From Bacteroidales bacterium (lineage in GTDB: Bacteria > Bacteroidota > Bacteroidia > Bacteroidales > P3): a stretch of DNA of 44,853 bases. The stretch covers positions 1 through 44,853 of the forward strand of contig JAFSYK010000061.1 of assembly GCA_017449975.1 (NCBI GenBank), written 5' to 3'. This document shows positions 1 to 44,853 of this stretch, in pieces. The notes beneath the pieces were generated by a model. That model was given only the letters and a program-made list of their open reading frames with translations, was not told the origin of the DNA and did no database searches. A program made the position numbers and the translations under genes. The first letter of the stretch is position 1. Each line of letters begins with the position of its first letter.

Positions 1-2144
1 CCTTGCGGCTGGATGGGCAGCTGTCTGCCGTCGGAGCTGTAGAGGTTGACTTTCTTGACGGTCTCACCTTCCGTGTGGATGTACACATCCCCGCGGGTGG
101 GGTTGGGGTAGATACTCAAATTTTGAATTTTGAAATTTGAATTTTGAATGTCGTCGATGCCGACGTTGTGGATGGTCACCAGCTTGGTGACGGGGGCGGC
201 GGGGTAGTAGCCGTAGGTGCTGCCGCCCTGTGTGGCCGTCACCGTGGCCGTGCCCACGCGCAGCGGCTGCAGCACGCCGTCGATGACGAGTGCCACCGTC
301 GAGTCGTCGCAGCTGTAGCCGACAGGCAGCCCGCTCGTCGCCGTGGCCGTCAGCGTGACCAGCGTGTCCGTCAGCGGCAGCGTCAGGTCCTGCTCCCACT
401 CGATGTACTGGGGCTGCCGCGGGTCGCTGTAGACGTAGGGACGCATCAGCGACGTGTCGACATACTTCGCGATAAAGGCGGTGCCGTTGTCCGACTCCTC
501 CACCTGCGTGGCGCCAAAGGTGGCGCCAGCCATGACTATGCCCGTCATGTAGACAACACTGTCGACCAAATGGGTCTGTCCGTTTGCATCATACCCGGCT
601 CTTGATGCGAAATCCGTGAAACCGATCACGTGCCCTTCCGTGTCCCACTGCATCAATCCCATCCCCCAACATCCCGGTTCCGATTGAATAGTAATACCTG
701 GTGCCTCGACAGTCCCCACGTATTTTATTTGACCAAACACTCTATTGCCCGCCACAACAAACCGTTTATGGAAACCATTGAACCATGTCTCGACAGTCGC
801 TGGCGCTTTGCCATAGGCAAGCATGCTGCCATCGGTTGCGTCAAGCCGAAGCCAGAAGGCCAGATTGTTGAGGTCCAGCGTGTCGCCACGATAGCTAATG
901 ACATGAGAATTTTGTCCATTGAGTTCATACCAATTAGGATGACAGAATCTATATAATTCTCCCTCTGGTGTGATAAGGGAATAGTCAGAGTAATAATCCA
1001 ACGATTCAATATTATACATCATAATAGGCTTCAAGTGTGGACTGTATTTCACACAGCAGGACATGTCTGTGGCACTGAGCCGTAGCGTATCCGAGTTGGA
1101 TAAGGGAACGGAGGGGTAATTAAGGTGAACCATATCAATATAAATATACCCTTCGTTATCTGTCTCAATGGAATTGAAATATATTGAAACATGGCTGGTG
1201 TCAATGGTCTCTGTATATGCATCCGTGGAATCCAATATATATATGGCGGACAGGAGGTCTTCGAATCCCGGAGAAAATTTCATTATCTGGAAATTGCGTC
1301 CATCCGATCTGTGTGTAGGATACCACGTGTGTCGTGGAGTTCCGTTGACGAGTATCTTTAATGCCCCAATCTCTCCATTCCTCACAGTCATGATGCGAGA
1401 TCCTCCATCACATGTGTCACATAGTACAATGGCCTGATCGTTTGCCTGACGCACAATGATAATATTACCCTGATTATCCACTGTTAATCGCTCGACAGGG
1501 AAAGACCCTATATATATTCTCGTATAAGGTATTCTCGTATAAGGATCTTCCCCAACCCGCTCCCTGATAATGTGACCCAAAGTGTCCTCGTAAGCCATCT
1601 GCAGAAAATGTTGCTCCAGTTTGTTCCCGTTCAAATCAAATGTGACGAAGGCCATAACCCCATAGGCATAGATGCTGTCGGTCGGCATCAGATAACCGTC
1701 ATCCTCTGTCAACAGCGTGTCAAAATAATAGACGAAGTTGCGGCTTGAGTATGTGACTCCATTGTTGAAGGGAAGCATGAATGACGCCGCAATCATCAAG
1801 GTGGAATCACTTGTTTGAACTATGCCACGAGGCCCACAACCATAATTCGAACTAGCTAGCGTTTTGTGCCAAAGAAGTTCGCCCGATGGTGACAGTTTCC
1901 CGAGAACAGTGCAAATTTGGGCGGTGTTGAGTTGTGGCGAGGCAAACTCAATGCCATTGATATTGGCATGTCCTGAAAAGCTTCCTAAGAAATATAGATT
2001 TCCTTCTGAGTCTGTTACAGATCCAACAATCTCATTGAGCCGATTCTGGGGCCCTGTAAAACCATCCGCCCACTCGAAATACTGGGCTCGAACAGGAACA
2101 TACAATGCCGCTATAATCGATAAGAGAACTAATATTTTACGCAT
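1..2144 (-). CDS. T9SS-exported beta-propeller-like protein, C-terminus cut by window edge
   Basis: The frame is open from the ATG at 2144-2142 down to base 1, giving 714 visible residues; the stop lies outside. Residues 1-20 form a signal peptide ending VRA-Q. The N-terminal half has repeats of the SBBP type (phrases such as DSEGNLYFLGSFSG and KLSPSGELLWHKT), which usually form beta-propellers. An Ig-like (Big_2-like) stretch follows near residues 600-655. From about residue 678 the sequence IYPNPTRGDVYIHTEG begins a type A T9SS sorting domain, so the protein is probably carried across the outer membrane by the type IX system and anchored or released. The linker just before that domain (residues ~666-676) is encoded by a period-7 ATTCAAA array of the kind otherwise found between genes. 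It lies 23 bp downstream of another T9SS cargo gene and is probably co-transcribed with it. The ligand is unknown. Confidence 0.85.
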   Translation of the reverse strand, partial: MRKILVLLSIIAALYVPVRAQYFEWADGFTGPQNRLNEIVGSVTDSEGNLYFLGSFSGHANINGIEFASPQLNTAQICTVLGKLSPSGELLWHKTLASSNYGCGPRGIVQTSDSTLMIAASFMLPFNNGVTYSSRNFVYYFDTLLTEDDGYLMPTDSIYAYGVMAFVTFDLNGNKLEQHFLQMAYEDTLGHIIRERVGEDPYTRIPYTRIYIGSFPVERLTVDNQGNIIIVRQANDQAIVLCDTCDGGSRIMTVRNGEIGALKILVNGTPRHTWYPTHRSDGRNFQIMKFSPGFEDLLSAIYILDSTDAYTETIDTSHVSIYFNSIETDNEGYIYIDMVHLNYPSVPLSNSDTLRLSATDMSCCVKYSPHLKPIMMYNIESLDYYSDYSLITPEGELYRFCHPNWYELNGQNSHVISYRGDTLDLNNLAFWLRLDATDGSMLAYGKAPATVETWFNGFHKRFVVAGNRVFGQIKYVGTVEAPGITIQSEPGCWGMGLMQWDTEGHVIGFTDFASRAGYDANGQTHLVDSVVYMTGIVMAGATFGATQVEESDNGTAFIAKYVDTSLMRPYVYSDPRQPQYIEWEQDLTLPLTDTLVTLTATATSGLPVGYSCDDSTVALVIDGVLQPLRVGTATVTATQGGSTYGYYPAAPVTKLVTIHNVGIDDIQNSNFKIQNLSIYPNPTRGDVYIHTEGETVKKVNLYSSDGRQLPIQPQ
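117..149. repeat. Period-7 ATTCAAA array inside coding sequence
   Basis: Read on the minus strand this is about four copies of ATTCAAA with one TTTCAAA variant. It encodes the polar linker in front of the T9SS sorting domain. A near-identical array lies between the two tRNA-Leu genes at 38424-38462. Confidence 0.85.
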
Positions 2145-2167
2145 AAGGCTTAGTTATTTGATTATGG

Positions 2168-5044
2168 TTATTCTTTGACTAATTTCAAATAGGTGATTTG
2201 TTCTGTGTCCTCACTGGAGCGAGTCCTGACACGGATGATGTAGGTACCCGACGGGAGACCTGAAACATCAAAACGGTCGGTGTGCTCAATATAAGCCACC
2301 TGCCTTCCCTTCATATCCAGCACCAGCACCTCGGAAACCTCACCACCCGCGCCCATAACCTGCACCTCGCCAACTGTGGGGTTGGGCACCAGCCGCAGGG
2401 TCGGTTCGTCAACAGTTTGAGGCTGGGCTCTCTTGGTGTGGACGCTGTCGCTGTCAAAAATCGAGTCGCTGACCACCTCGGGTTGGATTCTCCTCCATGA
2501 CAGGAGCTGATGCAAAACGGAAGCGGCTACACAATATTCCCGCAAGCAAAGTTTATCGTTATTACAAGTGATGGCATAGAAGCAAACGTCGCCACCCTCC
2601 ATGGCCAGCCGGGAGAGCACCCCACGGTCCATCATGTAAAGCCCGCGCAACAGACCTGAGAAACTATCGTATGTATAGTTGAAGAGCATCGGCGGGTCAA
2701 CCCAGAAGGCAAGTACATTCTGCACGTAGGAAAAATCGACTAAAAAGTCTATATAGGCTGCCGCGTCACTCTCCATGACCAAAGGTATGTTAAAGCCCTG
2801 CACCCGCATGGTGTCATAGCATTCGAATTTACCCAGCGATAGGTCTATGCTGAAGTCTTTCGTGCAGCCGTTGCATTTGTCCAAGATACGGAACAATATC
2901 GATTCCAGCGGTACCATCCGCAATGCTTCAATTGTCATTGTGAAAGAATAACAATGCGAAGGAGCCACCAATTGGCCAGTGAATGTACTGTTACTGATTC
3001 TGTAATTATTCAAGTCAAACAACGGGAACAAATCATCGACACAGGCGTCATAGCTGGAGTTGTTGCAGATGGTGACGGTAACATCGTAATAGAGTCTGCA
3101 CCTGTTGACATAGGTGGAACAACTGGTACTGATGTCCCAACCCTCACATTCGCAGGTGTCCGCCACGTTGACTACAAAATGGGGCGACGAGACATGACAA
3201 TTGTTACTATTGTATTTGACATCTAACCAATAGTCGCCAGGTGACACGATCGGAAGTCGTAGAGTGTAGTTGGGTGCGTTCTGGATGCCGTTATCAATGT
3301 AATTCGTGTTGAGCCACCAATACCAGTCAATGGATTCCCGTCCAGCATACAGGCCCCATACCGGCAAAGAATTATGGGTGGTCAGAAAATCCTTACATCT
3401 TTCGTAGCAACCTGTCAGCAGCGCGTCGAAATTGGGCTCTGGTTCTATGAATATACTGGCAGTCGCCGATTTGCAGCCGGTGACTGGATGGTAATACCAG
3501 GAGGTGGCTATGCCGGGCGTGTAATAATCGGCATATGTTCCGACATCGCCGTTGCTCCAATGCAGGTCGCTGGTCACAGCGCTGCTCCCCACCAGTTCCA
3601 CTGGCGGATTGTCGATGCAAGCGTTGCTGCCGAATGATACTGTCGGCGCCGCAGGAGTGGGATTGACCTGAATGATTTCAGAAAAAGTCCGTGTTAGTGA
3701 ACCCCCTGTGGTGGTGTAGACCTGCTGGTAGTTGTTGTCGATGTACTGCACCTTCCAGTTGGCGGAGACGCCGGGGTCGGTGGCCAGCTGGCAGGCGTTG
3801 CTTACACAAATACGGTCCTCGCCCGTGATGGCGAGTTTGGGCTTGACAACAGCCGTAAACGGCTCCGTCTCGAACTCGCCGCAGTCGAGGAATTCGCAAC
3901 TGTAGGCGACGGAGATGTTGTAGGTGCCCGGCTGGGTGAAGGTGTACATCCACTCGTTGGTCCCGTTGACAGACATGGGGACGGCACCCGAGGTGGGGGT
4001 GACGCTCCACTGATAGCTGGTGGAACCGAAAAGCGGGAGACTATAGACAACTGACTCGCCAACACAGGCGGTATGCTGCCCCTTGATGGCGAGGTGGTCG
4101 CTGATAACAGGTATTTTCTTGCTGAGCATAGTGGGACAGGCTCCATTCCCACAGAGGTCTCCGTCGATGCCGATGACACCGTAGCCTTCGGCGGGACTGC
4201 CCCACTGCACAGTGACCTGTGGACTCCCCTGTCCGGCTTGGATTGTGCCACCCTCAACATACCAATAGTAATTGCCGCAGATTGGATTGTTGGCTGTATA
4301 GGTGACCCTGGATCCCTCGCAGACGGTGCCGTAACAGCCCAGATCGAGGGTGTCGCCGTACAGTACCTCAATGATTATCTCCTCCTCGTCATAGCAGCCG
4401 CAGTTATTGTAGACACGGTGTATGACAACATCATTGTTTGTGAAAGAGGCCACATGGTAGGTGGCGGAGGATGAGGTTCTACCAGCCTGACTTTCCCAGT
4501 AATAGCCCACAATATCGGTATTGTTGGTGAACGAAAGGTCGGTGAAATCAACGGATTCGCCCTGGCAAACATAAAGGACTTTGGTGTCGTCAGGATATTC
4601 AACATAAGCCGGAGTTGAGGCAGAAGCAATCGTGGGACGCTCGATCAAAAGCACATTGACGGTTTTTTCGCAGGTGGCGCCGGCGGCGGTCGTCACCGCG
4701 ACCGACAACTGGCCAAAGCTGCCATTGTCCCAGTCGACGGTGACGGAGCCGTTGCCTAGGTCGTTCCACGTGGCGGCGCCTATTACCGACCACGACCATC
4801 CGGTGACGGCGGAACCGCCCGTGTTCACCGTGGCAGTGTATGTGACACACATCCCCTTGCAGGCGATGAGGGCGTCGCCGTTCTCGACATAGAAGCTATC
4901 CTTGTCGCTGGGAAGGACGCACTGCGACTCGAAATCGCCCGTGATGACGATGTGGCATGGCTGTGGAGGTTGCTGTGCCTGAAGCACGAGAGGGACGAAT
5001 ATCGCCAGCAGTAGCGCCAACTTTTTAAAATAACAGTTTTTCAT
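2168..5044 (-). CDS. T9SS-exported multi-domain PKD/Ig-like cell-surface protein
   Basis: 958 residues starting at ATG 5044-5042. The signal peptide is MKNCYFKKLALLLAIFVPLV followed by LQAQ. The body is a chain of PKD/Ig-like beta-sandwich modules (for example TGWSWSVIGAATW and GYYWESQAG), rich in Cys (many in pairs) and aromatic residues, typical of secreted Bacteroidota surface proteins. From about residue 885, LRLVPNPTVGEVQV starts a type A T9SS sorting domain that ends SGTYIIRVRT...LKLVKE. No catalytic motif is visible, so adhesion or ligand binding is an inference. It is the first gene of a two-gene operon with the T9SS protein downstream. A Bacteroides-type -7 box lies about 180 bp upstream on the minus strand (5223-5231), leaving a long leader that carries an inverted repeat and a period-9 array. 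Confidence 0.88.
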   Translation of the reverse strand: MKNCYFKKLALLLAIFVPLVLQAQQPPQPCHIVITGDFESQCVLPSDKDSFYVENGDALIACKGMCVTYTATVNTGGSAVTGWSWSVIGAATWNDLGNGSVTVDWDNGSFGQLSVAVTTAAGATCEKTVNVLLIERPTIASASTPAYVEYPDDTKVLYVCQGESVDFTDLSFTNNTDIVGYYWESQAGRTSSSATYHVASFTNNDVVIHRVYNNCGCYDEEEIIIEVLYGDTLDLGCYGTVCEGSRVTYTANNPICGNYYWYVEGGTIQAGQGSPQVTVQWGSPAEGYGVIGIDGDLCGNGACPTMLSKKIPVISDHLAIKGQHTACVGESVVYSLPLFGSTSYQWSVTPTSGAVPMSVNGTNEWMYTFTQPGTYNISVAYSCEFLDCGEFETEPFTAVVKPKLAITGEDRICVSNACQLATDPGVSANWKVQYIDNNYQQVYTTTGGSLTRTFSEIIQVNPTPAAPTVSFGSNACIDNPPVELVGSSAVTSDLHWSNGDVGTYADYYTPGIATSWYYHPVTGCKSATASIFIEPEPNFDALLTGCYERCKDFLTTHNSLPVWGLYAGRESIDWYWWLNTNYIDNGIQNAPNYTLRLPIVSPGDYWLDVKYNSNNCHVSSPHFVVNVADTCECEGWDISTSCSTYVNRCRLYYDVTVTICNNSSYDACVDDLFPLFDLNNYRISNSTFTGQLVAPSHCYSFTMTIEALRMVPLESILFRILDKCNGCTKDFSIDLSLGKFECYDTMRVQGFNIPLVMESDAAAYIDFLVDFSYVQNVLAFWVDPPMLFNYTYDSFSGLLRGLYMMDRGVLSRLAMEGGDVCFYAITCNNDKLCLREYCVAASVLHQLLSWRRIQPEVVSDSIFDSDSVHTKRAQPQTVDEPTLRLVPNPTVGEVQVMGAGGEVSEVLVLDMKGRQVAYIEHTDRFDVSGLPSGTYIIRVRTRSSEDTEQITYLKLVKE

Positions 5045-5066
5045 AATAACCTCTAATAATTAGTTG

Positions 5067-5119
5067 TGAACACGAATCTAACGAATTACTATTCGTGTTA
5101 TTCGTGCAATTCGTGTTCA
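5067..5119. repeat. Inverted repeat and period-9 ATTCGTGTT array in a 5' leader
   Basis: TGAACACGAAT (5067-5077) is the exact reverse complement of ATTCGTGTTCA (5109-5119). Inside it, ATTCGTGTT, ATTCGTGCA and ATTCGTGTT follow one another at period 9 (5091-5117). It lies in the untranslated leader of the gene that starts at 5044. The rest of the gap 5045-5420 holds only a promoter and the peptidase terminator. Confidence 0.75.
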
Positions 5120-5222
5120 AATAAAACGAATAATTAGTGGTTACCTCATATTTTTAGATGGTTTTTAGGTTATGGCGAGAAAAGAAAAAGTCGGGGGAAG
5201 TGGGAAACAGCAGGACTTCGAT

Positions 5223-5231
5223 GCAAAGGTA
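5223..5231 (-). promoter_or_regulatory. Bacteroides-type -7 box (TACCTTTGC)
   Basis: On the minus strand the sequence reads TATACCTTTGCAT, matching the TAnnTTTG -7 consensus. It is the only good match upstream of the T9SS operon and implies a leader of about 170 nt. Confidence 0.55.
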
Positions 5232-5352
5232 TAAATAATTGTGATAAAATCAAAATAGCATGGAGAATATTGGGGTAATCACCAAAATAACCCCTCATAT
5301 ATATAATAACAAATTCTTCATGCGAAAGTTTACAGTTGGGTCTATAAAGTGT

Positions 5353-5394
5353 AAAAAAAAAGTCTCGGCAGATATAAGTGTCTGCCGAGACTTT
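5353..5394 (-). terminator. Rho-independent terminator of the S46 peptidase gene
   Basis: On the minus strand, AAAGTCTCGGCAGA and TCTGCCGAGACTTT form a perfect 14-bp stem (arms 5381-5394 and 5359-5372) with an 8-nt loop, followed by a run of Ts. It lies 27 bp after the peptidase stop codon. Confidence 0.92.
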
Positions 5395-5420
5395 AAGATA
5401 GTGTCTGTTGCTGTTTTGAC

Positions 5421-7592
5421 TTATCGCACGATGTCCATCTCCTGGATGAGGTTCTGGGCGTTGGCGAATTTGTCGATGACCCACAGCATGTAGCGGGTGT
5501 CGAGGCAGATGCAGCGCTGCAGGTTCTCCTCGAAGTCGATGTCACCGCTCATGGCTTCGCCGTTGCCGTCGAAAGCCAGACCGATAAGACGACCGTCGGC
5601 ATCGATGACGGGCGATCCGCTGTTGCCACCGGTGATGTCATTGTTGGTGATGAAGCAGGTGGGCAGCTCGCCGCGGCTGTTGACATACTCACCAAAGTCC
5701 TTGGCTTGGTAGAGCTGTTTCAGCCGTTTGGGCACCACAAACTCGCTGTTGGTGCTGTCCTCTTTCTCGATGACGCCGCGCAGGGTGGTGTAGAAGTGGT
5801 AGCTGACGCCGTCCTTGGGGTCGTAGGCTTTGACGTTGCCGTAGGTGCAACGGATGGTGGAGTTGGCGTCGGGCGACATCAGTTTCTTGCCTTTGTTCAT
5901 CTGCAAGATGCCGTCGACGAAGTTGCGCTGACCGCGTGTCAGGTTGTCCTGTGCCGACTTGGGAGTCATCTGCGCCACAGCGCGATACTGCATATAGATG
6001 GCTTCGCCCAGCTGATACATCGGGTCTTTCTCGATTTTCTTGGCGTTGAACTTCTCGAGCAGTTTCTCGAAGCGCTCCTCGTTGGAGAACATCGACTCTT
6101 TGTACATCTTGGTGGCGTACTCATCCCAGTCGCCTTTGTATTTCTTCCAGGCTTTGATGATGACCTCGGGGCAGTAGGCGTGGTTCATGTTGTCGTAGAC
6201 ATGCTGGAACATAGCCGCCATCAGTCGGCGGTCGGTCTCTTCGTTGTAGTCTTTGTAGAACTGCTCGGCTTCGCTGCGCAGGGTGGCCATGAGCCCTTCA
6301 CGCGCGTCGGCGTCTTTCTCGTCAGCGATACGGATCATGAGCACACCCAGCTGGTAAGCCTGAAAGGGCAGCTCGGCACCGTCGAGCAGACCTTCGATCA
6401 GGTACATGCGCGCCTGGTTGTAGGGACGCATGTCGAGGCAGGCCTGTTCGATCAACGGCAACGCCTCGGCATAGCGGGGAGCCTTGTTACGCGACCACTG
6501 GCGGTATTGCGACTCGATTTCGCGCTTGATGTTCATGGTGCCCAGGTTGGTGAGGGCTTTGTTCTGCTCGCTGGAATACTTCCAGTAGTTGGAGCAGGAG
6601 GCATATTTCGACGCGTATTTGATACGGGTGGACTGGCTGGCGGCCATCTCCTCACGCAGAATGTTGATCTTCACCGTGCGGATCTCGTGACGCAGCTTGT
6701 TGGTGACATCCATTACTTCGGTCAGGCCGTAGGAGGTGACATAGTGGTTGGTGGTGCCGGGGAAACCCAGAACCATGGCGAAGTCGCCGTCCTGCAGCTC
6801 GCGGATGCTCACGGGCAGGTGGTGTTTGGGCTTAAGGGGGATGTTTTTCTTGTCGTAGGCCGCCGGCGTACCGTCGGGGGCGGTGTAGATGCGGAACATC
6901 GAGAAGTCGCAGGTGTGGCGCGGCCACGACCAGTTGTCGGTGTCGCCGCCGAACTTGCCCATCGATGACGGCGGGGCGCCCACCAGGCGCACGTCGCGGT
7001 AGATCATGTGGACGAACAGGAAGTACTGGTTGCCGTTGAACATCGGCTTCACCGTAGCCTCATAGAGTGTGCCGGCCACAGCTTCGTCCGACAGCTTCTT
7101 TGAGATTTCCTTCACGGCATTGGCGCGGTCGGTCTCGCTCATTTCCTCGTTGAGAGCCTGCAGCACCTGGTCGGTCACATCTTCCATGCGCACCAGGATC
7201 GAGGCAGTCAGTCCCGGATTGGGGAGCTCCTGCTCCTTCGAGTAGGCCCAGAAGCCGTCGCGCAGGTAGTCGTGCTCCACGGTCGAGTGTTCCTGCAGCT
7301 TGCCGTAGCCACAGTGGTGGTTGGTGGTCATCAGACCCTGGTCGGAGATGATCTCACCCGTGCAGAAATGCCAGAAAGGCGACCCTTCGTTGCCCAGACC
7401 CACAATGGCGTCTTTCAGGCACGACTGGTTGATAGAGTAGATGTCCTCGGGGGTGAGACGGAAGCCGGCCTTTTGCATGTCGGCATAGTTCTTTCCAATG
7501 AGCGACAGCAGCCACATGCCTTCGTCGGCTCGCAGGCTGGCGGGCATCAGCATGACAGCCGCCAACATCAAAAATCCAATAGTTTTTTTCAT
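5421..7592 (-). CDS. S46 family serine dipeptidyl-peptidase, DPP7-like
   Basis: 723 residues, usual length for the family. The signal peptide (MKKTIGFLMLAAVMLMPASL-RA) sends it to the periplasm. S46 enzymes remove dipeptides from oligopeptides, feeding amino-acid-fermenting Bacteroidota. The chymotrypsin-like catalytic elements are visible: TNHHCGYG (residues ~90-97, catalytic His), the Asp region FGGDTDNWSWPRH, and the nucleophile Ser658 in GGNSGSPV. The residue 18 after this Ser decides specificity in the family: Arg in DPP11 (acidic P1), Gly in DPP7 (hydrophobic P1). Here it is Gly676 in AFDGNGEAMSG, so DPP7-type specificity is inferred. It is a single-gene unit with its own promoter (7641-7648) and a strong terminator. 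Confidence 0.93.
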   Translation of the reverse strand: MKKTIGFLMLAAVMLMPASLRADEGMWLLSLIGKNYADMQKAGFRLTPEDIYSINQSCLKDAIVGLGNEGSPFWHFCTGEIISDQGLMTTNHHCGYGKLQEHSTVEHDYLRDGFWAYSKEQELPNPGLTASILVRMEDVTDQVLQALNEEMSETDRANAVKEISKKLSDEAVAGTLYEATVKPMFNGNQYFLFVHMIYRDVRLVGAPPSSMGKFGGDTDNWSWPRHTCDFSMFRIYTAPDGTPAAYDKKNIPLKPKHHLPVSIRELQDGDFAMVLGFPGTTNHYVTSYGLTEVMDVTNKLRHEIRTVKINILREEMAASQSTRIKYASKYASCSNYWKYSSEQNKALTNLGTMNIKREIESQYRQWSRNKAPRYAEALPLIEQACLDMRPYNQARMYLIEGLLDGAELPFQAYQLGVLMIRIADEKDADAREGLMATLRSEAEQFYKDYNEETDRRLMAAMFQHVYDNMNHAYCPEVIIKAWKKYKGDWDEYATKMYKESMFSNEERFEKLLEKFNAKKIEKDPMYQLGEAIYMQYRAVAQMTPKSAQDNLTRGQRNFVDGILQMNKGKKLMSPDANSTIRCTYGNVKAYDPKDGVSYHFYTTLRGVIEKEDSTNSEFVVPKRLKQLYQAKDFGEYVNSRGELPTCFITNNDITGGNSGSPVIDADGRLIGLAFDGNGEAMSGDIDFEENLQRCICLDTRYMLWVIDKFANAQNLIQEMDIVR

Positions 7593-7640
7593 GTTAAATA
7601 GTATTAGTTCCTAATTATAGTATTTCGCTAAATGGGGGTA

Positions 7641-7648
7641 CAAAGATA
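7641..7648 (-). promoter_or_regulatory. -7 box (TATCTTTG) for the S46 peptidase gene
   Basis: The minus strand reads AAGTATCTTTGTACC about 50 bp upstream of the peptidase ATG, a full match to TAnnTTTG. Expected leader is about 40 nt. Confidence 0.65.
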
Positions 7649-7884
7649 CTTAAAAAATGATAATCGGGAGGCGAAAAACGAAAAATAAAGACCAGACAGC
7701 CCATCGGACCCAATGCCCCCGTCCCCCCCCAATCGAGTAGTCCCGCTTTTCTTTTTTTATCAACAAGGAGTGGAAGAGGGGTGGGGGTACCCTCGACGAC
7801 TTCGATTTGCCGAAAGATGGCTTTTGTTCTTGTTTTGTAACCTTTTTTTTCGAGATGCGTATAAGAGAGTTGAAAGTAACAAAA

Positions 7885-7929
7885 TGGAAGTTTTCAACAA
7901 TTAATGGAACTCTATGGTTTTTTTTGGAA
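7885..7929 (+). promoter_or_regulatory. Candidate MraZ operator: TGGnn boxes on a 10-bp period
   Basis: TGGAA at 7885, TGGAA at 7905, TGGTT at 7915 and TGGAA at 7925 share one helical register (20, 10 and 10 bp apart). In E. coli, MraZ binds direct TGGGN repeats separated by 5 bp upstream of its own gene. The spacing matches, the third G does not. The boxes sit just upstream of the -7 box, where binding would block transcription, so autorepression of the dcw cluster is inferred. Two more G-rich TGG boxes occur at 7771 and 7782 at a different spacing. Nothing else was found in 7649-7884. Confidence 0.55.
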
Positions 7930-7938
7930 AATTGTTTC

Positions 7939-7947
7939 TATCTTTAC
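7939..7947 (+). promoter_or_regulatory. -7 box (TATCTTTAC) for the dcw cluster
   Basis: This matches TAnnTTTG except for the last base. It lies 24 bp before the mraZ ATG, giving a short leader. The upstream TTTTTTTTGG tract may serve as the -33 region, though its spacing is short. Confidence 0.5.
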
Positions 7948-7970
7948 AACTTGAAATATTATAGGAAATA

Positions 7971-8444
7971 ATGGCGTTACTGCTTGGTATTGAATATTGT
8001 AAGTTGGACACGAACGGTCGTTTCAAGTTTCCCGTTGCGCTCAAGCGTCAATTGGAGACGGAGGACAACCGTTTTGTGATTCGACGCAGTTTCGATAGCG
8101 AGTGTCTCGAGTTATGGACCTATGCCAGTTTTCAAGCTGAGGTGGAGCAACTCCAGGAAAAACTGAATCCCTACAACATTGCCGACCGTGCCATTCTGCG
8201 TCGGATGACCCATGCCAACGAAGTGGACATGGACACCAACGACCGTCTGCTCATACCCCTTGAGCAGAAATGTGTGCTGGGCGATGCCAAGGAGATTGTC
8301 CTTCAGTCAACGGGCAAGTACATAGAAATCTGGGAACGTGACGCCTACGACAAGATGGATGCGTCGCTAAGCGATTTCGCCACGCTTGTCGATCAACGAC
8401 TGGGACAAATCAATGGCATATCATCAACCGGTTCTGCTGAGTGA
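7971..8444 (+). CDS. mraZ: Transcriptional regulator MraZ
   Basis: 157 residues, usual size. It has two tandem AbrB-like SpoVT/MraZ half-domains, each with the hallmark D-x-x-x-R motif: DTNGRFKFP near residue 18 and DTNDRLLIP near residue 86. MraZ is a ring-forming DNA-binding protein that controls its own operon. It is the first gene of the dcw cluster, and the boxes at 7885-7929 fit an operator. The last 32 bases overlap the start of rsmH in another frame, suggesting translational coupling. Confidence 0.95.
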   Translation: MALLLGIEYCKLDTNGRFKFPVALKRQLETEDNRFVIRRSFDSECLELWTYASFQAEVEQLQEKLNPYNIADRAILRRMTHANEVDMDTNDRLLIPLEQKCVLGDAKEIVLQSTGKYIEIWERDAYDKMDASLSDFATLVDQRLGQINGISSTGSAE

Positions 8445-9321
8445 ATGCATCGAGGGACTGAATATCCGTCCTGACGGCATTTATGTCGACGTCACTTTTG
8501 GCGGCGGCGGCCATTCCCGTGCCATCCTGCAACAGCTGGGTGCAGAGGGACGCCTGTTCGCTTTCGACCGTGACGCCGACGCGCAGCGCAATGCTATCGA
8601 CGATGCCCGGTTTACCCTCATCCATGAGGATTTCCGTTACGTGAAGAATTTTCTCCGTCTGCACGGCGTGCGCCGTGTCGACGGTCTGCTGGCCGACCTG
8701 GGTGTGTCGTCGCACCAGCTCGACGAGGCCGAGCGCGGTTTCTCCACCCGCTTCGACGGTCGGCTGGATCTGCGCATGGACCAGCGTGTCGCCCGTTCGG
8801 CGCACGATGTCGTCAACGGCGATGAGGAGGCGGAGCTGCGTCGCATCTTCGCCCTCTATGGCGAGCTGCCCAACGCCGCCGCACTGGCCAAAGCCATCGT
8901 GTCGAAACGCAGTCAGGAGCCCATCGACACTACGTTCCAGCTTCGCGACGCCGTGGCACACCTGCTGCCGCGCGGCCGCGAGAACAAGGCGCTGGCCATG
9001 ATTTTCCAAGCCCTTCGCATCGAGGTGAACGGTGAATTGGAGTCGCTGACATCGCTGTTGGAGCAGGCACCCGAGGTGCTGGCCGAAGGCGGCCGACTGG
9101 CGATTATCTCCTACCACTCGCTGGAAGACCGGCTGGTGAAGAACTATATGCGCGCCGGCCGCATGGACGGCGAGGTGCAGCAGGATTTCTATGGCAACAA
9201 GCTGACGCCGTGGACGCTGGTGAGTCGCAAGGCCATCGTGCCGACCGACGCCGAAGTGGCCGACAACAGCCGTGCCCGCAGTGCCAAGCTGCGTATTGCA
9301 GAAAGGAGGCACGATGGCTAA
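8413..9321 (+). CDS. rsmH: 16S rRNA (cytosine1402-N4)-methyltransferase RsmH (MraW)
   Basis: 302 residues from the ATG at 8413 (MAYHQPVLLSECIEGL), the family's normal N-terminus; an upstream in-frame start at 8386 would add nine unconserved residues. The SAM-binding motif VDVTFGGGGHSRAIL and the later motifs GLLADLGVSSHQLD and AIISYHSLEDRLVK are all present. It methylates N4 of C1402 in the ribosomal P site of 16S rRNA. It overlaps mraZ by 32 bp and ftsL by 8 bp. Confidence 0.96.
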   Translation: MAYHQPVLLSECIEGLNIRPDGIYVDVTFGGGGHSRAILQQLGAEGRLFAFDRDADAQRNAIDDARFTLIHEDFRYVKNFLRLHGVRRVDGLLADLGVSSHQLDEAERGFSTRFDGRLDLRMDQRVARSAHDVVNGDEEAELRRIFALYGELPNAAALAKAIVSKRSQEPIDTTFQLRDAVAHLLPRGRENKALAMIFQALRIEVNGELESLTSLLEQAPEVLAEGGRLAIISYHSLEDRLVKNYMRAGRMDGEVQQDFYGNKLTPWTLVSRKAIVPTDAEVADNSRARSAKLRIAERRHDG

Positions 9322-9625
9322 GTTCCGCTTGCGTTCGATAGGCGAGGTGCTGGGCGGCGATGTCTTTGCCCGTGGCGGCGTGTGGCGTCAGATACCGTTG
9401 ATGCTGTTGATTCTGCTGTATGGCATCATATTGGTGATGGGACGCTATTATGTCGAGTCGCTGAGCAAGGAGAAGGAACGCCTGACGCAGCGTGTGGAGT
9501 ACCTGCGCGAGCACCGCATCATGATGCAGAAGGGCTACCAACACTCCGCCAAGGTGTCGCAAGTGGCCGAAATGATGGAACCGCAAGGCATCGGCCTCAC
9601 CTCCGGCCCACCATACGAACTATGA
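9314..9625 (+). CDS. ftsL: FtsL-like divisome protein
   Basis: 103 residues from the ATG at 9314. A short cytoplasmic N-terminus is followed by one membrane segment (about residues 27-44, IPLMLLILLYGIILVMG) and a heptad-like coiled coil (SLSKEKERLTQRVEYLREH). This is the bitopic layout of FtsL, which in Bacteroidota stands between rsmH and the division PBP. FtsL activates the FtsW-FtsI pair. The assignment rests on position and topology, since FtsL sequence is weakly conserved. Its start overlaps the rsmH end by 8 bp. Confidence 0.85.
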   Translation: MAKFRLRSIGEVLGGDVFARGGVWRQIPLMLLILLYGIILVMGRYYVESLSKEKERLTQRVEYLREHRIMMQKGYQHSAKVSQVAEMMEPQGIGLTSGPPYEL

Positions 9626-9711
9626 TTAGTGAATAGTGATGAGTGAATAGACAATACAAAAGATAAACCTTCCAACAATTCAACAGTTAAACAATTCAAC
9701 AATCCACCCCT
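9626..9711. repeat. Period-7 then period-8 arrays before ftsI
   Basis: AGTGAAT / AGTGATG / AGTGAAT at period 7 (9628-9650) is followed by CAACAATT / CAACAGTT / AAACAATT / CAACAATC at period 8 (9673-9704). The array ends 7 bp before the ftsI start codon and closes the reading frame upstream of it. Confidence 0.8.
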
Positions 9712-11832
9712 TTGCCCTCCGACAATCAACATAACAACCTTCGTTCCACAGTGTGGCTCTACATTCTCCTGCCTGTAGTGGTGGGGGTGTTGGTTATTGG
9801 TGCCATGGTGAAGATACAATGGGTGGACGGTGCCGAGTGGCGCGAACGTGCCAAGCGTCGTGTGGAGATGGTGCGTGTCGACCCTGCCATGCGTGGCAAT
9901 ATCTATTCGTCGGACGGTCACATCCTGGCCACCACCGTTCCCATCTGTGACCTTTATCTGGACCTTACGTCGTTTGTGCTGACGGACAAGGCGGGCAAGC
10001 CAAAGCTGGATGCAAAGGGCAAACCCATCATCGATGGCCCCATTCCCGATAGCCTCTTCTACCGCAGTATCGACAGCGTCTGCATCGTGCTCCACCGTGC
10101 GGTGCCCACTCTTTCGGTGGCCTATTTCCGCAACAAGATAGTGGAAGCCCGCCGCTCTTCTGGCCCAAGGGCCTGCTTCCTGGTGCAGCGCAACCTGCCT
10201 TATTCGGTATGGATGCAGGTACGCCGTTTCAAAGGCTGGGACCGTGGCGTGCTCAAAACGGTGCGCTACGAGGAAGGCGAACGCAGTGTGGTGCGACAGG
10301 AGCGTGCGCATATCTATGGCAATATGGCCAAGAATGTTATCGGCTTCCGCAACAGCCAGCGTTCGGACACCTATACCGGACTGGAGGGTTACTACGACAA
10401 GCAGTTGCGCGGACAGGACGGTATCTACAGCTATCGCCGTCTGACGCGTGGCGTGTGGGTGCAGGTGACAAACCGTGTCGGCGATGAACCCTACGAGGAG
10501 GTGACCATCGACTCGGTCTCCAAGCAGCAGCGTATCGACGGCCTCGACATTGTCTCCACCATCGACACCCGCTATCAGGATGTCGCCGAGACGGCGTTGC
10601 GCAACCAGTTGATGCGCTACGGTGCCTCGTCGGGCTGCGCGGTGCTGATGGAGGTGGCCACGGGCTATGTGCTGGCATGCAGCAGTCTGGTGCTCGATAC
10701 GTCGCAGCACACCTATGTCGAATCGCCTGACAACAATGTGGCCTGCTCAGACCTCTACGAGCCAGGCTCCACTTTCAAGTCGGTCTTCCTCACCGCTGTG
10801 CTCAATGACAAGCAGGTGCAGCTCGACACCGCACAACGTATCCGTGTGGGTCGCAAGGTCTTTTCCAAGAACAGCGGTGAGATAGTAGATGACGAGGACA
10901 AGGTGGACACGGTGAGCGTCAAGCGTGCGCTGGCCATCTCGTCGAATGTGGGTATGTGCGAGTTGGCGTGGAAATACTACCGCACACGTCGTGCTGATTT
11001 GGAGAAGCAGATCCGCAAGGTGGTACACTACGACCCGCTGATGCTCGACCTCAAAGCCAATGAGCCGCGGGGCAATATCAACAGTCTGCAGTCCGACCGT
11101 GGCTTCCTCAACCTCTGCTATGGTTATAACAACAATGTCACGGTGCTGCAGATGCTCACCTTCTACAACGCCATCGCTGGCAACGGACGCATGATGAAGC
11201 CGCTGTTCTGCAAGGCGATTGGTAGCAATGGCGACTATGAGACCGTACGCCCTGTGGTGCTCGACGAGCATATCTGCTCCGCTGAGACAGCCAAATTGAT
11301 GCGCGAGATGATGGAAGAGGTGGTACAGCGTGGCACCGGTAACAATATCAAGAACAATATCTATGGCATTGCAGGAAAGACAGGTACCTCCAATGTCTAT
11401 GATGAAAGAGCTGGACATTATATCGACAATCTTTTCTATGCCTCCTTCGCCGGCTTCTTCCCTGCCGACAAGCCCAAATACAGCTGTATCGTTGTCGTCA
11501 AGCGTGTCCACGCCCACGGTCGTCAGGCTGCGGCACCGGTCTTCAAGAGCATTGCCGACTGTGTGGTGTCGATGGACAAGGAACTGTCGCATATCCAGTT
11601 CCCTGCAACAGGCGATACGCTGGCACAGGTGCGACAGGTGCGGAGCGTGCGGAAGACGCCTGCAGGCTTGGTCCCCGACTGCAAAGGGATGACCGTTCGC
11701 CAGGCTATGGCGTTGCTTGAGGATAGAGGCGTGAGGGTGCAGTTCGACGGCTACGGCCGTGTGACTTCCCAGGCGCCCCAACCCGGCACCCGCATCCAAA
11801 AGAACCAAACTGTGTATTTGCATTTACATTAA
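9712..11832 (+). CDS. ftsI: Division-specific penicillin-binding protein FtsI (PBP3-type) with PASTA domain
   Basis: 706 residues if the TTG at 9712 is the start. No in-frame ATG exists between the stop codon at 9688 and the membrane segment, and the first internal ATG would remove that segment. A GTG at 9751 is the only alternative. A membrane anchor spans about residues 16-34. The PBP dimerisation domain follows, then the transpeptidase motifs S353-T-F-K, SSN (410-412) and K556-T-G. A single C-terminal PASTA domain occupies 654-706. The protein cross-links septal peptidoglycan together with FtsW. It lies between ftsL and murE in the dcw order, and the preceding spacer is a short-period array rather than a normal leader. 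Confidence 0.93.
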   Translation: MPSDNQHNNLRSTVWLYILLPVVVGVLVIGAMVKIQWVDGAEWRERAKRRVEMVRVDPAMRGNIYSSDGHILATTVPICDLYLDLTSFVLTDKAGKPKLDAKGKPIIDGPIPDSLFYRSIDSVCIVLHRAVPTLSVAYFRNKIVEARRSSGPRACFLVQRNLPYSVWMQVRRFKGWDRGVLKTVRYEEGERSVVRQERAHIYGNMAKNVIGFRNSQRSDTYTGLEGYYDKQLRGQDGIYSYRRLTRGVWVQVTNRVGDEPYEEVTIDSVSKQQRIDGLDIVSTIDTRYQDVAETALRNQLMRYGASSGCAVLMEVATGYVLACSSLVLDTSQHTYVESPDNNVACSDLYEPGSTFKSVFLTAVLNDKQVQLDTAQRIRVGRKVFSKNSGEIVDDEDKVDTVSVKRALAISSNVGMCELAWKYYRTRRADLEKQIRKVVHYDPLMLDLKANEPRGNINSLQSDRGFLNLCYGYNNNVTVLQMLTFYNAIAGNGRMMKPLFCKAIGSNGDYETVRPVVLDEHICSAETAKLMREMMEEVVQRGTGNNIKNNIYGIAGKTGTSNVYDERAGHYIDNLFYASFAGFFPADKPKYSCIVVVKRVHAHGRQAAAPVFKSIADCVVSMDKELSHIQFPATGDTLAQVRQVRSVRKTPAGLVPDCKGMTVRQAMALLEDRGVRVQFDGYGRVTSQAPQPGTRIQKNQTVYLHLH

Positions 11833-11839
11833 AAATGCA

Positions 11840-11895
11840 ATAACGTGATAACGAAAAATCGTAATAACGAGATAACCTCAATAACCCTTAACCCA
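11840..11895. repeat. Period-8 array before murE
   Basis: Seven consecutive 8-base units, from ATAACGTG through ATAACGAA, AAATCGTA, ATAACGAG, ATAACCTC and AATAACCC to TTAACCCA, fill most of the 70-bp gap between ftsI and murE. Confidence 0.8.
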
Positions 11896-11902
11896 GAATC
11901 CA

Positions 11903-13354
11903 ATGCTCCTCAGCCACCTTATACTCGATTCCGACTGCCAGCGTCACCAGTGGCGCGACGTGGAGATTGCCTCCGTTACCTTTGACTCGCGACAGGTGCA
12001 AGCCGGCACGCTGTTTGTGGCTCAGGTGGGCACCCATGTCGACGGCCACGCTTATATAGACCGCGCCATTGCGGCGGGCGCCGTGGCGGTGGTCTGTCAG
12101 CAGTTGCCGCAGCAGCTGGCCGACGGCGTGGTCTATCTGACCACTGCCGACAGCAGCCGTATGCTGGGCGAGGTGGCGTCGGCCTTCTACGGTCATCCGT
12201 CACGGAAGCTGAAACTGGTGGGCATCACGGGTACCAATGGCAAGACGACGACGGTGACGCTGCTCCACGCACTCTTCCGTCAGCACGGATGCCATGTGGG
12301 TCTGCTGTCGACCATCGTCAACAAGATCGACGACGCGGTGGTGCCGGCAACCCATACCACGCCCGACGCGGTGGAACTCAACGCCCTGCTGGCACGCATG
12401 GTGGAGACAGGCTGCCAGTATTGCTTCATGGAGGTGAGCAGTCACTCGGTGGTGCAACAGCGTATCGCCGGACTGACCTTTGCCGGTGGCATCTTTTCCA
12501 ATATCACCCACGACCATCTCGATTTTCATAAGACCATGGCGGCCTATATCGCGGCCAAGAAGGGATTCTTCGACATGCTGCCGGCCGACGCTTTTGCGTT
12601 GGTCAATATCGATGATCGCAACGGTCGCGTCATGGTGCAGAACACGGCGGCACACATCTACACCTATAGCCTCCGTCAGGTGGCGGATTTCCGCTGCCGT
12701 CTCGTCGACAGCAGCTTCGATGGTCTCCACCTGCAGTTGGATGGCGCAGAGGTCTGGTGCCGTCTGGTGGGTCGTTTCAATGCCTACAACCTGACGGCCA
12801 TATATGCCGCTGCGGTGCTCTGTGGCGTGCAGCGCGACGAGGCGCTGCGACTGCTCAGTGCGTTGGAGCCGGCGGCGGGACGTTTCTCCATGGTGCAAGG
12901 CAACGGCATCAACGCCGTGGTGGACTACGCACATACGCCTGACGCCCTCGACAATGTCATCAGCACCATCAACGACATCCGCCAGCCCAGTCAGACGCTC
13001 ATCACCGTGGTGGGCTGCGGTGGCGACCGCGACAAGACCAAGCGCCCTGAGATGGCACAGATCGCCGTGCAGGGCAGCGGACGAGTCATCCTCACCTCCG
13101 ACAATCCGCGGACCGAGGACCCCGAGGCTATCCTCGACGACATGGAGGCGGGTCTCACAGACGAAGACCGACATCGTGTGGTACGCATCTCCGACCGTCG
13201 TTCGGCATTGCAGGCCGCTGTGATGATGGCCCAGCCGGGCGATATTATCCTGGTGGCGGGCAAAGGCCACGAGACCTATCAGGAGGTCAACGGCGTGCGC
13301 CATCACTTCGACGACCGTGAAGAAATGGAAAAACTTTTGGAAACTAAAAAGTAA
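11903..13354 (+). CDS. murE: UDP-MurNAc-L-Ala-D-Glu:meso-diaminopimelate ligase MurE
   Basis: 483 residues. The Mur ligase three-domain plan is complete: N-terminal UDP-binding domain, central ATPase with GTNGKTT at residues 110-116 and the HTTPDA substrate motif, and a C-terminal domain with DNPRTEDP at 400-407. The DNPR signature is diagnostic of enzymes that add meso-diaminopimelate rather than lysine, so the peptidoglycan is expected to be DAP type. It acts in the cytoplasm after the D-Glu ligase (MurD) step. It is preceded by a period-8 array and followed by a period-7 array. Confidence 0.97.
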   Translation: MLLSHLILDSDCQRHQWRDVEIASVTFDSRQVQAGTLFVAQVGTHVDGHAYIDRAIAAGAVAVVCQQLPQQLADGVVYLTTADSSRMLGEVASAFYGHPSRKLKLVGITGTNGKTTTVTLLHALFRQHGCHVGLLSTIVNKIDDAVVPATHTTPDAVELNALLARMVETGCQYCFMEVSSHSVVQQRIAGLTFAGGIFSNITHDHLDFHKTMAAYIAAKKGFFDMLPADAFALVNIDDRNGRVMVQNTAAHIYTYSLRQVADFRCRLVDSSFDGLHLQLDGAEVWCRLVGRFNAYNLTAIYAAAVLCGVQRDEALRLLSALEPAAGRFSMVQGNGINAVVDYAHTPDALDNVISTINDIRQPSQTLITVVGCGGDRDKTKRPEMAQIAVQGSGRVILTSDNPRTEDPEAILDDMEAGLTDEDRHRVVRISDRRSALQAAVMMAQPGDIILVAGKGHETYQEVNGVRHHFDDREEMEKLLETKK

Positions 13355-13429
13355 AAGCTAAAAACTAAAAAGCAATAACCCCTAACCTCTAATCTTTACC
13401 CTTCAACCTTTTAACCCTTAACCTCTATA
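13355..13429. repeat. Period-7 array before mraY
   Basis: Units such as AAAAGCT, AAAAACT, AAAAAGC, AATAACC, CCTAACC, TCTAATC, TTTACCC and TTCAACC run at period 7 through the whole gap up to the mraY ATG. The A-rich half resembles the complement of the large array at 26966-27252. Confidence 0.7.
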
Positions 13430-14605
13430 ATGTTCTACTACATCTTTAACTGGCTTGACTCTTTGGATATACCGGGTGCCGGAGTTTTCCAGTACATCTC
13501 TTTCCGCGCGGCTTTCAGTGCCATCACCTCACTGGTGATTATGTTGCTGTTCGGCAAGCGTTTTATCCGCTTTATCCAACGTAAGCAGATTGGCGAGACG
13601 GTACGTCAGCTGGGTCTCGAAGGACAGAACGAGAAGGCGGGAACCCCCACGATGGGTGGCCTGCTCATCCTCTCTGCCATTATCATCCCGACGTTGCTGT
13701 TCGCACAGCTGGACAATATCTATGTGCTGATCATGCTCGGCACCACGGTGTGGCTGGGTTTTGTGGGCTTCGTCGACGACTATATCAAGGTCTTCAAGAA
13801 AGACAAGCGCGGTCTGCCGGGTAAGTTCAAGGTCTTCGGCCAGGTGTCGCTGGGCATCGTGGTGGGTCTGCTGGTTATGTTCCACCCCGACATCGCGCCG
13901 CATTCCACCCAGACCACCATCCCCTTCATCAAGGGACACGAACTCGACTACGCCAACATCATCAGATGGATGGGCGACTGGGCCGAGAACTGGGTATGGC
14001 TGCTCTATGTGATCATCGTCATCTTTGTGATCACCGCTGTCTCCAATGCCGCCAACCTTACCGATGGTATCGATGGTCTGGCTACGGGCATCGCGTCGGT
14101 CAACGGTGGCGCGCTGGCCATCCTGGCCTGGCTGTCGGGCAACGTCATCATGTCCAATTATCTGAATATTATGTATCTCCCCAATATCGGTGAGCTGACG
14201 GTGTTCATTGCCGCCTTTGTGGGTGCCACGATGGGTTTCCTGTGGTTCAACACGCATCCTGCCGAGATTTTTATGGGCGACACGGGCAGCCTGGCCATCG
14301 GTGGCATTATCGCGGTTTTCGCTCTGCTGATTCGCAAGGAGCTGCTGCTGCCGGTGCTGTGTGGTATTTATCTCGTTGAGGATCTTTCGGTGATTATCCA
14401 GACGGCCAGCTGCAAAATCTACCGTCGTCGCCACCACCTGCCTATGTCACAGCCGGTGCCGATAGAACATCGTGCCTTCCTTATGACGCCGCTGCACCAC
14501 CACTACCAGAAGAAAGGTATCAAAGAACAGAAGATAACCCAGCGCTTCATCATCGTCGCCATTCTGCTCGCCATCGTCAGCATCGTGACCATCAAGATGC
14601 GGTAG
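13430..14605 (+). CDS. mraY: Phospho-MurNAc-pentapeptide translocase MraY
   Basis: 391 residues with about ten membrane helices. MraY transfers phospho-MurNAc-pentapeptide to undecaprenyl phosphate to form lipid I. Catalytic landmarks are present: the DD pair at 116-117 in VGFVDDYIKV, N209-L-T-D-G-I-D-G, and the HHHYQKKG segment near the C-terminus. The usual partner murD should follow; instead a short remnant does. Base composition matches the neighbouring dcw genes. Confidence 0.97.
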   Translation: MFYYIFNWLDSLDIPGAGVFQYISFRAAFSAITSLVIMLLFGKRFIRFIQRKQIGETVRQLGLEGQNEKAGTPTMGGLLILSAIIIPTLLFAQLDNIYVLIMLGTTVWLGFVGFVDDYIKVFKKDKRGLPGKFKVFGQVSLGIVVGLLVMFHPDIAPHSTQTTIPFIKGHELDYANIIRWMGDWAENWVWLLYVIIVIFVITAVSNAANLTDGIDGLATGIASVNGGALAILAWLSGNVIMSNYLNIMYLPNIGELTVFIAAFVGATMGFLWFNTHPAEIFMGDTGSLAIGGIIAVFALLIRKELLLPVLCGIYLVEDLSVIIQTASCKIYRRRHHLPMSQPVPIEHRAFLMTPLHHHYQKKGIKEQKITQRFIIVAILLAIVSIVTIKMR

Positions 14606-14709
14606 TGGTCAGTGATCAGTGGCCAGTTGCCAGTGATCAGTTCCGCCCATTAAACCCATTAGACCCATTAAACCTATTAAACAACCAAGCACTCAAGCAT
14701 TCCCAAGAT
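14606..14709. repeat. Composite period-7, -9 and -8 array before the MurD remnant
   Basis: TCAGTGA-like units at period 7 (14608-14641) are followed by CCCATTAAA / CCCATTAGA / CCCATTAAA / CCTATTAAA at period 9 (about 14647-14682). Then come CAACCAAG / CACTCAAG / CATTCCCA at period 8, ending at the ATG. The last family recurs inside murC and the period-9 family recurs at 31372-31455. Confidence 0.8.
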
Positions 14710-15249
14710 ATGACTATAGAAGTATTAGCACAACAAGGTCGTCAACAAATCCACAATGGACTGGCTGGTGTGGATTCCGCCAAACTGAAAAAGATGCGCA
14801 ACGACGCACTGCGCAACTGTTTTAACCGCATGGACGAGATGCGCTATCGTCGTGAGTTCGTGGCACGCATCCATGGCAAGACTTTCATCAACGACGCCGC
14901 CTCGCGTTCGCTCAACGCCACATGGTATACCCTCGAGAGTCTCGAAGGACCGATTATCTGGATTGTCAATGCCGACGGTCCCGCCATCGATGCCACCAAG
15001 CTGGTGTCGTCGGTGCAGGGCCGTGTGCGCATGATGGTCTGTGTGGGCTCCAACAGCGAATGGCTCCATCGTCAGTTCGACAGCGTGGTGCCGACAATCA
15101 TCGATGTCGACAGCATCCACGATGCTGTGGTTCGTTCTTTCTATAACTCCATCGAGACGGCCACGGTGGTCTTCTCGCCGCTGGTCGCCAGCCAACTTTC
15201 GGCCACGGACGAAGGACTCCACTTCCATCACGAAGTCAACGACTTATAA
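14710..15249 (+). CDS. MurD remnant: C-terminal ligase domain only, catalytic motifs eroded
   Basis: 179 residues in the murD slot between mraY and ftsW. Residues ~16-50 look like the end of the MurD central domain (HNGLAGVDSAKL...ALRNCF...REFVA). Residues ~50-179 look like MurD domain 3: RIHGKTFINDAASRSLNATW matches the stretch that in MurD carries the DSKATN motif, and IIWIVNADG matches the segment that normally reads GG.DKG. Both motifs are lost here, as is the SFDLF part after FSPLVAS. The UDP-binding domain and the GTNGKT ATPase region, about 280 residues, are absent, so it cannot be a working ligase. The frame is intact with no frameshift and the codon use resembles its neighbours, so it may be kept for a structural or regulatory role, or may be decaying. 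A GTG at 14605 would only translate the repeat array, so the ATG at 14710 was chosen. Confidence 0.8.
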   Translation: MTIEVLAQQGRQQIHNGLAGVDSAKLKKMRNDALRNCFNRMDEMRYRREFVARIHGKTFINDAASRSLNATWYTLESLEGPIIWIVNADGPAIDATKLVSSVQGRVRMMVCVGSNSEWLHRQFDSVVPTIIDVDSIHDAVVRSFYNSIETATVVFSPLVASQLSATDEGLHFHHEVNDL

Positions 15250-15316
15250 AATAGTAAGGTAAAACCCCAATTTACCTATCCCATCATTTCAAACCATCAA
15301 TAAACCCTCCATCACC

Positions 15317-16501
15317 TTGTACCGCTCCAAACCCATAGAAGAACGACGTGTCCGCGAATGGTTTCGTGGCGACAAAGCGTTGTGGGTGGTCTTTTTCCTG
15401 CTGACCGCCATCTCGCTGGTGGAGGTCTTCAGCTCCATAGGTCGCTCGGCCATCGAGGAGGCGCGTGTCACCCCAGGCTTCGCCTTCTTCAAGCACTGCG
15501 TGTTTGTGGTGCTGACCTACGCCCTCGTTATCTTTATCTCACGACGAGACTACCGCTACTTCTCACGCATATCACAGATACTGTTATGGATTTCCATTGT
15601 GCTGCTGGCTTATTTGTGGGTGACACATACTCGTTGGATTGACCTGCCTTTGATAGGACGATTCCAACCGTCGGAGCTGGCCAAGGTGGCGCTCATTATC
15701 TATGTGGCACGTTTGTTGGCGTTCAGGGAGGATAAGATCGACACATTGGAGACGTTTCTGCGTGTACTGTTCCCCATCGTGGTGGTCTGTTTTCTCGTCT
15801 TCAAGGAGAATTTCTCGATGTCGGCACTGATATTTATCTCCTGCTTCTTCACGATGCTGTATGGCGGCGTCAACAGGAAATATTGGTGGCGTGTCTTTCT
15901 GGGAATGGCACTAGTGGTGGGCATTGCGTTAATGTTTTGGGCATTCACCGACAAAGCGCCGGAAATTGGTCGCTCCGACACCTGGGGTGCCCGTGTCGAG
16001 CGCTGGATGCACAACGACCACGACCAGTTGACCCAGGAGAATATGGCACGCATGGCCATCGCGCGGGGCAAGGTGTTCGGTGTGGGCATCGGCAAGACGG
16101 TCTTTGCCCGACTGATGACGCAGGCCAACAACGACTTTATCTATGCTATTATCATTGAGGAGACAGGTATGGTGGGCGGCTTGATCATTCTGCTGCTCTA
16201 TTCTGTCTTTTTCTTCCGTTGTATCAAGATTGCATTCCGCTGCCAGAAGCCGTTTGGTATGCTCATCGCCATGGGTGTCGGCACGGTCATCTACCTGCAG
16301 GCGCTGGTGAATATGTGTGTGGCGGTGGGTGTGCTACCTGTCACAGGACAGAACCTGCCCTTCATCAGTTCGGGCGGCACGGCCTATCTCACGATGGGTT
16401 TCGGCGTGGGCCTGGTGCAGGCGGTGGCAAGCAGCGTGGACAAGCAGTCGGAGACTGCGGCAACGGAGACGTCCAACGTTAACGAGGAGGTTCAATTATG
16501 A
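15317..16501 (+). CDS. ftsW: Septal peptidoglycan polymerase FtsW (SEDS family)
   Basis: 394 residues from a TTG at 15317. The frame upstream is closed by a stop at 15260 with no ATG or GTG between, and the first internal ATG lies far inside the protein, so TTG is the best start. About ten membrane helices are visible. SEDS signatures present are FQPSELAKVALI and NLPFISSGGTAYLTMG near the C-terminus. FtsW polymerises lipid II at the septum with FtsI as partner. The stop overlaps the murG start (ATGA), which implies translational coupling. The 67-bp gap before it is AC-rich. Confidence 0.94.
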   Translation: MYRSKPIEERRVREWFRGDKALWVVFFLLTAISLVEVFSSIGRSAIEEARVTPGFAFFKHCVFVVLTYALVIFISRRDYRYFSRISQILLWISIVLLAYLWVTHTRWIDLPLIGRFQPSELAKVALIIYVARLLAFREDKIDTLETFLRVLFPIVVVCFLVFKENFSMSALIFISCFFTMLYGGVNRKYWWRVFLGMALVVGIALMFWAFTDKAPEIGRSDTWGARVERWMHNDHDQLTQENMARMAIARGKVFGVGIGKTVFARLMTQANNDFIYAIIIEETGMVGGLIILLLYSVFFFRCIKIAFRCQKPFGMLIAMGVGTVIYLQALVNMCVAVGVLPVTGQNLPFISSGGTAYLTMGFGVGLVQAVASSVDKQSETAATETSNVNEEVQL

Positions 16502-17625
16502 GTACAACAGTGAAACCCATCCGTATCATCATCAGCGGCGGCGGCAGTGGCGGTCATATCTTCCCCGCCGTGGCCATAGCCAACGCCTTTCAGCGTCGTC
16601 ATCCCGACGCCGAGATTCTCTTCGTCGGTGCGGAAGGCCGCATGGAGATGGAGAAGGTGCCGGCGGCAGGCTACCGTATCGAGGGACTGCCCATCGCGGG
16701 ACTGCAGCGACAGCTGACGCTGCGCAATATTGGCAAAAACCTGCTGTTGCCTTTCAAGGTGCTGCGCAGTCGTGTCAAGGCACGTCGCATCATCCGTCGC
16801 TTCCAGCCCAACGTGGTGGTGGGTGTCGGCGGCTTCGCCAGCGAGCCTACTCTGAAAGCAGCCACGGGGATGGGCTTCTCGACACTGTTGCAGGAGCAGA
16901 ACTCCTATGCGGGACTGACCAACCGTACCCTGGCGCGCAAGGCGCGCACCATCTGTGTGGCCTATGACGGCATGGAGCGCTTCTTCCCGGCAGAGAAGTT
17001 GGTGTTTACCGGCAATCCTGTCCGTGCCGACATCGAGCATATCGCTGTCTCCCGTGAGGAGGGCTGCGCTTTCTTTGAGGTCGATGCGTCCCGGCCCGTC
17101 GTCCTCTCGGTGGGCGGCAGCCTGGGCGCAAGCAGCATCAACCGCATGGTGATGCAGCATCTCGACTTCTTCCGTGAAAACAATATCCAGCTGATTTGGC
17201 AGACAGGTCGCTGGATGTACGATGAGGCCGTGGCGGCCGTCAAGGCCGCGGGTGTCGGCGAGTGGGTGAAGGTACATCAGTTCGTCACCCGCATGGACAT
17301 GGCCTATGCTGCGGCCAACGTCATCATCTCGCGCGCCGGCGCCATCGCCATTTCCGAACTCTGCCTGGTGGGCAAGCCCATCATCCTGATACCGTCGCCC
17401 AATGTGGCCGAGGATCACCAGACCAAGAACGCCATGGCGTTGGTGAACAAAGGCGCCGCGCTGATGGTGCCCGACAAGCAGTGTGGCGAACAGACGCTGC
17501 CCCTGCTGGCCGAGTTGTTGCAGGACAAAGGACGGTGCGATGCGATGGCGACAGCCTGCCGTGCGCTGGGTGTGGCGTCGTCGGCCGACCGTATTGTTGA
17601 CGAAATAGATAAATTGATTGTATGA
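16498..17625 (+). CDS. murG: UDP-GlcNAc:lipid I N-acetylglucosaminyltransferase MurG
   Basis: 375 residues, GT28 family. The N-terminal glycine-rich loop SGGGSGGHIFPA (residues 13-24) and the C-terminal donor-binding segment ISRAGAIAISELCLVGKP...EDHQTKNA are both present. It converts lipid I to lipid II on the inner face of the cytoplasmic membrane. It overlaps ftsW upstream and murC downstream by ATGA, so the three are probably translated as a coupled set, unlike the array-spaced genes around them. Confidence 0.97.
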   Translation: MSTTVKPIRIIISGGGSGGHIFPAVAIANAFQRRHPDAEILFVGAEGRMEMEKVPAAGYRIEGLPIAGLQRQLTLRNIGKNLLLPFKVLRSRVKARRIIRRFQPNVVVGVGGFASEPTLKAATGMGFSTLLQEQNSYAGLTNRTLARKARTICVAYDGMERFFPAEKLVFTGNPVRADIEHIAVSREEGCAFFEVDASRPVVLSVGGSLGASSINRMVMQHLDFFRENNIQLIWQTGRWMYDEAVAAVKAAGVGEWVKVHQFVTRMDMAYAAANVIISRAGAIAISELCLVGKPIILIPSPNVAEDHQTKNAMALVNKGAALMVPDKQCGEQTLPLLAELLQDKGRCDAMATACRALGVASSADRIVDEIDKLIV

Positions 17626-19022
17626 ACTACTACTTTCTGGGCATAGGAGGCATTGGCATGAGTGCGCTGGCGCGTTTCTTCCACCAGCGTGGCGACCGCG
17701 TGTCGGGCTACGACCGCACCCCGTCGCCGCTGACCCGTCAGCTGGAGGCCGAAGGTATCGCCATCCATTATGACGACAACCCCGACCTGCTGCCTGAAGA
17801 TATCCAGCTCGCTGTCTATACACCCGCCATCCCGGCCGACAATGCCGAGTTGCAGACGCTGCAACAGCGCAACATACCGCTGCGCAAGCGTGCCGAGGTG
17901 CTGGGCGAGCTGACGCGCGACAAATGCTGCATCGCTGTGGCCGGCACCCACGGCAAAACGACGACCTCGTCGATGATCGCCCATCTGTTGCGCCAGTCCG
18001 ACGAGGGCTGCAGCGCTTTTCTGGGTGGCATCTGCAAGAATTTCGACAGCAATATTGTCGTCGACCCGAAGAGCCGCTATGTGGTGGTCGAAGCCGACGA
18101 GTACGACCGCTCGTTTTTGCAGCTGCATCCCCACGTCGCTGTGATTACCGCCACCGACGCCGACCACCTCGACATCTACGGCACCCACGAGTGTCTTATC
18201 GACGCCTTCCGCCAGTTCGCCTCCCAGGTCGACAGCGACGGAACACTGATTGTCAAGGAGGGCACCTTCCAGACCCACAATGAAGAGGAAGATACCCATA
18301 ACAACGAGACCGAACATCACAATCACTCAAACATTCAAGCATTCAGACATTCAAGCATTCTCAAATATACCGCCCACGGCATCGAGGCGGACTACTACCC
18401 TTGGAATGTACGCCACTATGGTGGCAATCTCTTCTTCGACCTGCGCACCCCGAAGGGTGTCATCTACGACCTGCAGCTGTCACACACTGCCCTCTACAAT
18501 GTGGAGAACGCTGTGGCCGCCGCTGCGGTGGCGCTGGAGTGCGGGTTGAACGAGCACCAGCTGCGTGCCGGACTGAAGTCGTTTCTCGGCGTGCGTCGTC
18601 GTTTCGACTACCAGATCGACAGCAAGGAGCTGGTCTACATCGACGACTACGCCCATCATCCGCAGGAGATAGCGGCGGTCATCGAGTCGGTGCGCTACCT
18701 CTATCCTGACAAACGGCTGGTGGTGGTCTTCCAGCCGCACCTCTACACCCGCACGCGTGACTTCGCCGATCAGTTTGCCGACGCGTTGATGCCGGCTGAC
18801 GAGATTGTGCTGCTGCCCATCTACCCGGCACGCGAGGAGCCGATACTGGGTGTGACCTCTCACAGGATTCTGCACAAGATCGACAAGATGTCGAAGTATT
18901 ACTGCTCCGTGGAACAGCTCTTCGAACTGTTGCCAGCCCTCTATCCCGATGTGCTGCTCACCCTCGGCGCCGGCGACATCGACCGCCTCGTCCCGAAGAT
19001 AAAAGACCTTATGACAGAATAA
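17622..19022 (+). CDS. murC: UDP-N-acetylmuramate:L-alanine ligase MurC
   Basis: 466 residues. The N-terminal dinucleotide-type loop GIGGIGMS (7-14), the ATP loop GTHGKTT (108-114), EADEYDRSFL and the C-terminal YIDDYAHHP and VVVFQPHLYTRT motifs are intact. It adds L-alanine, the first residue of the stem peptide. At residues ~222-247 the protein carries a polar, low-complexity insertion (NEEEDTHNNETEHHNH...) partly encoded by an 8-base array that also occurs between genes. Its start overlaps the murG stop by ATGA. Confidence 0.96.
   Translation: MNYYFLGIGGIGMSALARFFHQRGDRVSGYDRTPSPLTRQLEAEGIAIHYDDNPDLLPEDIQLAVYTPAIPADNAELQTLQQRNIPLRKRAEVLGELTRDKCCIAVAGTHGKTTTSSMIAHLLRQSDEGCSAFLGGICKNFDSNIVVDPKSRYVVVEADEYDRSFLQLHPHVAVITATDADHLDIYGTHECLIDAFRQFASQVDSDGTLIVKEGTFQTHNEEEDTHNNETEHHNHSNIQAFRHSSILKYTAHGIEADYYPWNVRHYGGNLFFDLRTPKGVIYDLQLSHTALYNVENAVAAAAVALECGLNEHQLRAGLKSFLGVRRRFDYQIDSKELVYIDDYAHHPQEIAAVIESVRYLYPDKRLVVVFQPHLYTRTRDFADQFADALMPADEIVLLPIYPAREEPILGVTSHRILHKIDKMSKYYCSVEQLFELLPALYPDVLLTLGAGDIDRLVPKIKDLMTE
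18316..18363. repeat. Period-8 CATTCAAG array inside murC
   Basis: CATTCAAG / CATTCAGA / CATTCAAG / CATTCTCA run in register from 18332, preceded by a weaker CACTCAAA unit. They encode part of the low-complexity insertion of MurC. The same octamer family lies just before the MurD remnant at 14687-14705. Confidence 0.75.
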
Positions 19023-19220
19023 AGCCCAATAAGACCAATTGGTCCAATTAGCCCAATAACCCCTCAACCCCTCAATAACCAATAACCCATAACCTCTCAA
19101 CCCTCAATAACCAATAACCCATAACCTTTCCAACCCCCTCAATAACCAATAACCTATAACCCATAACCTTTCCAACCCCCTCAATAACCAATAACCCATA
19201 ACCAATAACCTTTCAACCCC
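19023..19220. repeat. Composite array between murC and ftsQ
   Basis: Period-9 units (CCCAATAAG, ACCAATTGG, TCCAATTAG, CCCAATAAC) lead into several longer repeats. Each repeat is built from CCTCAATAACCAATAACCC plus a short ATAACCTTTCCAACCCC-type tail, and they run to the ftsQ ATG. No ORF or conventional promoter was seen in these 198 bp. Confidence 0.85.
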
Positions 19221-20012
19221 ATGTCCCGTCCGTTGCGTATACTTATCGTCGTCATTGTTGTGGCCGCTGTCGTGGCCGCCAATGTGGTGCGTCGCCACGG
19301 CCCTGTGTCGGGTGTGGAGGTTCTTATCGAATACCCGTGTGTCGATACATTGGAGACGGTGGGTCATGTGGAGGCGATGATCCAGCAGCAGATGCCGGAG
19401 CTGGCGACCCTGCGCATCAAGGATGTCGATACCAAGGCGGTGGCTGCGGTGGTGGCACAGTCGCCCTATCTCTGCAACGAGCAGGTCTCGGTGGGTATGA
19501 CGGGACGGGTGAAAGTATGTGCATGTCAGCGCAAGCCAATACTCCGTGTCCACTGTGGCAACGAGCGTTTCTACGTTGACGAAACGGGACTGACCATGCC
19601 GCTGAGTCCGCGTGGCTATGCCGACGTGACGGTGGCCAGCGGCCATTTCGGTCAGCGTCTGACCCAAGGTCACGGTCCCATCAATCTGGCGGAGTGGCGG
19701 GACGACAGCGTGCGTGGCCGCTATACGTTGGCGCAGCTGTGGAAATTGACAGATTATCTTTATCACGATAACGATAGGCTGGCGGGTTATGACCACATCT
19801 ACATTGACGCCAAGGGCAATTTCTGCCTCGTCCCCTCATGGGCTGATTTCACCGTGGTGTTGGGTTCACCTGACGGGCTGGAAGAGAAGATGCGCCACCT
19901 CGACCGCTTCGTGGAACGTGTGTTGCCTGTCAAGGGTTGGGATGCCTATTCGGAGGTGAATCTGAAATATAAGCGACAGATTGTGTGTCGCAAACGAGAC
20001 GAAAACAAATAA
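19221..20012 (+). CDS. ftsQ: Cell division protein FtsQ
   Basis: 263 residues: a very short cytoplasmic tail, one membrane segment (LRILIVVIVVAAVVAANVV, about residues 5-23), then a periplasmic part with a POTRA-like region and the beta domain phrase FYVDETGLTMPLSPRG typical of FtsQ. It links the early and late divisome proteins. It lies directly upstream of ftsA. No ddl gene is present between murC and ftsQ, as is usual in Bacteroidota. Confidence 0.9.
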   Translation: MSRPLRILIVVIVVAAVVAANVVRRHGPVSGVEVLIEYPCVDTLETVGHVEAMIQQQMPELATLRIKDVDTKAVAAVVAQSPYLCNEQVSVGMTGRVKVCACQRKPILRVHCGNERFYVDETGLTMPLSPRGYADVTVASGHFGQRLTQGHGPINLAEWRDDSVRGRYTLAQLWKLTDYLYHDNDRLAGYDHIYIDAKGNFCLVPSWADFTVVLGSPDGLEEKMRHLDRFVERVLPVKGWDAYSEVNLKYKRQIVCRKRDENK

Positions 20013-20035
20013 GAAACGTAAAATACGATTTGATT

Positions 20036-21439
20036 ATGAGTAAAATTATTGTTGGATTGGACATTGGCACTACCAAAATCGCCTGCATTATTGGTGAGCG
20101 AGCAGAGAATGGTAAGTTGCGTATCTTGGGACATGGTAAAACAGAGTCTATCGGCGTGGTCCGTGGCGTGGTTCTCAATGTTGTGGAGACCGGCAAATCC
20201 ATCCGCAAGGCGGTTGCCGAAGCTGCACAGCAGGCCAACTTCCAGGTCGAGGAGGTGTATGTCGGTATTGCCGGTCAGCATGTCAAAGCAATGCAGACCA
20301 CGGGTAGTATCGTGATACGCGACCATGACATTATCACCGAGGAGGATGTGGAACGTCTGGTCAGCGAGCAGAAACTGATGCTCCTGCCCCAAGGTGAAGT
20401 GATTGTCCATGTCTTCCCGCAGCAGTATTTCATTGACAACGAGCCACTGCTCGACTCCCTTTCGCCGGTGGGTGTGACAGGTAAGACCCTGTCGGCACAG
20501 TTCCATGTGGTTACCTGCAACATCGACAACCTGCGCAATATCAGGATAAGTGTGGAGCAGGCGGGCTTGAAAATCAAGAATGTGGTACTGGAACCCATCG
20601 CCTCCTCCTATGCGGTGCTCAGTCAGCTGGATCGCGAAGCGGGTGTTGCTTTGGTGGACATCGGTGGCGGTACCACCGATATCGCTGTCTTTACGCAGGA
20701 TGTTATTCGTCACACGCAGGTTATACCGCTGGCGGGTAACTCCATCACCGAGGATATCCGAAAAGGTTGCTCCATCTTGAAGCCGCAGGCCGAGACGCTG
20801 AAGGTCAAGTTCGGTTCCTGTCTGCCTACGCTGGAGAGTGCCGACGATATTATCTCCATTCCTGGCATCCGCAACCAGCCGCCACGCGAGATTTCGGTTA
20901 AAACTTTGGCCGGCATCATCAAGGCGCGCATGGTTCAGATTCTCGAGCAGGTGGGTTACGAGATTGAACGTTCGGGCATGGAAAAACAGCTGTTGGCGGG
21001 TGTGGTATTCACCGGCGGTGGCGCTCGTATGAAGCACATCGAAGAGTTGTCGGAGCTGGTGGTGAAGGCCCATTCGCGTATCGGAACACCCGATGAACAT
21101 CTGGTGGATGCCGATGCTGAACTGGCGCATCCCATGTATGCCACCGGCGTCGGTCTGGTGCTCTTCGGTCTCGACGAGGAGGCTAACGATGAGAAGCATG
21201 AGCAGCCGGAGGCGCAGAAAAAAGAGAGCGATGATCCCTTTGACATTTTCAACGGTATGGAATCCCCGTCCGCCACTCCCGCTCCCGAACCGGTGGAAAA
21301 GCCGGAGCCGACACCGGTGGTTGAAGCACCGAGTGCGATTAATGTCAAACCGGATCGCGACACGGGTAAAGGTTTCACGAAATTGAACCGTTACCTGACT
21401 AAGTTTTTCACTGAAGGTCAGGATGATACAAACGAATAA
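20036..21439 (+). CDS. ftsA: Cell division actin homologue FtsA
   Basis: 467 residues from the ATG at 20036 (MSKIIVGLDIGTTKIACIIG); 17 codons of open frame upstream are not conserved. Actin-fold ATPase motifs are GLDIGTTKIA (phosphate 1), VDIGGGTTDIAVF (phosphate 2) and FTGGGARM (adenosine). A Pro/Glu-rich linker (~residues 390-440) is followed by a basic amphipathic segment KGFTKLNRYLTKFF near the C-terminus, the expected membrane-targeting helix. It anchors FtsZ filaments to the membrane. Confidence 0.97.
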   Translation: MSKIIVGLDIGTTKIACIIGERAENGKLRILGHGKTESIGVVRGVVLNVVETGKSIRKAVAEAAQQANFQVEEVYVGIAGQHVKAMQTTGSIVIRDHDIITEEDVERLVSEQKLMLLPQGEVIVHVFPQQYFIDNEPLLDSLSPVGVTGKTLSAQFHVVTCNIDNLRNIRISVEQAGLKIKNVVLEPIASSYAVLSQLDREAGVALVDIGGGTTDIAVFTQDVIRHTQVIPLAGNSITEDIRKGCSILKPQAETLKVKFGSCLPTLESADDIISIPGIRNQPPREISVKTLAGIIKARMVQILEQVGYEIERSGMEKQLLAGVVFTGGGARMKHIEELSELVVKAHSRIGTPDEHLVDADAELAHPMYATGVGLVLFGLDEEANDEKHEQPEAQKKESDDPFDIFNGMESPSATPAPEPVEKPEPTPVVEAPSAINVKPDRDTGKGFTKLNRYLTKFFTEGQDDTNE

Positions 21440-21586
21440 CCCTTGTATTTGGTTCATAACTTTGTTGATAACTGACAATATAACATATTCATTTACTGAC
21501 TATTAAATCGTAATTTTACAAAGTCTTTTCAAAGTGGCAGATTCTTGTAATTTGCTCAATAATACATCTTTACACTGGCGCGAACT

Positions 21587-23302
21587 ATGGAAGACAACAA
21601 TAATATGCTCGTTTTTGATCAACCGATAGGTCAATCTTCTTACATCAAGGTCATTGGTGTGGGTGGCGGTGGCTGCAATGCCGTCAACCACATGTGCCGT
21701 CAGGGCATCAACGGCGTTGATTTTATCGTTTGCAACACCGATATCAAGGCCCTCAATGCAAGTCCGGTTCCCAACAAGATTGTGTTGGGTAAGCTGGGCT
21801 TGGGTGCCGGCAACAAGCCGGAGAAGGCACGCATGGCTGCGGAACAGCATGCCGACGAGATCCGCGAGATGCTGTCCAACAACACCAATATGCTGTTTAT
21901 CACGGCTGGTATGGGTGGCGGAACGGGTACGGGTGCGGCACCTGTCATTGCCAAGATTGCCAAAGATATCGAATTGCAGGACGAGGACACCAAGCACATC
22001 CTCGTGGTGGCTGTGGTGACCACGCCGTTCTGGTGGGAAGGTCCGGTCCGTCTGCGTCAGGCCGAGGAGGGCATCAATGTTCTCCGCGATACGGTCGACT
22101 CGATGATTGTCATCAACAACGACAAGATTCGCTCGTTGGGCGGCAATATGGCGCTGACCGAAGGTTTTGTCCACGCCAACAACGTGTTGCTCGAAGCCAC
22201 GAAGGGTATCTCCGACATCATCACTGGCTACGGCATTGTGAACCGCGACTTCCAGGATGTGAATACCGTGATGGAAGGCAGCGGTCGCGCTTTGATGGGT
22301 ACTGGCCTCGGCAAGGGTGAAGATCGCGCCAAGACGGCTGTGGTGGCCGCTTCCACCTCCAGCCTGCTGAACGATTCGGATATCTCGGGTGCTCAGAATA
22401 TGCTGCTCTATTTCTACTTCAACCCAGAGCACGTCATCACAATGGACGAGATGGAGGAGGTGACCACCTACCTGCGTTCCATCTGCAGCAACGACGAGGT
22501 CAATATCATCTGGGGTGCCGGCTACGACGAGACCCTCGAAGATGAGCTGCATATTATTCTTATCGCCACCGGTATCGACGCTTCGCGTCAGCAGAATGCC
22601 GTAGAGACCCGCTCTTTTGCCAAGTCGCAGGAGATGGAGATGATCGACACGGTTGAAGATGTGTCGCAGTCTTTGCCTGAAGATTTGGTTCCCACGTTCG
22701 TTACCCCGAAGGAGGAACCCGTGATGGAGACGCCGGCACCTGTCAGTGGTGGCCACCGCTACAATCTGTATGATGACGAGGTGACGGCTGCCCCGGCGGA
22801 GGCCGCCCCTGTCGCGGAGAAAGTTGTAGAAAGCGAACCGGTTGCTATCGACGAACCCATGCTGCGCACCGCGCTGGAACAGGATCCTGTCGCCGATACC
22901 AAGCAGCAGGTTATGGATCTCTTCTCCATGCCTTCGTCGCCCGAACCCAGAGCCAAGGAGGTGTTTCAGACGCCAGTCATGGCCAAACCCGCACCTGCAC
23001 CGGTCAGCACCTATGTTCCGCCGGTCAAGGAGACGCCGGTGGCAACCCGACGTGAGGGACCTTCGTCTGTCGACGATGCCACGGTGTACAGCCGAGCCGA
23101 TCGCGTCAAACACCTGTACGAGCTGTTGCACAACCACCCCAATGGTCCGCAAATCGTGGAGGAGATGACCACCGAACAGCTGTCGGACGACGTGGTATAC
23201 CAAACCCCGCATTCGTCGCAGAGTGAGGCACCTCAGACAAAGGTCGGCGCCAACGGAGATGTGACGCAAGTCAATAATTTCCTGTATAATAATGCTGATT
23301 AA
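21587..23302 (+). CDS. ftsZ: Cell division tubulin homologue FtsZ with long C-terminal linker
   Basis: 571 residues, longer than the usual 380-450. The GTPase core (about 1-320) has VGGGGCNAVN, the tubulin signature GGGTGTG at 110-116 and the T7 synergy loop N219-R-D-F-Q-D, so GTP binding and hydrolysis should be normal. About 250 residues of Pro/Glu/Val-rich linker follow (many EEPVMETPAPV-like phrases), ending VNNFLYNNAD, the terminal motif style of Bacteroidota FtsZ. It forms the Z ring. The 147-bp gap after ftsA contains a weak -7-like CATCTTTAC at 21565, so an extra promoter is possible. A strong terminator follows the gene. Confidence 0.96.
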   Translation: MEDNNNMLVFDQPIGQSSYIKVIGVGGGGCNAVNHMCRQGINGVDFIVCNTDIKALNASPVPNKIVLGKLGLGAGNKPEKARMAAEQHADEIREMLSNNTNMLFITAGMGGGTGTGAAPVIAKIAKDIELQDEDTKHILVVAVVTTPFWWEGPVRLRQAEEGINVLRDTVDSMIVINNDKIRSLGGNMALTEGFVHANNVLLEATKGISDIITGYGIVNRDFQDVNTVMEGSGRALMGTGLGKGEDRAKTAVVAASTSSLLNDSDISGAQNMLLYFYFNPEHVITMDEMEEVTTYLRSICSNDEVNIIWGAGYDETLEDELHIILIATGIDASRQQNAVETRSFAKSQEMEMIDTVEDVSQSLPEDLVPTFVTPKEEPVMETPAPVSGGHRYNLYDDEVTAAPAEAAPVAEKVVESEPVAIDEPMLRTALEQDPVADTKQQVMDLFSMPSSPEPRAKEVFQTPVMAKPAPAPVSTYVPPVKETPVATRREGPSSVDDATVYSRADRVKHLYELLHNHPNGPQIVEEMTTEQLSDDVVYQTPHSSQSEAPQTKVGANGDVTQVNNFLYNNAD

Positions 23303-23325
23303 CTCATGATACTTCAACGCTAAAG

Positions 23326-23352
23326 AGAATGCAATCCAATTGCATTCTTTTT
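23326..23352 (+). terminator. Rho-independent terminator at the end of the dcw cluster
   Basis: AGAATGCAAT and ATTGCATTCT form a perfect 10-bp stem with a CCA loop, followed by TTTT. It starts 24 bp after the ftsZ stop codon. Confidence 0.93.
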
Positions 23353-23392
23353 AGTTTTTAGTAGGTCTAAAAATGCATTCCCACATAGAAAC

Positions 23393-23577
23393 ACGTTAAA
23401 CCTTAAACCTTAAACGTCATTAAACGTTAAACCTTAAACGTTAAACGTTAAACCTTAAACGATAAACGTTAAACCTTAAACATTAAACGTTAAACGTTAA
23501 ACATTAAACGTTAAACATTAAACGTTAAACATTAAACGTTAAACATTAAACGTTAAACGATAAACCTTAAACGTTAC
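23393..23577. repeat. Period-7 TTAAACG array
   Basis: About 25 units of TTAAAC plus one variable base (G, C or AT variants) run in near-perfect 7-base register and end just before the transporter ATG at 23585. The same heptamer occurs at 33521-33549. The rest of the ftsZ-transporter gap holds only the terminator. Confidence 0.9.
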
Positions 23578-23584
23578 CCAATAT

Positions 23585-25294
23585 ATGAATTTTGGAGAAG
23601 TATTGATTGTATTGTTGAAGCTGGCTGGTGCCCTGGCAGTCTTCCTGTTTGCGATGAAGCTGATGAGCGAGGGCCTTCAGAAATATGCCGGCAGCCGTCT
23701 GCGCCACATATTAACCAAGATTACCGGTAAGCCGCTGAGTGGCATCCTGGCGGGTACGGGTGTCACCGCTATCATCCAGAGCTCCACGGCCACCACGGTG
23801 ATGACCGTCGGTTTCGCCGGCGCGGGACTGCTGACGCTGGGCGGCGCTATCGCCGTGGTGATGGGTGCCAACATCGGCACCACGATTACCGCGTGGATTA
23901 TCACCCTGTTTGGTCTGAGCGGCAGCGGAGAGGGGGAGGCTGTCCCCCTGATGCCTATGATCATCGCCGCCGTCAGCCTCATCTTCATCTTCAGCAAGAA
24001 GAACAGGATGCAGTATCTGGGTCAGACCATCATCGGTCTGGCGTTGCTGATCCTCGGCCTGGGACTGATGGGCGACTCCGTGCCGCCACTGAACGAGGAC
24101 GTGGCGCATTCCATCGCCGCTTGGGGTCAGTGGGGCTACTGGTCCATCCTGCTCTTCATCGTGGTGGGTGCCATCCTCTGCATCATCCTGCAGACCTCGT
24201 CGGCCATGACGGCGGTCATCCTACTGATGGCCAGCCAGGGCTGGATTGATTTCCCCACGTCGATGGCGCTGGTGATAGGTCAGAACCTCGGCACCACGCT
24301 GACGGCACAGGTGGTGGCCATGACCACCGGCACCACCGGCAAGCGCACGGCACGCGCGCATCTGGTGTTCAACGTGGCAGGTGCCATCATCTTCCTCATC
24401 CCCTTCTATCCGATTTGCGACGGTGTGATGTATATCAGCGAGCGACTCGACGGACTGCTCCCGAGCATCCCGATCATCCCGCTGGCCATCACCGTTTTCC
24501 ATACGCTGTTCAACGTCGTGACCACGATAGTGCTGGCATTCTTCATCCCGCAGATTGTCAAGATTGTCACCTGGATGGTGCCCGACAAACAGGAGGAGGG
24601 CGAGGAGGAGTTCCGTCTCACCTATGTGGAGCCCACCTTCCTCTCTACCGCCGAGCTCAACTTGCAGAGTGCCAAGAGCGAAATCGAGGAGTTCAGCAAA
24701 CGCGTGCTGCGTATGTACACCTTCCTGCCGGGACTGCGTACCGCCAAGACCGACGAGGAGTTTGAGTCCATCATGGACCGTGTGGCGAAGTACGAGGGTA
24801 TCACCGACCGTATGGAGCTGGAACTGACGAAGTTCCTCACCCGCATCGGGTCGGGCGACGTCAGCCAGCACGCTTCGGAGCGTGTCAGCACGATGATGCG
24901 CATCATCGACAACCTGGAGAGCATCGGCGACACCATCTATCAGATTGCTATGACCCGCCAGAGCAAACGCGAAGATGCCGTCCATTTCGACGCGCACCTC
25001 AACGACAACCTGGCGCACATGACCGAGCTGGTGCAGCATGCGCTCGATGTGATGGACAGCAACCTCCACGACTACGACCATGTCGACCTCGACGCCACCT
25101 ACGCCGCTGAGCACGAAATCAACGTCTACCGCGATCAGCTGCGTGCGGAACACCTCGACGCACTGCGCCGCGGCGTGTATAACTATGCCATCGGCAACGC
25201 CTACAGCAGCCTCTACGCCCTCTATGAGAAATTGGGCGACTACGTCATCAACGTCACCGAGGCCATCGACAGCAGCCGCAAAAGGATAGAATAG
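23585..25294 (+). CDS. Na/Pi cotransporter family protein with C-terminal PhoU-like domain
   Basis: 569 residues. The N-terminal ~320 residues form the two inverted membrane repeats of the NptA/SLC34-like family, each with its signature: Q65-S-S-T-A-T-T and Q203-T-S-S-A-M-T, plus the paired GANIGTT and GQNLGTT segments. The C-terminal ~220 residues are helical and resemble PhoU ([16 protein letters not shown]...), which in this family probably senses or regulates phosphate flux. Sodium-coupled phosphate uptake or export is inferred from the family. It is preceded by the TTAAACG array and followed by mnmA. Confidence 0.92.
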
Positions 25295-25331
25295 TAACCC
25301 TCTAACTTTCCAGCCCTCTAACCCTTCCCCC
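25295..25331. repeat. Period-8 array before mnmA
   Basis: TAACCCTC / TAACTTTC / CAGCCCTC / TAACCCTT / CCCCC fills the gap between the transporter stop and the mnmA ATG. Confidence 0.7.
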
Positions 25332-26468
25332 ATGAACGTAGCAGCGCTTGTCTCCGGCGGAGTCGACAGTTCGGTAGTGGTGCATCTGCTGAAAGAGCAG
25401 GGCATCACGCCCGATATTTTCTACATCCGCATCGGAGCCGAGGACGACGGCACGACGGAGACGGCGATGGAACGTTTCGACTGTCCCGCCGAGGAGGACA
25501 TCGAGATTACCGGCTATATCGCCAAAAAGTACGGCTGCCGCTTCGAGGTGGTGGATCTGCACCGCGAATACTGGGACAATGTGGTGGCCTATACCATTGA
25601 ATCGGTACGCAAGGGACTGACACCCAACCCCGACATCATGTGCAACAAACTCATCAAGTTTGGTGCGTTTGAGCAGCGCTACGGCAAGGACTACGACTTC
25701 ACGGCCACGGGCCACTACGCCCGTACTGAAATCGTTGATACCAACAACTCAACAACTCAACAACTCAACAACTCAACAGTCTTCCTCGCCACTGCCAAAG
25801 ACCCTGTGAAAGACCAGACGGACTTCCTTTCGCAGCTGAGCAGCGCCCAGATACGTAAGCTAATGTTCCCCATCGGCCACCTGATGAAGAGCGAGGTGCG
25901 TGCCGTCGCCGAGCAGGCGGCGCTGCCCAGCGCCACACGCAAAGACAGTCAGGGTATCTGTTTCTTGGGTAAAATCAACTACAACGACTTCCTGCGTCGC
26001 TACCTGGGTGAACGCGAGGGACAGATTGTGGAACTGGAGACGGGGCGTGTGCTGGGTACGCACCACGGCTATTGGTTCCACACCATCGGGCAGCGCAAAG
26101 GACTCTTCCTTAGCGGCGGTCCCTGGTTTGTGGTGAAGAAGGATATCGAAGCAAATGTGCTCTATGTGTCGCAAGGCTACGACCCCGACGCGCAGTATGG
26201 TGACACGGTCAACCTTGTCGATTACCACTATCTCACGGGCGACCTCTGGAGTGCCGCATTGGAGGCCGGCGAGACCGTCGATGTGAAGTTTAAAATACGT
26301 CATACGCCCGACTTCACGCAGGGCCATCTGGTGCGCACCGCTGAGGGCTACACCATCCATTCCGACAAGCGTTTGCAGGGCATCGCCGCCGGCCAGTTTG
26401 CCACCATCTACGACAATGACGCCCACCTCGTAGTGGCCTCCGGCCAAATCGCCAACAGCGACCTATAG
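25332..26468 (+). CDS. mnmA: tRNA-uridine 2-sulfurtransferase MnmA
   Basis: 378 residues. It has the PP-loop SGGVDSS (8-14), catalytic Cys104 in NPDIMCN, and Cys210 in SQGICFLG, which forms the transient persulfide; ATGHYAR and HTIGQRKGL are also present. MnmA thiolates U34 of the tRNAs for Lys, Glu and Gln. At residues ~138-150, between TGHYARTEI and the KDQTDFLS segment, the gene holds four perfect copies of an 8-base repeat (25743-25774), read as [12 protein letters not shown]. Because eight is not a multiple of three, a gain or loss of one unit would shift the frame. The rest of the protein is conserved, so the present copy number is the on state. Confidence 0.94.
25743..25778. repeat. 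Perfect 8-base tandem repeat (AACAACTC x4) inside mnmA
   Basis: Four exact copies of AACAACTC followed by a partial AACA. It resembles the imperfect CAACAATT array in front of ftsI (9673-9704) but has perfect units, which favours slipped-strand mispairing. Confidence 0.95.
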
Positions 26469-26528
26469 TCCGTCGGATTGCTTTATGCAATCCCGCTGAG
26501 GAAGTTAGTTTTCTATTTCTCAATACAA

Positions 26529-26852
26529 CTAAAGCATCAGCCATTCGATGGCGTTCTGTTGCTTGATACCATTGTAGTATGTCACAGGGTCGGGATCTAA
26601 TGTCAGAACTGTTTTTGGGAAGTTGTCACCGATGGATTGTAAGGGAGCCAGCTCGTGTTCCCGCGTTTTTTCATCTCGCATGGAAGCACACACTTGAAAA
26701 TAGTTTACCTCCTGTGCATCTGTCGCAATAAAGTCAACTTCCAACGCATCTACCTTCCCAATATACACATTGGGGTAACGTCGCATCAGTTCCAGGAAAA
26801 CGACGTTTTCCAACACCCTGCCGAAGTCTATACCGCTCGTACCCAATAACAT
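26529..26852 (-). pseudogene. Remnant of a DUF4143-family ATPase (C-terminal domain only)
   Basis: 107 residues. GRVLENVVFLELMRR (11-25), GKVDALEVDFIA (32-43) and NGIKQQNAIEWL near the end are typical of the C-terminal nuclease-like DUF4143 domain of AAA_14-type ATPases. Full proteins of this kind are about 380-430 residues, with the ATPase domain first. That part is missing, and the sequence upstream on this strand (26853-27252) is low-complexity array, so this is a decayed fragment. It is AT-richer than the flanking mnmA. Confidence 0.75.
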
Positions 26853-26965
26853 ATTGCGAAAATAATAAAAGTTTTTGGAATGAAATCCAAAAAACTTTGT
26901 TGTTTTTGTATTTTATTGGAATAGATTCCTATTATGAATATTCCCATTAAATCTTTCTCACAATA

Positions 26966-27252
26966 GCTTTTACTTTTTAGTTTCCTAAAGCTTTTTAGTT
27001 TTTAGTTTTTACCTTTTAGTTTCCCAAAGCTTTTTACCTTTTACTTTTTACTTTCCCCATGCTTTTTAGCTTTTAGTTTTTAGCTTTTAGTTTTTACCTT
27101 TTAGTTTCCTAAAGCTTTTTACCTTTTACTTTTTACTTTCCCCAAGCTTTTTAGCTTTTAGTTTTTAGCTTTTAGTTTTTACCTTTTACCTTTTAGTTTT
27201 TACCTTTTAGTTTCCTAAAACTTTTTAGTTTTTACTTTTTAGTTTTTAGTTT
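26966..27252. repeat. Large period-7 TTTTTAG/CTTTTAC array
   Basis: About 287 bp of T-rich heptamers (TTTTTAG, CTTTTAG, TTTTTAC, CTTTTAC), interrupted at intervals by TTTCCTAAAGC or TTTCCCCAAGC, which creates a longer super-repeat. It ends where the promoter of the structured RNA element begins. No ORF was seen in 26853-27252. Confidence 0.9.
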
Positions 27253-27259
27253 AAATCTG

Positions 27260-27268
27260 TATCTTTGC
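27260..27268 (+). promoter_or_regulatory. -7 box (TATCTTTGC) upstream of structured RNA element
   Basis: A full match to TAnnTTTG at the edge of the large array. Transcription would start near 27270-27275, at the base of the first helix of the element. Confidence 0.65.
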
Positions 27269-27406
27269 ATTGTCGTTCCGCTTTGCCGGAGCCCGGAGAC
27301 GGGTGTTAGCGGGTGGGGCGGCAATACATAGAAAAAGACGTGTAACAGCGTTTATCTGCGGCGAATAAGAATCTCGCAAATTCTACAATCAAGTCGCAAA
27401 AACGCA

Positions 27407-27487
27407 ATGTTCCGCGTCCATAATGGGGCATATAGTATTGTACTATATACCGTCAGCGTGGGCTTCGGCATTGCTTATTCTACTTGA
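27407..27487 (+). CDS. Possible small peptide within the structured RNA
   Basis: An ATG inside the GCAATG helix opens a 26-codon frame (MFRVHNGAYSIVLYTVSVGF plus six residues) that ends in TGA. The mixture of hydrophobic and small residues could be a leader peptide. The start codon would be hidden by the helix. It may equally be a chance ORF; no homology can be judged from sequence alone. Confidence 0.25.
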   Translation: MFRVHNGAYSIVLYTVSVGFGIAYST

Positions 27488-27511
27488 TTGGGCCATGCGA
27501 GAGCCTTTATT

Positions 27512-27551
27512 CGCGGGATAAGCAAGTTAAGATTCCCGCGCTTCTTTTTTT
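27512..27551 (+). terminator. Terminator at the end of the structured RNA
   Basis: CGCGGGA (27512-27518) pairs with TCCCGCG (27534-27540), followed by CTTC and seven Ts. The 15-nt loop is AT-rich. It ends about 90 bp before the ATG of the next gene, so it can act as either an end or an attenuator. Confidence 0.75.
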
Positions 27552-27640
27552 GTGTTTTCCTTGCTGGGCGGAGCCCCGCACAAAAGTAAATCATCGGGCA
27601 TCTTCGGGAATCGTGCCAGAAACCGATAATTCATTACAAT

Positions 27641-28018
27641 ATGAAAGATTTGAAAACTGCATTGGCAGAGGTGTCCAACAGAATATTGGCTGGAATTCCC
27701 AATGGACAAGCCAACAATTCATTCCTCGGACCATCTCTCTATTTCAGCCAAGAGGCACTGAAAGCATGTCAAACGGATTTTCTGGGAGAACGTCACATCG
27801 AGATGGTTTATGCCACCTTGGCATCCTGGGGTATGCATCGGACCGGAACAGGTGGTGCGTTACACATCATACTGAAATTGGTTCACGAAGTATTTCAACA
27901 GAAGAACCTCTTGCACCTGGCTCTGGCATACCAAAATTCATGTAGCGTTATCGTTCCTCTGCCCAAGATTATCGACAATGTCATTATTGATATCGTTGGA
28001 GCAACTAAGATACCATAA
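27641..28018 (+). CDS. Small unknown protein, probably truncated
   Basis: 125 residues in an AT-richer stretch. The phrase FLGPSLYF...FLGERHIEMVYATLASWGMHR (residues ~27-66) resembles the N-terminal half of a family of uncharacterised ~200-residue prokaryotic proteins carrying a conserved SWGMHRMG motif. After HRTGTGGAL the sequence no longer resembles that family, so a truncation or an old frameshift is likely. No signal peptide or catalytic motif was found. It follows the structured RNA directly and could be controlled by it. The function is unknown. Confidence 0.5.
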   Translation: MKDLKTALAEVSNRILAGIPNGQANNSFLGPSLYFSQEALKACQTDFLGERHIEMVYATLASWGMHRTGTGGALHIILKLVHEVFQQKNLLHLALAYQNSCSVIVPLPKIIDNVIIDIVGATKIP

Positions 28019-28101
28019 AAAAATAAAACGAAGAAAAAACAATCCAACTAAACTTTTCCTGTTTTCGACCTGCAAAAATGGGTCAAAGTGGATTATGCAG
28101 A

Positions 28102-28109
28102 TAATTTTG
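28102..28109 (+). promoter_or_regulatory. -7 box (TAATTTTG) for the LRR protein gene
   Basis: It matches TAnnTTTG and lies about 60 bp before the ATG at 28172. A second, weaker match (TGACTTTTGC) follows 14 bp later. Confidence 0.4.
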
Positions 28110-28171
28110 AAAGTGTGACTTTTGCAGAGTTTGATAACTGAATTCAGACAATAATCAAAAACACAAATATC

Positions 28172-29797
28172 ATGAAAAAACAAGTATTCTTTCTTTTCTC
28201 CCTGCTGTCGCTGGCAGGGATTTCCTATGCCTACGACTTCACGGTGGTCTGCAGCAGCGGTCAGACGCTCGCCTACACCATAAGCGGCACGGAGGTGAGT
28301 GTCGGCACGGTGGACGACATCTCCGGCAACCTCGTCATCCCGTCGTCGGTAACCTATGGAGGCCAAACCTACTCGGTGACCAGCATCGGACATTTGGCCT
28401 TTTGGAACTGCACCGGTCTGACCAGCGTTACCATCCCCAACTCGGTGACCAGCATCGGAGACGATGCCTTCTCAGGCTGCAGCGGCCTGACCAGCGTCAC
28501 CATCCCCAACTCGGTGACCAGCATCGGAGAATATGCCTTCTATAACTGCAGCGGTCTGACGGGCACTCTCACCATCCCCAACTCGGTGACTAGCATCGGA
28601 GAATCGGCCTTTGGGAACTGCAGCGGTCTGACAACACTCAACTTCAATGCGGATAGTTGTATATCTGTGAATTCTAGATGGCTGTATGGCTGTACGGCAT
28701 TGACCACCGTGAACATCGGCAATAATGTCCGTGTGATTCCTGATTATTTCGCTCTTGACCTCACTGGCCTGACCAGCGTCACCATCCCCAACTCGGTGAC
28801 CAGCATCGGAGAATATGCCTTCCTCGGCTGCAGCGGACTGACCAGCGTCACCATCCCCAACTCGGTGACTAGCATTGGAACTCAAGCCTTCTCAGAATGC
28901 AGCGGCCTGACCAGCGTCACCATCCCCAACTCGGTGACCAGCATCGGAGGCGGAGCCTTCTCTGGCTGCGCTGGTCTAACCAGCGTCACCATCCCCAACT
29001 CGGTGACCAGCATCGGAAACTATGCCTTCTATAACTGCAGCGGTCTGACAACACTCAACTTCAATGCGGACAGTTGTGGAGGATTTTCATTTGGTTCTCA
29101 TTGGCTATCCGGCTGTACGGCATTGACCACAGTGAACATCGGCAATAATGTCCGTGTGATTCCTGATATTTTCGCTTGTGACCTCACTGGCCTGACCAGC
29201 GTCACCATCCCCAACTCGGTGACCAGCATCGGAAACCATGCCTTCAGAGACTGCAGCGGCCTGACAAGCGTCACCATCCCCAACTCGGTAACTAGCATTG
29301 GAAATCAAGCCTTCAACGGCTGTACAGGTCTGCATGTACTTGATTTAGGCAGTGCGGTGAACAGCATCGGTGAACTGTCGTTCTACAACTGCGACCACCT
29401 GGACACTATCTATTCTCGAAACCCCACCCCTGCCACCGTGGCCAATGCGGACGCTTTCGAGAATGTGTGGAAGGGATTGCCGCTGATTGTGCCCACGGGC
29501 AGCCGCAACGCATACGCCACTGCCTACGTCTGGCGTGAGTTTACCAATATTCAGGAAGGCACCCTGCCACAGGGCATCGAAGATGCCGTGTATGATGGCG
29601 TTTCGATGAAGTTGGTGGAGGGCCGTATCGTTATCGATGGCGCCGACGGACACGGTGTGGCGCTGACCGACATACAGGGCCGCACCCTGTATCGCGGCTC
29701 CGCCACCGGCACCCTCACCGTCGATGTCCCCGCCAGCGGCATCTACCTGCTGCAACTGGACAACCGTCCAGACAAACGCATCGCCGTTGTTCGATAG
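28172..29797 (+). CDS. BspA-like leucine-rich repeat surface protein with T9SS-type C-terminus
   Basis: 541 residues with the signal peptide MKKQVFFLFSLLSLAGISYA. The body is a TpLRR/BspA (LRR_5) array of about 23-residue units with the consensus LTSVTIPNSVTSIGxxAFxxCSG; the core IPNSVTSIG occurs nine times. A longer module (TTLNFNADSC...WL.GCTALTTVNIGNNVRVIPD) interrupts the array twice. The last ~75 residues (from GIEDAVYDG) look like a T9SS sorting domain: beta-rich, with DIQGRTLYRG and SGIYLLQLDN. BspA proteins bind host or matrix ligands; here the ligand is unknown. The repeat units are almost identical at DNA level, which implies recent duplication or gene conversion. Confidence 0.92.
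   Translation: MKKQVFFLFSLLSLAGISYAYDFTVVCSSGQTLAYTISGTEVSVGTVDDISGNLVIPSSVTYGGQTYSVTSIGHLAFWNCTGLTSVTIPNSVTSIGDDAFSGCSGLTSVTIPNSVTSIGEYAFYNCSGLTGTLTIPNSVTSIGESAFGNCSGLTTLNFNADSCISVNSRWLYGCTALTTVNIGNNVRVIPDYFALDLTGLTSVTIPNSVTSIGEYAFLGCSGLTSVTIPNSVTSIGTQAFSECSGLTSVTIPNSVTSIGGGAFSGCAGLTSVTIPNSVTSIGNYAFYNCSGLTTLNFNADSCGGFSFGSHWLSGCTALTTVNIGNNVRVIPDIFACDLTGLTSVTIPNSVTSIGNHAFRDCSGLTSVTIPNSVTSIGNQAFNGCTGLHVLDLGSAVNSIGELSFYNCDHLDTIYSRNPTPATVANADAFENVWKGLPLIVPTGSRNAYATAYVWREFTNIQEGTLPQGIEDAVYDGVSMKLVEGRIVIDGADGHGVALTDIQGRTLYRGSATGTLTVDVPASGIYLLQLDNRPDKRIAVVR
28424..29309 (+). repeat. 69-bp coding repeats of the LRR protein
   Basis: Nine near-identical blocks built on ACCATCCCCAACTCGGTGAC plus CAGCATCGGA, most spaced 69 bp apart. 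Differences cluster in the short segment after CATCGGA, which encodes the two variable residues and part of the next turn. Confidence 0.9.
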
Positions 29798-29832
29798 AAG
29801 TAAGAACTAAGAGCTAAAAGGTAAGAGGTGAC

Positions 29833-29870
29833 TCAGGGGGCGGCGGATTCGCGAATCCGCCGCCCCCTGA
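29833..29870. terminator. Perfect 38-bp GC-rich palindrome between convergent genes
   Basis: TCAGGGGGCGGCGGATTCG is followed at once by its exact reverse complement. It lies between the LRR gene stop (29797) and the stop of the minus-strand DUF4159 gene (29889). It is probably a bidirectional terminator, although the T tract after it on the plus strand is only four bases long. Confidence 0.7.
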
Positions 29871-29888
29871 ATTTTACCAGTCACAGAT

Positions 29889-30551
29889 TCACCGGTCACC
29901 CATAAACACATACCGTAGTATGTTCTCCCCCATGCGCAGGGCTTTCTGGCGGGTGGCTTGACTGTCGTTGTGTACGTCGGGGTCTTCCCATCCGTCGCCC
30001 AGGTCGCACTCCCAGCTGAAGAAGCAGACGAGCCGTCCCTCGTAGATGAGGCCGTAGCCGCGCGGCGGCAGGTTGTCGTGCTCGTGAATTTTGGGTAACC
30101 CGTTGGGGAAGTCGTATTTCTGGTGGTAGATGGGATGGTTGAAGGGCAGTTCCACAAACTCCAGTTCGGGAAAGACCTTCTTCATTTGGGGTACGATGAA
30201 GTCCTTGAGACCGTAGTTGTCGTCGATGTGCAGAAATCCGCCGCCTATCAGGTACTGGCGCAGGTTCTCCGCCTCCTGTGTGGAGAAGGACACGTTGCCG
30301 TGGCCCGTCATGTGGACGAAGGGGTAGTTGAACAGGTCGCTGCTGCCCACCTCGACCACGGCGTAGTCGGCGGCCAGCCGCATCTGTGCGTCGGCGTTGC
30401 AGAAGGCGATGAGGTTGCGCAACGACGTGGGGTTGGCGTACCAGTCACCGCCACCGTTGTATTTCAGCAGCGCAATCTGTGTCTGTGCAACCCCCTGCAG
30501 CCCTACCATCCAAAACAACAAGAGCAGAAAAAAAAGTCGAACCTGTTTCAT
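29889..30551 (-). CDS. DUF4159 domain-containing exported protein
   Basis: 220 residues. A signal peptide (MKQVRLFFLLLLFWMVGLQG-VAQ) is followed by a complete DUF4159 domain: LKYNGGGDWYANPTSL at the start, FVHMTGHGNVSFS, YLIGGGFLHIDDN (typical GG.....DD segment), ELPFNHPIYH and YEGRLVCFFSWECDLGDGWED. The fold resembles class I glutamine amidotransferase-like proteins without the catalytic triad; the biochemical role is unknown. It lies downstream of rsmE in the same direction, separated by a 51-bp period-8 array, so a shared transcript is likely. Confidence 0.9.
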   Translation of the reverse strand: MKQVRLFFLLLLFWMVGLQGVAQTQIALLKYNGGGDWYANPTSLRNLIAFCNADAQMRLAADYAVVEVGSSDLFNYPFVHMTGHGNVSFSTQEAENLRQYLIGGGFLHIDDNYGLKDFIVPQMKKVFPELEFVELPFNHPIYHQKYDFPNGLPKIHEHDNLPPRGYGLIYEGRLVCFFSWECDLGDGWEDPDVHNDSQATRQKALRMGENILRYVFMGDR

Positions 30552-30554
30552 TTG

Positions 30555-30598
30555 CCTTAACTACTTAACTACTGTCTACTTAACTACTAAAATTATAT
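30555..30598. repeat. Period-8 TTAACTAC array
   Basis: TTAACTAC / TTAACTAC / TGTCTAC / TTAACTAC (one unit is a base short) fills the gap between rsmE and the DUF4159 gene. Confidence 0.75.
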
Positions 30599-30602
30599 CT
30601 CA

Positions 30603-31304
30603 TCAATTTAAAAAATTCAAAGCCACCGTGGCGTACAGCGCTGCCGTCTCGGTGCGCAGGCGACTGTCACCCAGCGTGACGGGGGCGAAGCCCGACTGCA
30701 GAGCCGCAGCAATCTCTTCGGGACTGAAGTCGCCTTCGGGCCCGATGAGTACCACGGCGTCGCGTCCGCTCGTATAGCACTGTTGCAGCGTCTTGCGGTC
30801 GCCGTCGCAGTGGCAGATAAGCTTGCAGGCGTCGCTGCTGCGGTGCTCCTCCAGAAACTGGCGTAGCGGCACAGCAGCCTGCAGTTGCGGACGGTAGGCT
30901 TTGAGCGACTGCTTCATGGCGCTGACAACGATTTTCTCCAGCCTGTCCAGTTTCAGCGTGGTACGCTCCGAGTGGTCGCAGACGAGCAATGTCACCGCGT
31001 CGATGCCGATCTCCACCGCCTTCTCCACAAACCACTCGATGCGGTCGGCATTCTTGGTGGGCGCCACGGCGACATGGAGATTCCAAGGTCTGCGTCCATA
31101 GCCCTCCATCCGCTCGTCGATAGCCACCTGGCAGGCGTTGCTGTCGGAGGCGACGAGATGTCCGCGACACAGGGTGCCGCGCCCGTCGGTGACATGCAGC
31201 GTGTCGCCCTCGCGCAGCCGCAACACCTTCACACAGTGGTGCGACTCTGCAGGCGTCAGCGTGCAGAGGTCAAAATCCAACGTATCGGCAAAAAACAGCT
31301 GCAT
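30603..31304 (-). CDS. rsmE: 16S rRNA (uracil1498-N3)-methyltransferase RsmE
   Basis: 233 residues, usual length. It has an N-terminal PUA-like domain (HHCVKVLRLREGDTLHVTDG) and a C-terminal SPOUT methyltransferase knot with the signature LIGPEGDFSPEE and the closing LGDSRLRTETAALYA. It methylates N3 of U1498 in helix 44 of 16S rRNA. A 242-bp spacer made entirely of arrays separates it from the sulfatase gene upstream. Confidence 0.96.
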   Translation of the reverse strand: MQLFFADTLDFDLCTLTPAESHHCVKVLRLREGDTLHVTDGRGTLCRGHLVASDSNACQVAIDERMEGYGRRPWNLHVAVAPTKNADRIEWFVEKAVEIGIDAVTLLVCDHSERTTLKLDRLEKIVVSAMKQSLKAYRPQLQAAVPLRQFLEEHRSSDACKLICHCDGDRKTLQQCYTSGRDAVVLIGPEGDFSPEEIAAALQSGFAPVTLGDSRLRTETAALYATVALNFLN

Positions 31305-31310
31305 AATTAT

Positions 31311-31546
31311 AGTGAATAGTGATTAGTGAATAGTGATTAGTGACGAGTGATTAGTGAATAGTGAAAAGACAAATGCCCATTAACCCCATTAGCCCTATTA
31401 GCCCTATTAGCCCCATTAGACCTATTAGACCTATTAGCCCCATTAACCCCATTTAACCACATTATAGACCATAACCCATAACCTCTAACCTTGTGTCTCA
31501 ATAACCAATAACCCATAACCAATAACCATTATCAACCCATAACCCT
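31311..31546. repeat. Composite array: period 7, period 9, then longer repeats
   Basis: About eight AGTGATT/AGTGAAT units at period 7 (31313-31365) are followed by about nine CCCATTAGC/CCTATTAGA units at period 9 (31376-31455). Then come AATAACCCATAACC-type repeats up to the sulfatase stop. The period-7 family also occurs at 9628, the period-9 family at 14647 and the last at 19060-19210. The region holds no ORF. Confidence 0.9.
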
Positions 31547-33454
31547 TTACTTACAAGCCGTGCGGTTCTCGAGCAGCATCTGCTGCGATTCCTGTATCAT
31601 GCCGAACGCGTAGCGTTGCATGGCTTCGGCCCGTGCAGGTTCGGATTCAATGTAGTCTGTGGGCTCCCCGTTGCGATAGCGATAGAGCGAGGCGCGTTGG
31701 TCCGACATGCGATAGAGGTAGAACCAGGTGCTGTCGAGCACGCCGATTTTGTCGTCGGCGCTGAAGTAGGCATAGGGTCGGTGCTGGTGGAACAGGTCGA
31801 TGCCCAGCGTGTTGTTGTCACACTCCAGTTGCAGCATTCCCAGCAGGGTGGGGGTGATGTCGATTTGCAGGGCGATGTCGTCGCGACGGGTGGGGGCGAT
31901 GACACCGGGGTAGTAGAAGATGATAGGCACGTGGTGGTACGACAGCGACATGTCGTAGTGGTTCACCAGTGAGGCGCCGTGGTCGGCCACAAAGACAAAC
32001 AGCGTGTTCTTGAACCAGTCGTGCTTCCGTGCCTCGGCCATAAACTGTCCGATGGACCAGTCGGCATACTCAATCATTTTGTGGTGTATCGCTTCGCTTT
32101 TCGGCTTCAGTTCGATGTCCTCCGGCAGGATATAGGGGCCGTGGTCGCTGCAGGTGAGCATGGCGGCGAAGAACGGTCGACTGGTGTCGCGACTGTCGAT
32201 GGCTTCGATGGCGTGACGGAACATCACATGGTCGGGCACACCCCAGGTGCCTACCACCTCGCTGGAAGGATAGTCCAGCTGGGAAATCATCTTCTCAATG
32301 CCGTTGTATTGCAGAAATCCGCCGATGTTGTCAAATCCGGGGTCGTGGGTGATGCAGAAGAGGGTCTGGTAGCCCGCTTTGCGCAGTTGTTGGGGCAGGC
32401 CACACATCATGGGTGTGGTGGTGTACTTCATGCTGTGCTGTGCCAGCAGGGCAGGGTGGGAGTAGAGGGTGGAATAGACACCGTTGTAGGTGTGTATGCC
32501 AGCCGAATAGGCGTTGTTGAAGAAGAGCGACTTCTCCAGTAGGGTGTCCAGGTTGGGCGTCAGTGCCGGCCGCTCGGGATGCAGACTTGCAATCTTGCCG
32601 TGGGCCATGGACTCCATAATGACCAGCACGATGTTAGTGCCTTCGGGCAACTTGTACTCCACGTCGGGCGTGTAGTCTACGGCGCGTTCGTCCCAGGCTA
32701 TCGTGTGGGCGGTTTTAGGGTCGATGAGATCCACCGGCTTGTTGCTGCTTTCGCTGATCTCTTCCAAGCTCTTGACGAAGGTGAACATGGGGTTCAGACC
32801 TATCTGGTTGAGGAAGGGATTGGTGCAGAAATAGGCGTTGCCGACGCGCATGGGCGATTTCTTGGCCAGACGGCCACGCATGCCGATGAAGCATCCGGCC
32901 ACCAGGACAATGCTGATCACGATGCCCCAGCCGATGGGCAGCGGTTCGCTTTCGGGCTTCAGCAGCCTACGCCACAGGCGACGCATCCAGAACCAGTAGC
33001 CCACGGCGATGGCGATGAAGAGTGCGGCAAAGCCAATGTAGGAGGGTTCTTTGACAATCATGCTCACCACCGTGGCGGGTGAGTCTATCCAGTTCACCAC
33101 CATGGCGTTGAGACGGGTGAAAAAGTAGAGGAAGTAGGGGATGTCAGAAGCGCAGGCCACAAAACTGAGGATGAAGAGCGTCACGGTGAAGTGGTGCGCC
33201 ACGGCATAGTAAGCCTTGGCACGGATACGGGTCCACAGACCGACGAGTATCATGAGGATGGGTATGGCAAGAATGAAACAGCTAACCAGCGTGTCGAAAC
33301 GCCAACCAATGATGAGGGCTTTCCAGTAGAGGCCTTCCAGATCGGGCGGGTTCTCGCTACCCAGGCAGAAGACCAATGTGTTGGCCAGTCGGAACAGAGT
33401 GAAAAACAGTATGCCAATCAGATAGGCGTAGAGGATATAGCGTATTTTTTTCAT
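31547..33454 (-). CDS. LTA-synthase-like membrane sulfatase/phosphotransferase
   Basis: 635 residues. Five N-terminal membrane segments (about residues 5-200) are followed by a periplasmic alkaline-phosphatase-superfamily domain. Candidate nucleophile Thr322 lies in YSAGIHTYNG. Metal-binding segments IVLVIMESMAHGK, CSDHGPYILP and FVFVADHGASL are present. In Gram-positive bacteria this family polymerises glycerol phosphate; in Bacteroidota, which lack lipoteichoic acid, related proteins probably transfer phospho-groups to envelope glycans or lipids, so the substrate is unknown. It has its own -7 box on the minus strand (33558-33566). Confidence 0.92.
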   Translation of the reverse strand: MKKIRYILYAYLIGILFFTLFRLANTLVFCLGSENPPDLEGLYWKALIIGWRFDTLVSCFILAIPILMILVGLWTRIRAKAYYAVAHHFTVTLFILSFVACASDIPYFLYFFTRLNAMVVNWIDSPATVVSMIVKEPSYIGFAALFIAIAVGYWFWMRRLWRRLLKPESEPLPIGWGIVISIVLVAGCFIGMRGRLAKKSPMRVGNAYFCTNPFLNQIGLNPMFTFVKSLEEISESSNKPVDLIDPKTAHTIAWDERAVDYTPDVEYKLPEGTNIVLVIMESMAHGKIASLHPERPALTPNLDTLLEKSLFFNNAYSAGIHTYNGVYSTLYSHPALLAQHSMKYTTTPMMCGLPQQLRKAGYQTLFCITHDPGFDNIGGFLQYNGIEKMISQLDYPSSEVVGTWGVPDHVMFRHAIEAIDSRDTSRPFFAAMLTCSDHGPYILPEDIELKPKSEAIHHKMIEYADWSIGQFMAEARKHDWFKNTLFVFVADHGASLVNHYDMSLSYHHVPIIFYYPGVIAPTRRDDIALQIDITPTLLGMLQLECDNNTLGIDLFHQHRPYAYFSADDKIGVLDSTWFYLYRMSDQRASLYRYRNGEPTDYIESEPARAEAMQRYAFGMIQESQQMLLENRTACK

Positions 33455-33519
33455 AGTATTATAGTTTTATAGGTGATGATGATTCACAATTCACGAATCA
33501 CCATTCGCAAAGTAATTCA

Positions 33520-33549
33520 TTAAACGTTAAACATTAAACGTTAAACTTT
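33520..33549. repeat. Short TTAAACG array (period 7)
   Basis: Four TTAAACG/TTAAACA/TTAAACT units in the leader of the sulfatase gene, the same heptamer as at 23393-23577. The adjoining 33480-33515 has ATTCACAATTCACGAATCACC, another short-period stretch. Confidence 0.75.
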
Positions 33550-33557
33550 ACTAAGTT

Positions 33558-33566
33558 GCAAAGATA
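33558..33566 (-). promoter_or_regulatory. -7 box (TATCTTTGC) for the sulfatase gene
   Basis: The minus strand reads TCGTATCTTTGCAACT, a full match to TAnnTTTG, about 100 bp before the ATG. The leader would contain the TTAAACG array. Confidence 0.6.
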
Positions 33567-33658
33567 CGAAAAACTCAGTTAGTCGTAATAGTTCATTATT
33601 CACTATTCTGTGTTCACACTTCCTCCATTGTGCAACGATTTCGAATGCCATGATTGTG

Positions 33659-33667
33659 TAATTTTGC
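33659..33667 (+). promoter_or_regulatory. -7 box (TAATTTTGC) only 6 bp before a start codon
   Basis: A full match to TAnnTTTG. With the usual spacing to the start site, transcription would begin at or next to the ATG at 33673, giving a leaderless or nearly leaderless mRNA. Confidence 0.5.
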
Positions 33668-33672
33668 ATATT

Positions 33673-36600
33673 ATGAAAAGGACTGTTTTTGCTTTACTGT
33701 TCACAATTTTGTTGCTGCCGCTGGCAGCCCAGAAGAATGCTACGCCACAGTTTGAGTCGGCAACGTTGCCCGACCAGCTGCTGGAGTATCTGAATAGCGC
33801 CACCTCGAAGGATGAGGTGCGCAAAGCCAACGGCAAGGCGGTGGCCGATTTCCGTACCGCCTACCAGTCGCTCGACGGAGCGGTGCAGGAACGTGTGGCC
33901 ACGGTCTACACCACGTTGGCGAAGCTACGCATACGGCAGCAGCCCGACCTGGTCGACTTTACGTCGGCGCTGACGCTGGTGGCACAGTCGTCGGTGTCGT
34001 TCGACGAGTGGCTGCAGGCGGTGGAGATGTTGCAGGAACGCAAAAAGAAGGTGAAGGATGTTACCGATTTTGCAGCCTTTACCACCGATCTGATCAAGGA
34101 TCGTACCCTCTATCGGTCAAAGGGCTCCACCTGGCAGACGCAGCAGGGGGCACCGTTCCGCATCGTCACCGAGGGACGTTCCATCCTTTTCTATTTCGAC
34201 AAGCCGATGGAGCTGTACTATAGTTCCGGTTCTGACAACGGCACCATCTACGGTACCACGGGCTGCTTCGACTACCTCGACAGCCGTTGGCAGGGTAGGG
34301 GCGGACGCATCGACTGGAGCCGTACCGGACTGCCCGCTACCAAGTGCTGGGCACAGCTGGAAGGCTACGAGGCGGTGGTCAAGTTCCCCAAGTTTACGGC
34401 CGACTCGGTGCTGTTCACCAACACCAACTATTTCCAGCAGCCCATACGAGGTCAGCTCTCCGAGGCGCTGTCGGCACGTATGAGCCCCGAAAAGTACAGC
34501 TTCCCCAAGTTCCAGTCCTATCAGAAAGACTTCTCCATGAAGGACATCATGCCCGGCGTCGACTATTCGGGCAGCTTCATGATGAACGGCGCCAGCTTTG
34601 TGACTTCCGACGACACGCACCCCGCCACACTCATCTTCCATCGTGGCGGTGCGCCGTTTATCACCGTCACCGCGCAGCGGTTCTCCATCACGGCAAGCAA
34701 GCTGGTGACGCAGAGTGCGTCGGTGCGCATCTACATCGACGGCGACTCGATCTGCAACGACGGTATCACCGTGCGCTACAATGTTGCGGAACGCAAGGTG
34801 ACGCTGCTCAACGACAGCAAACGCAACTACTACAGCCCCTATTCCGACTCCTACCATGAGTTGGATATCTACAGCGAGTCGATAGTCTGGGACATGGCGG
34901 CCGACAAGCTCTCTTTCGGCTCGCTGGGTGCCCAGTCGGGCGACCGCTCGTTTGCCACCTTTGAGTCGACGAGCTACTATTCCTATGGCAAGTTCCGGCA
35001 GATACAGGGCATCGACGAGGTGAACCCCGTCATACGAGTCTATAATTATATGAAGAAACGCGACATGCAGCGCGAGTTCTTCATCGACGAGTTCTCCCAC
35101 TCGCTGCACCTCGACCTCATCCAGACCAAGTCGATGGTCCACACCTTGTCGGGAGCCGGCCTGGTGTCGTTCAACGAGGCAAGGGGTCTTATCACGGTGA
35201 AGGACAAGCTGCTGGATTATGTGCGGGCACACAACAAGTCGAAGAAGACAGACTACGACGCCATCACGCTGCAGTCGGCCACCAAGGGCGGCAACGCCGA
35301 GCTGTCGCTGTCCGACAACCAGCTGCATATCGACGGTGTGCAGAAGTTTGTGGTGAGCGACAGCCAGCGTGTGGTCATCTATCCGCAGCAGGGCAAGGTG
35401 ACGGTGCGCAAGAACCGCGACATCGCCTTCACGGGCGACATCAATGTGGGTCGCTTCATGCTGCATGCCACCGACGCCCTCTTCTCCTACGACTCGTTCC
35501 GGCTGGAGCTGCCGCATATCGACTCGATGCGTTTCTATGTCACCCAGTTTAATGATCCGTCGAAGGAACGGTTGGTGACCACGCCGCTCTACAACCTGGT
35601 GGGCTCCATCCAAATCGATGAGCCGACGAACCGCAGCGGTCTGCGCGAAACGAAGGATTATCCCATCCTCGACAGCCGCGAGAACAGTTTTGTCTACTAC
35701 GACCGCAAGGATATCTGCCGCGGCGCCTATGTCCGCGACAAGTTCTACTATACGCTGCACCCCTTTACGTTGAAGAACCTGGGCAATTTCGTGACCGACA
35801 GTCTGGTGTTCAACGGCGTGCTGACCAGTGCGGGCATCTTCCCCGACATTACCTATCCGCTGACCGTGCAGCCCGACTATTCGCTGGGCTTCGTCACCGA
35901 GACCCCGCAAGGTGGCTATGCCACTTATGGTGGGAAAGGTAAATACTATCAGACCATCGACCTGAGCCATAACGGACTGCGTGGACGCGGCAAGTTGGAG
36001 TTCATCACCTCGACGACGCTGTCCAAACGGTTCCTCTTTATGCCCGATTCGATGCTGGCGCTGACCGACACGTTCTATGTGCTGCCGCAGTCGGGCTATC
36101 CCGATATCCAGAACGGCGTGGCTATGCAGCAGTGGTTCCCCTATCAGGATTCGATGCGGGTGGCACAGCGCAAGGGTGGCACTCCGTTCCACCTCTACCG
36201 CAACGAGACGACGCTCCACGGCGCGGTGGCGCTGACGTCGCGCGGCGCCTCGGCTGCCGGCCGCGCACTGGTGCGCGACGGTGCGCTGGAGTCGGATTAC
36301 TTTGTGTTGGGCTCCAACGAGATGAATGCTTCCGTGACCCTCTTCACACTCTATGCCACACGTGGCGGCGAGCGTCAGGAGGCGTTCAGCGCCAGCAATA
36401 TGCGGTCGCATGTCGACTACGAAGGACACCGCGCCGAGTTTGTGGCGAACGCGCCGCGGGAACGCACACTGTTGCCTACGATGAACTATGCGGCGTATGT
36501 CGACAAGTTCGCCTGGGAGATGGATCGACAGACGCTGGGCTTGGTCAACAGCAAGAGCGAGACGACACAGGGTCTGGAGGGCTTGGCGTTGCGTGAGCGG

Positions 36601-38172
36601 CTCGATCGCGAGCAGCCGGGCGCCTGGTTTGTGTCGACCAAGAAGGTGAAGCGGGAGTCGACAGACGACAGCCTCAGTTTCTATGCCACACGTGCCGACT
36701 ACCACTACAACGACCTCCAGCTGTCGTGCCGCAATGTGTTTGTGGTGAAGGTGGCCGACGCCGCCATCGCCCCGGCGGCCGACACGATGCACATCGCCGC
36801 CGGCGGTGCTATCGATATGTTGCACCACGCACAGATTCTGGCCAATACCACCTCACGTCAGCATCTGTTCTATGATGCCGATGTGATGATTTTCGACGCC
36901 ACGCGCTACAGCGGCAAGGGCTATATCGACTATGTGGATGAGGAAGAGAAGAAACAGCCTATCCGCATGAACGCCATCGAGCCCGACTCGGCGGGCCACA
37001 CCGTGGCCGACGGCTTTGTGTCCGACAGCGCGCATTTCACGCTGAACCGCGCTCTGGGCTTCGCCGGCAAGGTGCGTGTGTTGGCCGACAGCGTCAACTA
37101 TTGGTTCGACGGTGGCGTGCGCCTGCTGCACGAATGCTACGACGAGTCGCATCTGGGTCTGCTGGCCTATGCCGATTACCTCGACCCGAAGGCCATCCGT
37201 GTGGCGGTGCCCGAGCAGCCCACCGACTGGAAGGGTCGTCCCATCACGGCATCCATACTGCTCGACCGTACTACGTTGGCCGCCAAGTCGGCATTCCTCA
37301 CCGACGACAGGCCGGTGGACAACGAGATGCTCAAGGCGTGGGGTTCGCTGACTTTCGATGCCAAGAGCAATTCTTATCGTATCGCTTCCGACGAGAAACT
37401 GGCCGATTTCGAGAATGTGGTGGCGCCCTATCTGACGCTCAACACGAGTACCTGCATTGTGGAGGGCGAAGGTCCCATCCGCATGGGACTGAAATCGGGA
37501 GTCGGCAAGGTGTCGTTCTACGGTATGGCGAAGGTGGATCCCAGTGTCGAATCGGATAATGTGCTGCGTACCACGATGGCGATTGATTTTCCGATGGACC
37601 AGACCATTGTCGACGCTATGGCACAACAGATTGTCGACGACTTGCGCCTGTCGCCCGCCACGGCCGACAACGAGGTGCTGCGTCATGCGCTGCTCTATTA
37701 TTTGGGCGCCGAGGAGGGTGAGGAGGCCTATGCCACCTATGTGGCTACAGGTGCTTATGAGAAGTTGCCCGAGGCACTCAACCACACCTTCTTCTTCGAA
37801 CAGATACCGTGGCGCTACAGCACCAAGTTGGGATACCACTACGACGGCGTGGTGCCGTTGTCATCGGTGGGCAGTCGCCAGCTGCACCTGTCGGTACGCA
37901 TCAAGGCACGAATCTACAAGCGGGGCAATGCGGCTCATCTGACACTCTATCTGCAGCTGGCACCCGACCACTGGTATTACTTCGACTACGAGGCCAACTC
38001 GCAACAGCTGGTTGTGATGTCCAGCGTGGGTGAGTGGATTGATATGATCAAAGTGCTCCCAGCCGACAAGCGGCAGGTGGAGAGTCGCCACGACGGCACG
38101 TTCCGCTATCGGGTGGTCGGTAATAGCAGCGAAGTACCCAACTATCTGATGAGTTTCACCGAAGAAGACTAA
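33673..38172 (+). CDS. Large exported protein of unknown function (1499 residues)
   Basis: The ATG at 33673 gives a clean signal peptide (MKRTVFALLFTILLLPLAAQ); the frame continues 21 codons upstream but that part is not signal-like. There are no later membrane segments, no T9SS sorting domain and no catalytic motif that I recognise. The first ~250 residues look helical. After residue ~250 the protein is dominated by beta-rich repeats with many Tyr, Asp and Ser residues, including stretches such as GKVTVRKNRDIAFTGDINVG and KLSFGSLGAQSGDRSF that are reminiscent of organic-solvent-tolerance or autotransporter beta helices. The length and composition suggest a periplasmic or surface scaffold. 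It is divergently transcribed from the sulfatase gene. A long minus-strand ORF across it is a codon-bias shadow. Confidence 0.85.
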   Translation: MKRTVFALLFTILLLPLAAQKNATPQFESATLPDQLLEYLNSATSKDEVRKANGKAVADFRTAYQSLDGAVQERVATVYTTLAKLRIRQQPDLVDFTSALTLVAQSSVSFDEWLQAVEMLQERKKKVKDVTDFAAFTTDLIKDRTLYRSKGSTWQTQQGAPFRIVTEGRSILFYFDKPMELYYSSGSDNGTIYGTTGCFDYLDSRWQGRGGRIDWSRTGLPATKCWAQLEGYEAVVKFPKFTADSVLFTNTNYFQQPIRGQLSEALSARMSPEKYSFPKFQSYQKDFSMKDIMPGVDYSGSFMMNGASFVTSDDTHPATLIFHRGGAPFITVTAQRFSITASKLVTQSASVRIYIDGDSICNDGITVRYNVAERKVTLLNDSKRNYYSPYSDSYHELDIYSESIVWDMAADKLSFGSLGAQSGDRSFATFESTSYYSYGKFRQIQGIDEVNPVIRVYNYMKKRDMQREFFIDEFSHSLHLDLIQTKSMVHTLSGAGLVSFNEARGLITVKDKLLDYVRAHNKSKKTDYDAITLQSATKGGNAELSLSDNQLHIDGVQKFVVSDSQRVVIYPQQGKVTVRKNRDIAFTGDINVGRFMLHATDALFSYDSFRLELPHIDSMRFYVTQFNDPSKERLVTTPLYNLVGSIQIDEPTNRSGLRETKDYPILDSRENSFVYYDRKDICRGAYVRDKFYYTLHPFTLKNLGNFVTDSLVFNGVLTSAGIFPDITYPLTVQPDYSLGFVTETPQGGYATYGGKGKYYQTIDLSHNGLRGRGKLEFITSTTLSKRFLFMPDSMLALTDTFYVLPQSGYPDIQNGVAMQQWFPYQDSMRVAQRKGGTPFHLYRNETTLHGAVALTSRGASAAGRALVRDGALESDYFVLGSNEMNASVTLFTLYATRGGERQEAFSASNMRSHVDYEGHRAEFVANAPRERTLLPTMNYAAYVDKFAWEMDRQTLGLVNSKSETTQGLEGLALRERLDREQPGAWFVSTKKVKRESTDDSLSFYATRADYHYNDLQLSCRNVFVVKVADAAIAPAADTMHIAAGGAIDMLHHAQILANTTSRQHLFYDADVMIFDATRYSGKGYIDYVDEEEKKQPIRMNAIEPDSAGHTVADGFVSDSAHFTLNRALGFAGKVRVLADSVNYWFDGGVRLLHECYDESHLGLLAYADYLDPKAIRVAVPEQPTDWKGRPITASILLDRTTLAAKSAFLTDDRPVDNEMLKAWGSLTFDAKSNSYRIASDEKLADFENVVAPYLTLNTSTCIVEGEGPIRMGLKSGVGKVSFYGMAKVDPSVESDNVLRTTMAIDFPMDQTIVDAMAQQIVDDLRLSPATADNEVLRHALLYYLGAEEGEEAYATYVATGAYEKLPEALNHTFFFEQIPWRYSTKLGYHYDGVVPLSSVGSRQLHLSVRIKARIYKRGNAAHLTLYLQLAPDHWYYFDYEANSQQLVVMSSVGEWIDMIKVLPADKRQVESRHDGTFRYRVVGNSSEVPNYLMSFTEED

Positions 38173-38197
38173 TTCTAACCGATTGAAACATAATCGA

Positions 38198-38237
38198 TTT
38201 TTGAATCCCGCAAAATTATTTTTGCGGGATTCAAAAA
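38198..38237. repeat. 18-bp perfect inverted repeat before the tRNA promoter
   Basis: Arms 38198-38215 and 38220-38237 are exact complements around TTAT (core GAATCCCGC / GCGGGATTC). The T run is on the 5' side and the A run on the 3' side, the reverse of a normal terminator on either strand. It may still end the upstream transcript. Its right arm contains the candidate TTTG -33 element of the tRNA promoter. Confidence 0.75.
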
Positions 38238-38244
38238 AAAGTTC

Positions 38245-38253
38245 TACCTTTGC
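38245..38253 (+). promoter_or_regulatory. -7 box (TACCTTTGC) for the tRNA-Leu genes
   Basis: A full match to TAnnTTTG, with TTTG about 21 bp upstream (38221-38224) as the -33 element. The tRNA begins 56 bp later. Confidence 0.7.
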
Positions 38254-38308
38254 ATCCGTTTTCGAGAGAGGAAACCGGAATTGAAATTAAAGTTTCATTT
38301 TCGTTAAT

Positions 38309-38392
38309 GCCCAGGTGGTGGAATTGGTAGACACGCTACTTTGAGGGGGTAGTGCTGGTAACGGCATGCAAGTTCAAGTCTTGTCCTGGGCA
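38309..38392 (+). tRNA. tRNA-Leu (anticodon GAG)
   Basis: The acceptor GCCCAGG pairs with CCTGGGC (38385-38391). The D-arm is GTG...CAC, the anticodon stem CTACT/GGTAG encloses the loop TTGAGGG (anticodon GAG), a class II variable arm (TGCTGGTAACGGCA) follows, and the T-loop is GTTCAAGTC. The discriminator A is followed by CCG, so CCA is added after transcription. Confidence 0.95.
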
Positions 38393-38423
38393 CCGACAAT
38401 AACGAATAGCGAATCTGAAAGTA

Positions 38424-38462
38424 GATTTTCAAAATTCTAATTTCAAAATTCAAAATTCGGAT
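38424..38462. repeat. Period-7 AATTCAA array between tRNA genes
   Basis: AATTTCA / AAATTCT / AATTTCA / AAATTCA / AAATTCG at period 7, nearly the same as the array in the coding linker at 117-149. Confidence 0.8.
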
Positions 38463-38476
38463 TTGTCCTACCAGAT

Positions 38477-38561
<85 letters not shown>

Positions 38562-38563
38562 AA

Positions 38564-38601
38564 CCAGAGAAGACCGAATCATCGGTCTTCTCTGGTTTTT
38601 T
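38564..38601 (+). terminator. Rho-independent terminator after the tRNA-Leu genes
   Basis: CCAGAGAAGACCGA and TCGGTCTTCTCTGG form a perfect 14-bp stem with an ATCA loop, followed by six Ts. It starts directly after the encoded CCA. Confidence 0.95.
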
Positions 38602-38603
38602 AT

Positions 38604-38715
38604 CCCCCGCATAAGCCCAATCCCGCCCCGCATAAGCCCGCCCCTTAATCCCCTACCCCGCATAAGCCCAATCCCCAATCCCCCTCCCGCATAAGGCCAA
38701 TCTTGGACTTATGCG
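38604..38715. repeat. CGCATAAG array ending in a hairpin
   Basis: CGCATAAG occurs at 38608, 38629, 38659 and 38688 in a C-rich context (GCATAAGCCCAATCCC). The last copy faces an inverted CTTATGCG at 38708-38715. CGCATAAGGCCAA and TTGGACTTATGCG pair with one mismatch and a 2-nt loop. The rest of the gap to 38943 holds a promoter and a leader containing CGTGCA-AATA-TGCACG (38883-38898). Confidence 0.8.
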
Positions 38716-38776
38716 TAAAATCCATCCTTTTTATAAATAAGTTACCTATTTACTTGTATGTTTTTTAGTTTTTTTC

Positions 38777-38785
38777 TAATTTTGC
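38777..38785 (+). promoter_or_regulatory. -7 box (TAATTTTGC) for the sugar dehydrogenase gene
   Basis: A full match to TAnnTTTG. Expected leader is about 150 nt, with one small perfect hairpin at 38883-38898. Confidence 0.55.
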
Positions 38786-38943
38786 AAATTATATGGGTAA
38801 GTCTGTTAAGGGGTAACAAGCTTTTTTTGGACGAAATCCACAAATAACCTCCGCCTTTACTTGTGACAGACGGTGCCTTTGGCGTGCAAATATGCACGAA
38901 ATGACGCTGTTTGATTGTTTGTAAGGCGGTAATATTCAACGAT

Positions 38944-40212
38944 ATGAAGGAAATTAAGATTGCTGTTATAGGTCTCGGCTATGTGGGACTTCCGCTGGCT
39001 CGTTTGTTCTCGACCAAATATAAAACCGTCGGTTTCGATATGAACCAGGCACGTGTCGATGCCCTTATGACGGGCCACGACGCCACGTTGGAGGTGGCCG
39101 ACGACCTGCTCCAGGATGCCATAAAGAACCACGGTTTCAAGTGTACTACCCGTTTGGATGACATCCGTGACTGCAATTTCTATGTGGTGGCGGTCCCCAC
39201 GCCTGTCGACGAAAACAACCGTCCCGACCTGAAGCCTCTGTGGGGTGCCAGTGAGACGGTAGGCAAGGTTATCTCTAAAGGTGATGTGGTGGTGTACGAG
39301 AGCACGGTGTACCCCGGTGTGACTGAAGAAGAGTGCCTGCCGGTCGTAGAGCGTGTCTCGGGATTGAAATACAACGTCGATTTCTTTGCCGGTTACAGTC
39401 CGGAGCGTATCAATCCCGGCGACAAGACCCATACGGTGGAGAAAATCAAGAAGGTCACTTCAGGCTCCACGCCTGAGATTGCCGACTTGGTGGACGAGGT
39501 CTACAACAGCGTGCTGGTCAACGGCACCCACAAGGCACCGAGCATCAAGGTGGCCGAGGCCAGCAAGATTATCGAGAACTCGCAGCGCGACGTGAACATC
39601 GCCTTCATGAACGAGCTGGCTAAGATATTCAATGCCATGGGCATCGACACACACGATGTCATCGAGGCCGCCAGTAGCAAGTGGAACTTCATCAAGCTCA
39701 GTCCGGGCTTGGTGGGCGGCCACTGCATCAGCGTCGATCCCTATTATCTGATTCAGAAAGCACAGGTCTATGGCGTTCTTCCGCGTGTGATGAGCAACGC
39801 CCGCCGTTTGAACGACGGCATGGGTGCCTATGTGGCGAACCAGACCATCAAGTGCATGAACAAGAAGGGGGTGATGGTAAAGGATGCCAAGATTCTAATC
39901 CTAGGTGTGACCTTCAAGGAGAACTGCCCCGACATCCGCAACACCAAGGTCGTCGACATCTATCACACGCTGGAGGAGTACACGAAGCATATCACCATCT
40001 ATGACCCGTGGGCCAACCCCGCTGCGGTCATGCACGAGTACGGTGTCGAGGTCGTCAACGAATTGCCCCAGCAGAAGTTTGACGCTGTCATCGCCGCTGT
40101 CGCCCACAAGCAGTTCGAGACGTTGGATGTCGCTGCTCTGCTTAACCCCAACCACGTCATCTATGACGTCAAGGGTACCCTTGACCGAAGTATCATCGAC
40201 GGCAGATTGTAA
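38944..40212 (+). CDS. Nucleotide-sugar 6-dehydrogenase (UDP-HexNAc/UDP-Glc dehydrogenase family)
   Basis: 422 residues from the ATG at 38944 (MKEIKIAVIGLGYVGLPLAR); 11 upstream codons are not conserved. The NAD loop GLGYVGLP, the central domain and catalytic Cys261 in VGGHCISVDPYYL are present, with the C-terminal ILGVTFKENCPDIRNTKV. It oxidises a UDP-sugar twice to the uronate. The sequence style (WbpO/TviB/VipA-like) suggests UDP-GlcNAc or UDP-GalNAc rather than UDP-Glc, but the exact substrate cannot be fixed from sequence. The product feeds capsule, O-antigen or exopolysaccharide synthesis. A winged-helix protein gene follows after 32 bp. Confidence 0.92.
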   Translation: MKEIKIAVIGLGYVGLPLARLFSTKYKTVGFDMNQARVDALMTGHDATLEVADDLLQDAIKNHGFKCTTRLDDIRDCNFYVVAVPTPVDENNRPDLKPLWGASETVGKVISKGDVVVYESTVYPGVTEEECLPVVERVSGLKYNVDFFAGYSPERINPGDKTHTVEKIKKVTSGSTPEIADLVDEVYNSVLVNGTHKAPSIKVAEASKIIENSQRDVNIAFMNELAKIFNAMGIDTHDVIEAASSKWNFIKLSPGLVGGHCISVDPYYLIQKAQVYGVLPRVMSNARRLNDGMGAYVANQTIKCMNKKGVMVKDAKILILGVTFKENCPDIRNTKVVDIYHTLEEYTKHITIYDPWANPAAVMHEYGVEVVNELPQQKFDAVIAAVAHKQFETLDVAALLNPNHVIYDVKGTLDRSIIDGRL

Positions 40213-40244
40213 GTGCTGTTGTGGAAGTTTGTTATCAAGCATAA

Positions 40245-41090
40245 ATGACTGTCAAAGACATCTTCGACCTGCGCAAGCAGGGTAGGATAGAGGAGGCCTA
40301 CGATGCCATCCGCCCCATGTATGCAGTCCACAAAGGCCGCTACACCACCTTGTGCATGTTCTGGACAGCCGCTGATGTCTTCAAACTGCGGCTGGAGCAG
40401 GACCGCACCGAGGAGGCGGAGAAAATCCTCGAAGCTCTCAAACGCATGCAGCCTCGCGTCGAGGCTATCACTAAGGAGCTCGACAGCGAGTATGCTGCGC
40501 CTGCAAAGTCGGAGTCGAAGTTGCCATGGGAGCACGACGAGAAAGATGAGGGTGAGAGTGCTGCCGAACGATTCATCCAATACGCCACCCGCCGTCTCGA
40601 GGATGCCCCATCAAGCGAAGATAACGATACCGAAGATAAATCTACTGGATTAACCAATCTTGACCAATCTTCGAAAGAAAATAATTTACCAGATTTCGCG
40701 AAGCAGGAGAAAGAAACCCCATCGCAAGAATCGAGCGATACCAATAAGAAATCTACCAGATCCATAGACCCCAACCCCAAACAATCCCCGAAGGAAAATA
40801 ATCTACAAGATCTAAAAGATCTCGCGAAGCAGGAAAAAGAACCCCAAGCCAGCTACCTAACCGTCAGCCTCGAAGACGGCATCATCCGTCCCATCGAAGG
40901 CATCAACGCCCCCCAGCGTGTCGTCCTCGCCTGCCTCGTCGCCCACCCCGGCTACTCCATCCAGCAGATAGCGGACTCCACCGGCCTCCCCGCCCCAAGC
41001 GTCGAGCGCCATATCGAAGTCCTCATAGCCCGTGACCTCGTCGAACAAAGTGACAGTGAACATTATTTCGGAAAATACAATAACGTTTGA
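40245..41090 (+). CDS. Protein with helical-repeat N-terminus and C-terminal winged helix
   Basis: 281 residues. The first ~85 residues form TPR-like helices (MTVKDIFDLRKQGRIEEAYD, then EAEKILEALKRMQPRV). Residues ~115-205 are a low-complexity, charged linker that contains two related copies of KENNLPDFAKQEKE / KENNLQDLKDLAKQEKE. The last ~70 residues are a winged helix of the MarR/ArsR kind (APQRVVLACLVAHPGYSIQQ, then a recognition helix and ARDLVEQ). It could be a DNA-binding regulator of its neighbours; no ligand site is visible. It starts 32 bp after the dehydrogenase gene and the next gene begins 22 bp downstream, so the three look like one operon. Confidence 0.7.
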   Translation: MTVKDIFDLRKQGRIEEAYDAIRPMYAVHKGRYTTLCMFWTAADVFKLRLEQDRTEEAEKILEALKRMQPRVEAITKELDSEYAAPAKSESKLPWEHDEKDEGESAAERFIQYATRRLEDAPSSEDNDTEDKSTGLTNLDQSSKENNLPDFAKQEKETPSQESSDTNKKSTRSIDPNPKQSPKENNLQDLKDLAKQEKEPQASYLTVSLEDGIIRPIEGINAPQRVVLACLVAHPGYSIQQIADSTGLPAPSVERHIEVLIARDLVEQSDSEHYFGKYNNV

Positions 41091-41112
41091 AATGGTCAGA
41101 TGTCGTTGTAGG

Positions 41113-42219
41113 ATGTTCAGAAAAAGCATATTTGTATCGCTACTCCTGTTGCTGTTGCTTCCGTGTCAGGCGAGGGTGAAGAACGACAGACCGCTCGTTT
41201 GGGATATGAGCCAGTTGGATAAGATGCGGAAGGAAGGCGGTACAAGCAAATCGGCGAAGAAGATACTGGCGGAGGCGGACGAACTCTGCGAACAAGCACC
41301 GCTGGCGGTGACAGACAAGAAGAAGTTGACATTCGAGCCGGACAAGCATTATTTCTGCAGCATCGGACGCTATTGGTGGCCAGACTCGCTGAACCCGGGA
41401 AAGTATGTGAACCGCGACGGAGAGGTGAATCCAGCAATCAAAGACTACGACAACGAACGATTGTCGACGATGGTCAGCCGGTGCAAGACATTGAGCAAGG
41501 CGTTCTACATCAGTGGCGAGAAAAAATACTACGATGCCTTCATACAGCAACTGCGGGTATGGTTTCTCGACAAGGAGACCTATATGTATCCGACCTTTGA
41601 ATATTCGCAGGTGGTACCGGGACAGAATGGCAACAAGGGTCGCAGCACGGGTTTGATAAGTGCCTATGAATTTAACACACTGATAGAAAGCATCCGTCTG
41701 GTCAATGGTGAGAAAAAGATCAACCGCCGAACGATGAAAGGGATGCAGAAGTGGTTTCTAGCCTTCGCCGAGGATTCGGAATCACGGTATGGAAAGCAAT
41801 TTCGGGACGAGAAAAACAACATCAGCCTTGCATTCGATGTGACGATGGCAAACATGTATCTGTTTGCGGGAAAGGAGAAAAAGGCAAAGACCATAGTGGA
41901 CGAATTTGCATCGTTGCGCATTGAGCGACAGATTATGGAAGACGGACGTCAACTGGAAGAATTGAAGCGAACAAAGGCATACACCTATTCAGTGTTTAAT
42001 CTGACGCACATCGTGGACATGTGTTACCTGGCACGTTATTGGTATCCCAACTACTATCAGACGCACAGCGAGCGGATTGACAAAGCATTCCAGTACCTGG
42101 GACAATATGTAGATAACGAAAAGAAATTCCCCTATCAGCAAATTACCAGCTGGGATAAATGCTGGAAGGACTACAAAAAACAGTCAGAAAGAATTAAGAA
42201 GCTGTTTAAGTTTGATTGA
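41113..42219 (+). CDS. Alginate lyase family protein (exported)
   Basis: 368 residues from the ATG at 41113, which starts a clean signal peptide (MFRKSIFVSLLLLLLLPCQA); the Cys may be a lipobox (LLPC), so a lipoprotein is possible. An upstream ATG at 41092 would place basic residues before it. The body matches the (alpha/alpha)-toroid of the alginate_lyase domain: PDSLNPGKYVNRDGEVNP, the long helix YDAFIQQLRVWFLD, then YMYPTFEYSQVVPGQN and NTLIESIRLV. These enzymes cleave uronic-acid polymers by beta-elimination. Substrate specificity is unknown. It lies downstream of a nucleotide-sugar dehydrogenase, which makes uronates. Confidence 0.85.
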   Translation: MFRKSIFVSLLLLLLLPCQARVKNDRPLVWDMSQLDKMRKEGGTSKSAKKILAEADELCEQAPLAVTDKKKLTFEPDKHYFCSIGRYWWPDSLNPGKYVNRDGEVNPAIKDYDNERLSTMVSRCKTLSKAFYISGEKKYYDAFIQQLRVWFLDKETYMYPTFEYSQVVPGQNGNKGRSTGLISAYEFNTLIESIRLVNGEKKINRRTMKGMQKWFLAFAEDSESRYGKQFRDEKNNISLAFDVTMANMYLFAGKEKKAKTIVDEFASLRIERQIMEDGRQLEELKRTKAYTYSVFNLTHIVDMCYLARYWYPNYYQTHSERIDKAFQYLGQYVDNEKKFPYQQITSWDKCWKDYKKQSERIKKLFKFD

Positions 42220-42256
42220 TGAGTTTTATTATGGACATGGGCGAGCAGGTTTTTTG

Positions 42257-42300
42257 CCTTTCCGATGGAACAATGGGGTTCCATTGTGACTGAGGAAAGG
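42257..42300. other. Nested hairpin downstream of the lyase gene
   Basis: CCTTTCC (42257-42263) pairs with GGAAAGG (42294-42300) around ATGGAAC...GTTCCAT, giving a two-part stem about 38 bp after the lyase stop. There is no T tract on the plus strand after it, so its role as a terminator is doubtful. The remaining gap to 42575 has no ORF and is AT-rich. Confidence 0.5.
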
Positions 42301-42518
42301 TGAAAAAGATGCCGTTCATGTACTTTAAGAAAAACATTGAATTAAATTTAAACAGCTTCTAAACAGTTACAGAGATAACCAACTCGTCAAACAGACAGCA
42401 ATAGTCAACCTCGCCCATCCCAAAGGTTAATCCGCGCGGGATTGTGTAAAATGTCATCTTTTTTACGATATAAATCTATCACTAGTGTCCACTAAAAATC
42501 CTCCCTCACCGCCCGCAT

Positions 42519-42533
42519 GACAGGCACCTGTCC
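42519..42533. repeat. Palindromic repeat GACAGGCACCTGTCC, copy 1
   Basis: GACAGG and CCTGTC pair around CA. An identical 15-base copy lies at 43659-43673, on the other side of the RelA/SpoT gene. The pattern resembles REP-type palindromes moved by Y1 transposases, but no transposase is in the window. Confidence 0.7.
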
Positions 42534-42575
42534 AAACGTATGTCATATAAACGCATTGTATAATTTGTATAGATA

Positions 42576-43619
42576 ATGAAGTATTCGAGAAACAAAATCA
42601 ATGTGTCAGGGAAAGCGTTGTTGGCTGGCCCCGAAACAGGATTTCCTTATACTGATGCCAATCTGGTTGTTGAAGATTGGCGTAATCTGCATCTGATTCC
42701 GTTGCAGGATTTGGTTGCAGAAGTGACTCGTTTACTGACCGAGAATGGGATTGCTGCGGCATTCTCTTCGCATAGACTTAAGCGAATGACATCCATCATT
42801 GCAAAACTGCGCCATAATCCAGGTATGGGATTGGGTGGACTTCAGGACATCGGAGGCGCTCGCTTTGTATTTGAAGATACCGATTCTCTTTTGAAAGCGC
42901 AACAGATTATCTCAAAAGCCAGTTTTAAGCATTTTTTTGCCGATAGGGAACCCTACGACTATGTGTCCAAGCCAAAGGAGAGTGGCTATCGCAGCATACA
43001 TTTTACATACAAATATGTCAGTGAAGATCCTGATTATGATGGATTAAGAGTTGAGTTGCAAATAAGGACGCGTTTACAGCATGATTGGGCCATGGCTGTA
43101 GAGACGGCTGAACTTATTTCAAAGTCTTCTCTGAAAGCAAGTTTAGGAGATGAAAACTGGCTGTTGTTTTTCAAGCTGGCAAGTGCAGTCTTCGCCCAAA
43201 AAGAGGGTATGCCTGTTGCTGACTCTTTCGTTGATTATTCAGAAAAGGATTATTGTGTCCAGTATGCGAAGTTAGATAAAGAGTTCAAGTTTTTAGGCCA
43301 GCTACAAGCATTGGTAAGTGCCGTTAAGATTTCTGAAGAGCATACTTTACACGAAGGCTATGCGGTTCTCCTTATTCAGTTTGCCGAGAAAAGAGTTCAA
43401 TTGAGACATTTCCAGTCTGCCAAGTTTGAAGATGCGACAAAATACTACTCTGAAGTAGAGAAGTCCATTGATGACAGCAATGCTGCTGTTGTTCTTGTTG
43501 CTGTTTCCGATATGAAAGAACTGCAAGATGCTTATCCCAGTTACTTCTTGAACGCTAGTGAGTTTATTCAGTCACTTTTTGAGTTCAACTTAATTTGTAA
43601 GGCAAAGCAGTATATATAG
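42576..43619 (+). CDS. Stand-alone RelA/SpoT-domain alarmone synthetase-like protein
   Basis: 347 residues. All the synthetase motifs are present: R67-L-K with K77 (RLKRMTSIIAKL), D91-I-G-G-A-R, G137-Y-R-S-I-H and E160-L-Q-I-R-T followed by AVETAE (174-179). The HD hydrolase domain and the TGS/ACT regulatory part of long Rel proteins are absent, so it cannot degrade its product. After residue ~185 comes a further ~160 residues of helical sequence ending DAYPSYFLNASEFIQSLFEF. This layout is known from single-domain synthetases, including toxic forms (toxSAS) that make ppGpp-like alarmones or modify tRNA. Which activity applies here is unknown. The gene is clearly AT-richer than the core genes and lies between two identical palindromes. 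Confidence 0.85.
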   Translation: MKYSRNKINVSGKALLAGPETGFPYTDANLVVEDWRNLHLIPLQDLVAEVTRLLTENGIAAAFSSHRLKRMTSIIAKLRHNPGMGLGGLQDIGGARFVFEDTDSLLKAQQIISKASFKHFFADREPYDYVSKPKESGYRSIHFTYKYVSEDPDYDGLRVELQIRTRLQHDWAMAVETAELISKSSLKASLGDENWLLFFKLASAVFAQKEGMPVADSFVDYSEKDYCVQYAKLDKEFKFLGQLQALVSAVKISEEHTLHEGYAVLLIQFAEKRVQLRHFQSAKFEDATKYYSEVEKSIDDSNAAVVLVAVSDMKELQDAYPSYFLNASEFIQSLFEFNLICKAKQYI

Positions 43620-43656
43620 ACTATAAGCCTGAGCCAATAAATAACCCCTTGTCCCC

Positions 43657-44244
43657 GTGACAGGCACCTGTCCCCGTGTCAGCCTCAACAACCTCTTCGA
43701 GTTGCTTTACCGCATAGTCTATTTGAGCAAAGATCGCGAGCTGCAGACTGTTGTTGAACAGAGTGTAACGCCTGAACAGCCGCAGCCCGAACCCAAAGAT
43801 GCAGAGGGTGTCTATCGCAAGCGCAAGGCTACCACTCTGCAGAAACCATCTCTGCCCAAGTTCTTCAACGAGAAGCTGGCTTCTAACGAGACCGCTGTCG
43901 ATTGTTTTTATGAAACACTCCATCACTGTGGATTCTACATTGGTCGCACTTTGCTGCCAACAGAGAAGAAAGACGCTGAACAACGCTGCTATGAGGGGTG
44001 AAAATGGAGCCATCTGCGCGAGGCCTTTATACGTTTGGACTTCTTCAAGGCCGACAGTTCCAAAAAAGGTTTCGCCGAATACCTTGCCGATGTCTTCCCT
44101 TATTTGTCCGGCACCAACATCCAGCGCGGCTTCAACAGCCGTGGCGGCTATGTCGATACCAATGCCACCCGCCGCATCATTAAGAAAATGGTCAATGAAT
44201 TCGAGGACGTAGTAGATGTAATGAAAATCGTGTCAAAAAACTGA
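43657..44244 (+). pseudogene. Broken gene of unknown function with in-frame TGA
   Basis: One reading frame runs from the palindrome at 43657 to the stop at 44242 and is interrupted only by TGA at 43999-44001. Before it: SLNNLFELLYRIVYLSKDRE (from 43675) to KDAEQRCYEG, 114 codons. After it: KWSHLREAFIRLDFFKADSS to VDVMKIVSKN. The amino-acid texture continues without a break, so a TGG-to-TGA change (EG-W-KWSH) is a simple explanation. The true N-terminus is probably lost, since the frame opens inside the repeat. I do not recognise the family. It is more GC-rich than the RelA/SpoT gene next to it. Confidence 0.7.
43659..43673. repeat. Palindromic repeat GACAGGCACCTGTCC, copy 2
   Basis: Identical to 42519-42533 and set in a longer GTCCCCGTGACAGGCACC... 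context in which GTCCCCGTG is itself partly repeated. It provides the first codons of the broken gene that follows. Confidence 0.7.
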
Positions 44245-44280
44245 GAGTTTTGAACTCTAAATACGGGTGTTGCCCGTTTA
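44244..44280 (+). terminator. Two small hairpins after the broken gene
   Basis: AGAGTT-TTG-AACTCT (44244-44258) and ACGGG-TGTTG-CCCGT (44263-44277), the second followed by TTA. A weak terminator before the ATPase gene is likely. Confidence 0.5.
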
Positions 44281-44302
44281 TTATATAGACAATATTTGAA
44301 TT

Positions 44303-44853
44303 ATGAGACTGAAAATAGAAAACATAGGAAAGGTCAGGAGCGCTGATGTAAAATTGAATGGCTTGACAGTTATTGCGGGAGAGAACAGTTCTGGAAAGAG
44401 TACTGTTGGCAAGATTCTTTTTTCTGCCATCAAGGCTGTGGCCGAGGCACGCGACAATGATGACAAGAACAGGGAGAAAGCCATCAACAAGATGGTTTCA
44501 TCACTGTATATGCGTATCAAAAGTGTCGCACATAGATACGACAATCCGGAAATAGACAAGCTATTCCCCATACCATCCCGAAGGTTTACAGAGCGACTGA
44601 TGGAGGCAGACAAATCGGACGAGCTTGACAGACATCTTATGACCCTTTCCGAGACAATTCGTGGTCTTGAGGATGTGACGCCTAGAATGAAGGCGTTGAT
44701 GCAGCAGGACTTAGATAATATCTCTATTGGCTTCAAGAATAAAGACAATAGGGCAGCGACTATCAAGACCATAATGGAATACTCCATAGAGTCTGAGTTT
44801 ATGAATAATATCTGTTCGTATGGTTCGGAAAAAGCCTCAGTCTATTTGGAGGA
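44303..44853 (+). CDS. AAA family ATPase, start only (cut by window edge)
   Basis: 183 codons from the ATG at 44303 are visible and the frame is open to the end of the window. The N-terminus MRLKIENIGKVRSADVKLNG with the Walker A motif G26-E-N-S-S-G-K-S-T is typical of SMC/OLD-type ATPases (AAA_13/AAA_15, COG-type ATP-binding proteins), which often belong to defence or nuclease-linked systems. A helical insert follows. Walker B and any partner domain (for example TOPRIM) lie beyond the edge, so the exact family is open. It follows an AT-rich region holding an alarmone synthetase-like gene and a broken gene. Confidence 0.85.
   Translation, partial: MRLKIENIGKVRSADVKLNGLTVIAGENSSGKSTVGKILFSAIKAVAEARDNDDKNREKAINKMVSSLYMRIKSVAHRYDNPEIDKLFPIPSRRFTERLMEADKSDELDRHLMTLSETIRGLEDVTPRMKALMQQDLDNISIGFKNKDNRAATIKTIMEYSIESEFMNNICSYGSEKASVYLE

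Follow-up and report, generated by a model that had tools for sequence, protein, structure and literature searches.

The window analysed here, a 44,853-nucleotide stretch of DNA from a Bacteroidales bacterium, contains a dcw cluster in which murE (11903..13354), mraY (13430..14605), a short gene (14710..15249), ftsW (15317..16501), murG (16498..17625) and murC (17622..19022) all lie on the plus strand. The short gene, referred to below as half-MurD or the half, encodes 179 amino acids followed by a stop codon and occupies the position expected for MurD, directly behind mraY and directly in front of ftsW, which are also its usual neighbours in relatives. The spacer between mraY and the half (14606..14709, plus strand) has 104 bases and includes a 9-bp tandem repeat at 14646-14682; across the loci compared, the first start codon of the half was located 1-274 bases behind mraY. 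Tandem arrays of 7-base units (e.g. ACGTTAA, ~26 copies) were also found in the window at 19073-19210, 23393-23576, 26992-27252 and 31309-31365, and the region 28371-29314 consists of a 69-base tandem repeat (~10 copies) inside a 423-base repeat, probably a repeat protein gene.

Domain content and conservation of half-MurD

Ahead of domain 3, the encoded protein has a short N-terminal tail and a single helix that corresponds to the last part of MurD domain 2. The UDP-binding domain 1 and the ATP P-loop domain 2 are absent. Against the MurD profile TIGR01087 it scored 58.7 bits, below the curated cut-off of 211.95, and the match was limited to profile positions 267-421. At the positions of the ligase motifs DSKATN, GGxDKG and SPACASFDLF, the alignment showed DAASRS, NADGPA and SPLVASQ--, respectively. 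Despite this loss of motifs, an AlphaFold model compared with PDB structures gave a confident match to the domain 3 fold of MurD. Three other halves scored 54.4 (P0005), 36.7 (L064) and 19.3 bits (L282) against PF02875 (Mur_ligase_C, gathering cut-off 28.4 bits), to which the window protein was unmatched. The first-pass annotation had described a dead C-terminal MurD domain in the murD slot and had proposed structure prediction against MurD; the description was borne out, and the prediction recovered the fold. Compared with the canonical MurD ligase, half-MurD lacks domain 1, the P-loop domain and the ligase motifs and is not a ligase on its own. It also differs from MurT of the MurT/GatD pair, a Mur ligase-like subunit that retains the ATP-binding middle domain, in being domain 3 alone.

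Two other origins for the gene were considered and rejected. A split MurD with its N-terminal half encoded elsewhere was ruled out, as the N-terminal part of the dcw-encoded MurD (MurD1; query P0004) was unmatched at E<=1e-25 anywhere in the window genome. A duplicate of another MurD was ruled out because the halves group with the dcw MurD1, while MurD2 forms one separate starred clade; the half (P0001) and the MurD2 of the same genome (P0003) share 29% identity over only 76 residues (E 6e-4).

The half was found between mraY and ftsW with an open frame in 24/24 relatives from the same genus, in keeping with the intact frame remarked on at first pass. The dN/dS comparison across relatives that had been proposed was run on 13 pairs, in five of which dS of the half was saturated. 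For six pairs from the genus or family, dN/dS of the half was 0.038-0.162, compared with 0.022-0.074 for mraY and 0.028-0.210 for ftsW; two pairs from other families gave 0.061 and 0.054. The half evolves faster than mraY, which is more strictly conserved. Half-MurD is thus held as a protein by purifying selection and, with the gene kept in all 24 relatives, the non-catalytic role that had been suggested for it is likely.

The glutamate step in the window genome and its relatives

It had also been reasoned that a full murD must exist elsewhere in the genome. One further MurD-like gene was indeed present, but instead of a plain second MurD it was MurD2-like, and it adjoined a MurL homologue; the genome yielded no MurI. 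This gene (P0003, C56:25158-26501) was the only other one above the MurD cut-off (TIGR01087, 265.9 bits) and has an intact P-loop, GTKGKST. Its sequence (7132-8523 of locus L067, minus strand) also carries in-frame peptide-repeat insertions, SSNQAIKQ twice and NNSTTQQFN, which look like translated intergenic repeats. At the positions of Escherichia coli Asp182 and Lys348, P0003 has Glu and Arg (D182E, K348R). Among 19 MurD2 rows, the 17 other readable ones have the same pair and the 19th (G014, a miscut row) shows Arg alone; five MurD1 rows have Asp and Lys. A double mutant at these two positions is reported to switch the MurD2 of Xanthomonas oryzae to D-Glu (PMC8788868). According to the same source, the MurD of Streptococcus mutans likewise has Arg at the Lys348 position, so that Arg alone proves little about the use of L-Glu.

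The product of the adjoining gene, P0002, matched the MurL profile NF041275 (MurL_Xanthmoales) over 65-412 with 267.8 bits (E 1.3e-79); since this is a Xanthomonadales-specific equivalog with a curated cut-off of 700 bits, P0002 is termed a MurL homologue. MurL and MurD2 were adjacent in 20 of the 21 genus genomes with both matches. In six contigs (G005:C113, G020:C188, G103:C12, G207:C6, G297:C16 and G131:C329), three of the genomes belonging to the sister genus g18, they shared a single open frame (885-949 aa), which suggests that epimerase and ligase are fused. In G014, a 787-aa open frame (L023, G014:C27) runs from MurD2 into a Peptidase_M20 domain (PF01546, E 4.1e-27), and the MurL match is on a different contig.

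No MurI was found in the window genome or in its 24 genus relatives. Across 324 genomes of the order, MurL was present in 105 and MurI in 199, with an overlap of one genome (G321), the MurI match of which (4e-21) was under the cut-off; the two are almost mutually exclusive. Based on the residues associated with L-Glu, the adjoining MurL homologue and the lack of a MurI match, the glutamate step has probably moved away from MurD and MurI and is very probably carried out here by the predicted MurD2/MurL pair. In common with the known MurD2/MurL system there is a MurD-like ligase with the L-Glu residues, mostly beside or fused to a MurL homologue, and no MurI was found. The differences are the host, Bacteroidales, the low MurL score (267.8 against 700) and the retention of the tail of the old murD; the evidence for the pair is genomic. 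Bacteroidota do not appear in the MurL lists of the accessible portions of PMC8788868 and PMC5808125. The MurD2/MurL route would reach about a third (105/324) of the sampled genomes of the order, including rumen and horse-gut species.

Distribution and repeated origin of the half

Named genomes yielded 132 loci, of which the best 80 were considered: 59 had the short form, 20 had full murD and one was cut by a contig end. The closest of these 80 was from bacterium P3 (75% identity), and three were from Candidatus Colimorpha, which corresponds to GTDB genus UBA1711, family P3, order Bacteroidales (PMC8957277 and taxonomy). Of the 59 short loci, 58 have the gene in the slot flanked by mraY and ftsW. 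The exception, L162 (2253-2792; Ca. Colimorpha pelethequi, JAGHVO010000062.1), has an intact half in the same cluster, with the rsmH region on one side and an ftsI-like gene on the other; as the mraY-ftsW slot is outside the stretch examined, this half is either displaced or a second copy.

The 324 genomes of the order, many of them fragmented assemblies, were then compared for MurD1 domains 1-2 (query P0004, E<=1e-25) and for domain 3 (query P0005, E<=1e-10, at which MurD2 also counts). Matches were obtained in 270 and 321 genomes, respectively. The 54 genomes without the N-terminal part comprised 47 with MurL, four with MurI only and three with neither (G039, G266 and G324). Thus 47/105 MurL-positive genomes lacked MurD1 domains 1-2, and 41 of these, from 20 families, had an intact half between mraY and ftsW. 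None of the 198 MurI-only genomes had a verified half: of the four without the N-terminal part, G287 and G306 were cut by contig ends, and G041 and G195 had no domain 3 match. For the other six of the 47 MurL-positive genomes, G131 was cut by a contig end and five had no visible half. Three of the five (G044, G153 and G260) yielded no mraY either; in G101 and G205, both from one genus, mraY was present without its usual neighbours and with no half beside it. Loss of the half is therefore possible, at any rate in a disrupted cluster. In genus g79, locus L278 (G205:C55) has mraY (2284-3510, plus strand) near MurL (4266-5507, minus strand), with no murE, ftsW or murG match in the 12 kb covered.

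A further 40 candidate loci included 37 with a complete half and an open frame, in each case between mraY and ftsW (37/37), and three cut by contig ends (G131, G287 and G306). The half and full murD also coexist within single genera: g6 (G029, G148 vs G246, G327), g118 (half in G321, full in G141 and G240) and g137 (half in G176, full in G345 and G270). In G012 and G018 the half was present and MurD2, MurL and MurI were all unmatched, whether through a gap or in reality. G266 (68% complete) likewise has a half with no MurL or MurI match, likely because of a gap.

A half (murD profile E 1.4e-12) also separates mraY from ftsW in G039 (98% complete), a genome with no match to MurI, MurL or full MurD that is nested among MurI-positive genomes on the mraY+ftsW tree. 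This occurrence speaks for independence of the half from MurL. Wall precursors in G039 may be scavenged or made by another route. Its dcw cluster (L282, G039:C4) has no murC after murG, and a MurC/Mpl-like ligase is encoded elsewhere (L075, G039:C3), with 250.8 bits for murC (cut-off 335.1) and 193.8 for mpl, both under the cut-off.

On a tree of mraY and ftsW (85 rows), 15 changes between the full and half states were counted, 14 of them forced by starred, well-supported branches (bootstrap range 15-16). The rooted tree had 16 half-only clades, and on a second, more quickly built tree (83 rows) the count was 14 changes, 10 of them forced. A single truncation in a common ancestor was ruled out by these trees. 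As the re-growth of ~265 codons is unlikely, most of the changes represent separate truncations; the exchange of blocks between lineages could mimic some of them. The remnant noted in the window is real but is not one odd case, the same state having been reached many times.

In an alignment of halves with MurD1, made without the contig-edge loci G131, G287 and G306 and the cut G030, the start Met of 41/45 halves fell in the column of an internal Met of full-length MurD1, although the start cannot be aligned with certainty in some families, where the initial 15 residues differ too much. This internal Met was present in 18/23 MurD1 of the MurI type and 24/25 full-length MurD1 of the other clade, typically within the sequence M-[ST]-[IL]-E-x-L-A-x-x-G. 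The codon may have been used because it is the first start available ahead of domain 3, or because it had long served as an internal start.

MurL does not always go with truncation, as 58/105 MurL-positive genomes retain the N-terminal part of MurD1. The P-loop, DH, DSKATN and GGxDKG were kept in all 25 aligned full-length MurD1 of the MurL clade, 23 of them from genomes with a MurL match; the other two (G270 and G293) were left out of the comparison of N- and C-terminal identity. That comparison gave no indication that the ligase part had come under weaker selection, the N/C ratio being 0.890 in MurL-positive and 0.894 in MurI-positive genomes. Together, the retained motifs and ratio indicate that MurL alone does not render MurD catalysis dispensable. 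Judging from these sequences, MurD1 in such genomes would still be catalytic, perhaps with D-Glu from an aminotransferase. For the D-amino-acid aminotransferase profile TIGR01121, nothing over the cut-off was found in 54 MurL-positive genomes. Weak class-IV matches to it (E<=1e-10) were present in 18/23 genomes with full MurD1 and 7/31 with the half (Fisher p 8e-5). Genome size, relatedness and the presence of other class-IV aminotransferases all confound this contrast, which is a lead only.

Possible roles of a free-standing domain 3

We consider it somewhat probable that the gene at 14710..15249 encodes a free-standing MurD domain 3 that is catalytically dead and kept for a job other than ligation. 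In the proposed sequence of events, the glutamate step would first have been outsourced or lost. The mraY+ftsW tree shows the next step, in which the dcw murD was cut from its 5' end, independently in many lineages. Domain 3 was left next to mraY, mostly starting at one internal Met codon, and purifying selection keeps the leftover gene as a folded protein while its ligase residues decay. Domain 3 would then have a second role, most likely contact with another protein through which the cytoplasmic assembly of MraY, MurG, Mur ligases and FtsW is held together or tuned; this role would come to light only in lineages that handed ligation to other enzymes or gave it up. Binding of Mur ligases to MraY and MurG has been reported, as has a scaffold function of MurG and MreB (PMC4929429). 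These contacts, together with the presence of halves without MurL (G039), favour a structural contact of domain 3. Of the two roles suggested at first pass, one in the Mur/Fts assembly fits half-MurD better than the sensing of UDP-MurNAc peptides, which is unlikely because the UDP-binding domain is missing.

Among genomes with a known glutamate route, verified intact halves were confined to those with MurL (41/105, against 0/198 with MurI only), as would be expected if the half were a helper of the new route that binds MurD2 or MurL or ties them to MraY. Such a role is unlikely, however, given that G039 has the half without MurL, MurD2 or MurI, that 58 of the MurL-positive genomes carry the MurD1 N-terminal part in its place, and that a form derived over and over from full MurD1 points to a property which MurD1 itself had. 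The constant position between mraY and ftsW, shared by all 37 complete candidate loci and, among the best 80 of 132 loci, by 58 of 59 with the short form, would also suit a passive relic, in which the 3' end of murD is kept as a cis signal for ftsW (promoter or translation coupling) and deletions stop there by chance or through selection on the RNA. This is made improbable by the low dN/dS of the six genus or family pairs, which reflects selection at the protein level, by the intact frame in every complete locus and by the confident domain 3 fold after motif loss. Moreover, ~540 in-frame bases exceed the needs of a promoter, and the intact half of L162 is situated away from ftsW, before an ftsI-like gene.

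A small-molecule sensor, retaining part of the ATP or Glu site and informing the division machinery of the level of nucleotide or glutamate, would account for two conserved features: all 70 aligned sequences had Asp as the first residue of the DSK motif, and 45/45 halves had Arg or Lys where MurD has the hinge-loop Arg302. In closed MurD, Arg302 touches the alpha-phosphate of ADP (PMC4816537). Lys319 and Lys348 are gone, however, in the window protein and in many older halves, and the rest of the ATP site is on domain 2, which the half lacks, so that we give this reading little credence. An assembly error or a decaying pseudogene might be suspected, as many of the source genomes are fragmented and contig ends interrupt three of the 40 candidate loci; the recurrence of the same gene in the same place with an open frame in every genus relative and in 37 of those 40 loci, and its low dN/dS, leave almost no room for either.

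The preferred reading thus remains a dead domain 3 with a role apart from ligation, and it extends to a broader claim, which we hold a little less firmly and regard as close to evenly balanced: that domain 3 always carried a ligase-independent function in the Bacteroidales cluster, perhaps in bacteria at large, and that at least about a dozen independent truncations, mostly at one Met codon, expose it. No earlier report of the half gene was found in the open-access literature, a weak negative. The half is a dead domain of a known enzyme in its usual place; what sets it apart is that one domain of an essential enzyme has been cleanly separated again and again. If the interpretation is true, a textbook essential enzyme would have a separable, non-enzymatic domain function, and the finding would bear directly on a problem of long standing, namely whether a physical complex unites Mur ligases with MraY, MurG and FtsW. 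A natural separation-of-function experiment has seemingly been done many times in these bacteria.
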